Below, one piece after another: positions 1 through 64,000 of a DNA stretch of 64,000 nt. Position 1 is the first letter of the stretch; every line of letters begins with the position of its first letter. Origin of the DNA: Isosphaeraceae bacterium EP7 (GTDB taxonomy: Bacteria; Planctomycetota; Planctomycetia; Isosphaerales; Isosphaeraceae); the NCBI GenBank assembly GCA_038400315.1, contig CP151667.1:4351174-4415173 (forward strand). Reading direction: 5' to 3'. The notes beneath the pieces were generated by a model. The model was not told the DNA's origin. It was given only the letters and a program-made list of their open reading frames with translations, and ran no database searches. The position numbers and the translations under genes are program-made.

Positions 1-168
1 CGCGGTCCGGGCCGTGGCCATGCACAGGAGGATGCCAATCCAGTCGCGGGGCCGCCCACGCCAGCCGTCCGGGCCGTGGGCCGCCAGGGCGGCGCCCAGC
101 AAGGCGAACGGGAGCGCGAAGAGGGTGTGGCTGAAACGGACGAGCGAGAGATAGTCGCTGAGTCGCAA
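1..168 (-). CDS. UbiA-family prenyltransferase, N-terminal part (cut by window edge)
   Basis: Only the first 56 codons lie in the window; the gene continues beyond position 1. The reading starts MRLSDYLSLVRFSHTLFALP and runs into a hydrophobic helix. RFSHTLFALPFALLGAALA is the typical first membrane segment of UbiA-type 4-hydroxybenzoate/menaquinone-pathway polyprenyltransferases (family knowledge). The family moves a polyprenyl chain onto an aromatic acid in the membrane during quinone synthesis. The likely start is TTG at 166-168, the only usable start codon between the in-frame TAG at 217-219 and the conserved segment. Its ribosome site is weak. Whether it is UbiA or the futalosine-pathway relative cannot be told from this fragment. 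Confidence 0.7.
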   Translation of the reverse strand, partial: MRLSDYLSLVRFSHTLFALPFALLGAALAAHGPDGWRGRPRDWIGILLCMATARTA

Positions 169-402
169 GGCTTTGCCTGATAGACGGGTGTGGCGGGCGA
201 TCGGACTTGCCGGATGCTAACCGGATCGCCGCCCGGCCGTCCAGGACTCGGGTTGCCCGAGTCCACAGTCGCCCCATCCTTCGGGGCGGATCGAGGGCAG
301 ACCTGGCCCTTCGGTACGGGCGTCGACTTCTTGCGGGATGAGCGGAGATTCGGCCATATAGGTACCCAGTGATCGATTTCGACTCAACATGGAGATGAAT
401 GG

Positions 403-1029
403 ATGAGCAGCCCCAAATATCGGCGAATCTCCAAGGATGACGCCGCGGTCCTCTTCGTGGACCATCAATGCGGGCTCACCGCGCTGGTGCAGGACTACTC
501 GCCCTCGGAGTTCAAAAACAGCGTCCTGGCGCTGGCCGACATCGCCAGTTATTTCAAGCTTCCGACCATCCTGACGACCAGCTTCGAGGAAGGCCCCAAC
601 GGTCCGCTCGTGCCCGAATTGAAGTCGATGTTCCCCGACGCGCCTTATATTGCCCGCCCCGGGCAGATCAATGCCTGGGATAACGAGGATTTCGTCAACG
701 CCGTGAAGGCGACCGGCCGGAAGCAGCTGATCATCGCCGGGATCGTGACCGAGGTCTGCGTGGCCTTCCCGGCGCTCTCGGCGATCGAGGCGGGCTACGA
801 GGTCTTCGTCGTCACCGACGCCTCGGGGACGTTCGACAAGGCGAGCCGTGACGCCGCCTGGCTGCGGATGTCGGCCGCGGGCGTGCAGCTCGTCAACTGG
901 TTCGCCGCGGCTTCCGAGCTTCATCGCGACTGGCGCAATGACGTCGAGGGCTTCGGCAAGCTCCTCATCGACCACACGCCCATCTACATGGCACTGATGA
1001 CGGCACACAATAGCCGGAAGCAGGCTTGA
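403..1029 (+). CDS. ycaC: YcaC-like isochorismatase-fold hydrolase
   Basis: A 208-residue cysteine hydrolase of the isochorismatase superfamily, full length for the YcaC group. Visible motifs are LFVDHQ with the catalytic Asp20, the YIARPGQINAWDNEDF stretch around residues 82-97, and GIVTEVCVAFPAL with the nucleophile Cys119. The whole chain reads like Escherichia coli YcaC, whose substrate is unknown; the protein is probably cytosolic and oligomeric (family knowledge). ATG at 403 follows a GGAG-like site. The gene stands alone, divergent from the UbiA-like gene and convergent with the glycine-zipper gene, and is followed by a long perfect hairpin. The family call is secure; the substrate is not known. 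Confidence 0.9.
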   Translation: MSSPKYRRISKDDAAVLFVDHQCGLTALVQDYSPSEFKNSVLALADIASYFKLPTILTTSFEEGPNGPLVPELKSMFPDAPYIARPGQINAWDNEDFVNAVKATGRKQLIIAGIVTEVCVAFPALSAIEAGYEVFVVTDASGTFDKASRDAAWLRMSAAGVQLVNWFAAASELHRDWRNDVEGFGKLLIDHTPIYMALMTAHNSRKQA

Positions 1030-1049
1030 TCGCGGAGCGTCAAAACGAG

Positions 1050-1087
1050 ATTCGCGTCGCCCTGCCATCGGGCAGGGCGACGCGAAT
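1050..1087. terminator. Perfect 17-bp hairpin between convergent genes
   Basis: Positions 1050-1066 pair without mismatch with 1071-1087 around a 4-base loop (ATCG). The hairpin sits 20 bases after the YcaC-like stop codon and about 80 bases beyond the stop of the convergent minus-strand gene. It is symmetrical and can act on both strands. There is no long T run, so the termination role is inferred from position and stem strength. Confidence 0.6.
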
Positions 1088-1170
1088 TGATGAATCAAGC
1101 ACATGCTCGGGCGTTTGAACGTAACGTGCTCAAACGTCGGCGCTCGCGCGTCCAGGGGGGTGCCGGCGGT

Positions 1171-1641
1171 TCAGATCCGGTCCCAGGCGTCGCGGGTGGC
1201 GTGCTTGGCCTTTTCCCAGCCCAGCTTGGTGTTGTGCTTGGTCGCTTCCCAGCCGGACTTCAACTCGGCCTCGGCGTCCTGGAAGCTGGTGTGGGCGGAC
1301 TTGGCGCGGGATTCCCAGCCGTACTGATAGGCGGGCGCGTAGTCGTCGTAGGTCGCGTCCGAGGAGGCATAGGGACGAGACTTGTAATTTTCGCGCCAGT
1401 AGGACGCCTCGGCGGTCGGGTCGATCGATTCGGCGACGCCCTTGCCGGCGAGGCCGCCAGCGACGGCACCGACGACCGCGCCGATGGCCGCACCAACCGG
1501 GCCGGCCGCCATGCCGATGGCCGCACCGGCCGCGCCGGCGCCAGCCGCGCCCAGGCCGGTGCCGACCGGGTGCGCACCCGGCTCACCGGTGATCGGGTCG
1601 CGGTTTTCGTCACGGTTCTTATCTTCGGGATTGATGGCCAT
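1171..1641 (-). CDS. Glycine-zipper small protein, unknown function
   Basis: A 156-residue protein of unknown function. After a short charged start (MAINPEDKNRDENRD), residues about 30-70 are almost entirely Gly/Ala with Val/Ile in a GxxxG-like glycine-zipper pattern, long enough to cross a membrane about twice. A hydrophilic tail follows, rich in Tyr, Trp, Lys and Ala and with a DYAPAYQYGW motif. Similar glycine-zipper proteins of bacteria associate with membranes or the outer membrane (family knowledge). I chose ATG at 1639-1641 because GGAG lies 7 bases upstream; a GTG at 1680 would add 13 residues but has no clear ribosome site. It is divergent from yifB. A stress or envelope role is a guess. 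Confidence 0.6.
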   Translation of the reverse strand: MAINPEDKNRDENRDPITGEPGAHPVGTGLGAAGAGAAGAAIGMAAGPVGAAIGAVVGAVAGGLAGKGVAESIDPTAEASYWRENYKSRPYASSDATYDDYAPAYQYGWESRAKSAHTSFQDAEAELKSGWEATKHNTKLGWEKAKHATRDAWDRI

Positions 1642-1880
1642 GAGTCGGCTCCGAGAGAGGAGGGGCGAATCTGCATTCACGGCAGGTGGAATTGCAAATG
1701 GAGTGCCACAGGAGGTTTCTGGTCGCGTGTGTCAAATCGGGGACGGTTATTGACCGGGATGCCCATTCGGGTGGACAATCGTACCCGACCGACCGTCGGG
1801 GCGCCGCCGCGGGCGACGCAGTCGAAATGGCCCTTCGATGCCGAGCGGGGCCGGTCCCTCGATCCAGGCACCTCGACCAC

Positions 1881-3416
1881 ATGCTGGCCAAGCTCAGCTC
1901 GTATACGCTCATCGGCATTGATGCCGCCCCGGTTGCCGTCGAGGTCGACGTCTCGTCTTCGTCGATGCCCAAGACTGTTCTTGTCGGGCTGGCCGAGGCG
2001 GCCGTCCGCGAGAGCACGCATCGGGTGGAGCGGGCGCTGGTCAACTCGGGCTACCGACGGCCCGACGACCGCGTGATCATCAACCTGGCCCCGGCGGACA
2101 TCAAGAAGGACGCGGGAGGGCTCGACCTGCCCATCGCGCTGGGCCTCTTGATCGGAAGCGGCCAGGTGCGCTGCGATCGACCGGGCCGGTTCGCGGTGAT
2201 CGGCGAGCTAGCGCTCGACGGCCAGACCCGGGCCATCAAGGGGGCCCTGGCGATGGCCCTGACGGCGTCGTCCGAAGGGATCGACGGGCTCCTCGTCCCC
2301 GAGGCCAACGCGGCCGAGGCCGCGGTCGTCGAAGGGTTGCCCATCTACGCGGTCGGCAGCCTGGCGCAGGCGGTTGGCTTCCTTTCCGGCCAACTCGACC
2401 TGGAGCCGACGCGGGTCGACCTGGACGACGTCTTCACCCGGCTGGCACGCTACGAGGAAGACTTCGTCGACGTCAAAGGCCAGGACTACGCCAAGCGTGC
2501 CCTCCTGATCGCGGCCAGCGGCTCGCATAATGTCCTGATGATCGGACCTCCCGGCACGGGGAAGACGCTGCTGGCCCGCCGGCTGCCCACGATCATGCCC
2601 TCGCTGACGCCCGCGGAGAGCCTGGAAACCACGCGCATCTATAGCGCCATGGGCCTGCTAAAGTCGGGCGAGCCCCTGATGGCCGTCCGCCCCTTCCGCT
2701 CGCCCCACCACTCGGTCTCGGACGCGGGACTGGTCGGCGGCGGAAGCACGCCCCATCCCGGCGAGATTTCGCTCGCACACAAGGGGGTCTTGTTCCTGGA
2801 CGAGCTGCCCGAGTTCAACCGCAAGACCCTGGAAGTGCTGCGCCAGCCGCTGGAAGAGGGGCAGGTGACCATCAGCCGAGCCTTGCGGAGCACCACCTTC
2901 CCCGCCGACTTCGTGCTGGTTGCGGCGATGAACCCTTGCCCCTGCGGCTATCGATCCGACCCGCGCCGGGCTTGCACGTGCACGCCCCCGCAGGTGGACC
3001 GCTACCTGAGCCGGATTTCCGGGCCGCTGCTCGACCGGATCGACCTGCACGTGGAGGTCCCCGCCGTGCCGTTTGCGCAGCTGAACGAGGCCCCGCCGGG
3101 CCCGACCTCGGCGGAATTCCTCGCCCTGGTCGTGAAGGCCCGTGCGCGTCAGGCCAGGAGGTTCGGCCCGAAGGGGACGGCGGTCAACGGCCGGATGACC
3201 CCCCGGCAAGTGCGGAAGTACGCGGTCCTGGGGCCCGACGCCTCGTCGCTGCTGCGGGCGGCGATGGAGGAGCTGGGCCTCTCAGCGCGAGCCCACGATA
3301 AAGTCTTGCGCGTCGCGCTCACCATCGCCGACCTGGAGGGGGTCGACACGATCCAGGGTCATCACGTTGCCGAGGCCGTCGGTTACCGATCGCTGGACCG
3401 AGGAGTTTTCTGCTAA
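1881..3416 (+). CDS. comM: YifB/ComM-family Mg-chelatase-like AAA+ ATPase
   Basis: A 511-residue protein, normal length for YifB/ComM. The N-terminal domain (residues 1-170) carries the Lon-like S5 fold pattern typical of the family, beginning MLAKLSSYTLIGIDA. A Walker A, GPPGTGKT, lies at about 222-229, a Walker B, FLDELPEF, near 300, then MNPCPCG with a Cys cluster (CTCTPPQ) and the Mg-chelatase C-terminal domain. ComM is a hexameric helicase that helps branch migration during natural transformation in some bacteria (family knowledge); its role here is inferred. Upstream in-frame starts reach 1686, but the conserved protein begins at ATG 1881. The intergenic region to the divergent glycine-zipper gene is 239 bases. 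Confidence 0.92.
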   Translation: MLAKLSSYTLIGIDAAPVAVEVDVSSSSMPKTVLVGLAEAAVRESTHRVERALVNSGYRRPDDRVIINLAPADIKKDAGGLDLPIALGLLIGSGQVRCDRPGRFAVIGELALDGQTRAIKGALAMALTASSEGIDGLLVPEANAAEAAVVEGLPIYAVGSLAQAVGFLSGQLDLEPTRVDLDDVFTRLARYEEDFVDVKGQDYAKRALLIAASGSHNVLMIGPPGTGKTLLARRLPTIMPSLTPAESLETTRIYSAMGLLKSGEPLMAVRPFRSPHHSVSDAGLVGGGSTPHPGEISLAHKGVLFLDELPEFNRKTLEVLRQPLEEGQVTISRALRSTTFPADFVLVAAMNPCPCGYRSDPRRACTCTPPQVDRYLSRISGPLLDRIDLHVEVPAVPFAQLNEAPPGPTSAEFLALVVKARARQARRFGPKGTAVNGRMTPRQVRKYAVLGPDASSLLRAAMEELGLSARAHDKVLRVALTIADLEGVDTIQGHHVAEAVGYRSLDRGVFC

Positions 3417-3496
3417 GGTCAAAATGAGCAAGCCCGATCGTCGAAGTATGGGTGGTGAGTCGTGCAATCCCATCGCTCGGAGCAAGGGGGCATTCC

Positions 3497-5923
3497 GTGC
3501 CAATCACCTCGGTCGCGATCTGGCTGACCTTGCTGGCCACGGGTGCCACGCCGGATGGTGGCCAGCTGGAGGTCGACCCGCCCGCATTCCGGTTCGTCGG
3601 TACTGACGGCCTGGGCCAGATCGTCGTGACGGAAAACGACATCGACCGGACGGCCGATGCGACCTACGAGAGCCTTGATCCGGTTGTCGTCCAGGTCGAC
3701 GACCGGGGCGTGGCCCGGCCACTCGCCGACGGGGCGACCTCGATCGTCGTGCGGGTCGGATCACGCGCCTCGCGGATTTCGGTCGAAGTCACCGAGTCGG
3801 CAAACGGGCGGCCGGTTGCCTTCGAGTCTGACGTGGTCCCGATCTTCACCAGGCTCGGCTGCAATGGCGGCGGTTGCCACGGGAAATTGGCCGGTCAGAA
3901 TGGGTTTCGGCTGAGCCTGCTTGGGTTCGATCCGGCGATGGATCACGAGACGCTGGTCAAGGAGGGCCGGGGGCGTCGGGTGTTCCAGGCCGCGCCCGGG
4001 TCCAGCCTGGTGTTGGCGAAGGCGACCAATGCCTTGCCCCATGGCGGCGGTAGGAGACTCTCGGTCGACTCGGCCGAGTACCGCGTGATCGCACGCTGGA
4101 TCGCCCAGGGGGCCAGGTCCCCTGAGGGGCGGGGGAAGTTGGCGACGCGGATCGAAGCCAGGCCCCATTGGAGGAATCTTCCGGCCGGGGGCGGCCAGCA
4201 ACTCCGTGTGGTGGCCCACTACGCCGACGGGTCGCAGGCCGACGTCACCCAACTCGCGCAATTCCAATCCAATGCGGCCGACCTCGCCACGGTCGACGAG
4301 CGAGGGCATATCCTGGCCGGCCGGGGCGTCGGCGAAGCCGCCATCATGGCCCGGTTCAACGGGTTGGTGGCCGTCGCGCGAGCGACCCTCGCACGTCCGC
4401 CGGTCGAGGGAGAGGCAGCCGTCGCCGATCCCCCGGCCAGGAATTTCATCGACCCGCTCGTGATGGGAAAGCTCCGCTCGCTGGGCCTTGCTCCGAGCCC
4501 GGACTGCACCGACGCGGAGTTCGCCCGGCGCTCGTCGCTGGACCTTTGCGGCGTCCTCCCACGGCCTTCCGACGTCGCCGCGTTCGAGGCCGACACCAGG
4601 CCCGACAAGCGTGAGCGGTGGGTCGACCGGCAGGTCGAGCGTCCCGAATATGCCGACCTGTTCGCGATGAAGTGGTCGGCGATCCTCAAGAACAAATCCC
4701 CGTTCGGCCCCAGGTCGCAGCCGGCCACTTACGCGTTCCATGCCTGGATCCGCCAGGCGATGGCCGAGAATATGCCCTATGACCGATTTGTCACCGCGAT
4801 CGTCGCGGCCAGGGGAGACGCCCTCGTCAACCCGCCGGTCGTCTGGTATCGCGGGGTGTCCACCGTCGAATCCCAGGCCGACGACACCGCCCAGCTCTTC
4901 CTCGGCCTGAGGATTCAGTGCGCTCGCTGCCACCATCATCCATTCGAGCGCTGGAGCCAGGACGACTACTACGCCTTCGCCTCGATCTTCGCGCGGATCG
5001 ACCGCAAGCCGGGCTCCGACCCATTCAGCCCTCGCCTGTTCGTCAAGCCGAAGGGCCTGGCCACGCACCCGATCACGAAGCGAGATCTCCCCGCGAAACC
5101 ACTGGGGAGCCCCGCCTGGGCCGATCCCTCGGCCACACGCGACCCGAGGCAGGACCTGGCCGAGTGGATGGGACGGTCGGACAACCCGTTCTTCGCCCGG
5201 GCCCTGGTCAATCGTTACTGGAAGCACTTCCTCGGTCGGGGCCTGGTCGAGCCCGAGGACGACATGCGGGCGACGAATCCAGCCACCAACCCCGAACTTC
5301 TCGACGCGCTGGCCGATGATTTCGTCGCGCACGGTTTCGACCTGAAACGCCTCGTCCGCCTGATCGCTACGAGCCGGGCCTATGACCGGAGCAGCATGCC
5401 GATCCCTCAGAATGAAGGGGACCGCCAGAACTTCGCCAGGTTCTATCCGCGACGCCTGCCGGCCGAGATCCTCCTAGACGCTGTCAACGAGGCCGCCGGC
5501 ACCCGCGAGGCGTTCGCGAACGTGCCCGGCGAAACGCGAGCCGTGCAACTTGCCGACGCCGGGGCCGACTCGTATTTCCTCGACGTCTTCGGCCGCCCCG
5601 CCCGTGAGAGCGTCTGCGAATGCGAGCGGTCGCCCGAAGCGAATCTGGCGCAGACCCTCCACCTGCTCAACTCGCCGGAAATCCAGCAGAAGTTGACCGA
5701 GGGCAAGGGCCGGGCCCAAATTCTAGCCGCCGACTCCCGCCCCGATGCCGAGAAGCTCGACGAACTCTATCGCCTCTGCGTCAGTCGACCTCCGTCGGCC
5801 GACGAGCGTGAAACCTGCCTGGCCCACCTGGCACGCCGACGCTCTCAGGAGAGGCTTGTCCAGGGTTATGAAGACCTGATCTGGGCTCTGATCAATACCA
5901 AGGAATTCCAGTTCAATCGCTGA
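3497..5923 (+). CDS. Planctomycete DUF1549/DUF1553 protein with cytochrome-like and Ig-like regions
   Basis: An exported 808-residue protein of a group very common in planctomycetes. In order: a short hydrophobic leader (residues 4-16), a beta-rich region, a motif CNGGGCHGK (Cys122, Cys127, His128) like planctomycete cytochrome domains, a bacterial Ig-like stretch (about 225-300), the DUF1549 domain with CARCHHHPF (Cys475, Cys478, His479), and DUF1553 to the end. The second motif is a standard CxxCH heme site; the first is CX4CH. These proteins are thought to work outside the cytoplasm (family knowledge), but no reaction is established. I chose GTG 3497 because AAGGGGG lies 6 bases upstream. 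It heads a same-strand set with a TPR gene and a DUF1501 gene. Confidence 0.88.
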   Translation: MPITSVAIWLTLLATGATPDGGQLEVDPPAFRFVGTDGLGQIVVTENDIDRTADATYESLDPVVVQVDDRGVARPLADGATSIVVRVGSRASRISVEVTESANGRPVAFESDVVPIFTRLGCNGGGCHGKLAGQNGFRLSLLGFDPAMDHETLVKEGRGRRVFQAAPGSSLVLAKATNALPHGGGRRLSVDSAEYRVIARWIAQGARSPEGRGKLATRIEARPHWRNLPAGGGQQLRVVAHYADGSQADVTQLAQFQSNAADLATVDERGHILAGRGVGEAAIMARFNGLVAVARATLARPPVEGEAAVADPPARNFIDPLVMGKLRSLGLAPSPDCTDAEFARRSSLDLCGVLPRPSDVAAFEADTRPDKRERWVDRQVERPEYADLFAMKWSAILKNKSPFGPRSQPATYAFHAWIRQAMAENMPYDRFVTAIVAARGDALVNPPVVWYRGVSTVESQADDTAQLFLGLRIQCARCHHHPFERWSQDDYYAFASIFARIDRKPGSDPFSPRLFVKPKGLATHPITKRDLPAKPLGSPAWADPSATRDPRQDLAEWMGRSDNPFFARALVNRYWKHFLGRGLVEPEDDMRATNPATNPELLDALADDFVAHGFDLKRLVRLIATSRAYDRSSMPIPQNEGDRQNFARFYPRRLPAEILLDAVNEAAGTREAFANVPGETRAVQLADAGADSYFLDVFGRPARESVCECERSPEANLAQTLHLLNSPEIQQKLTEGKGRAQILAADSRPDAEKLDELYRLCVSRPPSADERETCLAHLARRRSQERLVQGYEDLIWALINTKEFQFNR

Positions 5924-6129
5924 GGAAACGCCCTTGGCCTCGGGGCAGGTTGTCCTGAGACGACAAATTTTCCGAAAGCGATTGATCTCTGGATTTTGGC
6001 GATGGATCGTTGGTGAAGTCACTGATAGCATGGATGCTAATCTGCGAGGCATCCACGCTCGACCGCCATGTTGGGTTTGGCGACGCATTCGAGGCCCGCA
6101 GTTGCTGTCACCTCTACGGACTCCTCCCA

Positions 6130-9100
6130 GTGAACGAACCCAATCCAGAGAAGCCGCGGGGTCGCCGTTCGCCCGGTAACTTCGTCGTCGGATTCGTCGC
6201 CCTGGTCGTTCTTGTCGGGGCCGGGAGTGTGATCTGGGGAGCCATCGGCGAGGACGTCAAGCAGGCCATCGCCCAGGCCAGGCTCGCCGTCGCCGCGAAG
6301 CCCTTGGCACAGGTTGCCGCCGCGCCCCGACCGCCAGTCGCCGCCGCTCCGGTCCCGATCGAGGAGGATGAATCGGCCTACTGGAGCGATGTCTCAATCT
6401 ACAAGGCAAGGCCGGGGCGGCCGATCCCGATCGTGGTTCTCCAGCGAGGTAAACAGCCCGAAACCGCGGAGAATTACTCGATTTACCTGGGGCTCCTGGC
6501 CCGCGATATGGTCCGCCAGGGCCTGCTCATCTCGGCCCGCGAGGAACTGGGCGCCTTGACTCGCGACGTGCCCATCGGCGACCACGCGCCTGCGGGCGAG
6601 CCCGACGTCCGCTTTCGCATCGGGTCGCAATTCCTGCGCGAATACGAGTTGCCCCCGGGAGAGACCCCCCACGGCAGGATCACGATCGTCGAGGGGCAGG
6701 GGGAGACACGGAAGGTCGTCTGGGCGACCCGTGTCGACTACAAGCTGCCAATCGCCCCCGATTACAGCCAGCTGGCCGGCGAGGTCGAGGGTTTTTCTCG
6801 CAAGGAATTCCGCCGCGCCCTCGAAGGCCTTGGCCTGAAGCGCACGGAGCCTGCGCCGGCCCGCCAGCCGGAGGCCCCCCTTCCCGAGAAGGTGGAAGCG
6901 AGCCTGAAGCAGCCGGTCGAGACCGAGCAATTCGCGGCGATCCGCGCCTTGCACTCGGAGATCCGGCGGGGTGGCGAATCGAGGACGCTGCTGGTCGCCC
7001 TGGCCAGGGCCTACGCCCATCTCGGCTCGCTCTCGGAAGGGCAGTGGACCTCCGATTCCAACGCGTTCCAGGCCAGATCGTTGCTGTACGGGCGGCGTGC
7101 CCTCTCGCTCGACGAGAACAATCCCGAGGCCCTGAGCGGCCTAGCCTATGCCGAGGCGGTCGTCGGCCTGAACAGGCCGGCGAGCCAGCACTTCTTCGAG
7201 GCCGACGAGGCCGGGATGGTCGGCCCGGACCCCGACTGGATCAGGATGATCAGGGCCTTTCTCCTGTCCGATTGCAAGACGCTGGCGACGATAGACTCGG
7301 AGAAGCCCGGCGACCCCTGGCCTGCCTACTTTCGATTCCTGTCGATCTCGCGGTCTTCGTCCATCTTCGACGGCCTCGACCGGGTGAATCGGCACGAGAT
7401 CGTCGAAGCCGGCCGGCACCTCCTGACGCGTGTGCCCGACTGTTATCGGGTCCACGACGGGCTGGCCGCCATCGGTGGGGTGTCGAATCTGCACCGGGCG
7501 ACGACCGAAGGCCAGGCTCTGTATGCGGGTGCCGTCCTCAGGCGAATTTCTACCTTGCAAGGGCTTCCCGCGCGGGTCGCGGGCCTGGTTGACGACGGTG
7601 GCCATCCCGACGAGGTCTCGCTTCGAAGGGCGTTTGATGAATCGGCCGGGGAAGACGAGGGAGACGTGACCTGGGGCGTGCTCGCCAGGCAGCTCCGCGA
7701 GATCCGCTTCACTCAGGTCTGCCGTCGCCTTTACTTCCTCACCGACTGGCTCAATGTCTCGCCCGCGGAGTTCGCCGAGCAGGTTACCCCCTACGTCGCC
7801 GACCACCCGAGCCGGTCGTATGTCGCCCTGTTCGCGGGCGTCGATGCCGAAGCGATCAAGGGGATTCGGGCCATTGACCTGGATGACATGCCGTACAGGG
7901 CGAATTCCATGTTCAAGCATCTGCAAGGGATCGACACGGCTTGGGCGGCACAAGCCGGCCTCATGGCCTGGTCGCGGAACGAACACGGGACGGTCCCGGG
8001 GATGGTCGAGAGGATCGCCGCGATCCGTGGCATCGGACTGAGTTCCGCGGCGCTTCAACTGCGTCAGCTCGACCCCTACTCGCCACTGGGCCGTGGCGCA
8101 TGGATTTACGTCGATGAGTCGCTCTCCGACAAGGAAGCCACGGAATGGCGAAAGGACCACGGGGGAGACGATACCTACGTGCTGGCCACGCTCGGCATCA
8201 AGCTCGAGGGCAAGAATAAGCTCGACGAGGCCCAGGAACTTCTGGAAGCGGCGCTGAAAGCCTCGCCCGATCTCTGGATCTTCGACGGCCTGGTGAACAT
8301 TTACCTGAAGACCGGCCGGGCCGACCGCTGGATCGCGGCGGTCGAGGAGTTCGTCAAGAACGAGGACATGGCCCTCGACCACTCCAAGGCGCTCATGGGC
8401 ATCGCCAAGTTCCTGATGGCCAAGGGCGAGTACGAGAAGGCCCGATCGTTCGCCGAGCGGGCGGCTGCGTCGTGGTCGGGCGACTCGATGCTCATGGCCG
8501 CCAAGTGCGCCGAGGCGATGCAGGATTGGGACGGGGCTGAGCGCTGGATCCGCCGGATCTCCGAACGCTATAGCAACGACTGGCTGTCCTGGGCCTACTG
8601 GTGCAAGCGGACCGGCCACGGGGACGCCAAGGCCGCCGCGGCGCTCGTGGAGGCACAGCTCGCTGCCGGTCGCGTACCGAGGCCCGACGAGGAACTTCAC
8701 GTCGCCATCATTCAGATTCTCGACGGCAAGCCCGAGAAGGCCCGAGAGAGGCTGGTACCTCGCTTCGCCGCGACGAATGACACGACCGACGGGGCCATCC
8801 TGGCCCTCGCCTGTGAGCTGGCCGGCGACAAGGCGGGCCGCGATGACGCGTTGAAGGCGATTGGCGACAACCCGAGCCCGAGCAGCCCCAGGACCGCGAA
8901 GGTCATGGGCAGGCTCGGTGTCTGGCTCGCCAAAGGGGATCCCAATGAACTCGACATGGAGGCGCTCAAGGCCGAGATCGAGGAACTCACAGCATCGAAA
9001 TGGCCCTCGACTTGCGCGATCCTCGCCCCCTTTCTCGAACGCAACGGTAAGCAGGAGGCCGCCCTCGAGTACTTCAACCTGGCGAACGCCGACCCGTGCT

Positions 9101-9174
9101 ATGCCTGGTTCAGGCTTATCGCCCAGGACGGCCTACGTGCCCGAGGTGTCGACCCGGGAATCTTCCCCTGGTAG
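6130..9174 (+). CDS. Large membrane-anchored TPR protein
   Basis: About 1,014 residues. A basic start is followed by one membrane helix (residues about 19-37), then an Ala/Pro-rich linker and a long Ala/Leu/Glu-rich helical region. From about residue 300 and again from about 670 to the end, the spacing of small and aromatic residues fits tetratricopeptide repeats, for example LDEAQELLEAALKASPDLW and YEKARSFAERAAASW. TPR arrays bind other proteins; no catalytic domain is visible. Most of the chain probably lies outside the cytoplasm. The start is uncertain: GTG 6130 gives a clean N-in anchor but has only a weak GGA upstream, and the frame is open to 6010. It sits between two planctomycete exported proteins and may scaffold them, which is inference. 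Confidence 0.7.
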   Translation: MNEPNPEKPRGRRSPGNFVVGFVALVVLVGAGSVIWGAIGEDVKQAIAQARLAVAAKPLAQVAAAPRPPVAAAPVPIEEDESAYWSDVSIYKARPGRPIPIVVLQRGKQPETAENYSIYLGLLARDMVRQGLLISAREELGALTRDVPIGDHAPAGEPDVRFRIGSQFLREYELPPGETPHGRITIVEGQGETRKVVWATRVDYKLPIAPDYSQLAGEVEGFSRKEFRRALEGLGLKRTEPAPARQPEAPLPEKVEASLKQPVETEQFAAIRALHSEIRRGGESRTLLVALARAYAHLGSLSEGQWTSDSNAFQARSLLYGRRALSLDENNPEALSGLAYAEAVVGLNRPASQHFFEADEAGMVGPDPDWIRMIRAFLLSDCKTLATIDSEKPGDPWPAYFRFLSISRSSSIFDGLDRVNRHEIVEAGRHLLTRVPDCYRVHDGLAAIGGVSNLHRATTEGQALYAGAVLRRISTLQGLPARVAGLVDDGGHPDEVSLRRAFDESAGEDEGDVTWGVLARQLREIRFTQVCRRLYFLTDWLNVSPAEFAEQVTPYVADHPSRSYVALFAGVDAEAIKGIRAIDLDDMPYRANSMFKHLQGIDTAWAAQAGLMAWSRNEHGTVPGMVERIAAIRGIGLSSAALQLRQLDPYSPLGRGAWIYVDESLSDKEATEWRKDHGGDDTYVLATLGIKLEGKNKLDEAQELLEAALKASPDLWIFDGLVNIYLKTGRADRWIAAVEEFVKNEDMALDHSKALMGIAKFLMAKGEYEKARSFAERAAASWSGDSMLMAAKCAEAMQDWDGAERWIRRISERYSNDWLSWAYWCKRTGHGDAKAAAALVEAQLAAGRVPRPDEELHVAIIQILDGKPEKARERLVPRFAATNDTTDGAILALACELAGDKAGRDDALKAIGDNPSPSSPRTAKVMGRLGVWLAKGDPNELDMEALKAEIEELTASKWPSTCAILAPFLERNGKQEAALEYFNLANADPCYAWFRLIAQDGLRARGVDPGIFPW

Positions 9175-9288
9175 ACGACTGACGCTGTTGGGATGGTACG
9201 ATCGAAGTTCCATGGAGGTTGGCCGCCGGGCCGATGTTCCGGCGGGAGATGCACCGATCTCGGCCCGGTAGGGGAGGGGTAATCGGCC

Positions 9289-10611
9289 ATGCTCGATCTC
9301 ATCTCGGGGCGTTCCAGGACGTGCGACGGCCTCACACGGCGCGGCTTCCTTCGGGTGGGCTCGCTCGGGCTGGGTGGGCTGACTCTGGCCGATGTTCTGC
9401 GGCTGCGATCGAAGGCCGCGGAGGCCGGGCTTCCGACCAGGGATACGGCCGTGATCCAGGTTGTGCTGGGGGGCGGCCCCAGCCAGATCGAGACATGGGA
9501 CCCCAAGCCCGACGCTCCGGCCGAGTTCCGGGGCGAGTTTAAACCAGTCTCCACCAACGTCCCGGGAATTTTCCTGGGCGAGATGTTCCGCGGCCAGGCC
9601 GGCCTGATGGACAAGCTGGCCGTCGTTCGTGGGCTGCACCACGAGGCCGACGATCACAATATCGGCAGCCACTGGATCATGACGGGGTTCAGGGCCGACT
9701 CCGCATTCCAGCCGACGAACGGCCGGCCCAGCGTCGGGTCGATCGTCGCGAAGATGAGGGGACCCAACGCGGTCGGCCTCCCCGCGTATGTCTCCGTGCC
9801 GGGCGCCCCGTCGTATGCCCAGGCGTCGTACCTGGGGGCGGGCTACAACCCATTCCGGGTCGACGGCGACCCCTCGGCCAATGCCCGGGTGCGGAACCTC
9901 GTCCCCCCGGACGGCCTGGACCTCGACCGGATCGACGACCGTCGCCAGCTCCTGGCGCAGCTCGATCGGATCGAGCGTCGTCGGGACGCCTCGGGAATGA
10001 TGGACGGCCTGGACCGATTCGCCGTCGAGGCGAACGCGATGGTGACGGGCAAGGCGGCCCGACGCGCCTTCGACCTGACGACCGAGGACCCACGCCTGCG
10101 CGATCGCTATGGTCGGACGAAGGTCGGCCAGAGCTGTCTGCTGGCACGCAGGCTGGTCGAGGCGGGCGTGACGTTCGTGACCGTGAATGACACCGGCTGG
10201 GACCACCACGGGCAGGTCTTCCAGGCCTGCCGCCGCCAGCTTCCCCCGCTCGACGCGGCCATCGCCGCGCTGGTCGAAGACCTATACGACCGCGGGCTCG
10301 ATCGGCGAGTCTTGCTGGTCGTCTGGGGCGAATTCGGCCGCACCCCCCGAATCAACGGGTCGTCGGGGCGCGATCACTGGCCCAACGCGATGAGCGCGGT
10401 CCTTGCCGGCGGGGGCCTGAATGTCGGTCAGGTCGTCGGCGCGACCAATCGCAACGGAGAACGTCCCGTGGACCGCCCGCTCAGGCCAGAGGACCTGATC
10501 AGGACGATCTACCATGTCCTCGGGCTAAACTCGTCTCACGAATTCCCCGACGACTCCGGCCGACCCAGGCCGGTTCTCAATGTGGGCGAGCCGATTGCCG
10601 AGCTGATCTGA
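9289..10611 (+). CDS. DUF1501 Tat-exported protein
   Basis: A 440-residue DUF1501 protein. The N-terminus carries a twin-arginine signal, TRRGFLRVGSLGLGG, with Arg17-Arg18. The body shows the phosphatase/sulfatase-like DUF1501 pattern: GGGPSQIETWDPKPDAP, the HHEADDHNIGSHW region, NDTGWDHHG and WGEFGRTPRINGSSGRDHWP, with His and Asp residues placed as metal ligands would be in the alkaline-phosphatase superfamily (family knowledge). Substrate unknown. ATG 9289 follows a purine-rich GGGGAGGGG site. DUF1501 genes are regularly found next to DUF1549/DUF1553 genes in planctomycetes, and the same pairing is seen here with a TPR gene between them. Confidence 0.9.
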   Translation: MLDLISGRSRTCDGLTRRGFLRVGSLGLGGLTLADVLRLRSKAAEAGLPTRDTAVIQVVLGGGPSQIETWDPKPDAPAEFRGEFKPVSTNVPGIFLGEMFRGQAGLMDKLAVVRGLHHEADDHNIGSHWIMTGFRADSAFQPTNGRPSVGSIVAKMRGPNAVGLPAYVSVPGAPSYAQASYLGAGYNPFRVDGDPSANARVRNLVPPDGLDLDRIDDRRQLLAQLDRIERRRDASGMMDGLDRFAVEANAMVTGKAARRAFDLTTEDPRLRDRYGRTKVGQSCLLARRLVEAGVTFVTVNDTGWDHHGQVFQACRRQLPPLDAAIAALVEDLYDRGLDRRVLLVVWGEFGRTPRINGSSGRDHWPNAMSAVLAGGGLNVGQVVGATNRNGERPVDRPLRPEDLIRTIYHVLGLNSSHEFPDDSGRPRPVLNVGEPIAELI

Positions 10612-10627
10612 GCTCCGGCGATTCGAC

Positions 10628-10927
10628 TCATTTCGGCTTGGGCTCGAGCGCCCGCTCTAGGTCATCCAGCGAGACCTGGGTGGGCATGGCATTGCCGAGC
10701 AAGGCGCTGAGCTGGAGGCCGACGAGGGCTTCGCTCGAACTCTTGTTCTCGGTGACCATATTCAGATACGCGTCGGCACCGACGAGCACCGCCCTGGGCT
10801 TGCCGTGGACCGTCAGCACGTAACGGACGTCACCTCGCTCAAGCTCGCGGAGGATATTGGGCAGATTCTGGTGCAGTTCGCGACTGCCGATGATGCGCAC
10901 CGGCGAGTCATTCGTCTTGTCCGGCAT
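10628..10927 (-). CDS. Phd/YefM-type antitoxin, no adjacent toxin
   Basis: A 99-residue protein whose first 60 residues have the Phd/YefM antitoxin pattern: RIIGSRELHQNLPNILRELERG, then YVLTVHGKPRAVLVGADAY. In this family the N-terminal part binds operator DNA and the C-terminal part wraps the toxin (family knowledge). Here the C-terminal third is short and ends in basic PKPK. No RelE, Doc or PIN-type toxin lies on either side: downstream is the end of the convergent DUF1501 gene, 16 bases away, and upstream a 448-base non-coding stretch. ATG 10927 begins the conserved domain; the longer open frame to 11248 has no family support. It may be an orphan regulator or the remnant of a toxin-antitoxin pair. 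Confidence 0.78.
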   Translation of the reverse strand: MPDKTNDSPVRIIGSRELHQNLPNILRELERGDVRYVLTVHGKPRAVLVGADAYLNMVTENKSSSEALVGLQLSALLGNAMPTQVSLDDLERALEPKPK

Positions 10928-11375
10928 GGGACCGGATCTCCAGGCTCGAGAGAGGTTGTCCGCGTGGTCCGGAGGTCGGACGTGACGACGGGAGTCGGAC
11001 GTGACGTCGAGGAACGCGGTCGGAGACCGGCCGAATGGCGATGACGAGCCGTGATCACGATCGATCAAGGGCCGCGAACCGCTTCGGAAGGCGTTGACCG
11101 CTCGAAGGGTGAGCTTCGGAATCGAGGCTCTGTCGCCCAGCTGCGCAGGTCCGTCCGAATCTTTCGCGACATGGCGTATTCTAACGGAGACTCGGCAGAT
11201 TTCAAGTTGCCCTGACGCCACGCAGGTTGGCGGCGGCTCTCGAGTCACCGGTCGGTCTCGGCCGCTTTCCTTGTAAGGAGAAGGATGTTATGTTAATCGG
11301 CCTCGCGGCCTTCTCCTGAAGCGCAACGGCTCAGGCATGGCGTCCCGGTTCTCCTCTGGATCCAGGAGTTGGGCC
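10928..11375. other. 448-base intergenic region between divergent antitoxin and MBOAT genes
   Basis: No convincing gene is seen here. Besides the 13-base direct repeat at 10975-11006, there is an inverted repeat GGAGAAGG (11277-11284) / CCTTCTCC (11309-11316) with a 24-base spacer, 59 bases before the MBOAT start. It could be an operator or a leader hairpin. The DNA before it (11170-11285) is locally richer in A+T than the flanking genes, so the MBOAT promoter probably lies there, but I could not fix a convincing -35/-10 pair. Confidence 0.4.
10975..11006. promoter_or_regulatory. 13-base direct repeat, candidate antitoxin operator
   Basis: GTCGGACGTGACG occurs at 10975-10987 and again at 10994-11006, 19 bases apart, about two helical turns. 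The pair lies 48-79 bases upstream of the antitoxin ATG, where a Phd/YefM autoregulatory site would sit. The role is inferred from position. Confidence 0.4.
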
Positions 11376-13109
11376 TTGCTCTTCAATTCGGTCGACTTTC
11401 TCGTCTTCTTCGCGATCTTCTACGCGCTCTATCGCCTGATCACGGACGTCCGCTCGCAAAATCGCCTGCTGCTGTTCTCGAGCTACATTTTTTACGGCTG
11501 GTGGGACGTCAGGTTTCTGTACCTGGTCGTGCTATCCACTGGTCTCGACTTTTGCTGCGGGCTCTTGCTGGGGCCGGGTCGAATTCCGCTCCGAGACCGA
11601 CTGGCCGTCTCGGCGTGCCTGATCCTGGCGGCCGTCGCGTTCGTCCTCCCTCGCTGGGGGGCGATCCAGTTCGACCGACCGGCCGTGGTCGGCCCCGCGT
11701 CAGTCCCCGAACTGTGGGGCGTCTCCACCCCGATGGGGCGGGCGACCGTGGACTTCGGTCAGCTCCTCACGCCCGACCAGCTCGGCTGGTCGGTCTTGCT
11801 GGGGACGATCATCGCGGTGGCCCTGGCCAACGCCGCGTATCGTCCGCTTGCACGCATGCCCGAGACGGCTCGACGCCGGTTCAGCCTGGTGATGACGGTG
11901 GTGTCGAACCTGGTGTTCCTGGGCTTCTTCAAGTACTTCAACTTCTTCATCGACAGCGCGGGCCGGCTCGTCGAGGCCCTGGGCGGGTCGGCGTCGACCT
12001 GGCACCTGGACATCATCCTGCCCGCCGGCATCTCGTTCTACACCTTCCAGTCACTCAGCTACACGATCGACGTCTACTATCGCCGGACCGAGGCCGTCGA
12101 GCGTCTGGAAGATTACGCCCTGTTCGTGATGTTCTTCCCGGTCCTCGTCGCGGGGCCGATCGAGCGCGCCGGGCATATGATGCCCAAGCTGATGCGGCCC
12201 CGGGTCCTGACCGTCGACCAGACGACGCGAGGCCTGTTCCTCATCCTCTTCGGCCTGATGAAGAAGGTCGCCGTCGCCGACGGTCTGGCCCCCGCGGTCA
12301 ACTCGGTCTTCAACTCGACCTCGACGCCCTCCTGGGCCGACATCGTCCTGGCGACCCTGTACTTCACGTTCCAGATCTACTGCGACTTCTCCGGCTACAC
12401 CGACATCGCCCGCGGGGTCGGCAAGGTCCTGGGCATCGACCTCCTGTACAACTTCAACCTCCCGTATGTGTCCCGCAGCCCGGGCGAGTTCTGGCAGCGC
12501 TGGCATATCAGCCTCTCGTCGTGGCTGAGGGACTATCTGTACATCCCCCTGGGGGGAAATCGCAGGGGAGTCGGGCGTACGTACAGGAACCTGATGCTCA
12601 CGATGATCCTGGGCGGTCTCTGGCACGGGGCCGCCTGGAATTATGTGCTTTGGGGCTTCTATCAAGGGGCCTTGCTCTGCGGCTACAGGCTGCTCGCGCC
12701 CGGGATCGCCGGGTCGGTCCCACCGACCCATACCGGGCCCGTCCCCGAGGATGGCTGGCGGCGAAATCCGTTCACCTTCGGGCTGTCCATCGCGGTCTTC
12801 TTCGCGTTCACCTGCTACGGCTGGCTCCTGTTCCGCGCCTCGTCGCTCGACCAGGTCGTGCGGTATACGGGGATCCTATTCCGTAACGTCGGCCAGATGG
12901 GGCTGTCGATCGGCAAGCCCACGTTGTCGGCCCAGGCGGGATTGCTCGTCCTGCTCGCGTTCGAGGGGCTGGAATATCTCGCGGGCACGCGCACGTTCTA
13001 TCGGAGCTGGCCCCGACCCGTCCGCGGCGTCCTTTATGCGTTGATCACGATCGTCCTGGCCATGGGGTTCTCCAATGAGGCCGCTCAATTCATCTACTTC
13101 CAGTTCTGA
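11376..13109 (+). CDS. MBOAT-family polysaccharide O-acyltransferase (AlgI-like)
   Basis: A 577-residue polytopic membrane protein with about 10-12 hydrophobic helices. The diagnostic AlgI/MBOAT stretches are present: QRWHISLSSWLRDYLYIPLGG and GGLWHGAAWNYVLWG with the conserved His417. MBOAT proteins of this group move an acetyl group across the membrane for O-acetylation of an exopolysaccharide such as alginate or cellulose (family knowledge). I prefer TTG 11376 because GGAG lies 7 bases upstream and the protein then opens MLFNSVDFLVFF, the usual family start; ATG 11337 would add 13 residues. It overlaps the following AlgX/AlgJ-like gene by 35 bases, so the pair is probably co-translated. 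Confidence 0.9.
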   Translation: MLFNSVDFLVFFAIFYALYRLITDVRSQNRLLLFSSYIFYGWWDVRFLYLVVLSTGLDFCCGLLLGPGRIPLRDRLAVSACLILAAVAFVLPRWGAIQFDRPAVVGPASVPELWGVSTPMGRATVDFGQLLTPDQLGWSVLLGTIIAVALANAAYRPLARMPETARRRFSLVMTVVSNLVFLGFFKYFNFFIDSAGRLVEALGGSASTWHLDIILPAGISFYTFQSLSYTIDVYYRRTEAVERLEDYALFVMFFPVLVAGPIERAGHMMPKLMRPRVLTVDQTTRGLFLILFGLMKKVAVADGLAPAVNSVFNSTSTPSWADIVLATLYFTFQIYCDFSGYTDIARGVGKVLGIDLLYNFNLPYVSRSPGEFWQRWHISLSSWLRDYLYIPLGGNRRGVGRTYRNLMLTMILGGLWHGAAWNYVLWGFYQGALLCGYRLLAPGIAGSVPPTHTGPVPEDGWRRNPFTFGLSIAVFFAFTCYGWLLFRASSLDQVVRYTGILFRNVGQMGLSIGKPTLSAQAGLLVLLAFEGLEYLAGTRTFYRSWPRPVRGVLYALITIVLAMGFSNEAAQFIYFQF

Positions 13110-14310
13110 TCCGGCGGGCAGCGGTGTCCCCACCGGCGACGAGGCTGGACGGGCGGATGGGACGGGCGGCGGGAACGATTGGCGCGATGCCCTGATCGTC
13201 GCGGCCTGGTTCCTCCTGGCCCTCGCCGGCGCCGATGCGGCGATCAACGTCCTGTTTCGCAGGCCAACCGACCCCAGGGCCGGTGCTGGCAACTCGCTCC
13301 AGGCCTATTTCAACTATGGGTGGTCGATCGAGTCGAAGATCCGCCGCGACGTCCGCCCCACCGACGAGGCCGGCTCCCCGCTGATGACCGCGGGCTGGGT
13401 CGAACGCGAAGTGGTCCGCAATCGGGTCGAGCCGGGCAAGGGAGGTGGCAGGCCGACTGTCTCTTTCTACGGTATGTCGTTCTCCAACGACATCGCCCGG
13501 AGCTTCGAGCGGATCGCGCCTGAGTATCGCGTCAGGATGCTCGCCGGCCCGGCCGCGCCCCCGAACCACTCGTTCGCCCTCTTCGAGGCCGATCGCGACG
13601 ATCCCTCCGAGGTCGTCGTCCTGGGCATCCTCGGGTCGAGCGTGGTTGGCCTGGGCACCAACAATGGCATGACCTGGCGGTTCGAAGGGCCGGCCCCGTT
13701 CACCTATCCACGATATGACGTGGCGGGCGGCGCCCCGGTCGCCGAATGGCCGATGGTGAGGAGTCTCGACGACTTACGATCCCGGCTCGACGACCCGGCG
13801 GCCTGGGATGCGTACCTGGGCCAGCTCAGCCAGACCGACGAGTTCTACAACGCGTTCCTCTTCCGGCATAACTTCAGCGACTCCTCCGCACTGGTCAGGA
13901 TGATTCGCAGGGCAGTCGCCCAGCGTTGGCAGACCTCGCGTTCCGATCGAATTCATCGACGTGACGGATTTGTCGACAGCTCTACGGCCCTCGTGACGCT
14001 CAGGGGGATCGTGGCCGAGTTCGCCTCCGAGGCGAGGAGACGCGGCAAGGTCCCCGCCGTCCTGCTGATCCAGGATAAAGGCTATCGCGATCACCTGAAC
14101 CTCTCGCTGGCGGCGACCCTTGAACGCGACCGGATCCCCTATGTGAGCACACACGCGCTTTCTCCGGACACCGACCCCCGGAATTTCGTCGCCGACGGCC
14201 ACTTCACCGAGGAGGCCTACGGGAAGATCGCGTCGGCCCTGCTTGAGGTCGTGCGGAAAGAAATGGCGGCGGTCGGTAAGCCTGCGCCGGTCGCTCCGGG
14301 CGCAAACTAG
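13075..14310 (+). CDS. AlgX/AlgJ-like SGNH-fold O-acetyltransferase partner
   Basis: A 411-residue protein with one membrane anchor near residues 40-60 and a large extracytoplasmic part. A GMSFSND motif near residue 137 sits where the nucleophile block of SGNH-like acetyltransferases is expected, and DGHFTEEAYGKIA near the C-terminus matches the Asp/His end of such domains. AlgJ/AlgX partners take the acetyl group delivered by an MBOAT protein and put it on a glycan (family knowledge); this is inferred here from the pairing. The start at 13075 lies inside the MBOAT gene (35-base overlap). The sugar substrate is unknown, although a glycan cluster lies 7 kb downstream. Confidence 0.72.
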   Translation: MRPLNSSTSSSDPAGSGVPTGDEAGRADGTGGGNDWRDALIVAAWFLLALAGADAAINVLFRRPTDPRAGAGNSLQAYFNYGWSIESKIRRDVRPTDEAGSPLMTAGWVEREVVRNRVEPGKGGGRPTVSFYGMSFSNDIARSFERIAPEYRVRMLAGPAAPPNHSFALFEADRDDPSEVVVLGILGSSVVGLGTNNGMTWRFEGPAPFTYPRYDVAGGAPVAEWPMVRSLDDLRSRLDDPAAWDAYLGQLSQTDEFYNAFLFRHNFSDSSALVRMIRRAVAQRWQTSRSDRIHRRDGFVDSSTALVTLRGIVAEFASEARRRGKVPAVLLIQDKGYRDHLNLSLAATLERDRIPYVSTHALSPDTDPRNFVADGHFTEEAYGKIASALLEVVRKEMAAVGKPAPVAPGAN

Positions 14311-14377
14311 CCGGGTGCCCGGCCTCCCTTGCAGGGTCTAGCCCGCGGATGCCGACGGGGTCGATTCGGATGGCCGC

Positions 14378-14406
14378 TCGATTGGCCCGGTTCCCTCGCC
14401 TATAAT
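14378..14406 (+). promoter_or_regulatory. Candidate promoter of ribBA with exact TATAAT
   Basis: A perfect -10 box TATAAT lies at 14401-14406, about 46 bases before the ribBA ATG. At the ideal 17-base distance upstream is TCGATT (14378-14383), a poor -35. The short leader leaves little room for an FMN riboswitch, and I see none. Confidence 0.4.
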
Positions 14407-14452
14407 CGATGGGCGGGGCGCCGAAGTCTCCGCCAGACGCCGAGGCAGTCGC

Positions 14453-15667
14453 ATGGATCATGAATTCTCCAAGGTCGAAGACGCATTGAATGCCCTGGAA
14501 GAGGGGCGGTGCGTGATCGTCGTGGACGACGAAGACCGCGAGGACGAAGGAGACTTCATCGCCGCGGCCGATCGCGTGACGCCCGAGCTGATCGAGTTCA
14601 TGATCACCCACGGGCGCGGGCAGCTTTGCATGCCGATCATGCCCGAGATGGCCGCCAGGCTCGACCTGAGGCCGATGGTCGAGCACAACAACGCCCCTTA
14701 CAAGACTCCGTTCACCGTGCCGGTGGACCACGCGAGCTGCCGGACCGGGATCAGCGCCGAGGAACGGGCCCTGACGATCCGGTCGATCATCGACCCGGCG
14801 ACGAAGCCCAGCGACCTGGTCCGCCCCGGGCATCTCTTCCCGCTGGTGGCCAAGGAGGGGGGCGTCCTGCGCCGGGCCGGCCACACCGAGGCGACGGTGG
14901 ACCTGGCCAGGTTGGCGGGGCTCACCCCTGCCGGCGTGCTCATCGAGATCCTCGACGGCATCAAGGTCGCCAAGCGAGCGAAACTGCACGCGCTCGCCGC
15001 CGAGTTCAACCTGCCGATCCTGTCGATCGAGCTCCTGATCCGCTATCGCCGCCGCCGCGAGAAGCTCGTCCAGCGCGCGGCCGAGTCCGAGCTGCCGACC
15101 CGATACGGCCGAGGGAAGATCGTCGGCTACCGGATCGAGCACGAGCCGGGCAACGAGCCGGTGGCCATCGTCATCGGCGACCTCGCCTCCAAGGCCGCTC
15201 CGCTCATCCGGATCCACTCGTCCTGCTTCACCGGCGACCTGCTCGACTCGCTGCGGTGCGATTGCGGCGACCAGCTCCACATGGCGATGGCCATGATCGC
15301 CGAGGAGGGCGTGGGCGCCCTGATCTATCTGCCGCAGGAAGGGCGAGGGATCGGACTGATCGAGAAGATCAGGGCGTATCACCTCCAGGATCAGGGGATG
15401 GACACCGTCGAGGCCAACCTGGCGCTCGGACATCGCGCCGACCAGCGTGATTACGGCGTGGGCCTGCAAATCCTCCAGGATCTCGGGCTCTCGAAGGTGC
15501 GTCTGCTGACGAACAACCCCAAGAAGATGGACGCGTTCGTCATCCACGGGCACGGCCTGGAAGTGGTCGGCCAGGTCCCGATCGTCGCGCATGACGAGCC
15601 CGACCGTCGGGCTTATCTGGAAGCCAAGCGAAGCAAGATGGGCCACCTGCTCCCCGAGCTCGACTGA
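14453..15667 (+). CDS. ribBA: RibBA: bifunctional DHBP synthase / GTP cyclohydrolase II
   Basis: A 404-residue riboflavin-pathway enzyme. Residues 1-200 form 3,4-dihydroxy-2-butanone-4-phosphate synthase, with the acidic metal-binding loop [10 protein letters not shown] (25-34) and RAGHTEA around His144. Residues 205-404 form GTP cyclohydrolase II, with the zinc cysteines Cys258, Cys269 and Cys271 in [17 protein letters not shown] and the GRGIGL loop. Together they make the two precursors of lumazine from ribulose-5-phosphate and GTP (family knowledge). Both sets of key residues are present, so both activities are expected. The gene is single here; the other rib genes are not in the window. 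A hairpin with a T-tract follows it. Confidence 0.95.
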
Positions 15668-15705
15668 GCCCCGCCCTCCCCGCCGCCGATCCAACCAACC
15701 CGCCG

Positions 15706-15733
15706 AGCCCGCGGACCTCTCGCCGCGGGCTTT
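15706..15733 (+). terminator. Rho-independent-type terminator after ribBA
   Basis: AGCCCGCGG (15706-15714) pairs perfectly with CCGCGGGCT (15723-15731) around an 8-base loop, and the stem runs into a short TTT. It sits 38 bases after the ribBA stop and 26 bases before the next start, so it may also shape the leader of the thioredoxin gene. Confidence 0.6.
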
Positions 15734-15758
15734 CCCACCTGCCACGCGAGACCCTTCC

Positions 15759-17096
15759 ATGCGAACTTCCCGCCTCGTCGGACTGCTGATCCTGGGCCTG
15801 TCGGCCCAATCGATGGGGGCCGAGCCAGAGAAATCGCCCGAGGCGAAGGGGAGGCTCGATGCGGTCTCCAAGGCATACCGCGCCCTGGAAGGCTATGCCG
15901 ATCAGGGGCATATCGAGCTGATCGCCACCATAGACGGCAAGGTGCGCAACGAGACGGCCGCCGCCAGCCTGGCCTTCGCCCGGCCGAACAAGGTTCGCGT
16001 CGACACCGACATGGTCAAGCTGCACAGCGACGGCTCGACCCTGACGACGTCGGTCACCCCCCTGAAGCGCTACATCGCCGGCCCGGCACCCCAGCTCATC
16101 GCCACCGACTCGCTCATCGACGGGCCGATGGCCGCCACCCTGTTCAGCGGACCGGTTGGCCTGCCGCCGCTCCTGACCCTGAACTTCCTGGTGTCCGAAG
16201 ACCCTTTGAAGCTGATCGGCGACCTGGCCGAAGGCTGGAACGTCGAGGCCGACGCGAAGGTCGAGGGCAAGTCGTTCCAGGTCGTCCGGCTGGACATGTC
16301 GAAGGGCCCCGACCTGAAGCTCCTGATCGATCCCGAGACGAAGCTGCTCGGCCGGATCGAGGTCCTGTTCCCCAAGCCCGAAGGTGACGGCCCGGTCCCA
16401 GGGACCAAGGTCTCGATCGACTCCTGCATCTGGATCGCTGGAGCCGTGGAGACCAAGGCGCCCGCCGCCGACCTCTTCGCCTTCAAAGTTCCGGCCGGCT
16501 ACGAGAAAGTCGCCTCGCTCCAGGAGGCGATCGCCGACAAGCCCGGGGACGCCGAAGCCCAGAGCTCCCTGGTGGGCAAGCCGGCCCCCGAGTTCACCAT
16601 GATGGCAATCGACGCCCCCGGCAAGCCGAAGCCTCTGACCAAAAAGGACTTCGCCGGCAAGGTGGTGCTCATCGACTTCTGGGCAACCTGGTGCGGACCC
16701 TGCCTTAAGGAGCTACCCGAGATCCAGAAGATGGTCGAGGCCTACGCCAAGTCGGAGAAGCCGCTGGCGGTGATCGCCTTGAGCGTCGACGACAACGACG
16801 GCGTGGACCTGATCCCCGCGCGGACCCTCATCGAAGAGACGCTCAAGGAGAAGAAGATCACCCTGACGGGCAACTCGGTCGGTCGGTTGGCGATCGACCC
16901 GGGCGGAGAGATCGGCAAGGCCTACCAGGCCAATGCGATCCCGATGCTCGTGCTGCTCGACGCGAAAGGTGTCGTCCGGGCCGTGCACATCGGCTACACC
17001 GAGCGATCAGAACTGACCGCCGAGATCGACGCCCTTCTCGACGGCAAGCCGCTGCCCGGCGAGGCGGCGAACAAGGACGACAAGCCCGCCGACTGA
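15759..17096 (+). CDS. Exported TlpA-like thioredoxin with LolA-like N-terminal domain
   Basis: A 445-residue secreted protein. A signal peptide covers residues 1-20 (RLVGLLILGLSAQSMGAE). Residues about 25-240 resemble the LolA/DUF2092 type of outer-membrane lipoprotein-carrier fold. The C-terminal part is a thioredoxin domain of the TlpA/ResA group, with the redox motif WCGPC at 311-315 in DFWATWCGPCLKELPEI. TlpA-like proteins reduce disulfides outside the cytoplasm, often for cytochrome maturation (family knowledge). The same two-domain layout is common in planctomycetes. ATG 15759 starts a proper signal peptide; the open frame runs back to 15591 inside ribBA. It is convergent with the SH3-like gene, only 18 bases away. 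Confidence 0.85.
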   Translation: MRTSRLVGLLILGLSAQSMGAEPEKSPEAKGRLDAVSKAYRALEGYADQGHIELIATIDGKVRNETAAASLAFARPNKVRVDTDMVKLHSDGSTLTTSVTPLKRYIAGPAPQLIATDSLIDGPMAATLFSGPVGLPPLLTLNFLVSEDPLKLIGDLAEGWNVEADAKVEGKSFQVVRLDMSKGPDLKLLIDPETKLLGRIEVLFPKPEGDGPVPGTKVSIDSCIWIAGAVETKAPAADLFAFKVPAGYEKVASLQEAIADKPGDAEAQSSLVGKPAPEFTMMAIDAPGKPKPLTKKDFAGKVVLIDFWATWCGPCLKELPEIQKMVEAYAKSEKPLAVIALSVDDNDGVDLIPARTLIEETLKEKKITLTGNSVGRLAIDPGGEIGKAYQANAIPMLVLLDAKGVVRAVHIGYTERSELTAEIDALLDGKPLPGEAANKDDKPAD

Positions 17097-17114
17097 AACG
17101 CTGAGGGGATCAAC

Positions 17115-18227
17115 TCAGAGCCCGCGTCCCAGGGTCTCCAACTCGGAGACGTGGATCACGCGGGCCTTGAGTTTCTCGTCAAACCGGGTCACACCTCGGA
17201 CTCCGACCCGGCTTCCCATGAGCTTCTGGGAGTCAACGCCGACGGGAAGATCGAGATAGGCGATGGCCCGGCCGTTCTTGCCGATCAGAGCCGCCGCCTT
17301 GCGCCCCTCGATCAGCCTCGACGAACTTTGCAGCAGACCGGTCGCGGCGAATGGCTCCGCCTCCTCGGCCTCCGTCTCTTCCTCGTCTCGCTCGCCCCGC
17401 TCGACCTTGAGCTTGGCGTCACGTTCTCGACTCTTCTGTATGATGGCCACGAATGATCGGGCCGATTGGGCCGAGGCCTCGAGCTTGCTCAAGCGGTCCA
17501 GGCGGCGCTCGATCTCGACTCGACCGCCGGAGTCGGCCGCATCGCGCAGGGCGATCAGCCTTGAACGGATCGTGGCGAACCGCCAGGTCTCGACAGGATC
17601 GCGCAAGGTCGCGGCCACTTGCAGGTCCAGGTCTGCTAGCTCGTCTCGCGCCGGGCCGGATTCCAGGCCCACGCGGATCGTCGACGGGTCGGCCTGGCGA
17701 GGTTCCGTGGCGGTACCCGACGCAGGGCGGTTCGGTCGGAACGGGCCGAGATCGTCGAGCCTGAGATAGGCCGTCGAGTTCTCGGTCGGCCAGACGGCTC
17801 GCCAGGTCCGCGTCTTCTTTCCCTGCTTCGTGGCCAGGGGATCGAGGTCAAGCAGGCGGAGTTCGGTGCCGGCGCCAAGCTTGCATCGGACCGGGCCGGG
17901 ACTTGTTGCCTCGGCATTGCCAAAGCGAACCGTGGTGTCTTTTCCCTCGACCCTGGCCCAGTTGGCGTCCAGAATTTCGAGGTCGGCCTCGTCGATCCAG
18001 TCGACCGAGCCGACCGGAGGGGTGACCTCGACCCAGCCGCCATCGAGCGTGCGGTGGACCTCGACGACTGACCCTCGAGCGAGCTGGGCGGTGACGAACG
18101 CGGTGGCGTCGGGCCTGGCATAAACCTCCGCATTTTCGACGCTTACATCGGCGCGCCGGATCGGCGCATCGACCTGGAGTAGGCCGAGCGTCGCCGTCAA
18201 CACGCAGATCGTCAGGGTCGGCAGCAC
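17115..18227 (-). CDS. Exported protein with SH3-like N-terminal domain, unknown function
   Basis: About 370 residues. A signal-like hydrophobic stretch ([18 protein letters not shown]) is followed by a beta-rich region (about 25-100) that looks like a bacterial SH3 domain, with [25 protein letters not shown] and [16 protein letters not shown]. The middle is helical and charged, with an acidic patch [11 protein letters not shown], and the end is a second small beta-rich region (IAYLDLPVG to IHVSELETL). Bacterial SH3 domains bind peptides or cell-wall parts (family knowledge). I preferred GTG 18227, with AAAGG 5 bases upstream and just before the signal peptide; TTG 18311 is the longest option. 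No enzyme motif is visible. Confidence 0.6.
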
Positions 18228-18417
18228 TCGGGCCTTTCGCCGGGGGCACCCGCCGGACCGGGGCGCGCCGTCTCTTGCGGCGCAGACCGTCGCCGGTACT
18301 GGTCGGGGCAATACCCGATCGTCGGGAGGCCGTCAATGCGAGGACCTCGACGCGGGAGGGGGGTCCGGGGATAATGAAGGGCCCGAATCCGCCGCCCGAC
18401 TGCCGAGGCCCGCCGCA

Positions 18418-19425
18418 ATGTTCCAGCCCGCCCAAGGCTATCCCACTCACCAACTCCGACGTCTCCGCGGCCACGCCCAGATGCGTGCCCTGGTGCGTGA
18501 GAACCACCTCTCGACCGACGATTTCATCTATCCACTATTCCTCTATCACGGCACGAACCTGAAGCGCGAGATTGCGTCGATGCCGGGGCAATATCAGCTC
18601 TCGCTCGACCGCATGAGTGAGGTGATCGCCGAGGTCGTCGACTGCAAGATTCCGGCCGTCGTCCTGTTCGGGATCCCGCAGCACAAGGACGCCGACGGCT
18701 CGTCGGCCTTGCTCGACGACGGGATCGTCCAGCAGGCCATCCGCCGGATCAAGCTCCAGGCACCCGACCTGATGGTGATCACCGACGTCTGCTTCTGCGA
18801 ATACACCGACCACGGCCATTGCGGGCCTCTGGTGGATCGGGGCGGACGTATCGACGTGGACAACGCGGCGACTCTGCCCCTTCTGGCTCGGCAGGCCGTC
18901 AGCCACGCCAGGGCCGGTGCCGACATGGTGGCGCCCTCGGGGATGATGGACGGGATGATCGGCGCGATCCGCGCGGGACTCGATGAGTCGGGTTTCTCCC
19001 ACATTCCCATCCTTTCCTACGCCGCCAAGTTTGCCAGCGCCTATTACGGCCCCTTCCGCGACGCCGCCGAGAGCACCCCCTCCTTCGGCGACCGGAAGGG
19101 ATATCAAATGGACCCCGCCAACGGCCTTGAGCCGCTGCGCGAGGTGGCCATCGACCTGGCCGAGGGGGCCGACCTCGTCATGGTCAAGCCGGCGCTCGCG
19201 TACATGGATATCATCCGACGGGTCAAGGATCGGTTTGAGGTCCCCGTCGCGGCCTACAACGTCTCGGGCGAATACGCCATGGTGAAGGCCGCCGCCGCCC
19301 GTGGCTGGATCGACGAGCGCCGGGTCGTGCTGGAGACGCTCCTCGGATTCAAGCGCGCCGGTGCCGACATGATCCTGACGTATCACGCCCTGGATGCCGC
19401 CCGATGGCTCCGCGCGGGCGAGTGA
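18418..19425 (+). CDS. hemB: Delta-aminolevulinic acid dehydratase (porphobilinogen synthase)
   Basis: A 335-residue enzyme of tetrapyrrole synthesis that joins two 5-aminolevulinate molecules into porphobilinogen. The zinc-binding cysteines are present as [14 protein letters not shown] (Cys125, Cys127, Cys135), so this is the zinc-type enzyme. The two Schiff-base lysines are seen in SYAAKFAS (Lys204) and VMVKPALAY (Lys257). Length is normal. ATG 18418 starts the conserved [17 protein letters not shown] opening. It is followed after 35 bases by hemL, giving two haem-pathway steps on either side of 5-aminolevulinate in one likely transcript. Confidence 0.97.
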
Positions 19426-19460
19426 CGACCCCTCTCCATCATCCTGAGTCTGCGAGTTCC

Positions 19461-20786
19461 ATGACTCCAAGCACCCCCGCCTCGTCCGTCCCGTCGTATG
19501 AGCTGCCCCTCAGCCACAAGGCGTTTGTCCGGGCGAATCGATCGATTCCCGGCGGAGTGAATAGCCCGGCGAGGGCCTTCGGGGCCGTCGGCGGCGAGCC
19601 CCCGTTCATGGCTCGCGCCGCGGGGCAGTATCTCCACGACATCGACGGCCACACCTACATCGATTACATCGGCTCGTGGGGCCCGATGATCCTCGGCCAC
19701 GGCCACCCCCGGGTCCGCGCCGCGATCGAGGCCGCACTCGACCAGGGGACGACCTTCGGCGCACCGACCACGCGCGAGGTGGACATCGCCGAGGCGGTGA
19801 TCGCCGCCGTGCCGTCGATCGAGAAGGTTCGTTTCGTATCCTCGGGCACCGAGGCGTCGATGTCGGCCGTGCGCGTGGCGCGCGGCGTCACCGGCCGTGA
19901 CAAGATCATCAAGATGACCGGCCATTATCACGGGCACGTCGACGCCCTGCTCGTCGCGGCCGGATCGGCGGCCACCACGCTCGGCACCCCCAACAGCCCG
20001 GGTGTCACGGCCGGTGCCGTGGCCGACACGATCCTCTGCCCGTTCAACGACTCGAAGGCGGTCGCCGAGGCTTTCGCCCGCTATCCTGGGCAAATCGCCG
20101 CGGTCTTGCTGGAGCCAGTCGCCGGCAACATGGGGCTCGTCCCACCGAAGTCGGGGTACCTTGAGAGCCTCCGCGACCTGACCCGCAAGGATGGGGCGCT
20201 GCTGTTCTTCGATGAGGTGATGACCGGCTTCCGCCTCGCTTATGGCGGCGCCCAGGAGCGTTACGGCGTGACGCCCGACATGACCGGGTTGGGCAAGATC
20301 ATCGGCGGCGGGCTTCCCGCGGCGGCGTATGGCGCGGCCGGCTCGATCATGGATTTTGTTTCTCCGGCCGGGCCGATCTATCAGGCCGGGACCCTTTCGG
20401 GCAATCCGCTTGCCATGGCCGCGGGGCTGGCGACTTTGGAGGAGCTGAACGAAGGGACGCACTACGAACGGCTCGAGACGCTCTCGCGCAGGCTGGAAGA
20501 GGGGCTGCACCGCGCGGCGTTCGATGCCAGGGTGCCGCACGTCGTCCAGCGGGTCGGGAGCATGCTCACGCTCTTCTTCCATGACGGCCCTGTCGAGAAC
20601 TACGAGGACGCCAAGCGCAGCGATACGAAGCTCTTCGCCCGCTTCTTCTGGGAGATGCTCGCCCGGGGCGTCTACCTGCCGTGCAGCCAATTCGAGGCCG
20701 CCTTCGTCTCGTCGGCCCACACCGAGGCCGACATCGACCATACCATCAAGGCCGCGGCCGAGGCGCTCAAGGTGAGCGTCGGCTGA
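19461..20786 (+). CDS. hemL: Glutamate-1-semialdehyde 2,1-aminomutase
   Basis: A 441-residue PLP enzyme that turns glutamate-1-semialdehyde into 5-aminolevulinate in the C5 pathway. The opening SIPGGVNSPARAF is typical. The cofactor lysine is Lys279 in TGLGKIIGGGLP, and FDEVMTGFR around Asp251 binds the PLP ring nitrogen (family knowledge). Length is normal. ATG 19461 is the family start; the frame is open back into hemB. It lies directly downstream of hemB and ends before a hairpin. Its presence implies the tRNA-dependent C5 route; hemA is not in the window. Confidence 0.97.
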   Translation: MTPSTPASSVPSYELPLSHKAFVRANRSIPGGVNSPARAFGAVGGEPPFMARAAGQYLHDIDGHTYIDYIGSWGPMILGHGHPRVRAAIEAALDQGTTFGAPTTREVDIAEAVIAAVPSIEKVRFVSSGTEASMSAVRVARGVTGRDKIIKMTGHYHGHVDALLVAAGSAATTLGTPNSPGVTAGAVADTILCPFNDSKAVAEAFARYPGQIAAVLLEPVAGNMGLVPPKSGYLESLRDLTRKDGALLFFDEVMTGFRLAYGGAQERYGVTPDMTGLGKIIGGGLPAAAYGAAGSIMDFVSPAGPIYQAGTLSGNPLAMAAGLATLEELNEGTHYERLETLSRRLEEGLHRAAFDARVPHVVQRVGSMLTLFFHDGPVENYEDAKRSDTKLFARFFWEMLARGVYLPCSQFEAAFVSSAHTEADIDHTIKAAAEALKVSVG

Positions 20787-20796
20787 CCCGGCCTCG

Positions 20797-20829
20797 GCCT
20801 TCCCGCTCGTCTCGGCGATGCGGGAAGGC
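20797..20829 (+). terminator. Hairpin after hemL
   Basis: GCCTTCCCGC (20797-20806) pairs perfectly with GCGGGAAGGC (20820-20829) around a 13-base loop, starting 11 bases after the hemL stop. There is no T run directly after it, so the terminator role is inferred. Confidence 0.5.
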
Positions 20830-21053
20830 ACGCGGGCATTTCTGATTGACACCGGCGGGCATGATGGATACTGTCCCGCCGCACGTCGCGACCATTGATG
20901 GTCCGGCCGCCTCAGACTCGACGACGACACACCTTGCCACGCAGCAGAATTGAAGGGCGGCCGTGCACCAGCAACGGTCCCGGCACGCGTTCGGGCGACC
21001 CCAAGGATGGGGATGCATACCGGCGCGTGCCTGCTTGACGGCGAGGGTGGTTC

Positions 21054-22271
21054 ATGGATGAGTTCCCCGCCGATCCGGCGAGCTTGGGGCCTCGGAGGCA
21101 CGCGCTCACCATCGTCATCCCCGTTTATAACGGGGGAGACGACCTGGGACGCTGCCTCCGGGGCCTCGGCACATCAACCCGGACAGATTACGAACTGATC
21201 GTCGTCGACGATGGCTCGACCGACGCCTCTGCGTCGCTCGCCGCCTCCTTCGGCGCGCGGGTCCTCCGTCGCGACCGCCCGGGTGGCCCTGCGCTGGCCC
21301 GCAATGACGGGGCCCACGTCGCCTCCGCACCGATCGTCTTTTTCCTCGACGCCGACGTCGTGGTCCACCCCGACACGCTCGCCCGCGCCATCGCCCGCTT
21401 CGACGCCGATCCCGGCTTGGCCGCCCTCTTCGGCTCCTACGACGATACGCCCGCCGACCCGGGGCTCGTCAGCCGATTCCGCAACCTCTTGCACCATTAT
21501 GTCCATCAGTCGGGCGAGTTTGTCGACGACACACGACCCGCCCGGACGTTCTGGACCGGCTGCGGCGCCATCCGCCGCTCCTCCTTCCTCGGCGTTGGCG
21601 GATTCGACCCCCGCCTCTATCGTCGTCCCGCGATCGAGGACATCGAGCTCGGCTATCGTCTGACCCGGGCCAAGCAGAAGATTGTCCTGGCCCGCGACGT
21701 CCTGGCCACTCACCTGAAGCGCTGGACGCTGGCCAACGTCGTGCGCACCGACATCGTCTGCCGGGGCGTCCCCTGGCTCTTGCTGATGAAGCGAGAGCGG
21801 ATCCCTGAGACGGATCTGAATGTCAAGTCGTCGCAGAAGCTCAGCGTGGCGCTGGCCGTGCTCGCGATCATGCTAGTCCCGACTTCCTTCTGGATTCCCG
21901 GCGCAGCGGCGGTCGCGGCCGGATGCGTGGGGCTCAATGCCTGGCTGAATCGGGACTTCTATCGTTTCCTGGCCCGCCGTGGCGGTTGGGGTTTTGCACT
22001 TCGGGCCTTGCCGCTACATTACGTCTACTTCGTCTGCTGCGCCTTGTCGGTCGTGATCGCCGAGGCGATCTGGCATCTCGGCCTCGGCCCTCGCGAGGCG
22101 GCGAAGGCCCAGGATGGGGCGACGGAACGGGGGGAGGCGGCCGGCGCAACGATGCGTCGCCCGCACGCCGCCAAGGCACGGAGGCCGGCCGCACCATGGA
22201 CGCGAAACCGAGAGTCGCGCTCGTCCGATCCGATAATCGACGAGGCGCGATCGCGCAGGCCCTCACGCTAG
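21054..22271 (+). CDS. GT2 glycosyltransferase with C-terminal membrane helices
   Basis: A 405-residue inverting glycosyltransferase of family 2. The GT-A fold shows TIVIPVYNGGDDL, the nucleotide-binding VDDGSTD near residue 50, FFLDADVVV (the DxD metal site near 100), and the acceptor block WTGCGAIRRSSFLGVGGFDPRLYRRPAIEDIELGYRL. Two or three hydrophobic helices follow (about 265-350), as in membrane-anchored GT2 enzymes that act on lipid-linked sugars (family knowledge). The end is basic and looks disordered. It opens a run of same-strand glycan genes and overlaps the DUF362 gene by 76 bases. The donor and acceptor sugars are unknown. Confidence 0.88.
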   Translation: MDEFPADPASLGPRRHALTIVIPVYNGGDDLGRCLRGLGTSTRTDYELIVVDDGSTDASASLAASFGARVLRRDRPGGPALARNDGAHVASAPIVFFLDADVVVHPDTLARAIARFDADPGLAALFGSYDDTPADPGLVSRFRNLLHHYVHQSGEFVDDTRPARTFWTGCGAIRRSSFLGVGGFDPRLYRRPAIEDIELGYRLTRAKQKIVLARDVLATHLKRWTLANVVRTDIVCRGVPWLLLMKRERIPETDLNVKSSQKLSVALAVLAIMLVPTSFWIPGAAAVAAGCVGLNAWLNRDFYRFLARRGGWGFALRALPLHYVYFVCCALSVVIAEAIWHLGLGPREAAKAQDGATERGEAAGATMRRPHAAKARRPAAPWTRNRESRSSDPIIDEARSRRPSR

Positions 22272-23362
22272 TTTCCGACGACCTGCGCCGCGTAGCCTCG
22301 CCCGAAGTTCTGCTGAAGCCGAATCTCGTCAGCCACTCGAGGCAGGGCCCGTCGACCCACGCCGATGCCCTGTCGGCCACCCTCGACGCCCTGTTCGCCG
22401 CGGGGTCGCAACGAGTCACCGTCGCCGAAGGGGCCAGCGACGCGGCCGCGGGCTTCGAACGCATGGGATACCTGCGCGAGACGGCCGGCCGGCCCGTCTC
22501 TTATTTCGACATCAACCGGGATGAAGATGCCTGGGAGATGCTCGACCTGGTCGGGGTGGACGGCCGGACGCTGCGGGCCCGCGTCTCGCGGACGATCGCG
22601 GGGTCATCCTGTCGCGTCTCGCTCGCGCTGGCCAAGACCCACATGATCGTCCCCCTGACGATGACGCTCAAGAATATGCTTTCCAGCATCCACCCGGCCG
22701 ACCGCGTGATGATGCACGGCTACCCGGCCGGCCAGAACGGCACGAAGGGTTGGAAACGGCACATCGTCAACTGGCTCAAGCGAGACGATCTCCTCGTCAA
22801 TCTGGCCACTCGCACGATGGGCCGGGGTCGTAACCTGGTCCACGCGGCCAGGCGGCTTGACTCGATCGACGGGCACACCCGCCTGAACGGGTCGGAGCGG
22901 CATTTCCTCAAGTCGGTCGCGGCGATGCAGGCCAATCTCGTCGCCCTCAATCACCTCGTCCGACCCCACTTCGGAGTGATCGACGCCTTCGTGGGCATGC
23001 ACCGGGAAGGACCGAGGCACGGCACCCCGATCCGGTTGGGGATCGCCGCGGCCGGGGCCGATCCGGTTGCCGTGGACGCCGTCGTCGCCGCCTCGATGGG
23101 CTTCGATCCCATGGAGATCGGCTACCTGCGGGACGCCGACGCCGCAGGGTTGGGTGTGGCACGGCTCGACGCCATCGAGATCGTCGGCGATCGCCTGGCG
23201 ACGGTAATTCGCAAGTGCGTGCCGCATTCGACGCACGTCATTCAGCGGCATGTTTCGAGCGTCGTGGGGCGCCCCGTCGGGGCCGCCGGACCCGCTCTCC
23301 GGGGCCCGCACGCGTCTGGGTCTCGCACGCTAGCCGGTCGTCCGAAGGAATCGGACGCCTGA
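22196..23362 (+). CDS. DUF362 domain protein in a glycan cluster
   Basis: A 388-residue DUF362 protein. The usual pattern is clear: RVALVRSDNRRGAIAQAL, then LKPNLVSH, a VAEGASD block, ALAKTHMIVPLTMTLKNML, and VIDAFVGMHREGPRHGTPIRLG. No 4Fe-4S ferredoxin cysteine cluster is present, unlike some DUF362 proteins. DUF362 has no firmly established biochemical role that I can name. ATG 22196 lies inside the preceding GT2 gene, and because the conserved domain begins at once, the 76-base overlap is real. Being between GT2 and oxidoreductase genes suggests a role tied to the glycan. The last 40 residues are Pro/Ala/Gly-rich and low in complexity. Confidence 0.8.
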   Translation: MDAKPRVALVRSDNRRGAIAQALTLVSDDLRRVASPEVLLKPNLVSHSRQGPSTHADALSATLDALFAAGSQRVTVAEGASDAAAGFERMGYLRETAGRPVSYFDINRDEDAWEMLDLVGVDGRTLRARVSRTIAGSSCRVSLALAKTHMIVPLTMTLKNMLSSIHPADRVMMHGYPAGQNGTKGWKRHIVNWLKRDDLLVNLATRTMGRGRNLVHAARRLDSIDGHTRLNGSERHFLKSVAAMQANLVALNHLVRPHFGVIDAFVGMHREGPRHGTPIRLGIAAAGADPVAVDAVVAASMGFDPMEIGYLRDADAAGLGVARLDAIEIVGDRLATVIRKCVPHSTHVIQRHVSSVVGRPVGAAGPALRGPHASGSRTLAGRPKESDA

Positions 23363-23426
23363 GACGGAAGCTCGACGAACGATGGTTCTCCGCATCCTGA
23401 TGCGGAACAACTCGGGAGGGCCTGGC

Positions 23427-24527
23427 ATGGATGCCGGCAATCGGGATCTGGGCGTGCTGGTGGTGGGCGTTGGTTTCCTGGGCTCCCTGAGGACAGCCGC
23501 GGTCGCCGCGGCTCGCGGGATGAAACTCGTCGCGGTGCTCGACCCCGACGAGGCCAGGGCCCGCGCCGTGGCCGCACGCCACGCGGTCTGCACGTTGCCC
23601 GACATGGCGACGGGCCTGGCGATGCCCGGCGTCGATCTGGTCATCGTCGCCACGCCTCACTCCGATCACGCCCAGGCCGTGCACGCCGCGCTCTCGGCCG
23701 GGAAACACGTCCTCTGCGAGAAGCCGCTCGCGACGAGCCCCGAAGACGCCCGCGCCCTCGCGTATCAAGCCGATGCCGCCGGCCTTCGGCTCGCCACCGG
23801 CCTGAATCACCGGTTCTACAAGCCGATCAGCGACGCGCTGGACCTGATCCGGTCCGGTGCCCTGGGCCGGGTCGACTCGGTACGCGCCACGATCGGCCAT
23901 TCTGCGACCGCCGAATTCCTCTCCGGATGGCACTCCGACCCGCGCATTTCCGGCGGAGGCACGCTGGCCGACAACGGCCCCCACGCCTGTGACCTGATCA
24001 GGCACCTGCTGACGGAAGTCGTTGCGGTGAAGGGCTACGTTCAGCAGGGCCTGCACCTGCCCGAAGGGTGCGAGACCGAGGCATTCGCCCTCTTCCGCAA
24101 CCATGACCTCGGCGTCGGCGAGCTGCACTCGAGTTGGAGCCAGCCCGAGGGCTACCTCACGCTGGAGATCCGCGGAACGCAGGGGCACCTGCGCGTCGAG
24201 ACCGCCCCCTGGTTGCTCACCGGTCGCGTGCGGTCGGGCAAGGCGATTCGCCGGCGATACGTCTCGGAGCGGCTGGCGGAGAAGGCTTATCGCTGGCGTC
24301 ACGGCTGCGAGTCGAGCCTTGTCCTTGAGCTGGAATCGTTCGTCGAAGGCCTGGCGACCGGCTTGCCGGGGCCGGCCGCGACCGGCTGGGATGGCGTGCG
24401 GGCCGCCGAGATGGTGGCGGCCGTTTATGAGTCGGATCGGACAGGCGAAGAAGAGTTCATCGCCCCCTGGCGCGATGCCCCCGAGATCCTCGTCCGCGAG
24501 GACGCCCCCAAGGAGCGCGTCGCATGA
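23427..24527 (+). CDS. Gfo/Idh/MocA-family sugar oxidoreductase
   Basis: A 366-residue NAD(P)-dependent oxidoreductase. The Rossmann motif GVGFLGS lies near residue 15, the HVLCEKPLAT signature with the conserved EKP lies near 100, and the C-terminal half-barrel follows with the GGGTLADNGPHACDLIRHLL region. Such enzymes oxidise or reduce sugars or nucleotide sugars (family knowledge). I chose ATG 23427 because GGGAGG lies about 7 bases upstream; ATGs at 23382 and 23400 are longer alternatives. It is coupled by an ATGA overlap to the polysaccharide deacetylase gene. It probably makes or trims a sugar used by the neighbouring glycosyltransferases. Confidence 0.88.
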   Translation: MDAGNRDLGVLVVGVGFLGSLRTAAVAAARGMKLVAVLDPDEARARAVAARHAVCTLPDMATGLAMPGVDLVIVATPHSDHAQAVHAALSAGKHVLCEKPLATSPEDARALAYQADAAGLRLATGLNHRFYKPISDALDLIRSGALGRVDSVRATIGHSATAEFLSGWHSDPRISGGGTLADNGPHACDLIRHLLTEVVAVKGYVQQGLHLPEGCETEAFALFRNHDLGVGELHSSWSQPEGYLTLEIRGTQGHLRVETAPWLLTGRVRSGKAIRRRYVSERLAEKAYRWRHGCESSLVLELESFVEGLATGLPGPAATGWDGVRAAEMVAAVYESDRTGEEEFIAPWRDAPEILVREDAPKERVA

Positions 24528-25294
24528 CGACCAAGGTCGCGGCATTCGGGCCGCTCCCCATCCTCACGTATCACGGCTTCGGGCTCGGTCACGCCGCCAC
24601 CACGGCCGATCCCGAATGGTTCGTCGAGACCCTCGACGCGCTCGCCGGCGAAGGCTTCCACTGCGTCGATCTGGAAGCCTGGATCCGGGCCGGACGGCCG
24701 GCCGTCGACCGAGGGTTCGCCCTGACGTTCGACGACGGCCTGGCCTCGATCCTGGACGTCGCGGAGCGGGTCGTGCATCACGGCTTCACCGCGACCGTCT
24801 TCGTCGTCACCGACCGCGTCGGGCAAGAGAATGACTGGCCCGGTCAGCCCGGTTGGGTTCCTCAGGAGCGGCTCCTTTCCTGGCCTGAACTGCTGGACCT
24901 TGACCGTTCAGGCCTCCGTCTGGGTGCCCACGGTCGGACTCACAGGCGTCTTGGTCGACTCGACGACGCAACGGTTGCCGACGAACTTCGCGGGTCTCAG
25001 GACGCGATCGAGCAGCGCACGGGCCGTGCCTGCTCGCTCTTCGCTTACCCCTACGGCGACACGTCCGCCGGGGTTCGCTCGCAGGTCCGCACGCTCTTCG
25101 ATGGCGGCCTCGGCACCTGTCCAGGCCTGGCATGCCTCGCGGATCACCCGGCCCACCTTCCTCGTGTCGACGCCTACGACTTGCGGACCCCGGCCGCCCT
25201 GCGTTCCCTGCTTGAAGGTTCGCTCGCAGGCCGCCTCCGCCTTCGATGGGTCGTCCGGGCCGCCCGAGCTTGTCTCGTTAGCCGACCGGACTGA
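24524..25294 (+). CDS. Polysaccharide deacetylase family protein (NodB-like)
   Basis: A 256-residue NodB-type deacetylase. The catalytic motifs are present: ILTYHGF, ALTFDDG with Asp70 and Asp71, the zinc-binding GAHGRTHRRL with His136 and His140, and FAYPYG at 173-178. The family removes N- or O-acetyl groups from sugars (family knowledge). There is no signal peptide, so it may act in the cytoplasm on an intermediate. Its ATG overlaps the oxidoreductase stop as ATGA, implying translational coupling. The substrate is unknown. Confidence 0.88.
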   Translation: MTTKVAAFGPLPILTYHGFGLGHAATTADPEWFVETLDALAGEGFHCVDLEAWIRAGRPAVDRGFALTFDDGLASILDVAERVVHHGFTATVFVVTDRVGQENDWPGQPGWVPQERLLSWPELLDLDRSGLRLGAHGRTHRRLGRLDDATVADELRGSQDAIEQRTGRACSLFAYPYGDTSAGVRSQVRTLFDGGLGTCPGLACLADHPAHLPRVDAYDLRTPAALRSLLEGSLAGRLRLRWVVRAARACLVSRPD

Positions 25295-25342
25295 TTCCTC
25301 GCGGATTCTCACCCTGATACGCCCGGCGAAAGGACCGCAACC

Positions 25343-26365
25343 TTGTCGACCTTGATCGCAGAATCGGCCGTCGCGACCCGGGCGATCGCTCCGTCAAGGG
25401 CGCTCGGGCTGGCCTGCGTCGTCTGCCGTGGCGAGCTTCTCTCGCATGGCGGCGGTCACGAATGCGAGGCGTGCAGTCACGTTTATCCGGACATCGCTGG
25501 CATCCCAGACATGCGCCTCGCCAACGATCGGTATCTCAGCCTGGACGAAGAGCGAGCGAAGGCCCTGCGTCTCGCCGCCGGTGAATCTACTGGCGATCTT
25601 GGATCGATGGTCTCGGCCTATTACGCGATGACCGCCGACGTGGACGCACGCCGTCGCGCCGGGTTCTCCTCGCACATCGAAGGGGCCGAACGCCGCGGCG
25701 CGACGCTCGCGGGCTTGCTCCCGAAACGGGGCCAGATCCTCGAGGTCGGATGCGGAAGCGGCGGATTCCTTTCGGCCTGTCGGGACAGGGGACTCGATGC
25801 GGTCGGCGTGGACATCGGCCTTCGTTGGCTGGTCATGGCGAGGCGTCGCCTGGCTGATCGTGGAGGGACGGCCTCCCTGGTCGCGGCGTCCGCCGATCGG
25901 CTCCCCTGGCCCGACGCCACCTTCGATGCGGTGGTGGCGGACAGCGTCCTGGAACATACCGATGACGCCCTTGCATCGCTCTGCGAGTGGCGACGCGTCC
26001 TGAAGCCCGGGGGCCGGCTGCTGGTCTGGTCGCCCAACCGTCACTTCCTGGGCCGCGATCCCCACGTCTTTCTGGTCGGTGTCGGCTGGATGCCGCGGTC
26101 CTGGGCCGAGCGATACGTACGGCTCCGTCGCGGTGACATCTGGCTACCGAACTGTCTTACTCCGGCCGAGTCGAGGACGCTTGCCGACGAGGCCGGGTTC
26201 TCGAACCTGATGGTCGGGCCGGTGGACATCCCCGAGTCGTGGGCCCGATCGCCTCGCCAGCGGCTAGCCATCCGCCTCACCTCGGCATGGACTCGGGTGC
26301 CGGTCATTCGATCCGCGTGGCTAGGCCTGGGCCCGCTCTGGCAACTTTCGGGGGTGGCTTCATGA
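25343..26365 (+). CDS. SAM methyltransferase with N-terminal zinc-ribbon-like segment
   Basis: A 340-residue class I methyltransferase. The first 60 residues hold four cysteines in a CxxC-x12-CxxC array (Cys25, 28, 41, 44), a Trm112-like small zinc ribbon of the kind seen in polysaccharide-cluster methyltransferases. The SAM site ILEVGCGSGG is near residue 132, followed by GVDIG and a DSVLEHTDD motif IV. The start TTG 25343 has AAAGGA 9 bases upstream. It overlaps the next methyltransferase by ATGA. It may methylate a sugar or a lipid carrier in the glycan pathway; this is inferred from context only. Confidence 0.83.
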   Translation: MSTLIAESAVATRAIAPSRALGLACVVCRGELLSHGGGHECEACSHVYPDIAGIPDMRLANDRYLSLDEERAKALRLAAGESTGDLGSMVSAYYAMTADVDARRRAGFSSHIEGAERRGATLAGLLPKRGQILEVGCGSGGFLSACRDRGLDAVGVDIGLRWLVMARRRLADRGGTASLVAASADRLPWPDATFDAVVADSVLEHTDDALASLCEWRRVLKPGGRLLVWSPNRHFLGRDPHVFLVGVGWMPRSWAERYVRLRRGDIWLPNCLTPAESRTLADEAGFSNLMVGPVDIPESWARSPRQRLAIRLTSAWTRVPVIRSAWLGLGPLWQLSGVAS

Positions 26366-27147
26366 GCATCGGCCTGAGTATCGACGAGCCCGCCTATTTC
26401 GATCGTCTGGCGCAAGTTGAGGCCGAGCACTGGTGGTCTCGCGGCATGTGGCGCCTCGCGTCGCATTGGCTCGACGCGGCCATCGGCGAGACCCACCTCG
26501 CCCGCGCCCTTGATGTCGGCTGCGGGGCAGGGGGGACTGCGATCCGCCTCGCCGATCGCTATCGGATCGGCGAGATCATCGGCCTCGATCCGAGCGAGGC
26601 GGCACTCGACCGGGCCCGGCGCCGCCACGACGGGCCGCTCATCCTGGGCTCGGCCCTTGAACTCCCATTCGAGGATGCCTCGTTCGACCTGGTCGCCTGC
26701 CTCGACGTGATGCAGCACCTGCCCGAGGACGACGATGCGAGGGCCGCTTCGGAGCTGCACCGGGTCCTCCGGCCTGGTGGCCTGGCGCTGGTCCGGTCCA
26801 ATGCGCTCAGCCGGCGTGCCTATCGGGGCGAGGGGGTGCGTGCCCTGGGCCTGCGGCACCTCGTCGGGGTGCTCAGCGACGCAGGGTTGAAGATTCGTCG
26901 TGCCAGCCGCGCCAACTGTCTTCCGGCGATGGCCGAGGAGGTGCGAGGGCGGCTCGGGTCACGACCGAGGCAGGTCAACGCCTCGAAACCGGAGGGGGGC
27001 GGCCTCTGCATCCGGGTCCCATCGCCGGCAGTCAACCGCATCATGGGTGCGGTCTCGACGGCCGAGGCATGGGTGGCGGGCAGGGCGGGCGTGCCGCTCC
27101 CTTACGGGCATAGCACGATGGTCCTGGCCACACGCGAGGGAGGTTGA
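26362..27147 (+). CDS. SAM-dependent methyltransferase
   Basis: A 261-residue class I methyltransferase with ALDVGCGAGG near residue 50, GLDPSEAAL, and a CLDVMQHLPEDD motif IV. The N-terminal EAEHWWSRGMWR opening is common in methyltransferases of exopolysaccharide gene clusters. ATG 26362 overlaps the preceding stop (ATGA). The following glycosyltransferase starts 5 bases after its stop, so the three are almost surely one transcript. Target unknown. Confidence 0.85.
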   Translation: MSIGLSIDEPAYFDRLAQVEAEHWWSRGMWRLASHWLDAAIGETHLARALDVGCGAGGTAIRLADRYRIGEIIGLDPSEAALDRARRRHDGPLILGSALELPFEDASFDLVACLDVMQHLPEDDDARAASELHRVLRPGGLALVRSNALSRRAYRGEGVRALGLRHLVGVLSDAGLKIRRASRANCLPAMAEEVRGRLGSRPRQVNASKPEGGGLCIRVPSPAVNRIMGAVSTAEAWVAGRAGVPLPYGHSTMVLATREGG

Positions 27148-27151
27148 CGCC

Positions 27152-28387
27152 ATGCGCATCGGCATCGACGGCGCCTGCCTGTCTAACCGCCGCGGCTTCG
27201 GCCGCTTCGCCCGCGAGAGCCTCAAGGCCCTGGCCCGCGCCGGTTCCAGGCACGAATTCAAGGTCTTCGTCGATCGCCCTTCGATCGATTTGGTCGAGGT
27301 TCCGTCAGGCTTCGAGACCGTCCCCGTCGAAGTACGCGAGGCCCCGAGCCGGGCCGCCTCGGCGAACGGGCGTCGAGGGCTGCGGGACATGCTGGCGGTC
27401 GGTCGATCGATGGCCCGCTCCCATCTCGACCTGGCCTTCTTCCCGGCCAGCTACAGCTTCGTGCCGGTCTGGAACGTCGGCAAGGTCGTGGTGACGATGC
27501 ACGACACCCTTGCGCTGGCTCATCCCGAGCTGGTCTTCCCAACACGCGCGGGGCGGATCGCCTGGGCGATCAAGGAGCACGTCGCCGTGCTGCGGGCCGA
27601 CCGCATCCTGACCGTCTCCGACTCCGCGAGGCGCGACCTGATCGACTGGTTCCGCCTCCCCGAGAGGCGGGTCCGCGTGGTCACCGAGGGACCAGACGAC
27701 GCGTTCCATTGCAGGCCATTCGGGGCCGAATCCGACGCAATCTTGCGTAAATATACCCTGGAGCCCGGAGAGCGGTTCTTCCTGTACGTCGGCGGCCTGA
27801 GCCCGCACAAGAACCTGCCGAGGTTGGTCGAGGCCCTTGCCCGTGCCGGCCGAGACGATGCCCGGCTGATCCTGGTTGGAGACCTCGGCGATGTGTTCCA
27901 CACCCACGTCCCCGAGCTTCGAGCGGTCATTGAGAGGCTGGGGTTGGGGCACCGGGTCCACCTCGCCGGCTTCGTCCCCGATGACGAGCTGGCCTATCTC
28001 TACAGCCGGGCCTTTGCCCTGGTGCAGCCGTCGCTGATGGAGGGCTTCGGCCTTCCGCCGGTCGAAGCCATGGCCTGCGGCACGCCGGTTCTGTCGAGCA
28101 CAGCGGGCTCGCTTCCCGAGGTCGTCGGCCCCGCCGGTCGGTTCTTCGACCCCAGGGATATCGACGCCATCGCCCGGTCGATGCGTGAGCTTCTGGACGA
28201 TCCCGCCGGGCGTGATCGCCTGGCCGAGGTCGCCGCGCGACGCGCGGGCAAGTTCACCTGGGATGCCTCGGCCCGGTCGATGCTCGACTGCTTCGAGGAA
28301 CTCGCGCCCAAGCGGGATCGCCCCGCCGCCCCGCATCAAGGCCCGTCGTCGTCCATCGCCGGGCGAAGGCCGAGGATCCGCGCATGA
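27152..28387 (+). CDS. GT4 glycosyltransferase
   Basis: A 411-residue retaining glycosyltransferase of the GT-B fold, family 4. The N-terminal half contains MRIGIDGACLSNRRGFGRF and TVSDSARRDLIDWF; the C-terminal half contains LYVGGLSPHKNLPRLVEA and the family signature EGFGLPPVEAMACGTPVLSS. It probably adds one sugar to a lipid-linked acceptor at the inner membrane (family knowledge). ATG 27152 follows a GAGGGAGG ribosome site; the frame is open further upstream inside the methyltransferase gene. It overlaps the next GT4 gene by ATGA. Confidence 0.9.
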   Translation: MRIGIDGACLSNRRGFGRFARESLKALARAGSRHEFKVFVDRPSIDLVEVPSGFETVPVEVREAPSRAASANGRRGLRDMLAVGRSMARSHLDLAFFPASYSFVPVWNVGKVVVTMHDTLALAHPELVFPTRAGRIAWAIKEHVAVLRADRILTVSDSARRDLIDWFRLPERRVRVVTEGPDDAFHCRPFGAESDAILRKYTLEPGERFFLYVGGLSPHKNLPRLVEALARAGRDDARLILVGDLGDVFHTHVPELRAVIERLGLGHRVHLAGFVPDDELAYLYSRAFALVQPSLMEGFGLPPVEAMACGTPVLSSTAGSLPEVVGPAGRFFDPRDIDAIARSMRELLDDPAGRDRLAEVAARRAGKFTWDASARSMLDCFEELAPKRDRPAAPHQGPSSSIAGRRPRIRA

Positions 28388-29670
28388 CCTTCTGCATGCT
28401 GACCACCTTCTTCGGCCCTCACAGCTTCGGTGGCGACGCCGCCTTCGTCGACCGGCTCTCGCGGGCACTTGCCAGGAGAGGGCACGACGTCCACGTCATC
28501 TACTGCCGCGATGCCTTTGAGATGTCGCGCGGCGAGCAGACGCCAAGGCCCTACGAACCGCCGCCGGGCGTGACAATTCACGCGCTCTCGAGTCCGCTGG
28601 GGTTGCTGTCGCCGCTGGCAACCCACCAGACCGGCGCCCCCTGGTTCAAGCTGCGGGCCATTCGAAAGATTCTCCAAGACGTAAGGCCCGATGTCGTCCA
28701 TTTCCACAACCTCTCGCTCATCGGGGGCCCGGCCTTGCTGAAGGTCCAGGTCCCTCATGCCGTCAAGCTGATGACCGCACACGAGCACTGGCTCGTCTGC
28801 CCCCAGCATGTCCTCTGGAAGACCGGCGAGGGTTTGTGCCAGGCCCGCGATTGCGTCCGCTGCTGCCTGAAGGCGGGGCGGCCGCCGCAGCTTTGGCGGT
28901 CGAGCGATCTTCTCGAAGACTCGCTGACGCATCTCGACGCGCTCATCGCGCCGAGCGCATCGACCGTCGCCGAGCACGCCCGCCGCGGCCTGCGTAGTCC
29001 CATGCTCCACCTGCCCTATTTCCTGCCCGATGACTACGCGGGGACGGCCGCCCCTGCGCCGACTCCGTCACACGACCGGCCTTACGTGGTGGCCGCCGGG
29101 CGTCTGGAGGAAATCAAGGGCTTCCAGGACGCCATCGACGCGATGCGCCGGCTCCCCGAGGTCGACCTGCGGATTGCCGGCACGGGCGCCTACGAGGCAG
29201 TCCTCCGCGCCAGGGCCGCAGGCATGCCGAACGTCCACTTCGAGGGCCGACTCGACTCCACCCAGCTCGCCGCCCTCTTCCGCGGCGCCCGCGCCCTGGT
29301 TGTCCCCAGCCTGGTCTATGAGACGTTCGGGTACGTCGTCCTGGAAGCGTTCGCCGAGCGTACGCCCGTGATCGTTCGCGACCTTGGCGCCTTGCCCGAA
29401 TTGGTGGCGTCCAGCGGCGGCGGGTTCGTGTTCCAATCCGTCGAGGGGATGGTCGACGCCATCCGTCGGCTGGCCGACCCCGAACTCCGCGTTCGGTTGG
29501 GCGACAGCGGACATCGGGCCTGGAAGAGGGTCTGGTCGGAAGACGATCACCTCGACGCCTATTTCTCCCTCATCGAAGACTGCCAGCGCTCCCGCCATTG
29601 GGGCGAAGAGGCCGCAACCCTGCCGGCAGCGATCCCGGAGGCGAAACGGGCCGCCGCTCAGCCAGTCTGA
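28384..29670 (+). CDS. GT4 glycosyltransferase with Cys-rich insertion
   Basis: A 428-residue GT-B enzyme. The C-terminal half has VAAGRLEEIKGFQDAIDAM and the E-x7-E signature region VPSLVYETFGYVVLEAFAERTPV. In the N-terminal half, after HFHNLSLIGG, there is a Cys-rich stretch (about 138-162: LVCPQHVLWKTGEGLCQ, then ARDCVRCCLK) that could hold a metal. Similar Cys-rich loops are known in some exopolysaccharide GT4 enzymes, but the role is not established. It starts with an ATGA overlap and ends 13 bases inside the convergent GT4 gene. Confidence 0.87.
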   Translation: MTFCMLTTFFGPHSFGGDAAFVDRLSRALARRGHDVHVIYCRDAFEMSRGEQTPRPYEPPPGVTIHALSSPLGLLSPLATHQTGAPWFKLRAIRKILQDVRPDVVHFHNLSLIGGPALLKVQVPHAVKLMTAHEHWLVCPQHVLWKTGEGLCQARDCVRCCLKAGRPPQLWRSSDLLEDSLTHLDALIAPSASTVAEHARRGLRSPMLHLPYFLPDDYAGTAAPAPTPSHDRPYVVAAGRLEEIKGFQDAIDAMRRLPEVDLRIAGTGAYEAVLRARAAGMPNVHFEGRLDSTQLAALFRGARALVVPSLVYETFGYVVLEAFAERTPVIVRDLGALPELVASSGGGFVFQSVEGMVDAIRRLADPELRVRLGDSGHRAWKRVWSEDDHLDAYFSLIEDCQRSRHWGEEAATLPAAIPEAKRAAAQPV

Positions 29671-30758
29671 TTCGCGGTGTAGGCTTCTTCGAGTACCCTT
29701 CCGACCCCCTGGGCGAAGGCGGCCACCGTAAATCGGGCCGCGTGCGCGAGCCCGCGTGTGATCCGCACCGATCGCTCCGCCGGATCGTCCGCCAGGCGGT
29801 CTAACGCCGCGGCGATCGAGCCCGGCCCGACCTCGCCGAGATCGTAGGCCGCGTCTCCTCCCGACTCGGCGAGGGCCCCGCGCACCGAGGTCACCGCGGG
29901 GCATCCGCTGGCGAGTGCTTCCAGGATAGGCAGGCCGAATCCTTCTTCCGACGACGGATAGACCAAGGCCCTGGCGCCGGCGACCAAACCGTACAGGACG
30001 GCGTCCGGCACGCGCCCGGCCGCGATCACACCATCAGGGCCTCCGAGGGCTTCGGTGCCGGGCCCGGCGAGGACAAGCTTGATAAGTGGGTGATTCCGTC
30101 GGTGACGCTCGAATCCGGCGAGCAATGCGGGAAGGTTGCGGCGTACAGACGGCTTGCCGAGGAAGAGGAGATAATCGGCATCGCCGAGACCGACGGCTGC
30201 ACGGGCTCCGAGCACGACGGGATCGGAAGCCGTCCGGGGGTGGAACTCGGGGGCGACGGCCGGATCGACCGTCCGAAGACGATCGGGAGCGATCCCGAGG
30301 TGCTCGATCACGCCGCGAAAGGTCGCCCGTGATGGGACGATCACCAGGCTTGCCCGGTGGGCTGCCAGTCGCATTCGGCGACCGAACCAAACGCGGTTTC
30401 GCCACGTAAATCCCTGCGGGGCGGTCCAGAGCAGGGTGTCGAACAGCACCAGAACCGATGGCCCCGGCCAGTTGGCCGGGATCAGGTTGGTGGGCGCGAA
30501 GAGCACGTCTCCAGGACGATACGACCTGCCCAGCGCAATCCGCTCCCAGGCCAGTCCGGGCCAACCGACCCCTCGGACTTGTGCCGTCATGTTCGGGCAA
30601 TTCGGGATCAAATCCAGTCCCGCGGGATCGTGCAAGATGACCAGAGTCTCGGACGGCGGGCCGCCCGCATCGGCCCAGCCGTGTAGCAAAACTTCCAGAT
30701 AGCGACCAACACCCGTCTGTCCCAAACCCAGTCGCCGGCCGTCGACTACGATACGCAT
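29658..30758 (-). CDS. GT4 glycosyltransferase, convergent
   Basis: A 366-residue GT-B glycosyltransferase on the opposite strand. It begins MRIVVDGRRLGLGQTGVGRY, then has VPSRATFRGVIEHLGI, LLFLGKPSVRRNLPALLAGF and YPSSEEGFGLPILEALASGCPAV, the GT4 signature. ATG 30758 starts the conserved domain; the open frame upstream has no family support. Its last 13 bases overlap the end of the plus-strand GT4 gene, so transcription from the two sides converges here. It probably works with the cluster but is under its own promoter. Confidence 0.88.
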   Translation of the reverse strand: MRIVVDGRRLGLGQTGVGRYLEVLLHGWADAGGPPSETLVILHDPAGLDLIPNCPNMTAQVRGVGWPGLAWERIALGRSYRPGDVLFAPTNLIPANWPGPSVLVLFDTLLWTAPQGFTWRNRVWFGRRMRLAAHRASLVIVPSRATFRGVIEHLGIAPDRLRTVDPAVAPEFHPRTASDPVVLGARAAVGLGDADYLLFLGKPSVRRNLPALLAGFERHRRNHPLIKLVLAGPGTEALGGPDGVIAAGRVPDAVLYGLVAGARALVYPSSEEGFGLPILEALASGCPAVTSVRGALAESGGDAAYDLGEVGPGSIAAALDRLADDPAERSVRITRGLAHAARFTVAAFAQGVGRVLEEAYTANQTG

Positions 30759-31172
30759 GGCGACCCCGTCCGGCTTCGGGCCAAGAGATTCAGCCCGGCT
30801 ATTCTTATCATGGCGTAGAGTGCCCAGCGCGTTCCAGTCGATCTGGGCTGGTTGTCGGGCGCAACGATGCGCGAATTCCGACCGCCTCGGGTTCGCAAAC
30901 CTAGACGGCCGTGGTAAGATGTTTACGTCCAGAACAGAGGTGTCTAGCACCCCGCCGGCTCCAGGCCGTGTCTCCCCTCGCGGATCCCCTGCCTCGTTGG
31001 TCGCAATGCGCTGACTTCGACTCTCCGAATCCGAACGGCCCGACGAAGGGCCCGCCGGGCACGGACTTCTGGGCGCGAACTGGCCGACAGCATGATCGCC
31101 GCGTTCGAGGTCGGGCGACCATGCTGGTCGTGCCGCCGCTGCCCGTAGTCCGGGGTCCATAGGAGCGTTCTT
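30759..31172. other. 414-base intergenic region upstream of the DEAD-box helicase
   Basis: No convincing gene is seen. It must hold the divergent promoters of the minus-strand GT4 and the helicase. The best site is at 30892-30920, which would give the helicase a leader of about 245 bases. AGGAG at 31161-31165 is its ribosome site. Confidence 0.4.
30892..30920 (+). promoter_or_regulatory. Candidate sigma70-type promoter for the helicase
   Basis: TTCGCA (30892-30897), a 17-base spacer, then TAAGAT (30915-30920). Both boxes are four or five matches out of six to the consensus at ideal spacing. It lies about 250 bases upstream of the helicase start. Confidence 0.3.
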
Positions 31173-32522
31173 TTGCAGACGCAGATCAGTCCCGAAGAAG
31201 AGTCAGAAACCCCGATCATCGCGACCACCCCGACCTTCGAAGACCTGGGCGTCAGCCCGGTTTCTCAGGTTGCGCTGGCCCGTGCGGGTTATGCAGAGCC
31301 TTCGCCGATCCAGCAGCATCTCCTGCCTCCCGCCCTGGCGGGACGCGACTGCCTGGGTAATGCCCCCACGGGCACCGGCAAGACGGCCGCCTTCCTGCTG
31401 CCGATGTTGGAGTTGGTTGACGAGAGGGATCGTGCCCCGCAGGTCTTGGTGCTGGCACCGACCCGCGAGCTCGCCCATCAGATCGGCCGCGAATTCGAAA
31501 AACTGTCGTACGGCCGGAATACCCGCGCCGCGGCGATCGTCGGCGGCGAGTCGATCCACAATCAGATGCGCCAGCTCGGTGGCGGCTGCCAGATTGTGAT
31601 CGCCACCCCCGGACGCCTGATGGACCTGATGGAACGCAAGTCCATCCGGCTCGATCGCGTCAAGATGGTCGTCCTCGACGAAGCCGACCAGATGCTCGAC
31701 ATCGGGTTCCGCCCGGCCGTCGAAGAGATTCTCCAGTCGGTCCCGGCCGGCCGTCAGACCCTGCTGCTCTCGGCCACCATGCCCAAGGGCGTGAGCGACC
31801 TGGCTCAGCGGTACCTGAATAACCCGGTCGACGTCCGCCTCATCCGCGAGAACGAAGACGCGACCATCCCGGCGATCAAGCAGTCGTACATGATGGTCCA
31901 TCGCGACCAGAAGTGCGAAGTGCTCGTCAAGCTGCTCCAGCGTGAGCAGCCGCAGCGTGCCATCGTCTTCTGCCGGACGAAGCACGGGGCCGACGAGATC
32001 GGGGCGATCCTGCGTTCCGAGTCGCTGAAGGCCGACGCGATGCATGGCAACCTGTCGCAGGCCCAGCGCAACCGCGTCCTCCACAACTTCCGCTCCGGTC
32101 GGTTGAACATCCTCGTCGCCACCGACGTCGTCGGCCGTGGCATCGATGTTCGGGGCGTCACGCACGTCTTCAACCTCGACCTGCCCGAAGACCCGGAAAA
32201 TTACATCCACCGGATCGGCCGTACGGGCCGAATGGGCTCCGATGGCGCCGCGTTCTCCTTGGTCTTGCCCGACCAGGGTCGCCTGCTCGACATGATCGAG
32301 AAGGCGATTTCGCGAGACATCGAGGCCGACCAGCTCGAAGGGTTTAACCACCCGCCTCGTCCCTTCTTCCGCCAGCAGCAGCGTCAGCAGGGCGGTGGCC
32401 CGCGTCGCGGCGGCGGCGGCTTCCGCGGCGGACGTCCCCCTCGCCGGGGCGGCGCTGTCACCGAATTCCACAACGGCATCCGGCGTCCCAAGCGGTCGCC
32501 CCAGGGTGTCAGCCGCGGTTGA
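31173..32522 (+). CDS. DEAD-box RNA helicase with RGG-rich tail
   Basis: A 449-residue ATP-dependent RNA helicase. The family motifs are in order: FEDLGVSP with the Q motif (SPIQQ), APTGTGKT at 64-71, PTREL, VVLDEAD at 166-172, SAT at 200-202, and HRIGRTGRMG near 350. The last 60 residues are rich in Arg and Gly (GGGPRRGGGGFRGG and basic RRPKRS), a typical RNA-binding tail of RhlE/DeaD-like enzymes (family knowledge). It probably helps ribosome assembly or RNA turnover, often in the cold. The start is TTG 31173 with AGGAG 7 bases upstream. A 12-bp hairpin follows the gene. Confidence 0.95.
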   Translation: MQTQISPEEESETPIIATTPTFEDLGVSPVSQVALARAGYAEPSPIQQHLLPPALAGRDCLGNAPTGTGKTAAFLLPMLELVDERDRAPQVLVLAPTRELAHQIGREFEKLSYGRNTRAAAIVGGESIHNQMRQLGGGCQIVIATPGRLMDLMERKSIRLDRVKMVVLDEADQMLDIGFRPAVEEILQSVPAGRQTLLLSATMPKGVSDLAQRYLNNPVDVRLIRENEDATIPAIKQSYMMVHRDQKCEVLVKLLQREQPQRAIVFCRTKHGADEIGAILRSESLKADAMHGNLSQAQRNRVLHNFRSGRLNILVATDVVGRGIDVRGVTHVFNLDLPEDPENYIHRIGRTGRMGSDGAAFSLVLPDQGRLLDMIEKAISRDIEADQLEGFNHPPRPFFRQQQRQQGGGPRRGGGGFRGGRPPRRGGAVTEFHNGIRRPKRSPQGVSRG

Positions 32523-32552
32523 TCCCGCAACCCTGACTGTTCCGATGCACGG

Positions 32553-32583
32553 CGGCCTCGCACCATTTCCCGGTGCGAGGCCG
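32553..32583 (+). terminator. Terminator-like hairpin after the helicase
   Basis: CGGCCTCGCACC (32553-32564) pairs perfectly over 12 bases with GGTGCGAGGCCG (32572-32583) around a 7-base loop. It begins 30 bases after the helicase stop and separates it from the transaminase gene; only TT follows the stem. Confidence 0.6.
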
Positions 32584-32701
32584 TTGCATGCGCCTCTCGC
32601 AGCATTGTCCCTGATGCCGCTTGCCGTTACGCTGAGACGAGTGACCCACCCAGACCCCGCTCGAACTCGCCTCCCACCGCCCATCATCGAGGAAGCCCAC
32701 G

Positions 32702-33571
32702 ATGCCCGTCATGGCATGCCTCAACGGCGAACTGATGCCCGCCGACCAGGCTCGTGTCCCGATCTCGGACCGCGGATTTCTCTTCGGCGACGCCATCTAC
32801 GAGGTCTGCCGCGTTTATCGGGGCCGTTGCTGGCTCGAAGACAGCCACATGGATCGGCTGGCCCGCAGCCTCCGCGAGATGCAGTTCCCGCCGATTGACC
32901 TCGTCGGCGTCCGACGTCGGATGCACGCGACGATCGAGGCGAGCGATGTGGCCGAGGGGACGGTCTACATCCAGATCACCCGAGGCGTCGCACCTCGCGC
33001 CCACGCGTTCCCCAATCCACCTGTGCCGCCGACCGAAGTCATCGTGGCACGCCCCTACGACGACTCGGCCACGGCCCTGATGCGAGAGACGGGATGCCGG
33101 GTCATCAGCCATGCCGACATTCGCTGGGGACGCTGCGACGTCAAGTCGGTGAATCTCCTCGGGAATGTCCTGGCAAATGAGGCCGCGCATCGTGCCGGGG
33201 CCTTTGAAGCAGTTTTGATTGACCGAGACGGATTGATCACCGAGGCGACGCATTCTTCGCTCTGTTGGGTCAAAGATGGCGTCATCATCGGCACGCCCGA
33301 CGGACCGGAGATTCTCCCGGGGACGACCAGGCATCGCTCCGCGGGGCTTGCCGAACGGCTGGGCTTTGCCTTCGCCGATGGTCGGATTACGCTCGAAGAC
33401 CTGAAGCGTGCCGACGAGGTGATCCTCACCGGGACGACCATCGAGGTCCTCTCGGTGGTAACCATCGACGACGCGACCATCGGCGACGGTACGCCGGGGC
33501 CCGTGACCCGCAAGCTTCAGTCTGCATTCACCGAGGCCGTCCGACGCTGGCTTGCCGGCGACGAGGGCTGA
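32702..33571 (+). CDS. dat: D-amino acid transaminase (class IV aminotransferase)
   Basis: A 289-residue fold-type IV PLP enzyme. The opening MPVMACLNGELMPADQARVPISDRGFLFGDAIYEV and the PLP lysine Lys148 in DVKSVNLLGNVLANEAA match D-amino acid transaminases better than branched-chain or 4-amino-4-deoxychorismate enzymes (family knowledge). The reaction swaps amino groups between D-amino acids and 2-oxo acids, supplying D-Glu or D-Ala for peptidoglycan or recycling D-amino acids. ATG 32702 has AGGAAG about 6 bases upstream; ATG 32711 is a possible alternative. Specificity is inferred. A deacylase acting on N-acyl-D-amino acids lies 8 kb away. Confidence 0.85.
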   Translation: MPVMACLNGELMPADQARVPISDRGFLFGDAIYEVCRVYRGRCWLEDSHMDRLARSLREMQFPPIDLVGVRRRMHATIEASDVAEGTVYIQITRGVAPRAHAFPNPPVPPTEVIVARPYDDSATALMRETGCRVISHADIRWGRCDVKSVNLLGNVLANEAAHRAGAFEAVLIDRDGLITEATHSSLCWVKDGVIIGTPDGPEILPGTTRHRSAGLAERLGFAFADGRITLEDLKRADEVILTGTTIEVLSVVTIDDATIGDGTPGPVTRKLQSAFTEAVRRWLAGDEG

Positions 33572-33622
33572 GGGTTACCTCGGTCTCGTTTTCCCAGGCG
33601 GGCGGGCGCGAAGAGGCGGCCG

Positions 33623-34606
33623 ATGAGTCGGATTCCATCGAGGGTCGGAGCCGGCATGAATCCGATCGACAGCTCGCTCCTGTTCGAAGATGACCCCTAC
33701 GCCGCCCACTATCGCCGCGAGCCGCGGACCGGCATGCCCGTGCTCGCCCTCGTCTTCGAGAGGCCCGGAGCGGCGGGGACGGCCGAGGTCGTCGACGGCC
33801 TGACAAGGCTCCTCAACCGCAAGGGGAGGAAGCCACGGGTCGAGATCGTCCGGGTCGATGATGGGCAGGCGCACGCGGAAGTGCTGGCAAACGTGCTAGC
33901 CGAGGGCGACGAGCCGCTGATCCTGATCACCACGGCGACGAAGCCCTGGAGCGAAGCCCATCTGACGGCCTTGCTCAAGGCGATCGACCAGTCCGACCAT
34001 GTCATCGGCCGGCGCAAATGTTCCTTCTCAGGACGGTTGCGACGCTGGGTTTCGAGCCTGCCCTGGAGATGGATCTTCGCCGTGCCGGTCCGGGACGTGC
34101 ATTCCCCATGTCGCCTCCATCGCCGCGAGGCCCTGGCCGCGATCCCGCTCCAGTCGGCATCCGACTTCCTCGACGTTGAGATCCTGGCCAAGGCGACGTT
34201 CTTCAGCCAGTTGATCGACGAGGTGGACGTGCCGCCGCTGCCCTCGGACCCTTCAAGTGTCGCGATCCGCGATCTCGCGGATGTGTTTCGCCATCCTCGC
34301 CTGAAGTTCGTCGAGCCGTCAGTTCCAGCGGAAGATTTTCAATGCGATGAGGAACGTCCCGATGGTCCAGGCCATCAGGATAGCCAGCGCGGGGGCGACG
34401 GCGACGAACCCGGCCCCTTCGAGCATCACCATCCTGAGGGCGGAGATGATCTGGGTCAGGGGCAGGGCCTGAATGAAGGGCTGGGCGGAGGCAGGGAATC
34501 GCTCCGAGGAGAAGAAGACCCCCGAGAAGAGCCACATCGGCAACATGACCAGGTTCATCAACCCGCTGACCGTCTCGGTGGTGGTGGCCCGGCTGGCGAC
34601 CAGTAG
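33623..34606 (+). CDS. GT2-like protein of a planctomycete type, 3' end overlaps the convergent ABC permease
   Basis: A 327-residue frame whose first about 230 residues look like a divergent glycosyltransferase family 2 domain: a Rossmann-like start (MPVLALVFERPGAAGTAEVV), RDVHSPCRLHRREALAAIP and SDFLDVEILAKATFFSQLIDEV. No clear DxD is seen, so the catalytic state is unsure. From about residue 232 the frame runs for 288 bases antisense to the permease gene and the protein becomes low-complexity (Gly, His, Glu and Asp). The natural C-terminus may therefore be near 34310, with the rest an unusual extension or the sign of a frameshift. Start ATG 33623 or ATG 33656, both with a ribosome site. Cautious call. 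Confidence 0.6.
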   Translation: MSRIPSRVGAGMNPIDSSLLFEDDPYAAHYRREPRTGMPVLALVFERPGAAGTAEVVDGLTRLLNRKGRKPRVEIVRVDDGQAHAEVLANVLAEGDEPLILITTATKPWSEAHLTALLKAIDQSDHVIGRRKCSFSGRLRRWVSSLPWRWIFAVPVRDVHSPCRLHRREALAAIPLQSASDFLDVEILAKATFFSQLIDEVDVPPLPSDPSSVAIRDLADVFRHPRLKFVEPSVPAEDFQCDEERPDGPGHQDSQRGGDGDEPGPFEHHHPEGGDDLGQGQGLNEGLGGGRESLRGEEDPREEPHRQHDQVHQPADRLGGGGPAGDQ

Positions 34607-35389
34607 GCCGATCCCGGCGAAGGCCATGGCGCCCACGACGTCGACCAGGATCAACAGCCAGAACGATCCGCGAATCGGCATGCCGAACATCCAGGTCCCC
34701 AGCACCAGCAAGACGCCCAGGTCGGGGATCAGGAACGTGAGCCTGGCCCCGATCAATGCCAGCAGGAAGTTCCGCCTGGGCATCGGTGTGGCGCGGAAGA
34801 GCTTTAAAAGCTTGGCCACGCGGAAGTTGACCAGCAGGAATCCGATTCCCCAGAGCCCACCCCCCATCGTGTTCAGGCCGATCAGGCCGGGGATGAGAAA
34901 GTCGATGTAACGCGAGCCCGGCTCCTGCACGGCCTCATCGGCGGTCTTCAGGGCATCGAGGCGGCCGAAGCCGACCTGGAGGACGTTGTCGACCGCGGCG
35001 CGAGCGGTCAGGGCCTCGGGCCGGGTTGGGTCATATCTGTAGGTGAGGGGTGCATTCGTTGACGTCCCCGGGATGACGATCAGCGGCGTCTTGCCGGTTT
35101 CCAGCCTCGACTTCGCCTGGTCGACGCCCAGGACCTTGATCAGGAGGTCGGGCGTGCCAGCCTGGCGTTTTGCCTTGTATTCCTCGAGCTTCGCGAGGAT
35201 CTCTGGAGTGCCCGCGTTCTCCACGAGGTCGAGCTGGACCAGCTCGGCCGGCTTGCTCCGAAATGCAAGGCCCAGGCCGATGGCCAGGACTGTGGGGAAC
35301 CCGTAGACCCAGAAGATCCGCGCGGGCTGGCGGAAGAACTCCCGGAGCCTGGAGAAATAGAGTTCTCTGAGGGAGTGGTCTCGCGGCAT
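34319..35389 (-). CDS. ABC-2 type transporter permease
   Basis: A 356-residue ABC-2 membrane protein. One membrane helix near the start (residues about 25-45, FWVYGFPTVLAIGLGLAF), a large extracytoplasmic loop (about 45-160) as in the YhgE/drug-exporter-like ABC-2 group, then five helices from about 165 to 350, including GGGLWGIGFLLVNF, LVLGTWMFGMP and LPMWLFSGVFFSSERFP. It pairs with the ATPase gene 97 bases upstream on the same strand and forms an exporter with it; the cargo is unknown. ATG 35389 has only a weak GAG. Its last 288 bases lie antisense to the GT2-like open frame. Confidence 0.88.
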   Translation of the reverse strand: MPRDHSLRELYFSRLREFFRQPARIFWVYGFPTVLAIGLGLAFRSKPAELVQLDLVENAGTPEILAKLEEYKAKRQAGTPDLLIKVLGVDQAKSRLETGKTPLIVIPGTSTNAPLTYRYDPTRPEALTARAAVDNVLQVGFGRLDALKTADEAVQEPGSRYIDFLIPGLIGLNTMGGGLWGIGFLLVNFRVAKLLKLFRATPMPRRNFLLALIGARLTFLIPDLGVLLVLGTWMFGMPIRGSFWLLILVDVVGAMAFAGIGLLVASRATTTETVSGLMNLVMLPMWLFSGVFFSSERFPASAQPFIQALPLTQIISALRMVMLEGAGFVAVAPALAILMAWTIGTFLIALKIFRWN

Positions 35390-35485
35390 GAAGTCGCTCG
35401 ATGGGGCGTGTGGTTCGGGCGGGCGGCCCGAGATTGTGCGAATCGGGTCGTTCGGCTCTCGCGGCGCAAGGTCAGTCGGCTCGGC

Positions 35486-36481
35486 CTAGCGTCGGCGTCC
35501 TCGTCGACGCTTCGGCTTGACCTCTGCGTCCGACTCGTCGGCCTCGCGAAGATGGCGGCCGGTTAGCGACACGAAGACATCCTCGAGGCTCACCTGGCGC
35601 GTGTTGAGCCGGGCGAGCTGACGCCCTCGCGCATTCAGGTCTTCGAGCAGGGCCGGGATCGCAAGATGGGGCTTGCCCACGGTCAGGGCGAATCCGTCGG
35701 CCTCGGCACGGCTGGCGAGCACCGTCAGGAGCGGGGCGAATTCCGAGGCCTCGGCGGGGGGGCTTTCGTCCGTCAGGGCGAACTCGACGACGTGCTCTCC
35801 GCCGAGTCTGGAGATGAGGTCGGCGGGCGACCCCAGGGCGATCACCTTCCCTTTGTCCACGATCGCCACCCGGTCGCAGAGCCGCTCGGCCTCGTCCATG
35901 TAGTGCGTGGTCAGCACGGTCGTGCGCCCGCGCTCGTGGAATTCGTTGATCACGTCCCAGAGCTGCCGCCGAGACTGGGGGTCGAGGCCGGTCGTCGGCT
36001 CGTCGAGGAACAGCAATTCCGGGTCGCCCACAAGCGCGATCGCCACCGCGAGCCGCTGCTGCTGGCCGCCGGAGAGGGTCTCGACGAATGCACCCGCCTT
36101 GCCTTCCAGCGAGACACGCCTGAGGGCCTCGATCGGCTCCAGGCCGGAGGGATAGAAGCTGCGGAAGAGGCGGGTGAGCTCCAGGACGGTCTGCTTGTCG
36201 GGGAACCTCGTCTCCTGGAGCGTGACCCCGATCCGGCCCCGAAGCTCCTTCTCGTGCGTCTTCCAGCGTCTTCCCAGCACCTCGACGTCGCCGGAGGTCG
36301 GCTCGTTGAGGCCTTCGAAGATCTCGACGGTGGTCGTCTTGCCCGCGCCGTTGGGGCCGAGGAGGCCGAAGCATTCGCCGACGTAGACCTCAAGGTTTAG
36401 CCCATCAACCGCGTCGACCGGGCCTTCGCGACCTTTGTATCGCTTGCGGAGTTCCTGCACGCGGATGGCGCAATCTGGCAT
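35486..36481 (-). CDS. ABC transporter ATP-binding protein
   Basis: A 331-residue ABC ATPase of the ABC-2/drug-exporter group. Walker A GPNGAGKTT at 42-50, the signature LSGGQQQRL at 136-144, Walker B LLFLDEP at 156-162, and the H-loop TTHYMDEAE near 194. After the ATPase core there is a C-terminal extension of about 110 residues with a DUF4162-like shape, common in ABC-2 exporters (family knowledge), ending in basic [12 protein letters not shown] 36481 begins MPDCAIRVQELRKRYKG; TTG 36490 would add three residues. With the downstream permease it should form a two-gene exporter. Confidence 0.92.
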   Translation of the reverse strand: MPDCAIRVQELRKRYKGREGPVDAVDGLNLEVYVGECFGLLGPNGAGKTTTVEIFEGLNEPTSGDVEVLGRRWKTHEKELRGRIGVTLQETRFPDKQTVLELTRLFRSFYPSGLEPIEALRRVSLEGKAGAFVETLSGGQQQRLAVAIALVGDPELLFLDEPTTGLDPQSRRQLWDVINEFHERGRTTVLTTHYMDEAERLCDRVAIVDKGKVIALGSPADLISRLGGEHVVEFALTDESPPAEASEFAPLLTVLASRAEADGFALTVGKPHLAIPALLEDLNARGRQLARLNTRQVSLEDVFVSLTGRHLREADESDAEVKPKRRRGRRR

Positions 36482-36779
36482 CGTGGGCAAGCTCGCGAGG
36501 TCGGGGCGAGGTGGGGGAGGGGCCCCCAGATTCCCGGACCATCATAACAAGGAATCAGGCGCCCGCCCACCGGCCGGAAGCGGCCGGCTCGCTCAAGCCC
36601 CGGGGCGGATGGCACCGATGAATGACTTGAGCCGAGCGTGCCAGGAGCGGCTGCCGGCAGGCCACCGCCCCTCCCAATCCACGGAGGGGTCGGGCCCGAT
36701 TGACGGTCGTCCCGGGACCAATTCGCCCGGTGCGAACCGAACGTCGGCCGTCGTCCCAGGATGCTGAAGGATTCCATCG

Positions 36780-37934
36780 ATGGACCTAGCCAGGCAAGAT
36801 CGAGCCGCGCACCCATCGGAGGGCCGAGCCGAGTCCGGTCCGCCCGGGGACTTCATCCTCCCCAGCCGGGCCGCCGCACTCGATGCCTGCCGGGCTGCGG
36901 GCGAGGAACGCCTGGGACCGCTGCTCCTGACCGGCGCGGCCGGGGTCGGTAAGTCGTGGCTCTGGCGCCGGATGGCCCGTGGGTTCCCGTCGTTTTTCGG
37001 CGTGATCTCCGTCGACCTGGCACCCAGCGACACTCCGGCCGACTTGCTCAGAGCCATTCTCCACGCTTTGGGAGTCGACTCGAAAGTCTCCGGAGGATGC
37101 AGCCGGCTGGAACTCCACGAGGAACTTTCCCGCAGGTCCGAAGATGGGGAGCGATGGCTGCTCGTCCTTGACGAGGCCCAGAATGGCTGCGACTTCGTGC
37201 TCGAAGAGGCCCGCCTGATGGCCAATCGGCTCGGCGAGGCCGACGGATTCGAGACCCTTCTGCTCGTCGGCCAGCCCCACCTCGCCCATCGACTCAGGGG
37301 GCGATCGCTCCAGGGGTTGAGAAACCGACTCGGGGCCCACCAAACGCTGGGAGCCCTGGACATCGAAGAGGCCGGGTCACTGCTGCGGTCGGCTCGACCC
37401 GGGCTGACCTGGGATCAGGGTGAGATCGACCGACGGCATCGCCTAGCTTCGGGGAATCCGCGTCGGCTGCTCCTCCTGGCCCGGCCAGGGTTGGTCGCGC
37501 CCGCGGGCGTGGCTCGGCTCGCCGAGACCGTGACGGACGAGGCACTCGTCGCGAGATCGCCCTGGGGGCTGTCCTCCAAGCCCCCGTTGAGGGTCGAGGA
37601 TGGCCTGATCGAGGTCGGTTGGTCCTCGGCATCCGAGACAGCAACTCCCGACGCCGAGAACTCGGAACGAGCCGAGCCCGACAAGGCCGCGTCGGGTCAC
37701 TTCCCGGCGGCGACTGGCTGGGATGACTGGGACGACGAGGCCGAGCGAGAATCTGACGATGCCGAGGCCTTGTACGACTCCGAGGAGCGGGCCCGCAAAT
37801 CGGTCGCCACGCAGGAACCGGCCGACGACGGAGTCGAGGCGGAGCTGCCGCTTCTCAGGGCCGAGCCTCAGCACGGCTATGCGCCTTATGGCCCCCTGTT
37901 TTCCAGGCTCAGGCCGGCGCGCGACGCCGAATGA
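36780..37934 (+). CDS. ExeA/MshM-like AAA ATPase with acidic C-terminal tail
   Basis: A 384-residue protein. The AAA_22-type ATPase domain (about 25-260) shows Walker A TGAAGVGKS near 52-59, Walker B LLVLDEAQ near 128-134, and a sensor region NRLGAHQTLGALDIEEAG. ExeA and MshM ATPases help assemble type II secretion or type IV pilus machines (family knowledge). No other secretion gene is next to it. The last 120 residues lack a visible domain and are acidic (DWDDEAERESDDAEA). ATG 36780 is the first usable start. The gene is divergent from the ABC ATPase gene and followed by 419 non-coding bases. Partner unknown. Confidence 0.75.
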   Translation: MDLARQDRAAHPSEGRAESGPPGDFILPSRAAALDACRAAGEERLGPLLLTGAAGVGKSWLWRRMARGFPSFFGVISVDLAPSDTPADLLRAILHALGVDSKVSGGCSRLELHEELSRRSEDGERWLLVLDEAQNGCDFVLEEARLMANRLGEADGFETLLLVGQPHLAHRLRGRSLQGLRNRLGAHQTLGALDIEEAGSLLRSARPGLTWDQGEIDRRHRLASGNPRRLLLLARPGLVAPAGVARLAETVTDEALVARSPWGLSSKPPLRVEDGLIEVGWSSASETATPDAENSERAEPDKAASGHFPAATGWDDWDDEAERESDDAEALYDSEERARKSVATQEPADDGVEAELPLLRAEPQHGYAPYGPLFSRLRPARDAE

Positions 37935-38353
37935 CGTGGGACCGGATTGACCCGCCACGGACGCCCCACAACGGTCGGATCTTTCGCTCAAGTCTCCAAC
38001 CGAGTTCCGCCGAATCCACTCCTGTGATCCCCGATGGTCGATCAGGTCGAAGCGGGGATCGCCTCAGTCCATTCGAGCAGGTGCCGTCCTCTTGGTGCTC
38101 CCAGGACCTTCTTTTCCCGGAGAAGGCTTCGATGACGCCCGTCCTCGCCCCCGGTTTAGGCCGAGGGGGGTACGTCGGACGTCTCGATGAGCGGCACCTG
38201 CTCGATTTCAACCCCATTGCGGCCTATCGGTTCGACGTCGAACCTCGCCCCCTCCCGCCCTATCGTTCCCTCGGCTTGCCGCCGAACGTACGCTTGGCGC
38301 GATGGACCATCTTGCACTAGAATCCGCCGGTTGGGCGGGCGACGCGGACCTCG
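37935..38353. other. 419-base intergenic region upstream of the Dpm1-like gene
   Basis: No gene with family support was found; a short 129-codon frame at 37931-38320 looks like random high-GC frame. The clear feature is a promoter-like pair at 38294-38323, just before the Dpm1-like start. Nothing else stands out. Confidence 0.4.
38294..38323 (+). promoter_or_regulatory. Promoter of the Dpm1-like gene
   Basis: TTGGCG (38294-38299), an 18-base spacer and TAGAAT (38318-38323), with the ATG about 30 bases further on. Both boxes are four or five of six matches, at usable spacing, so this is a good sigma70-like candidate. Confidence 0.5.
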
Positions 38354-39166
38354 ATGTCGGGTCCGTCCCCTTTCGAACTCGAGCGAGTCCCCCCGGCCGT
38401 GCCGCAGACACCTTCGGAACCGGGCCCGCAGCCGCGCCTGCTCATCTCCTTGGCCACGTATAACGAGGCCGGAAATCTCGCGGAACTCGTCGCTGCGATT
38501 CGCCAGAACGTGCCCGACGCGTCGATCCTGATCATCGACGACAACTCGCCCGATGGCACCGGAGCCATCGCCGACGAGCTCAAGGCGTCGATGGACGAGA
38601 TCCACGTCATCCATCGCACGGGCAAGCAGGGGCTGGGCACGGCGATCATCGCGGGAATGCAATACGCGATCGACCGCGGGTTCGACTATTTCCTGAACCT
38701 CGACGCCGATTTCAGCCACCCGCCTCGGTTCATCCCCGCCCTGGTGGAAGGCATGAGCCGCTACGACGTGATGATCGGGTCGCGCTATGTCCCGGGCGGC
38801 GGCGTCGACGGCGACTTCAATTTCCGCCGTAAGTTCATGTCCACCGGCATCAACGTCTGGGCCAGGTGCTTCCTCGGCTTGAAGACGCGAGATAACAGCG
38901 GCTCGTTCCGCTGCTACCGGGTGTCGAAGCTGGCCCTGATCGACTTCACGAAGATCAGGTCACGCGGCTATTCGTTCATGGAAGAGATCCTCTACTGGTG
39001 CCGTGTCGTCGGCTGCACCTTCGGCGAGACGCCGATCATCTTCGAGAATCGCCGCGCCGGCTTCTCCAAGATCAACAAGATGGAAGCCGTCAAGGCGCTC
39101 CAGATCATCGCGCAGATCGGCCTGGAACGGGCCCTCGGCGTCCGGCACGCAACGAAGCAGGCCTGA
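38354..39166 (+). CDS. Dpm1-like polyprenol-phosphate sugar synthase (GT2)
   Basis: A 270-residue GT2 enzyme closest in pattern to dolichol/polyprenol-phosphate mannose synthases. Motifs are SLATYNEAGNL, IIDDNSPDGTG near 60-70, the metal-binding DAD at 117-119 in FLNLDADFSHPP, and SRYVPGGGVDGDFNFRRK. There is no C-terminal membrane domain, so it is a soluble catalytic-type enzyme (family knowledge). The product, a polyprenyl-phosphate sugar, feeds membrane GT39/ArnT-like transferases; a GT39-like gene lies at 46.2-47.8 kb. The sugar is inferred to be a hexose. ATG 38354 lies about 30 bases after a good promoter. Confidence 0.9.
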   Translation: MSGPSPFELERVPPAVPQTPSEPGPQPRLLISLATYNEAGNLAELVAAIRQNVPDASILIIDDNSPDGTGAIADELKASMDEIHVIHRTGKQGLGTAIIAGMQYAIDRGFDYFLNLDADFSHPPRFIPALVEGMSRYDVMIGSRYVPGGGVDGDFNFRRKFMSTGINVWARCFLGLKTRDNSGSFRCYRVSKLALIDFTKIRSRGYSFMEEILYWCRVVGCTFGETPIIFENRRAGFSKINKMEAVKALQIIAQIGLERALGVRHATKQA

Positions 39167-39275
39167 CTCCGCCTGTTCCAGTCTGCCGGCGCATGAAACG
39201 ACGACGCCGGAGCTAGGCCCGGGGCCCGCATCCGGTGTCGACGATTCGATCGATCTCGGGGTTGCGCTGTCCGGA

Positions 39276-39638
39276 TCAGCTAAGGTCGTGCTCGCGCACG
39301 GTCACATAAACTTCCTGGCAGGTCTCGGCGATCTTGTCGCCTAGCCCTTGATGCCGGGTCTCGAGCTGCGCCGAGTACATCGACAGCACCTTGCAGAGGA
39401 AGCTGCCGTGGCAGGGGTCGGCCTCGACGCCGAGCTGCTCGAGTGACTCCTCGATCTGGTCGGCCAGATAGAGCAGGAACTGGGCCTGCCCCTTGACCTC
39501 GGCCAGCGAGCGGGTCAGCTCGGGCGAGGTCGGCATGGCGACCGGCATCGCCGAAGTCGCGGGAGACGGGGCGGAGGGAGCCTCGCGGCCGACGGTCAGC
39601 GGGCCGCCGAGCGATCCCCTTGAAGGCGAGGCATTCAT
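39276..39638 (-). CDS. Small helical protein A, paralogue of its neighbour, unknown
   Basis: A 120-residue protein of unknown function. The first 40 residues are Ser/Pro/Ala-rich; the rest is predicted helical, with ELTRSLAEVKGQAQFLLYLADQ and FLCKVLSMYSAQLETRHQGLGDKI. Over 51 columns (residues 47-97) it lines up without gaps with residues 22-72 of the upstream small protein, with 11 identical positions at a constant 25-residue offset. Its ATG (39636-39638) overlaps the neighbour's stop as ATGA, so the two are translationally coupled. A chaperone or secretion-related role is possible but not shown. Confidence 0.65.
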   Translation of the reverse strand: MNASPSRGSLGGPLTVGREAPSAPSPATSAMPVAMPTSPELTRSLAEVKGQAQFLLYLADQIEESLEQLGVEADPCHGSFLCKVLSMYSAQLETRHQGLGDKIAETCQEVYVTVREHDLS

Positions 39639-39943
39639 GCCGCGTCTCCGTTGTCATACGAGTCTTCGTGCTGGACGTTGACCGACGATTCCAGGGCCCC
39701 GCAGAGCTCGCCGACGAGCCGCATGTTCTCGCACTCGACGGCCAGGTTCGAGGCGTGCATCTCGATCAGCTGACGCAGGAAGATTTGCGTCCCCGCGTCG
39801 GTCTCGTTCTGGAACCGGTCGACATCGGCGACCGCGGCACGTACCAGGTAATCCATGAATTGGAGCTTACCGCGGATCGAGGTGCAAAGCTTTTCGAGGT
39901 GTGCCCGGTCGGTACCTTGGGGCATGGCGGTGACTGATGACAT
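39635..39943 (-). CDS. Small helical protein B, paralogue of its neighbour, unknown
   Basis: A 102-residue helical protein of unknown function: HLEKLCTSIRGKLQFMDYLVRAA, then QIFLRQLIEMHASNL and ENMRLVGELCGALE. It has no signal or membrane segment. I chose ATG 39943, with a GGGGGAG purine tract 11 bases upstream, over the internal ATG at 39925 and over much longer upstream frames. It is the first gene of a two-gene unit, overlapping gene A by four bases. Its core (residues 22-72) is related to gene A, which suggests a tandem duplication, with the two products perhaps forming a heterodimer. Confidence 0.65.
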   Translation of the reverse strand: MSSVTAMPQGTDRAHLEKLCTSIRGKLQFMDYLVRAAVADVDRFQNETDAGTQIFLRQLIEMHASNLAVECENMRLVGELCGALESSVNVQHEDSYDNGDAA

Positions 39944-40256
39944 CCGTATCAGATCTCCCCCGACCCTCTGGGTCGGCTCCAAAGGGAACTGCGCGCGGTT
40001 CGAGGTCCACGCGTGCTCGTCCTGCGGCGACCGGTGCGCCTCCCTTATGCCGAGAGAGTAGCGATCCCGGCCGGTCCGGGCAAGCGCAAACCCCCAGGTC
40101 GGGGTCGTCGGCAACCTGGCCCTCGGTTCCCGGACACCCCCATACCGCGCGTCTCGGGGCGAGGTTACGATGCCAACGTCAACGCCCCGCCGGGCTTCGT
40201 CTCGGCGCGGCAATCCCCGCCGGATCCTCTCCACAACGTACCGGGAGTGATGGACG
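39944..40256. other. 313-base divergent intergenic region
   Basis: No gene is supported between the small-protein pair and the ThuA gene. A 7-bp hairpin CCGACCC-TCT-GGGTCGG lies at 39960-39976, in the leader of the minus-strand pair. No clear promoter boxes were found. GGGAG about 9 bases before 40257 is the ThuA ribosome site. Confidence 0.35.
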
Positions 40257-41180
40257 ATGCAGATCACCCGTCGACAGGCCCTGCTGGCGGCCGCTTCCGC
40301 CGCTCTGGGCGCCGGGGTTACCCGCAGGTCGGTCGCCGCGCCGGCGACCAAGAAGGTCCTCTTCTTCACCAAGAGCTCGGGCTTCCAGCACTCGGTCATC
40401 GCCCGCAAGGGTGACGAACTGTCCCACGCCGAGAAGATCCTGGTCGAGATCGGCAAGGCTGCGGGCTTCGAGGTCGTCCCCAGCAAGGACGGCCGGATGT
40501 TCGACCCCGACAAGATCGGCCAGTTCGACGCCTTCGTCTTCGTCACGACCGGCGACCTGACCACGCCCGGCACCGACAAACAGCCGCCGATGAGCCCCGA
40601 GGGCGAGCAGGCCTTCTACGCCGCGGTCAAGTCGGGCAAGGGCTTCGTCGGCATGCATTGCGCCAGCGACACCTTCGGCCACCACCGTCACCGAGGGGCC
40701 GATGATCCGTTCATCCAGCTCATCGGCGGCGAGTTCTCCGGCCACGGCGCCCAGCAGAAGGCCACCATCCTCGTGAGCGACCCGGCCTTCCCGGGCGCCA
40801 CGGCGTTCGGCGACAAGTCGTTCCAGATCGAGGACGAGTGGTACGCCCAGAAGCACCTCGCCAACGACTTGCACGTCATCCTCACCCAGCAGACCGAGGG
40901 GATGAAGGGCAATGACTACCAGCGCCCCAACTTCCCCCAGACCTGGGCCCGCAAGCACGGCCAGGGGCGCGTCTTCTACACCTCGATGGGCCACCGCGAG
41001 GACGTCTGGGACCGCAAGGAATATCAGGACCTGATCATCCAGGGCCTGAAGTGGGCCACCGGACAGGTTGAGGCCAACATCGAGCCCAACATCTCGACCG
41101 TCACTCCTGAATACGACAAGGTCGCAGGCAAGGGAATCTTCACCCCTGTGGAGAAGGTGTTGAAGAGGGCCGTCAAGTAA
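40257..41180 (+). CDS. ThuA-domain protein, Tat-exported
   Basis: A 307-residue ThuA (trehalose-utilisation type) protein of the class I glutamine-amidotransferase-like fold. Residues 1-29 look like a Tat signal: ITRRQALLAAASAALGAG with Arg5-Arg6. The core has FFTKSSGFQHSV, GKGFVGMHCASDTF, LIGGEFSGHG, DEWYAQKHL and FYTSMGHREDVWD, all usual for the family. ThuA-domain proteins are very common in planctomycetes and are thought to act on sugars outside the cell (family knowledge); the exact reaction is unknown. It stands alone, divergent from the small-protein pair, and ends at a long hairpin. Confidence 0.9.
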   Translation: MQITRRQALLAAASAALGAGVTRRSVAAPATKKVLFFTKSSGFQHSVIARKGDELSHAEKILVEIGKAAGFEVVPSKDGRMFDPDKIGQFDAFVFVTTGDLTTPGTDKQPPMSPEGEQAFYAAVKSGKGFVGMHCASDTFGHHRHRGADDPFIQLIGGEFSGHGAQQKATILVSDPAFPGATAFGDKSFQIEDEWYAQKHLANDLHVILTQQTEGMKGNDYQRPNFPQTWARKHGQGRVFYTSMGHREDVWDRKEYQDLIIQGLKWATGQVEANIEPNISTVTPEYDKVAGKGIFTPVEKVLKRAVK

Positions 41181-41192
41181 TCCGACGTCGAT

Positions 41193-41234
41193 GACTTTCC
41201 ACGCCGGCACGGACCAGGGTCGGCGTGGAAAGTC
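41193..41234. terminator. Perfect 14-bp hairpin between convergent genes
   Basis: GACTTTCCACGCCG (41193-41206) pairs perfectly with CGGCGTGGAAAGTC (41221-41234) around a 14-base loop. It lies 12 bases after the ThuA stop and 41 bases before the convergent amidohydrolase stop, so it can serve both. Confidence 0.6.
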
Positions 41235-41275
41235 CGAATTTCGCCACGCTTTCTTGAATGGCATCAGAGTTCCGG

Positions 41276-42886
41276 TCAGCTCGACGGGCCGTCCGTGGTC
41301 AGGCGAAGGGCCCGGCCCGGCAGGACTCGACGCGGCTTCCCTTCGGCGATCGCGGCGACCCCGTTGACGAAGAGGTAGGCCACACCGGGGGCGTACCGGG
41401 TGGAGTCGTCGAAGGTGGCCGCGTCGCGGAACGTCTTCGGGTCGAAGACCACCAGGTCGGCATAGGCACCCTCGCGGATGACGCCCCGGTCGCGCAGGTG
41501 GAGGATCTCGGCGGGAAGGCCCGAGGATGATCGGACGGCCTGTTCCAGGGTGATGACCTTGTCGTCGAGGGCGTAGCGAATCTTGCGCGGGAAGGTGCCA
41601 TAAACGCGGGGATGGGGCTTGTCCGGGCCACCGGGGACATCGGCCCCGCCGTCGGAGGCCGTGGCCACGTAGTCATGCGTCATGATCTGGCGAACTTCCG
41701 CCTCGTCCATCCCGAAGCTGATCGCCTGGGCCCCTCCGTTCCGCTCGATGTCGAGGACGACCTCCAGCGGTGTCGTCTGTTCCGCGGCGGCAATCTCCAC
41801 GAGATTCTTGCCGACCCGGCCCGGAGCCCTGGCGTAGCGGGCGATCCGGACCGAGGCACCGCCCGAGCGCTGTTCCAGCTCCTTGGAAATCTCGGCTCTG
41901 AGCTTGGCTCCTCGGACGGGGTCGTCGGCAATGCGTCTGAACTCATCGGCGTTGCCCTGGCGGGCCCAATGCGGCACGACCATCGCGGCGAGTCGCGTGC
42001 TTGAGGCGATGTAGGGGTACTGGTCGGCCGTGACGCGCTGACCCTTGGCGCGGGCCGCCTCGATCCGCTCCAACGCCTTGCCGGCCAGGCCCCAGGCCGC
42101 CTTGCCCGATGCCTTCAGGTGCGAGATGTGCACGGGCAGTTTGGCTTCGCGGCCGATCGTCAGGGTCTCGTCGATCGAGTCGAGCAGGGCCGTCCCCTCA
42201 TCTCGCATGTGGCTGGCATAGATCCCGCCGCGTTTGCCGACCACCTTCGCCAGCGAGACCAATTCGGCCGTATCGGCGTACATGCCGGGCACATAGATCA
42301 GGCCGGTGGACATGCCCCAGGCCCCCTGACGCATCGCCTGGTCCACTTTCGAGGCCATGGTTGCCAGCGCCTCGGGGGTCGCCTTCACCTGGGCGTTACC
42401 CAGCACCGACTGGCGGAGGGAGCCATGCGGGATCAGGTGGATGACGTTGGTTCCGGCCCCTTGCTTGTCGACCTCCTTGAGGAAGCCCCCAACGTCGATG
42501 GGCCCGCTGCCGCAGTTGCCGGTGACGATCGTGGTGACCCCCTGGGCCTGATAATTCAGGTTGGGCCGGGTCTTGGGCTGGAGGATCGCCGTGTCGGAGT
42601 GGGTGTGCAGGTCGATGAACCCCGGCGCCACCACCCAGCGCGACGCGTCGATCACCTTCGCACCGGGCACGACCTTGAACGATCCGACCGCGACGATGCG
42701 CTCGCCGAGGATCGCGACATCGGCTCTCTTGCCGGGTGCCCCGGTTCCGTCGACGACGAGGCCCCCCTTCAAGACCACGTCGGCACGGACGGGGGAGGGA
42801 GCGGGCCTGGGCTCGTCTCCTCGCGTACCGAAGGGGGACAGAAGCAGCAACGCACCGAGCCACCAGATCAACGGACGTCGAGCCAC
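41276..42886 (-). CDS. Exported N-acyl-D-amino-acid deacylase-like amidohydrolase
   Basis: About 536 residues. A signal peptide (LIWWLGALLLLSPFGTRGDE) is followed by an amidohydrolase-superfamily fold: DVVLKGGLVVDGTG, the metal-binding GFIDLHTHSD, VTTIVTGNCGSGP, GGIYASHMRDEG and HISHLKASG, all matching D-aminoacylases. The family cleaves N-acyl-D-amino acids or related dipeptides using one or two metal ions (family knowledge). GTG 42886 has GGGAG 8 bases upstream and opens at the signal; GTG 42901 is an alternative. It is convergent with ThuA, and the substrate is inferred. Confidence 0.85.
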   Translation of the reverse strand: MARRPLIWWLGALLLLSPFGTRGDEPRPAPSPVRADVVLKGGLVVDGTGAPGKRADVAILGERIVAVGSFKVVPGAKVIDASRWVVAPGFIDLHTHSDTAILQPKTRPNLNYQAQGVTTIVTGNCGSGPIDVGGFLKEVDKQGAGTNVIHLIPHGSLRQSVLGNAQVKATPEALATMASKVDQAMRQGAWGMSTGLIYVPGMYADTAELVSLAKVVGKRGGIYASHMRDEGTALLDSIDETLTIGREAKLPVHISHLKASGKAAWGLAGKALERIEAARAKGQRVTADQYPYIASSTRLAAMVVPHWARQGNADEFRRIADDPVRGAKLRAEISKELEQRSGGASVRIARYARAPGRVGKNLVEIAAAEQTTPLEVVLDIERNGGAQAISFGMDEAEVRQIMTHDYVATASDGGADVPGGPDKPHPRVYGTFPRKIRYALDDKVITLEQAVRSSSGLPAEILHLRDRGVIREGAYADLVVFDPKTFRDAATFDDSTRYAPGVAYLFVNGVAAIAEGKPRRVLPGRALRLTTDGPSS

Positions 42887-43079
42887 GCTCAAGACTCCCA
42901 CCTCTCAAGGCCCCGGAAGCGGGGCAACACATTTGAGGACGCCCCATGATCGCACGTCGGCCCCCAACGCCCAACCGTCCGATCCGCCCCGAGGCCTTCC
43001 CTCACACGATTGGCCGGGCGTATCCTCGTGGAAGTCGCCGGTAGGATGAAGTCGCACCTCGATCGAGAAGGGATACGCC

Positions 43080-43643
43080 GTGGTGCATTCCATTTCGCGG
43101 GCCAGGATCTCGACGTTGCTCGTCCCGATCCTGATGGGCCTTCTAGCCTCGTTGAATCCAGGCGATAACGCCCGGGCGCAAGGGGTGGTCGCGTTCCAGC
43201 CGGAGATCGACGCCCTTCCCAGCGGCGTCTCCCTACCGGTGACCCCCGTCGTCTCGGCCGACCGTCGCTACGTCCGGCTGGGGATGAATCCGCAGTTCAC
43301 CGACTTCGGCGGGTTCCAGACGTTCCCCGTGCCGGCCGCGGTGGCGGGCGGGAATTCCAGCATGGGGCTGGGGATGAACGGCGGCTTTTCCGGCATGAAC
43401 GGGCCCGAGTCGGCACCCTCGCCGTTGTACGCCCAGGGCCTTGCCGGAGGCGACGCGTTCATGCCCGCGGGGCGATCCTCGACCGACTTGCCGTTCCAGG
43501 CCGCTCGGCCGGTCGTGAGATCCGGGGCTGCTTCCCGGTACTCGACGGCGGCCAGTCCGGTTGACGGCCGACGCCAGCGTCGTAAAGCAGCCCGGACACC
43601 ACTGAAATCCGCCACGTCGACGGCTCGCGTCGGCAGCCGCTGA
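43080..43643 (+). CDS. Small exported protein, unknown
   Basis: A 187-residue protein with a signal peptide (residues about 8-34, cut near ARAQG). The core has VTPVVSADRRYVRLGMNPQFTDFGGFQTFPVPAAVAGG, a stretch I associate from memory with conserved exported planctomycete proteins; the rest is Gly/Met-rich and then basic (RRQRRKAARTPLK). No enzyme motif. GTG 43080 is the start by position before the signal; no good ribosome site is visible. It is convergent with the YfhO-like gene, with 9 bases between the stops. Confidence 0.55.
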   Translation: MVHSISRARISTLLVPILMGLLASLNPGDNARAQGVVAFQPEIDALPSGVSLPVTPVVSADRRYVRLGMNPQFTDFGGFQTFPVPAAVAGGNSSMGLGMNGGFSGMNGPESAPSPLYAQGLAGGDAFMPAGRSSTDLPFQAARPVVRSGAASRYSTAASPVDGRRQRRKAARTPLKSATSTARVGSR

Positions 43644-43652
43644 CCCGTCAAA

Positions 43653-46208
43653 TCACGACTCGGGGGGCGGCGGCTTCATCGCCTCGAGGCCCGCGCCCCA
43701 GGTGAACCTGTGCAGGCTCCCGGCCCATCGGTCGTGGACCTTCGGTCGACCGTCAGGTCCGATCTGCACCGCCGAGGCCAGCACGATCAAGGCCATGAGG
43801 ATCAGGCCCAGGCGTGGCCATGAACGGGGCCAGCCCGGATCGGCGTTTTCGGGCACCGGCGTCGCCAGTCGACGCGGCCAGGCCAGGCAGGCGAGCGAAG
43901 TCAGCAGCCCCCCGATGGTCAGGATCAAGCCTTCGGTCCATCGGGCCGGCTGATAGGTGAAGATCACCCGATGCTCGCCGGCGGGCATCGCCACGGCGCG
44001 GAAGGCCAGGTAGGCGGCCCGGATCGGGGCCGGCTTGCCGTCGAGGGTCGCCGACCAACCGGGATCGCCGGTGTCGGCGAGCACCAAGTAGGCCGACCCG
44101 GCCGAGGCGGTCGAGACTTCAACTCGCTCGGGCAGGTCGACTTCGATGGTCGCTCGTCCGCTCGCCTCCTGGTCTTCTCGGATCGGGCGGTCGGGATCCT
44201 CGACGACCAGATGGTCGGTCACCTTGATCGCAAGCGTGGCCATCGCCGCCCGGGCCGAAGGGATATCGGCGGCATAGACGGGGCGACCCATCAGCCTGGC
44301 CCTTGGTAATGCGAAGCGATTTGTATAGATGAATGCGGTCCCGACCTCCTCGGGTGGGCCCGGCAGGTTTTGCTGCCTCCGGCCGGTCACCCAGTGCGTG
44401 ACCCCTTCGAGGATGAACCTGCCCCCGGTCTTGCTGGCCTGATTCATGTAGTCGAGCAGCCGCTTCGGGATGATCGGCGTGGCCCCGAGCGCAGAACGCA
44501 GGCCCCAGATCGTCGGCAGGCTCCAGTCGAGGGTGTCGCGCACGGCGAAGAAGTCGATCGGCTCGGACGCGTACCCGGGCTCGCCGGCCGACAGCTTCGC
44601 GATCCCGAACAGCCGGATGAACGTCGGATCGGCCTTCAGGCGTTGGGCCGTCGCGGGCGGATTGGTCCAGTAGGACGGGGCGACCGTCGCGACGTCATTC
44701 CAGTGGGCTCCGAGCAGCTCGGCGATCACCACAATGGGGAGGAAGGAAGCGACCAAGGCACGATGTCCGGGCCTGGAACTGCGAATCGCCGCGAAGGCGA
44801 AGGCGATACCGAGGCTCGCGAGCGTCAGCGACCGCAGGCTTCCGACGATCAATTCCCGCCCGAGCCAGCGATATCGGGCCTGGTGGTATTCCTGGGCCCA
44901 CCGGCCGGGCTGGGTCCAGACCGGTGAATAGACAATCAGCAGGATGGGCACCGAAGCCAGGACCATCAGCAGGATGAGGCGTATTGGCCCCCGCAGACTC
45001 ACGGTCCCCGGCCGCGTCACTCGGTCGACCCCGACCGCGGCCAGAGCGGCGACCGCCATCGTCATCCAGAGGTGGAACCGCACCGGGATCCGCGAGCTGC
45101 CCACGATCGGGATCCGGTGAGCCAGGTCGAACAGGAACGTGAACCGGCCCAGCATCAGCATCGCCGAGACCCCGGCCAGCAGCACCCAGAACCCGACCCA
45201 TCGGTCCTTGTAGCGTCCGGCCCCGACCGCCGCGAGCATGATCGCGGTGATGCCGAGATAGGCGTTCATCTCGTGATAAGGGTAGAACCCGTCCATCCAG
45301 TCGGTGTCCCGCGCCCGCGTCCCGTAGGCTTCGCGCACGAGCAAGGTCGGCAGTAGCTCAGGGTGCCACGACCCATAGGTGAGGTCGTCCCAGGTCAATC
45401 CGCCCGCCCGCGGAGACCGGTCGAGCAGCTCTTTCGAAGGCATCCACTGGATCGCCGAGACCAGGCCCCCCAGCGCGATCGTCAGCCCGAGCGTCCCCAG
45501 CACGAAGGCCCTCGGCCGCCAGCTTACCTCGGTGGCCGCCCGATAGAGGCCGTAGGTCGTCAGCAGTCCGGAGGTCAGGATGACGTCCTGCAAGTGGCCG
45601 GCGAAGACCTGGCAGGCCAGCGCGAACCCGGCCAGGGCCACGCCCCGGAGCCTGCCCCCTGACCAGGCGCATTCCAGGCCCCAGAGGGCGAACGGCACGC
45701 TTGTGAGCGCATTGTTCATGCTGGTATGGATCAGGTGGGCCCACGTGAACCCGCCCAGCCCGCACACCGCGGCCCCCGCCAGGGCCCCGCCCGCCCCGAC
45801 ATGCCGCCTGAGCCAGCCATACGCCCCGAGTCCGGTCAGCCAGACCGACCCGACCGTGTCCAGGTTGAACGCTTGCCAGGTCGCCATCCAGGGATAGAGC
45901 ACATACTTGAGCGGGTGGAGATAGCCCGCCTGGCTCTCGGCGAAGAGAGGCAACCCGCAATAAAGATCGGGGCACCACCGCGAGAACCGCCCGGCCTTCA
46001 GCTCCCTGGCGAAGAACTCGCGATAAGCGTAGTTGATCTCGGTGATGTCGAAATAGAAGAGGGCCTTCGACAGCCGCACGACGTCCCAGAAGAAGAAGAC
46101 AATCGCCGCCGTCCAGACGGCCAGCGCCAGCAGATCCGCCAGGCCCCAACGCGGTGAGGCGGTCGGCTCGATGACGTCGGGAATCGGGGACGGCACTGCG
46201 GAATCCAT
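43653..46208 (-). CDS. YfhO-like large membrane protein
   Basis: An 851-residue polytopic protein with about 13 helices in the first 500 residues and two near the C-terminus, with a large extracytoplasmic beta-rich part between. The opening (ALFYFDITEINYAYREFFARELKAGRFSRWCPDLYCGLPLFAESQAGYLHP) is the YfhO-type start; such proteins belong to the GT-C-like group and have been linked to lipoteichoic-acid glycosylation in Firmicutes (family knowledge). FTYQPARWTEGLILTIGG near the end is also typical. It lies 9 bases after the stop of the GT39-like gene on the same strand, so they are likely one unit. Acceptor unknown. Confidence 0.82.
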   Translation of the reverse strand: MDSAVPSPIPDVIEPTASPRWGLADLLALAVWTAAIVFFFWDVVRLSKALFYFDITEINYAYREFFARELKAGRFSRWCPDLYCGLPLFAESQAGYLHPLKYVLYPWMATWQAFNLDTVGSVWLTGLGAYGWLRRHVGAGGALAGAAVCGLGGFTWAHLIHTSMNNALTSVPFALWGLECAWSGGRLRGVALAGFALACQVFAGHLQDVILTSGLLTTYGLYRAATEVSWRPRAFVLGTLGLTIALGGLVSAIQWMPSKELLDRSPRAGGLTWDDLTYGSWHPELLPTLLVREAYGTRARDTDWMDGFYPYHEMNAYLGITAIMLAAVGAGRYKDRWVGFWVLLAGVSAMLMLGRFTFLFDLAHRIPIVGSSRIPVRFHLWMTMAVAALAAVGVDRVTRPGTVSLRGPIRLILLMVLASVPILLIVYSPVWTQPGRWAQEYHQARYRWLGRELIVGSLRSLTLASLGIAFAFAAIRSSRPGHRALVASFLPIVVIAELLGAHWNDVATVAPSYWTNPPATAQRLKADPTFIRLFGIAKLSAGEPGYASEPIDFFAVRDTLDWSLPTIWGLRSALGATPIIPKRLLDYMNQASKTGGRFILEGVTHWVTGRRQQNLPGPPEEVGTAFIYTNRFALPRARLMGRPVYAADIPSARAAMATLAIKVTDHLVVEDPDRPIREDQEASGRATIEVDLPERVEVSTASAGSAYLVLADTGDPGWSATLDGKPAPIRAAYLAFRAVAMPAGEHRVIFTYQPARWTEGLILTIGGLLTSLACLAWPRRLATPVPENADPGWPRSWPRLGLILMALIVLASAVQIGPDGRPKVHDRWAGSLHRFTWGAGLEAMKPPPPES

Positions 46209-46217
46209 GGCGATGGC

Positions 46218-47807
46218 TCAGGGGGCTTCGAGGATCGTGACGCCCCGGGTACGGAAGACGGGCCTGGCGCCCTGCTTCAGTGCCTCGGCGGCGAAGAACT
46301 GAGACTCGGCCGCGGGCCGGACCATCGTCCATCTCGGGGCCCCGTCGGCCGGCCAGGGTCGGCGTTCTGGGAAGCGATTCGGGAAGACGGGGAACGGCAC
46401 CCCTTCAAGGCGTCCGCCAACGAGGAAGGCCAGGCGATAGGCGTCCCAGTAGCCGGCGAAGAGATGAGTGACCTCGGGATGTTCGATCAGCCAGGCGAGA
46501 GTCGGGTCGTCGATGGCCGTGCGGACGGGTCGAGAGCCCTCGTCGATCCATCCGAGCCGGCGATAATATTCGGCCGTGTCGAGCGTCATGATCAGCGACA
46601 GTCCGGCGGCAAGCACGGAGGCGACAGCCAGGCCACACGGGCCACGCGATGAGAGCCTGGCCGCCAGCAGACCGAAACCCGACGAGGCCGCCGGGATCAG
46701 AAAGACGAGATATCGGTAGTTATCCGAGTTAAAAATATTCCGATTCAAAACGAATCCGGCGGCTACACCGACCGACGCCAGGGCCAGGGTCCGCCGCACC
46801 GCACGGGCGGCCCGAGCGTCGGAGGCCTCGCGAACGATCAGCAGCGAGATGACCGAGGCGGCGAACAGGCCGAGTCCGGTCACCGTGGCAATCACCGCAA
46901 CCGGGCCAATCTCGGAGGCACCTCGAATCGGAGGGCGGCCTGGCAGTGCGGTGGGGGCGGGCTCGGCCTGGAATCCGGGCAGGCGATGACCGGCGACCAG
47001 GCGGGGAAGGCAGTCAAGCAGCAAGATTTTCGCATGCGCCGCCAGGACGCTCGGCTTATAGATCGGCGCAAACTGCTCGGCGTACGCGTCATGCGGCTCG
47101 AAGTGCTGGCCCGCAAGGTAAGGGGTGAATCCCAGGGCCAGAGCCGGCAGAAACGAACCCAATGCGACAAGGCCATCGCGTCCGAAACCATTCGCGGCCC
47201 ACGCCCAACTGCACGCCAGCCCGATCGAAGCCAGAGTCACGACGAACATCGAGTCGACATACAACCCGAGGCCGCACCAGAGCCCCAACGCGGCCGCTCG
47301 CAAGACACTCGGCCGGGCCATCGTCGCGCCCAGCCCCGCGATCGCGACCGCATGCCAGGCGGTCACGAGCAAGTGGCCGCCGGTGATCCGGCCGGAGAGC
47401 CAGACGACGCCCGTCGACCCGAAGGCCAGTGGCACCAGCGACCAGGCGGCGGCATTCGGGCCAAACCCGCGCCAGCAAGCGAGGAAGCTCGCCGTTACCA
47501 CCAACCCCCAGGCAACCGTGCCGCCGCTGACCAGGGTGATCGGCGATGCCCCCCAGACCTTGGCCTGGACCCAGGAGAGCAGGACGGGCGGAGTGCCGAT
47601 GTGCGGCGTGCCCGGGTAGTGCCATCGCCAGTGGCCGTCGAGGGCCTCGAACAGCGTGAGCCCGTCGACGGCCAGGTCGCTATCGAGGTGATCGGCCGCA
47701 TTCAGGACGAGCGGGACGCGGACGAGCGATGACCAGGCGATCGCCAGGATCAAGATCGCCCAGGGCCAGAGCGGGCGTCGCGGCGTCGCGGCGATGGGGT
47801 CGATCAT
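46218..47807 (-). CDS. GT39/ArnT-like membrane glycosyltransferase
   Basis: A 529-residue protein with about 11 membrane helices. After the first helix comes HLDSDLAVDGLTLFEALDGHWRWHYPGTPHIGTPP, an Asp-containing loop of the kind used by GT-C enzymes to bind a polyprenyl-phosphate sugar. It ends in a soluble extracytoplasmic domain with GYWDAYRLAFLVGGRLEGVPF. GT39-type enzymes move a sugar from polyprenyl phosphate to a protein or lipid (family knowledge). It is paired with the YfhO-like gene 9 bases downstream; the Dpm1-like enzyme at 38 kb could supply the donor. ATG 47807 is a clean start. Confidence 0.72.
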   Translation of the reverse strand: MIDPIAATPRRPLWPWAILILAIAWSSLVRVPLVLNAADHLDSDLAVDGLTLFEALDGHWRWHYPGTPHIGTPPVLLSWVQAKVWGASPITLVSGGTVAWGLVVTASFLACWRGFGPNAAAWSLVPLAFGSTGVVWLSGRITGGHLLVTAWHAVAIAGLGATMARPSVLRAAALGLWCGLGLYVDSMFVVTLASIGLACSWAWAANGFGRDGLVALGSFLPALALGFTPYLAGQHFEPHDAYAEQFAPIYKPSVLAAHAKILLLDCLPRLVAGHRLPGFQAEPAPTALPGRPPIRGASEIGPVAVIATVTGLGLFAASVISLLIVREASDARAARAVRRTLALASVGVAAGFVLNRNIFNSDNYRYLVFLIPAASSGFGLLAARLSSRGPCGLAVASVLAAGLSLIMTLDTAEYYRRLGWIDEGSRPVRTAIDDPTLAWLIEHPEVTHLFAGYWDAYRLAFLVGGRLEGVPFPVFPNRFPERRPWPADGAPRWTMVRPAAESQFFAAEALKQGARPVFRTRGVTILEAP

Positions 47808-47844
47808 TGGTCGGGGTTTCTGCCGCCTCAGTCACAATGTTGGA

Positions 47845-48429
47845 TCAGGGAAAGAAGTCGGCCACGGCGCAGCGGAAGCCTGGAAGCTCGGGCAGGTTTT
47901 CCAGGGTATCCGAATCTTCGTAGGTCAGCGGGGCTTGCTCATCTCCGCGGTAGAGTACGACCTTCTTCGACTTGGGATAAACGATCAAGACGACCATCAC
48001 GCCGACATTCAGATATTCTCCCACCTTCGTCAGGATTTCGCCGCGACGATCGCCGGGCGAGACAAGCTCGACGACGAGATCCGGAGGAATTTCTGGGAGG
48101 ATGATCGTCACATCAATCGGAAGACGAGCAAAGCTGAAATAAGAAACGTCGGCCCCGCGTACCGAGTCGGGGCCAGCCGTGGTTTTGACGGCCGTATCGT
48201 TGCAGAGCGCATATCCGTGGCCGGTCTCGTGGCCAAAGTTGCCGAGGATGCGGTTAATCTTCGAGCAGACAAACCCGTGAAGGAAGTTCGGCGGGCTCAT
48301 CTCGACCACCTTCCCGCGGACCAGTTCCAGGCGTCGGCCGTCGTCGGGCAGGTCCATGTACTGGTCCGCGGTCATCAAGGGCTCCCCGATCGGGGGTGGC
48401 ACCTTCGCTTCCTCGGTCGAAGTCGCCAT
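47845..48429 (-). CDS. Uma2/DUF820 family putative restriction-fold nuclease
   Basis: A 194-residue protein of the Uma2 (DUF820) family, with a PD-(D/E)xK-like fold. Visible are the opening MTADQYMDLPDDGRRLELVRGKVVEMSPP, RGADVSYFS with Asp94, and PDLVVELVSPGDR with Glu121. These families are abundant in cyanobacteria and planctomycetes, and their job is uncertain (family knowledge). ATG 48429 is the family start. It lies 37 bases from the GT39-like gene and 39 bases from the radical SAM gene on the same strand, but its function does not suggest an operon. Orphan here. Confidence 0.87.
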   Translation of the reverse strand: MATSTEEAKVPPPIGEPLMTADQYMDLPDDGRRLELVRGKVVEMSPPNFLHGFVCSKINRILGNFGHETGHGYALCNDTAVKTTAGPDSVRGADVSYFSFARLPIDVTIILPEIPPDLVVELVSPGDRRGEILTKVGEYLNVGVMVVLIVYPKSKKVVLYRGDEQAPLTYEDSDTLENLPELPGFRCAVADFFP

Positions 48430-48468
48430 CGGATGCCTCCTCGTCCTGGAGAGCGCCGGGTCGCCTGC

Positions 48469-50262
48469 TCAGACGGCCCCGGCCATGGCTTCGAGCTGGA
48501 TGACGGAGCGGTTCTGCTCCTTGGCCAGGTAGTCTCGGCCCTTCTTGACGAGGATATGGTCCCAGGGGAGGACTTCTTCGATGGGCCGGTCGCGCTGGGA
48601 GTAGAAGCCGACGTCGATGCCCAGGTCGTCGAAGGCTTTCCACCAGATCTTCGGCTGGAAGTGCTCGGTCCAGGCGTCGAGGCGGGCACCCTGACGCCAG
48701 GCCTCTTCCAGGGCGGGGGAGACCCGGCGGTCGCCGCGGGTGAGGATGCCTTCGAGCATGCTGGTCTCGATGTCGTGGCACTTGACAGTGACCGACTTCA
48801 TCCGGACGCGCGACCGGAGATATTTGTGGGCCCAGCGGAAGTATTCCCGTTCACGCATCCCGTTCCACTGGTAGGGGGTGTGGGGCTTGGGGATGAAGTT
48901 GGAGATACTGGCGAGGACCTCGGCGTTGCGGCCGGTGACCTCCCTGCCGATCTTGGAGAGTGTCTCGGCCATCTCGATGATGCCGTCGAGGTCGGCCTGG
49001 CGCTCGCCGGGCAGGCCGCACATGAAGTAGAGCTTGACCTTCTTCCAGCCTCGCTTGAACGCCTCGGCCGCCCCCTCGTAGAGGTCCCGATTGTCGATCG
49101 GCTTGCGGATCTGCTCGCGCATGTCGTCGCGGGCCACTTCCGGGGCCAGCGTCAGGCCGCCCCGGCGCCCCTCGTCGAGCAGTGCCGGGATCTTCTTCAG
49201 GGTCTCGGTGATCCGCAGGCTGGGCAGCGAGATCTTCACGCCAAGAGGGGTGAAGACCTCGCTCATCTTCGTGACCAACTCCTCGAAGTGCGGGTAGTCG
49301 CTGGTGGACAGCGAGAGCAGGCTGATCTCGTCGTAGCCGGTGTTCTTGTAGCTCTCCATCGCCGCCTTGAGGATCGTCTCGACGGTCCGATAGCGCAGCG
49401 GGCGCTTGATGACGGTGCTCTGGCAGAAGCGGCACTGCCAGGGGCACCCGCGCATGATCTCGATGGCGATCCGGTCGTGGGCCGTTTCGACGAACGGGAT
49501 GATTGGGCTGGTGGGCAGGGGGCTGGCGTTGAAGTCGTCGATCACGCTGGCGCGGATGGTCTCGGGGACGTCATCCCTGGTGCGGTCGAAGCCTTCGAAG
49601 GCGCCTTCGGCGGAGTATCGAGGCTCGTAGAACCTGGGAGCATAGGCCCAGGGGACCTGACCGACGATCTTCGCCAGCTTGTCCTCGCGGGACAGGCCGC
49701 TCCCCTTCATCGACAGCCAGAGCTCGCAGACCTTCGGCAGGCTCGGCTCGCCGTCGCCCACGACGAAGAGGTCAATATAAGGGGCGAGCAACTCGGGGTT
49801 CTGGGCGCCGGGCCCGCCGGCGATGACGAGCGTGTCCTCGTCCAGGCGGTTGACCGCGTGGAGCGGGAGGCCGCCGAGGTCGAGCATCGTCAGGACGTTC
49901 GTGTAGCAGATCTCGTACTGGAGCGAGAAGCCGAGGACGTCGAACTTGCTCAGCGGGGTGAACGTCTCCAGGCTGTAGAGCGGCAGGCCGTGCTCGCGCA
50001 GCTTGGTTTCGAAGTCGGGCATGGGGGTGAACGACCGCTCGCAGGCCCAGCCGGCGTCGTTCATCAGGCTGTAGAGCACCTGCAAGCCGTGGTGGCTCAT
50101 CCCGAGCGTGTAGGCATCGGGGAAGGCCATGCAGAGCGTGCCGACGCACTCGCGGTGGTCCTTGCGGGTGGAGTTCCGCTCGCCCCCCAGGTACTGCGCC
50201 GGCATCTGCACGTCCATGAGGATGCGTGAGGTGATGTAATCCTTCAGGGCCGTGTTGAGCAT
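48469..50262 (-). CDS. B12-binding-type radical SAM protein (TIGR03960 group)
   Basis: A 597-residue radical SAM enzyme. The first 200 residues resemble a B12-binding-like domain (FPDAYTLGMSHHGLQVLYSL, AGGPGAQNPELLAPYIDLFVVGDGEP), and the radical SAM cluster is CPWQCRFC with Cys273, Cys277 and Cys280. The cysteine spacing CX3CX2C is classic. The length and the opening MLNTALKDYITSRIL fit the TIGR03960 group, whose substrate is not established. In many genomes a DUF2344 partner follows; it is absent here. The gene is 138 bases from metH on the same strand, both being B12-linked families. Confidence 0.9.
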   Translation of the reverse strand: MLNTALKDYITSRILMDVQMPAQYLGGERNSTRKDHRECVGTLCMAFPDAYTLGMSHHGLQVLYSLMNDAGWACERSFTPMPDFETKLREHGLPLYSLETFTPLSKFDVLGFSLQYEICYTNVLTMLDLGGLPLHAVNRLDEDTLVIAGGPGAQNPELLAPYIDLFVVGDGEPSLPKVCELWLSMKGSGLSREDKLAKIVGQVPWAYAPRFYEPRYSAEGAFEGFDRTRDDVPETIRASVIDDFNASPLPTSPIIPFVETAHDRIAIEIMRGCPWQCRFCQSTVIKRPLRYRTVETILKAAMESYKNTGYDEISLLSLSTSDYPHFEELVTKMSEVFTPLGVKISLPSLRITETLKKIPALLDEGRRGGLTLAPEVARDDMREQIRKPIDNRDLYEGAAEAFKRGWKKVKLYFMCGLPGERQADLDGIIEMAETLSKIGREVTGRNAEVLASISNFIPKPHTPYQWNGMREREYFRWAHKYLRSRVRMKSVTVKCHDIETSMLEGILTRGDRRVSPALEEAWRQGARLDAWTEHFQPKIWWKAFDDLGIDVGFYSQRDRPIEEVLPWDHILVKKGRDYLAKEQNRSVIQLEAMAGAV

Positions 50263-50400
50263 GCGGGCAACTCCGGATACGTCGGCTTGAGCGTGTGCGA
50301 ATGGGGCGTCGGCCGGGAATAAGCCTCCCGGTGGACGAGTCGTTCGAATTCCTCGGCGGCCCGTCGAGAGAGACCTCGCCGGGCCGTCCGCGTCCCGGAG

Positions 50401-54129
<3,729 letters not shown>

Positions 54130-54492
54130 CGTTGACTCTCGGAGGGGACGGTTCGATCGAGACCGGCGGGGCGGGACCATCGCGGGCAGAACCCGTCCAA
54201 TGTCTCACGCCGCCGTGAGCCGCTCACCAACGAATTATGAGTGCACCCAGGAAAGGGTGTCAAGCTCCGCATCGCGGGGCTTGTACTGGCCATCCGTCCA
54301 AAGCGCGATGACACCCCCGACTCTTCCGAATTCCCGAGTTCTCAGGTGGATTTTCGAGCTCCAACTGAGAATCTGGGTTTGATGCAAAGAATGGGTTGAG
54401 TTGAAAGATCGTCGGGCCGATGAAGTTCGGAAAGCCGCATTGGACCGACCAGGTTTCCCTTTTGAGACGGCAACCCCGCGAGGACGCTGACG
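54130..54492. other. 363-base divergent region between metH and the giant surface protein
   Basis: No gene is supported. The region must hold the promoters of both genes. It contains a hairpin CTCACG-CCGC-CGTGAG (54204-54219) near metH and a cluster of strong stems at 54244-54316 described separately. The A+T content rises near 54320-54420, a likely promoter area for the plus-strand gene, but no clear boxes were found. Confidence 0.5.
54204..54316. promoter_or_regulatory. Structured element with mutually exclusive stems, candidate leader RNA
   Basis: Three features lie together. Hairpin 1: CACCC (54244-54248) with GGGTG (54255-54259). Hairpin 2: a 10-bp stem at 54261-54270 with 54274-54283 around a 3-base loop; in plus-strand RNA it is complete with one U-G pair, and in minus-strand RNA it has one mismatch. 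An alternative long-range stem pairs GGGTGTCA (54255-54262) with TGACACCC (54309-54316), and this pairing cannot coexist with hairpin 1. A further 6-bp hairpin is at 54204-54219. Switching between two structures is typical of riboswitches, but no known consensus was recognised. It could serve either divergent gene. Confidence 0.35.
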
Positions 54493-57400
54493 ATGCGGCG
54501 CCGACTGCCCGATTCACGTGCCGTGGTTGGGACGATGTCGACCCGCAACGCGGCCCATCGCCCCGTGTTCGACTCCCTCGAACGGCGACGCCTGCTGGCC
54601 ACCTTCATTGTGTTGAACACGAACGACGCCGGCGAGTCTTCGTTACGAGACGCGATGGATCTGGCCAACATGTCGGGCCAGGCCAGCACGATCGAGTTCC
54701 GCATCCCCACGCAGTCTCCGGTGATCGAGACACTCGTGGTCAACTCGCCCCTGCCGGTGATGACCGTCCCGATCTCCATCGACGCGACGACCCAGCTCGG
54801 CTACAGCCAGATCCTCCGCCCCGTGGTCGAGTTGAGGCCGCAATTTGACCAGGGAAACGCGGCGTTCCGCGGGGCCGGCCTGGTGCTGCGTGGGGGTAAT
54901 AGCTCGGTCCTGGGCCTGGCCATTGGTGGGTTCGATGGCGAGGGGATTCTGCTTTCGGGCGGTAGCAATCGGATCCTGGGAAGCTACGTCGGCACAGACG
55001 CCACGGGGACCGTCGCCGTCCCCAACGCGGGTGATGGCGTGTTGATTCAGGGGGGTACCGGCGACCAGATCGGTGGCCCTGGGTTGTCCGAGCGGAACAT
55101 CCTCTCCGGCAACGGCGGGTCATACCAGCCGTCGAGGTCCCTCCCGGCCGCAATCGGCTCAGTCGCGGTTGTTGCGTCCGCTTATCAGACGGGAACCGAC
55201 CGGTCGCTGGGCTCATTCGTCGCCACCTCAGCCATCAGCGGATCGATCACGGTGGACAGATCGATCGACGGCGTGAATTTTCAGCGGATTCAGACGCTCG
55301 GCTCGAACTCACCCGACGGGATCGTTTCGGGCGACTTCAATGCGGACGGCTTGAATGATCTGGCCGTCTCATCCAATAATTCGCGGCAGATCCAGGTCTT
55401 CCTGTGCCAGGCCGACGGCACGTTCTCGGCCCTGACTCCGATCGACCTCGATGGCTCCCCGAGCCCCTTGGTCGTGGGCAATTTCAATGGCGACAGCCTT
55501 CCCGATCTCGCGGTCGCCGTCTCCTCATCGGACAGCGTTCCTCCCGGAATCGCCGTCTTCCTGGGTCTTGGCGATGGACTCTTCTCGCAGGGGGCCACCA
55601 CGCCGACCGACCGGTTCCTCACCTCGATCACGACGGGACGCCTCTTCGGCTCCAGCGTCGATGACATCGCGGGGGTGAACGAAGAGCCCAGTACTCTCAC
55701 CGTCTTGAAGAACGACGGCCTAGGCGGATTCTCGGTCGATTCCACGACGAGCCTGACCCATACTCCCTCAAGGATCGTCTCAGGCGAGTTCGTGACGGCC
55801 GGGGTTTTCGATCTCGCGGTCTCTGACAAATTCAATTCGACGGTGACGATCCTCAATAACCTGGGGAACGGAAGTTTCTCGGAGTCCAGCCCGATGCCAG
55901 CCGGGGCCTTCCCGTCGGCCATGGCCACCGGAGACTTCAACGGGGATGGTCTCACCGATCTGGTTGTCGCGGACTCGGAAATTAATTCGAGTTCATTGCT
56001 CCTCTTTCAGCATGGTCCGACCAGTCTCATTCCGACCCTGCGGATTCCCGTGGGACCGGGGCCGCTCGGCGTCTCGATCGCCGACCTTGACGGCGACGGC
56101 AGGCCTGACTTTTCGACCGCCCAGTCCGAGGACAGCACGGTTGGCCTGGTCCTGAGTCGCAATTCCGCGCGGGGCTTGCACGTTGTCAATGCCACCGGCA
56201 CCACGGTCCAGGGAAATCTGATCGGCATCGATGTCACCGCCACAAACGCCCTCTCGAACTATGGCGGCGGCATCGGAGTCGAAGATTCGTCGGGCGTGGT
56301 CCTCGGTGGCGAACAGATTGGCCAGGGCAACGTCATCTCGGCCAACGGCGTCGGCGTGATTCCCGGCAGCGGCATCAGCGTGGTCAGGTCGCCTTCGACC
56401 TTGATCGCGGGGAACAGGATCGGGGCCGACGTCCGAGGCAACAGCAGCGATGGAATCTCGCTGGTCGATAGCCGGGGAGCGATCATCGGCGGTGCGGGCG
56501 GGTTCGGCGGCAATCTGATCTCGGGCAACGGCGGTTCGGGCATCCTGGTCGTCGGCATTGATAGCGCGGGAACGGGAATTTACGGCAATCGAATCGGCAC
56601 CGACGCGTTGGGCCTGTCCGCACTTTCCAACGCCCAGTCGGGAGTTACGCTGGCAGGTGGGGCGAATCTGGTCGCCATCGGCGGAGATGGAGTTGGCCAG
56701 GGCAACCTCATCTCGGGAAACGGCGTGCACGGGGTCGTGCTCACGACGGGATCGAATCGAAACACGTTGGTCGGCAATCGGATCGGCACCGACGCCGCAG
56801 GCCAGGCCGCGATCCCCAATGCCCAGGCCGGCGTGGCCCTCTCGGGAGTTGACGTCGTCCAGAACCAGATCGGTAGCAGGACGCCCTTCGGCATGCCCGC
56901 CTCGGGCGAGGGCTACGGCTCGGGCAACCTGATCTCGGGAAACGCGGCGCACGGCATCCAGTTGCTCGATGGGACAACCGGCAACGAGATCCTGAGCAAT
57001 TTCATCGGCTCGAATTTCGACGGCACAAGGCCCATCGGCAATGCCCAGGGCGGCATCGTGCTGATGGGAGCGAATCCCTCGGGAAACATCATCGGAGACC
57101 TGTCCGATTTCCGCGGCCCGAATCTGATCTCGGGCAACGGGCTCTTCGGCGTCCTGCTGAGCGGAGTGGGCACGACGCTCCTGCGATCCAACTTGATCGG
57201 CACCACCGCCGATGGCCAGAATGCGCTGGGCAACTCGGGTTCGGGCGTCATCGTGCAAGACTCCCAGGTCGTCATCGGCGGTGCGGTCCTCGGTTACGGC
57301 AATACAATCTCTTCCAACGAGCTGGCCGGGCTCCTGATCACCGGAGGAGGTTCCTCCGGCTTGCGAGTGGGGAACAACCGCGTCGGGGTCGGTTCGACGA

Positions 57401-60400
57401 GCCTGGTTGCCCTGGGCAACGGAGCGGCTGGCATCGTCGTGGCCGGCGGTGCGAGCCAGACGCAGATTGGCTATGGAGACGGTGAAGGGGGCTTCTTCCC
57501 GAACCTTGTCGCTGCCAACAGCGGACCGGGTGTCCTGATCGCGGGCGCGGGCGTTTGGGGCGCGGCGGCCGGCATCGGCAATTCGGTCCTCGGAAACTCG
57601 ATCTTCTTCAACGCCGGGCTGGCCATCGACCTCGGGCCGGTGGGGCCGACGCAGAACGTCCCGGGCAACCCCCCGGGCGGACCTAATGACCTTCAGAACC
57701 ACCCGGTTTTCGACCACGCCACCCTCGACTCGGCCGGCGGACTGGACGTGGGCGGCACCCTTGGGAGTCGCCCGAACAGCACTTACCGGATCCAGTTCTA
57801 TGTCTCCGCGACATTAACAGCCGGCGATCGCGCCGATGGCAGGACCTTGCTGGCTCAGTCCACGGTCACGACCGACGCCGCGGGAAATGCCCCGATCGCC
57901 GCATACTTCCCCGCGGGAACTTCCCCGGGCGTCGCAATCGGCGCGTACTTTGGCGCCACGGCCACCGCCGAGGATGGCAGCACCTCGGAATTCTCGGTCG
58001 GGACACTCATCGACGACCTTTCCTTCACCGTCATCAACACCAACGACTCGGGCCGGGGCTCTCTCCGGCAGGCGATTCTCAACTCGAACATCCACCCCGG
58101 CCGCGACACGATCGACTTCAAGATCCCGGGCCCGGGGCCGTTCACGATTCCGGTCAAGTCGCCCTTGCCAGCCCTGACTGATCCAGCTGCGCTCGACGCC
58201 GCGACGCAACCCGGGTACGTCCGTTCGCCCATCGTCGAAATCACCCCCGCGAGCCCGACCGTTGGCGGTGACGGGCTCGTGCTCGTCGCGGGCAATACTC
58301 TGGTCCGGGGGTTGGTGATTAACCGCTTCGCCGGCGCGGGCATCCGGATTGAAGGAGCCGGGCAGGATCAGGTCGAGGGCTGCTACATCGGCCTCGACCT
58401 CTCAGGCCAGACGGGCCTGGGCAACAGCGGCGACGGCGTCCTGATCCGCCAGTCCGACGGGAATGTCATCGGCGGCCAGCTCGCGAATTCCAGCAACGTC
58501 ATCTCGGGCAATAACGGCCGTGGTGTGCGAGTCTTGACAAGCGCCGGGACTCGGATCGAGGCCAACCTTATCGGCACGAACCTCAATGGCAACACCGCGA
58601 TCGGCAATGCCCTCTCGGGCCTGAGCCTGGAGGATTCCGCATTGGCGCTCGGTGGTCTGGCCTCGGGTGGGGTTGGCAACCTGATTTCAGGGAACGGCGG
58701 CGATGGGATCTCGATTTTCGGCGTCGGCTCCTCGGGATCGAGCGTTGCCTCGAGCCAGATTGGCACCGATCGAACGGGTTCGATCGGGCTTGGAAATCTC
58801 GGAGCGGGGATCCGCATCGACGGGGCGAGTTCGGTGACGATCGGGAGCGGACCGGCATCGCTGCGGAATCTCATCGCCGCGAATCTCGGGCCCGGAATCC
58901 TTGTCGCGGCGACCCGTGGCGCGGTCGCGGGCACCTCGATTGTCGGCAACGACATCGGCTCGACGACCTCGTCCGGCGTCCCGCTGGGAAACTCCGTCGG
59001 TATTGTCCTGGCTGGCGTGGCCGGCACGACCATTGGCGGGACGGGGCAGGGCCTGGGCAATCGAGTTACCCAGAATCGGATCGGCGGGATCGAGGCTTTC
59101 GGCGGATCGACCTCGACCCTCATCCAGCAGAATCTCATCGGGCAGAACGGCTTCGGCATCGCCCTGCATGGTGCCACCGGCACCCAGATCGGCGGCGATA
59201 CTCCGAATGCCAGCAACACCCTGACGAGCAACGCCGGCGACGGAATCATTCTGGAAGGGGCCGGCACATCGGCCAACCTGATCTCGGGCAACCACATCGG
59301 TGTTGATGCGGTCGGCATCATCGGGCAGGGCAATGCCGTCGCCGGCATCCGCCTCAGGAATGCGCCCGCCAACACGATCGGTGGCCTGGCACCGGGGACC
59401 GGCAACCTGATCTCGGGCAACACCGGCGATGGGCTCGTTCTGGAAGGCCAGGGATCCAACACCAATCTCGTGGCGAGCAATTTCGTCGGCCTGGATATCA
59501 ACGGCGCTGGGCTCGGCAACGGCGGCGACGGCATCTCCCTGGTCGACGCGCCTGACAACACGATCGGGTCGCCGACGACCGCGCCGGGTAACGTGGTTTC
59601 GGGCAACGCTGGCATCGGCATCGCCTTGCGGGGGGCGGGATCTACGGGCAATTGGATTATCCGCAACCATATCGGGACGAATCCGGCGGGTACCATTGCC
59701 GTCGCCAATGCCGTGGGGATCGCGCTGTCGGGGGCCTCGCGCAACACCATCGGCGGCCCCAACTCGACCGATGTCAACCTGGTCTCTGGCAATCGGGACG
59801 CTGGGATCCAGATTCTTCTGGGATCAGGAGGCAACAGGGTGTTGGGGAACACGATCGGGCTGGACGCGACCGGCCAGGCGATTCTGGCCAACGGCACCTA
59901 CGGCATCATCGTGTCCAACTCCGGGGGCAACGTCATCGGCGGTCCGGGGTTTGGCATGCGCAACCTGATCTCGGGCAATGAATCGGTCGGCCTGTCACTG
60001 GTGGGGGCGAGTTCCACATCAAACGTCGTCTCGGGGAACTTGGTCGGGACGGACTCCACGGGGACGCTCGCGCGGGGAAACGGAGACATCGGAATCCTGG
60101 CGGACAATGCGCCCGGGAACACGATCGGAGGGCTCACCTCGAGCTCGGGCAACCTGATCTCGGGCAATGGCCAGATTGGCCTGGAGCTTGCCGGCCTGGG
60201 GACGTTTGGCACGACCATCGTCGGCAATCGGATCGGGACGACCTTTGACGGTTCGAGGTCCCTTGGCAACGGCTCCGATGGCATCTTCCTGAACGGTTCG
60301 CCTCGCAACCAGATCGGCGGCACTGCGGCCGGGTCGATGAATCTCGTCTCGGGGAACCTTTCGACCGGGATCCAACTTTTCGGCCCGGGTGCTTCGGGCA

Positions 60401-60843
60401 ACGTTATCGAGGGGAACTGGGTCGGCCTGGACGCGACGGGCCGTTTTGCTCTGGCCAATCGTTTCGGCCTGTTCCTGAATAACGCCGGTGGAAATCGCCT
60501 GGGTGGCCGCTCGACGGGCTCAGGCAACGTGGTCTCCGGGAACGCAGCCGTCGGGGTGGAGCTTGCTGGCCTCGGTTCGGCTGGCAATAGCATTCAGGGC
60601 AACAACATCGGCGGAGACGTGTCGGGCACACGACCGATCGGCAATGATGTTGGCCTGTTCCTCGCGGGCGCCGGGGTGAACACCGTCGGGGGGACCCAAC
60701 CCGGGGCGCGCAACACCCTCCTCGGGAATCGCGTGGACCTGCTGGAAACGCCCGCGACGACGACCACCGCGAAGGTTGCGGTCGCGTCGCTCAGGTCTTC
60801 GAGATTGACGCTCCCGGCTCACTGGAGACGCCCGAGGTCCTGA
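54493..60843 (+). CDS. Giant parallel beta-helix surface protein with FG-GAP insertion
   Basis: A 2,116-residue extracellular protein. The N-terminus carries LERRRLLA (29-36), the LExRxLLA-type motif of planctomycete secreted proteins (family knowledge). A NTNDAGESSLRDA module (42-54) starts the first half and NTNDSGRGSLRQA (about 1181) starts a second half, so the protein is an internal duplication. Most of the chain is a parallel beta-helix of dozens of repeats built on GNLISGNG and N-x-IGG turns (about 95-210, 560-1170, 1250-2090). Between about 220 and 555 lie FG-GAP/VCBS-like repeats with DxDGxxD calcium loops (FNADGLND, FNGDGLTD, LDGDGRPD). The last 35 residues are Thr/Arg-rich. The ligand is unknown, perhaps a polysaccharide. 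Confidence 0.85.
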   Translation: MRRRLPDSRAVVGTMSTRNAAHRPVFDSLERRRLLATFIVLNTNDAGESSLRDAMDLANMSGQASTIEFRIPTQSPVIETLVVNSPLPVMTVPISIDATTQLGYSQILRPVVELRPQFDQGNAAFRGAGLVLRGGNSSVLGLAIGGFDGEGILLSGGSNRILGSYVGTDATGTVAVPNAGDGVLIQGGTGDQIGGPGLSERNILSGNGGSYQPSRSLPAAIGSVAVVASAYQTGTDRSLGSFVATSAISGSITVDRSIDGVNFQRIQTLGSNSPDGIVSGDFNADGLNDLAVSSNNSRQIQVFLCQADGTFSALTPIDLDGSPSPLVVGNFNGDSLPDLAVAVSSSDSVPPGIAVFLGLGDGLFSQGATTPTDRFLTSITTGRLFGSSVDDIAGVNEEPSTLTVLKNDGLGGFSVDSTTSLTHTPSRIVSGEFVTAGVFDLAVSDKFNSTVTILNNLGNGSFSESSPMPAGAFPSAMATGDFNGDGLTDLVVADSEINSSSLLLFQHGPTSLIPTLRIPVGPGPLGVSIADLDGDGRPDFSTAQSEDSTVGLVLSRNSARGLHVVNATGTTVQGNLIGIDVTATNALSNYGGGIGVEDSSGVVLGGEQIGQGNVISANGVGVIPGSGISVVRSPSTLIAGNRIGADVRGNSSDGISLVDSRGAIIGGAGGFGGNLISGNGGSGILVVGIDSAGTGIYGNRIGTDALGLSALSNAQSGVTLAGGANLVAIGGDGVGQGNLISGNGVHGVVLTTGSNRNTLVGNRIGTDAAGQAAIPNAQAGVALSGVDVVQNQIGSRTPFGMPASGEGYGSGNLISGNAAHGIQLLDGTTGNEILSNFIGSNFDGTRPIGNAQGGIVLMGANPSGNIIGDLSDFRGPNLISGNGLFGVLLSGVGTTLLRSNLIGTTADGQNALGNSGSGVIVQDSQVVIGGAVLGYGNTISSNELAGLLITGGGSSGLRVGNNRVGVGSTSLVALGNGAAGIVVAGGASQTQIGYGDGEGGFFPNLVAANSGPGVLIAGAGVWGAAAGIGNSVLGNSIFFNAGLAIDLGPVGPTQNVPGNPPGGPNDLQNHPVFDHATLDSAGGLDVGGTLGSRPNSTYRIQFYVSATLTAGDRADGRTLLAQSTVTTDAAGNAPIAAYFPAGTSPGVAIGAYFGATATAEDGSTSEFSVGTLIDDLSFTVINTNDSGRGSLRQAILNSNIHPGRDTIDFKIPGPGPFTIPVKSPLPALTDPAALDAATQPGYVRSPIVEITPASPTVGGDGLVLVAGNTLVRGLVINRFAGAGIRIEGAGQDQVEGCYIGLDLSGQTGLGNSGDGVLIRQSDGNVIGGQLANSSNVISGNNGRGVRVLTSAGTRIEANLIGTNLNGNTAIGNALSGLSLEDSALALGGLASGGVGNLISGNGGDGISIFGVGSSGSSVASSQIGTDRTGSIGLGNLGAGIRIDGASSVTIGSGPASLRNLIAANLGPGILVAATRGAVAGTSIVGNDIGSTTSSGVPLGNSVGIVLAGVAGTTIGGTGQGLGNRVTQNRIGGIEAFGGSTSTLIQQNLIGQNGFGIALHGATGTQIGGDTPNASNTLTSNAGDGIILEGAGTSANLISGNHIGVDAVGIIGQGNAVAGIRLRNAPANTIGGLAPGTGNLISGNTGDGLVLEGQGSNTNLVASNFVGLDINGAGLGNGGDGISLVDAPDNTIGSPTTAPGNVVSGNAGIGIALRGAGSTGNWIIRNHIGTNPAGTIAVANAVGIALSGASRNTIGGPNSTDVNLVSGNRDAGIQILLGSGGNRVLGNTIGLDATGQAILANGTYGIIVSNSGGNVIGGPGFGMRNLISGNESVGLSLVGASSTSNVVSGNLVGTDSTGTLARGNGDIGILADNAPGNTIGGLTSSSGNLISGNGQIGLELAGLGTFGTTIVGNRIGTTFDGSRSLGNGSDGIFLNGSPRNQIGGTAAGSMNLVSGNLSTGIQLFGPGASGNVIEGNWVGLDATGRFALANRFGLFLNNAGGNRLGGRSTGSGNVVSGNAAVGVELAGLGSAGNSIQGNNIGGDVSGTRPIGNDVGLFLAGAGVNTVGGTQPGARNTLLGNRVDLLETPATTTTAKVAVASLRSSRLTLPAHWRRPRS

Positions 60844-60881
60844 AGGATTCGGGCTGGGTCGTCATGGGCGTAAGCCGCATG

Positions 60882-63314
60882 TCATGAGGTCGGCCCTGAC
60901 GCCGGATCCGGAATCAGCCGGAGTGTGTGCTCGGCCGGCCCGGGCAGCAGCGGAGACGGCAGTCCGCGGACCCAGTCGTCGTGCCCGGCGCGGTAGAAGG
61001 GCGAGAAAGGGTGCCCGCTCTGCCCGCAGGGCATATGGAAGATCCCCTCGTCCTCGCGACCCGGCGAGACCACCATTCGCTCCGAGGCGCCGTAATCGGG
61101 CCCCTGGATGAACGGCATGTCGGTCCAGGCCCCTCCCATCGCCACGGCCGGCATGTTCAGGAACCGGCCAATCAGCGGGATCGCCGCGGCAAGCGGGTGC
61201 CCGATCGCCAGCGTATTCATCTCCCCCCAGGTCCGACCTTGCGCTCGACCGTCGGCAGCCCCTCCGATCATCTCGTCGAGGATGGACAGGAGAAAGTGGT
61301 CCCAGGATGGGAAACGCGGGTCCAGCAGATGTGGCGGTCGTTCGGTCACCAGCGACCAGGCCGGGCCTTCGAGCGTTCCCAGTCTCGTGAGTCTGAAGCC
61401 AGGATCGGCGTCCCTGCACGCGGCAAGAAGGGGAGAGAGCGAGTCTCGAACCACCCGGAGCCTGAACTCGCGGACCAGGCCGTAACCCTCGGAGTCCGCC
61501 GTCGCCCGGCCGTCCCAGGCCTCGACCAACCTCGCCGGCCCGGATCGCCGCGGATCTTCGGAGAGCGCGGGCTCATTCAGGGTCTCGACCATCAAGGTCC
61601 GCCAGCGCCCGAGGAACAGGGCTCGGTCGTCGCGCTGAAGATTCAGCATGTCCTGCTCGGTCGCCCGTTCCAACACCAGGAGCGAATCGCGGATTTGACG
61701 CCCTCGAGCACCCCGATCATAGGGCCCGTGGCCGACCCGGGAGAGATCGGGCCCGAGCACCGATCGGCCGTTGCCATTCCAGATCAGGCCGTCGGCGGGC
61801 TTGACCACTCGAGGGTTCTCGGCGGCCGGGAAATATCCGTCCCATCGCCGCGTCCCGTCGGCCCAGGACGTGGGCCTCCGCCCATCCAACCCGACTCTCC
61901 GCGGGATTCGGCCCATCACCGTCCAGCCGACGTTCCCGTCCCCGTCGGCCGCGACGCAGTTCAGGTGCGGCACGCCGCCCAGGTTGGCCCGGTCGAGCAA
62001 ATCGCCAAGGGTCCTGGTCTCGGCCAGTTCCATGATCCCCAGGTGGACCCCCTCCGGGTCGAAGGCCGTCCAGCGCATGACCCGCTTCCGGCCCAGGTGG
62101 TCGACATCGAAGACAGGTCCCCAGATCGTCCGCTCGACGACCAGAGGGAGGTCGGCCCCTCCTTTCACGCGGACGATTTCCTCCGACCGATCGAACTCCG
62201 CCCAGCCTTCGGGCGTCCGATATCGACTCGGATCGCCCGGGTCCACCTCCAGCTCGACCAGATCGCACCAGTCTCCCTGCGTGTTCGTGAACCCCCAGGC
62301 GACATCCCCGTTGCTGCCGACGACGATCCCCGGTCCTCCCGGGATCGAGACGCCGACCGCCGATCGTGGACCGTCTTCTTGCTGAGCGTCGCCCCACTCA
62401 ATCCTGGCGCGATACCAGGTATTGGGAACGCGCAGGAAGAGGTGCATATCATTGGCAACGATCGCGCCGCCATGCTCGGAACGTGAGCCGGCGACCGCCC
62501 AGGCATTGCTGCCCGCGACCAGGCGTTCGATGTGGTTCGGCGAGATCAAGTCTCGCGATGGCTCCGGACGGTCCCTGAGGTCGAAGACCTCGGGACCGGG
62601 CACCGGCGGGACCGGGGACGATGCTCCATAGAGCGGAGCGTCCCAGTCGGGGTTCTCCTCGGGCGTGAGGAACTCGGCCAACCCTCTGGGGAGCAGGTCG
62701 TGCACCAGCCCCACGGCGGACTCCAACGGCGGATTGTCGCCCTGCAAGTCGAGGTACAGGGCCAGCACGACAAGCAATGAGTCCTCGGATTTCCAGGCCT
62801 CGGGCTTCGATCTCAGCAGGCCGAACTCGAATGGATAGGCACTCAGAGAGGCCACGCCGGCATTCACCCCGTCGACATAATTCCTAAGTCGTTCCCGCTG
62901 GGATTCGGGCAGGGCACTCACAGCGCGGGTCGCCACGCCATGCAATCCGAGCGTGCGCACCCGGCGATCCAGGTCGATCAGCTGGCCCTCCTCGCCGGGG
63001 CCGAACAGCTCGGAAAGGCGGCCCGAGGCGTAGCGACGAAGCGCCTCCATCTGGAAGAGGCGATCCTGCCCGTGGACGAACCCGAGGCCATAGGCCGCGT
63101 CCATCGCCGACTCGGCCCGGATGGTGGGGACGCCCATGGCGTCTCGTTCGATCGTCAGGGGACGCCCCAATCCGATGACGGTGACCGAACCGTCGAGCCT
63201 GGGCAGGCTGAGCCGGAGGTGGATGCTTATTGCCGCGAGCAGGATCAGGGCAGGGACGAGAACGACGAGGCCCAGGACAAGAGCGACCAAAACCACCATA
63301 GCGGCCCCCGACAT
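60882..63314 (-). CDS. Penicillin acylase family (Ntn-hydrolase) protein
   Basis: About 810 residues, the usual length of the penicillin/cephalosporin acylase precursor. A hydrophobic anchor (about 6-35: MVVLVALVLGLVVLVPALILLAA) is followed by the alpha chain with DAMGVPTIRAESAMDAAYGLGFVHGQDRLFQME. The beta-chain nucleophile is Ser269 in GSNAWAVAGS, after which the chain would be cut by self-processing (family knowledge). The beta chain has NDMHLFLRVPNTWY and GGPGIVVGSNGDVAWGFTN. The real substrate is unknown; some members cleave acyl-homoserine lactones. The start is uncertain (ATG 63314 or 63422, the latter overlapping the next gene). The gene lies just downstream of a CoaC-type gene. Confidence 0.85.
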   Translation of the reverse strand: MSGAAMVVLVALVLGLVVLVPALILLAAISIHLRLSLPRLDGSVTVIGLGRPLTIERDAMGVPTIRAESAMDAAYGLGFVHGQDRLFQMEALRRYASGRLSELFGPGEEGQLIDLDRRVRTLGLHGVATRAVSALPESQRERLRNYVDGVNAGVASLSAYPFEFGLLRSKPEAWKSEDSLLVVLALYLDLQGDNPPLESAVGLVHDLLPRGLAEFLTPEENPDWDAPLYGASSPVPPVPGPEVFDLRDRPEPSRDLISPNHIERLVAGSNAWAVAGSRSEHGGAIVANDMHLFLRVPNTWYRARIEWGDAQQEDGPRSAVGVSIPGGPGIVVGSNGDVAWGFTNTQGDWCDLVELEVDPGDPSRYRTPEGWAEFDRSEEIVRVKGGADLPLVVERTIWGPVFDVDHLGRKRVMRWTAFDPEGVHLGIMELAETRTLGDLLDRANLGGVPHLNCVAADGDGNVGWTVMGRIPRRVGLDGRRPTSWADGTRRWDGYFPAAENPRVVKPADGLIWNGNGRSVLGPDLSRVGHGPYDRGARGRQIRDSLLVLERATEQDMLNLQRDDRALFLGRWRTLMVETLNEPALSEDPRRSGPARLVEAWDGRATADSEGYGLVREFRLRVVRDSLSPLLAACRDADPGFRLTRLGTLEGPAWSLVTERPPHLLDPRFPSWDHFLLSILDEMIGGAADGRAQGRTWGEMNTLAIGHPLAAAIPLIGRFLNMPAVAMGGAWTDMPFIQGPDYGASERMVVSPGREDEGIFHMPCGQSGHPFSPFYRAGHDDWVRGLPSPLLPGPAEHTLRLIPDPASGPTS

Positions 63315-63408
63315 TGCCCGGGCCGACGCGGGCCAATCGCGGCCCGTCGCGGCAACAGTCGCCCAATGTAACAGGTCAAGGTCGGTCGTTCGACTTGAGA
63401 CGCGAGAC

Positions 63409-64000
63409 TCAGGGGGTGACATCGCCGAGCGTGGCCCGGACGACTTCCGCGAGGGTGGCGACCTCGGCCATCGCACCAACCCCGAAATCGCCGCAAGCCA
63501 GCCGCTTGGAGATTGGCGGGATGAGAACCATCCCGGGGGCGTGCCTCGCGAAGATCTCGTCGGCCTCGTCGAGCGAGAACGGGGGCAGGGGCGATCCGTC
63601 GCCGTGGTCTTCCAGCAACATCCTCAGATGCCTGAGCGTGACGGGGTTCCGCCACATCAGCGTGTTCATCGCCGGCGCGAGCAGCACGGGACGTTCAAAA
63701 TTCCAGGCGCGGAAGACGCAGGTCAGGAAGTTGTCGGCCAGTCCCTGGGCAAACTTGCCCAAGGTATTGGCATCCAGTGGCGCCACGACGAGCACCTCGG
63801 CCCAGTCTCGGAAGTCGATATGGGGCACCGCATCGCCCCGAGCATAGGGCGAAGCGGGCCACTCATCCGAGTCGCGGAAGACCGGGCCTCCCTCGTCCCC
63901 CTCGCCCAGCTCGGCGGGGTCGAAGAAGTGGAACGCGGGTTCGGTCGCCACCACGCGCACGCGGTGACCGAGCTGGCGGAGGGCCCCGTAGAGCGCAGGA
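63409..64000 (-). CDS. Phosphopantothenoylcysteine decarboxylase-like flavoprotein (cut by window edge)
   Basis: The last about 196 residues of an FMN flavoprotein of the HFCD family; the N-terminus lies beyond the window. The frame enters at the edge as PALYGALRQLGHRVRVVATEPA. Visible are ADNFLTCVFRAW, the PAMNTLMW substrate-clamp motif (APAMNTLMWRNPVT) and KRLACGDFGVGAMAEV, both diagnostic of 4'-phosphopantothenoylcysteine decarboxylase (CoaC; family knowledge). The stop right after the decarboxylase domain means that it is a separate CoaC, not a CoaBC fusion. It is followed by the penicillin acylase family gene. A CoaC makes 4'-phosphopantetheine for coenzyme A. Confidence 0.82.
   Translation of the reverse strand, partial: PALYGALRQLGHRVRVVATEPAFHFFDPAELGEGDEGGPVFRDSDEWPASPYARGDAVPHIDFRDWAEVLVVAPLDANTLGKFAQGLADNFLTCVFRAWNFERPVLLAPAMNTLMWRNPVTLRHLRMLLEDHGDGSPLPPFSLDEADEIFARHAPGMVLIPPISKRLACGDFGVGAMAEVATLAEVVRATLGDVTP

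Follow-up and report, generated by a model that had tools for sequence, protein, structure and literature searches.

We think it probable that nine genes at positions 21054-30758 of the window, a 64,000-nucleotide stretch of the Isosphaeraceae bacterium EP7 genome, form a locus for a lipid-linked glycan, that its decoration module includes a DUF362 enzyme with a LarA-like fold, and that decayed forms of this DUF362 protein in several related genera act as a non-catalytic partner. Direct support for this reading comes from a conserved gene order, co-occurrence of genes, loss of candidate active-site residues, continued constraint on the decayed protein in genus g17, and a predicted fold.

Eight of the nine genes are on the plus strand. 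The first encodes a GT2 glycosyltransferase (21054..22271, 405 aa; Pfam PF00535, 96 bits) with a DAD motif and, by hydropathy, two hydrophobic C-terminal segments (residues 263-281 and 318-336). It is followed by the DUF362 gene (22196..23362, 388 aa; PF04015, 108.8 bits against a cut-off of 24, covering positions 1-199 of the 200-position profile), a Gfo/Idh/MocA oxidoreductase gene with EKP and DxGxHxxD motifs (23427..24527, 366 aa, with an alternative ATG at 23382; PF01408, 93.6 bits), and a polysaccharide deacetylase gene with TFDDG and HxxxH motifs (24524..25294, 256 aa; PF01522, 64.8 bits). Two class I SAM methyltransferase genes come next, MT1 (25343..26365, 340 aa, TTG start; PF08241, 79.6 bits), whose product has two CxxC pairs (CVVC and CEAC) at its N-terminus, and MT2 (26362..27147, 261 aa; PF08241, 84.6 bits), and then the glycosyltransferase genes GT4a (27152..28387, 411 aa; PF00534, 122 bits) and GT4b (28384..29670, 428 aa; PF00534, 85.4 bits). 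A third GT4 gene, GT4c (29658..30758, minus strand, 366 aa; PF13692, 55.5 bits), converges on GT4b with a tail-to-tail overlap of 13 nt. The eight plus-strand genes and one convergent GT4 listed in the initial annotation are real, each named Pfam domain scoring above its cut-off. The packing by ATGA or longer overlaps that it described is found at four of the seven plus-strand junctions: the DUF362 start codon is within GT2 (76-nt overlap), and Gfo/deacetylase, MT1/MT2 and GT4a/GT4b overlap by 4 nt. The other three junctions are short gaps, of 64 or 19 nt between DUF362 and Gfo (depending on the start chosen), 48 nt between the deacetylase gene and MT1, and 4 nt between MT2 and GT4a. Promoter and terminator scans gave nothing exceeding shuffles, and none of the nine proteins reached an NCBIfam cut-off among the matches listed (25 of 32-36 for three proteins). 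The sequence EGFGLPPVE is seen in the GT4a translation, although a GT4a motif pattern gave no match.

We compared the locus with a sample of 45 family genomes and a class sample of 198 Planctomycetia genomes, taking gene order from tblastn because our own ORF caller picked some shadow frames. The family name Isosphaeraceae rests on the LarA protein of one relative, G011, which matches PDB 9eia from Isosphaera pallida without a difference over 425 residues, and on the NCBI lineage of that species. GT2 is found in 42 of the 45 family genomes and GT4a in all 45; at E<=1e-60, GT4a was detected in 36 of the 198 Planctomycetia genomes, all of them Isosphaeraceae, and in none of the 162 others. GT2 and GT4a are the family core of the locus. 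GT4b adjoins GT4a in genomes bearing the module, and GT4c is convergent after GT4b in six relatives (G023, G026, G037, G038, G043 and G044). At E<=1e-15, the deacetylase gene is found in 15 of the 45 genomes and MT2 in 18, with the matches in G004, G006 and G029 lying only away from the locus. Since both the domains and their order recur across the family, the locus is more than a chance arrangement. The earlier reading as a glycan cluster is borne out to the extent that this is a conserved glycan-assembly locus with its order kept within the family, but not one built around DUF362.

Of the 45 family genomes, 14 have an intact DUF362, 16 a decayed one and 12 none that tblastn detects at E<=1e-5; three (G010, G024 and G044) are undecided. 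The intact and decayed classes were read off an alignment, and G012 is scored as intact though its contig ends within the gene. Among the 30 genomes that have an orthologue or remnant, GT2 is directly upstream of DUF362 in 26, and the parts are rearranged in the remaining four (genus g18). DUF362 is thus a regular neighbour of GT2 within the family without being central to the cluster, and a role as hub was rejected in view of the 12 genomes that have GT2-GT4a without a detectable DUF362.

Intact DUF362 and the deacetylase gene largely occur together. Both are present in 13 of the 45 genomes and neither in 29; intact DUF362 occurs alone in one genome, an 81% complete assembly with a contig end inside DUF362, and the deacetylase gene alone in two, with assemblies 68% and 74% complete. 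Across the 26 best genomes (>=90% complete, <=5% contaminated), seven have both, 19 have neither, and there is no mixed case. On a rapidly built GT2+GT4a tree, whose branches are long, each of the two characters needs at least four changes. Supported branches yield only two independent pairs, both in the same direction (sign test p 0.5; the intact label excludes G010, G024 and G044, and the deacetylase label excludes G012), and this counts against our preferred explanation. The same is true of the abundance of other DUF362 proteins, which might be able to take its place: 43 of the 45 family genomes have some match, and the window genome has three DUF362 proteins in all.

Conservation identifies eight candidate active-site residues in DUF362 (K41, N43, E78, K147, H149, K159, N160 and H174). 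Intact forms keep them in 112 of 112 alignment cells, decayed forms in 13 of 128. R15, D64, D105, R129 and P257 are found in 14-16 of the 16 decayed forms, whereas no more than 0-2 of 33 sequences from outside the family have them. A second residue set is kept in 122 of 128 cells in decayed forms, a figure that is descriptive since the set was chosen after seeing which columns were stable. Among all 79 columns that do not vary within the intact set, the family-wide conserved ones persist in a mean of 8.5 of the 16 decayed forms and clade-specific ones in 7.4 of 16, with clade-specific N107, K195, D197 and N247 lost in all 16; the contrast between kept and lost residues therefore applies to subsets only, which again counts against our explanation. 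All six decayed frames of g17 are full length (367-376 aa). K41, N43, E78, K159 and H174 are replaced or deleted in all six, H149 is retained in four, and D263, D289, D294 and G302 are retained in all six. By a simple Nei-Gojobori count over 15 pairs, dN/dS in g17 is 0.291 for decayed DUF362, 0.246 for GT2 and 0.267 for GT4a. Judged by sequence, the g17 protein has the pattern of a putative pseudoenzyme: the candidate site is lost, fold residues are kept, and the gene is still under purifying selection.

It is possible, though we consider it somewhat unlikely, that DUF362 and the decoration genes were lost jointly as mere neighbours with no common biochemical step, and that the decayed frames are slow pseudogenes. 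Loss of neighbouring genes tends to be joint, and there are few independent losses here. Moreover, decayed DUF362 is shortened to 206-279 aa in G004, G009, G014 and g20, and dN/dS in g20 is 0.394 as against 0.199 and 0.196 for the neighbouring genes, a weaker constraint that is more in keeping with slow loss than with a newly gained role. However, an open DUF362 frame is left in 16 genomes with most of the family-wide polar candidate-site residues replaced, the g17 frames are full length with dN/dS similar to that of their neighbours, and in G023 intact DUF362 is on one contig and the rest of the module on another, indicating that close linkage alone is not what holds them together.

Pfam detects no Wzx flippase among the nine genes, and none of them is an outer-membrane export gene. 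An initiating phosphoglycosyltransferase, a polymerase and a ligase are likewise missing from the nine by Pfam, which counts against our preferred explanation. The initial annotation had seen no flippase or export gene, and this holds for the nine genes; nonetheless, an ABC-2 permease/ATPase pair lies nearby (34319-36490, minus strand), and several relatives have a Wzx-like (Polysacc_synt) gene in the locus, between MT1 and MT2, although G011, G023, G024 and G026 also have no flippase there. Some relatives have a second GT2 in the locus, and the window locus does not. Pfam confirms the flippase in G038 and G008 and the second GT2 in G038; the other cases come from translated ORFs or gap size. 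Elsewhere in the window genome, the best match to the flippase is 29% identical (C1:1982809) and the best matches to the second GT2 are 27-28% identical, in neither case a clear orthologue. The locus resembles Wzx/Wzy-type polysaccharide loci in its GT2, GT4 and deacetylase genes, to which relatives add the Wzx-type flippase, but unlike them it carries DUF362 and two methyltransferase genes and has no flippase. NCBIfam also gives weak matches, below threshold, to two proteins of the Caulobacter holdfast set, HfsG (33 of 500 bits) and HfsH (26 of 400 bits). We consider it unlikely that the product is a soluble glycoside or a glycolipid kept unexported, such as a modified membrane lipid, with the relatives' flippase serving another step. 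The absence of a flippase from the window locus, and of a close match elsewhere in the genome, would fit such a product; against it, relatives with the same gene order have the Polysacc_synt protein, and G011 has an MBOAT/AlgX pair, which is typical of O-acetylated exported polysaccharides.

The DUF362 domain occurs in several bacterial phyla and in archaea. Proteins from other phyla share K41, N43, K147, H149, K159 and N160 with the window protein (each present in 29-31 of 33 sequences from outside the family), but are only 21-27% identical to it and are not beside glycosyltransferase genes. We found a GT2- or GT4-like ORF within 5 kb of DUF362 in three of 43 loci outside the family, using HMMs built from Isosphaeraceae GT2, GT4a and GT4b only, which miss other glycosyltransferase families, and with several short contigs. 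On this count, a general link between DUF362 and GT2/GT4-like ORFs was rejected outside the family. The comparison of gene order and DUF362 neighbours proposed in the initial annotation thus has a divided outcome, with order conserved within the family and no glycosyltransferase tie beyond it. In the portions available of the literature searched on DUF362, including in combination with glycosyltransferases, no publication on this locus was found; Npun_F2552 gave no match in the literature searched, and the available portion of PMC12423673 concerns DUF3623.

The predicted model of the window DUF362 (pLDDT 87.2) has a LarA-like fold spanning about residues 11-344. LarA-family chains occupy Foldseek ranks 1-18, with low TM-scores (0.26-0.42) and rmsd of 5-12.5. 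In a structural comparison of the model, LarA-family entries score Z 14.8-18.4 and the next row after 4nar only 4.9; nine of these entries have Z 17.5-18.4 over 213-219 residues at 2.6-2.9 A, the top match being malate racemase 6d6z (Z 18.4; best alignment 214 residues at 2.6 A). The model also matches the fold of 4nar, a Thermotoga maritima protein, at Z 14.3. A shared fold shows no function, and the window protein differs from the LarA/Lar_N (DUF2088) nickel-pincer-nucleotide (NPN) racemases in being only 9-14% identical over the aligned part and in having glycan gene neighbours. DUF362 and DUF2088 belong to the same Pfam clan, CL0471, according to the available part of PMC11770544. A Pfam scan at E<=0.001 gives DUF362 alone, with no Lar_N (PF09861) match, and the match between its profile and that of LarA is weak (E 0.41); a broader set of LarA proteins gives a score of 26.2, exceeding 100 of 100 column shuffles but near that of an unrelated methyltransferase profile (24.7). 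The low TM-scores and the weak profile match both count against our preferred explanation. In this weak profile alignment, H149 and K159 line up with the catalytic His and the NPN-binding Lys of LarA, as given in the available portions of PMC7583248 and PMC11851776, at the same 10-residue spacing. By eye only, H174 may be equivalent to the Ni ligand; LarA H108 has no evident equivalent, E78 being in that place by eye. A profile search found no solved DUF362 relative at E<=1, and five phmmer rows at E 0.19-0.89 were rejected as such relatives, being ribosomal protein L23 and ribonuclease PH. An iron-sulfur role was also rejected: the window protein has only two Cys, and CxxCxxCxxxC occurs in one of 45 relatives. 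That DUF362 is a LarA-kind NPN enzyme, with the glycan or its precursor as substrate and a 2-hydroxy-acid group as the site of epimerisation, is quite unlikely: the fold, the two aligned residues and a cofactor that can probably be made (LarC in 43 and Lar_N proteins in 45 of the 45 family genomes) favour it, but the aligned score barely exceeds those of unrelated profiles, Lar_N gives no Pfam match, H108 has no evident equivalent, and Lar proteins are so nearly family-wide that their presence does not discriminate.

Under our preferred explanation, the locus would assemble a lipid-linked glycan of the cell surface that is specific to Isosphaeraceae, with its core built by GT4a and the GT2, which is predicted to be membrane-anchored. 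An optional module, comprising intact DUF362, the Gfo/Idh/MocA dehydrogenase, the N-deacetylase, two methyltransferases and GT4b, and in several relatives also the second GT2 and Wzx-type flippase, would add and decorate sugars. Within it, DUF362 would be a LarA-fold enzyme that probably acts on a sugar acid or a comparable precursor, changing either its stereochemistry or its redox state. Loss of the module would bring with it loss of the DUF362 active site, and we infer that in several genera the decayed protein persists as a partner without catalytic activity, GT2 being the simplest candidate for the protein it serves.

These observations connect the retention or loss of a candidate DUF362 active site with a defined set of glycan-decorating genes, and so narrow the reactions that it may catalyse. 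Both an intact and a decayed form of DUF362 are available for testing, and the family-wide GT2-GT4a pair offers a handle for studying planctomycete surface glycans. A bolder version, which we regard as quite unlikely, takes this DUF362 to be a glycan epimerase of the LarA fold, which would make it the first member of DUF362 for which a reaction context can be inferred; its descendants would have given up catalysis and turned into obligate, non-catalytic subunits of the neighbouring GT2. If true, the conversion of an enzyme into a glycosyltransferase partner could be followed one gene at a time inside a single bacterial family.

All nine genes and domains that the initial annotation placed at window positions 21054-30758 are present (the window being C1:4351174-4415173 in a 7.2 Mb genome of five contigs): GT2, DUF362, Gfo/Idh/MocA, deacetylase, two methyltransferase genes (MT1 and MT2), GT4a and GT4b on the plus strand, and GT4c on the minus strand. 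The dense packing described there holds for the tightness of the plus-strand junctions but not for universal overlap: four of seven overlap (76, 4, 4 and 4 nt) and three are gaps of 64 (or 19), 48 and 4 nt. The deacetylase has TFDDG and HxxxH, the Gfo protein has EKP and GT2 has DAD; GT4b and GT4c carry motifs of the EX7E type. Judged by these motifs, the five genes look functional. An ABC-2 permease (PF12698) and an ABC ATPase (PF00005) are encoded at 34319-36490 on the minus strand, 3.6 kb past the cluster, and could export something. Elsewhere in the window are a gene for a 2116-aa protein that combines FG-GAP repeats with a right-handed beta helix (54493-60843), and a 206-aa ORF (10628-11248, minus strand) whose C-terminal part contains a Phd/YefM antitoxin domain.

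We assign the family to Isosphaeraceae because the LarA of its member G011 matches PDB 9eia, a protein of Isosphaera pallida, with full identity across 425 residues, and NCBI classifies that species there. GT2 was detected in 42 of 45 Isosphaeraceae genomes and GT4a in all 45 (E<=1e-60). Among 198 drawn Planctomycetia genomes GT4a occurred in 36, and among 297 genomes of the class DUF362 orthologues (E<=1e-25) occurred in 17; every one of these belongs to the Isosphaeraceae. Gene order read by tblastn fits a single modular scheme: GT2 - [DUF362] - [second GT2] - [Gfo - deacetylase - MT1 - [flippase] - MT2] - GT4a - [GT4b] - [GT4c reversed]. The stretch from DUF362 to GT4b is unbroken in six genomes (the window genome, G008, G026, G037, G038 and G043). 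The minimal form, GT2-GT4a, occurs in 12, with a Gfo-like gene interposed in G006. Parts are rearranged in genus g18 and split over two contigs in G023, and GT4a-GT4b lies ~0.9 Mb distant in G011. Directly upstream of GT2 in the window is hemB-hemL (18418-20786). Since hemL also lies <1 kb upstream of GT2 in five relatives (six genomes in all), the locus occupies the same chromosomal site in part of the family. A DEAD-box helicase gene lies downstream in seven genomes; neither it nor hemL is found nearby in further genomes with long flanking sequence, for example those of genera g17 and g20. Two g17 genomes have a metallophosphoesterase gene directly after GT4a (L092:8534-9715 and L094:10159-11352), and three further g17 loci have ORFs of like size there.

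The initial annotation saw no flippase, which is correct at the window locus but is not a trait of the system: in five relatives (G008, G034, G037, G038 and G043) MT1 and MT2 are separated by an ORF of 435-579 aa, so the absence is local. Both such ORFs tested matched Polysacc_synt (G038, 39 bits; G008, 50 bits). The insert is also missing from G011, G023, G024 and G026. Some relatives carry an ORF of ~300-400 aa between DUF362 and Gfo, and the one tested was a GT2 (24.2 bits, cut-off 23.3). Flippase and second GT2 are absent from the window locus, with only 27-29% matches elsewhere in that genome. In G011, an MBOAT O-acyltransferase gene and an AlgX-like gene lie between DUF362 and Gfo (L085:8564-11326), which suggests that its glycan is acetylated.

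DUF362 is present at the locus, or near it in g18, in 30 genomes. Eight candidate active-site positions (K41, N43, E78, K147, H149, K159, N160 and H174, window numbering) are all kept in 14 genomes (112/112 cells) and largely lost in 16 (13/128 cells, eight of the 13 being H149). Among 33 DUF362 proteins from outside the family, six positions are conserved in 29-31, H174 in 23 and E78 in nine; this conservation argues that most of the eight would matter for activity. Of the 45 family genomes, 15 encode the deacetylase (E<=1e-15). Both it and intact DUF362 are found in 13 genomes, intact DUF362 alone in one, deacetylase alone in two and neither in 29, all three exceptions being in assemblies 68-81% complete. 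The 26 good genomes contain no exceptions (seven both, 19 neither). On a GT2+GT4a tree each trait requires at least four changes; well-supported branches yield two independent change pairs, both concordant but too few for significance. Additional DUF362 proteins, which might act as substitutes, are present in many of the same genomes.

All six g17 DUF362 frames span 367-376 aa, with K159 replaced by P and N43 by T, and retain D263, D289, D294 and G302. Their median pairwise dN/dS is 0.291, versus 0.246 for GT2 and 0.267 for GT4a. Five family-particular residues (R15, D64, D105, R129 and P257; 0-2 of 33 outside) are kept in 14-16 of the 16 decayed proteins; four others (N107, K195, D197 and N247) are missing from every one of the 16. 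Across the 79 columns that do not vary among intact proteins, decayed forms keep clade-specific residues in a mean of 7.4/16, versus 8.5/16 for family-wide ones. The retained set would fit a pseudoenzyme still binding something, although its residues could equally form internal salt bridges. For such a binding pseudoenzyme, the simplest candidate partner is GT2, which always adjoins decayed DUF362. Constraint is weaker in g20 (dN/dS 0.394 for DUF362 versus 0.199 and 0.196), and short forms of 206-279 aa occur in G004, G009, G014 and g20; slow loss is therefore the likely end point.

A LarA-like (lactate racemase-like) reaction for DUF362 is possible, judging from its predicted fold and distant sequence likeness. 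The window protein, modelled from a 36-row alignment with proteins of related loci, gave pLDDT 87.2 and pTM 0.88. Foldseek ranked LarA-family structures 1-18 (E 2e-6 to 5e-4), with low TM-scores (0.26-0.42); VIA-align gave them Z 14.8-18.4, followed by 4nar (14.3) and then a row at 4.9. Pfam clan CL0471 is described as uniting DUF362 with DUF2088 (PMC11770544). A weak alignment to a broad LarA set places H149 on the catalytic His and K159 on the Lys that binds the nickel-pincer nucleotide (NPN), with ten-residue spacing in both. The broad profile scored 26.2, above 100/100 column shuffles but barely over an unrelated methyltransferase profile (24.7), and a narrower LarA set gave E 0.41. The NPN-related proteins LarC and Lar_N (DUF2088, PF09861) occur in 43/45 and 45/45 family genomes; NPN synthesis in the family is plausible, which does not point to DUF362 specifically. 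Many family genomes also encode a second, distant Lar_N-like group (~450 aa; ~30-40 bits over profile positions 30-194), which might bridge LarA and related folds.

The locus is of an ordinary kind, glycan assembly, in an understudied lineage. Its interest lies in a widespread DUF362 protein with no assigned function that is linked with one defined decoration module, and whose candidate active site is being lost.
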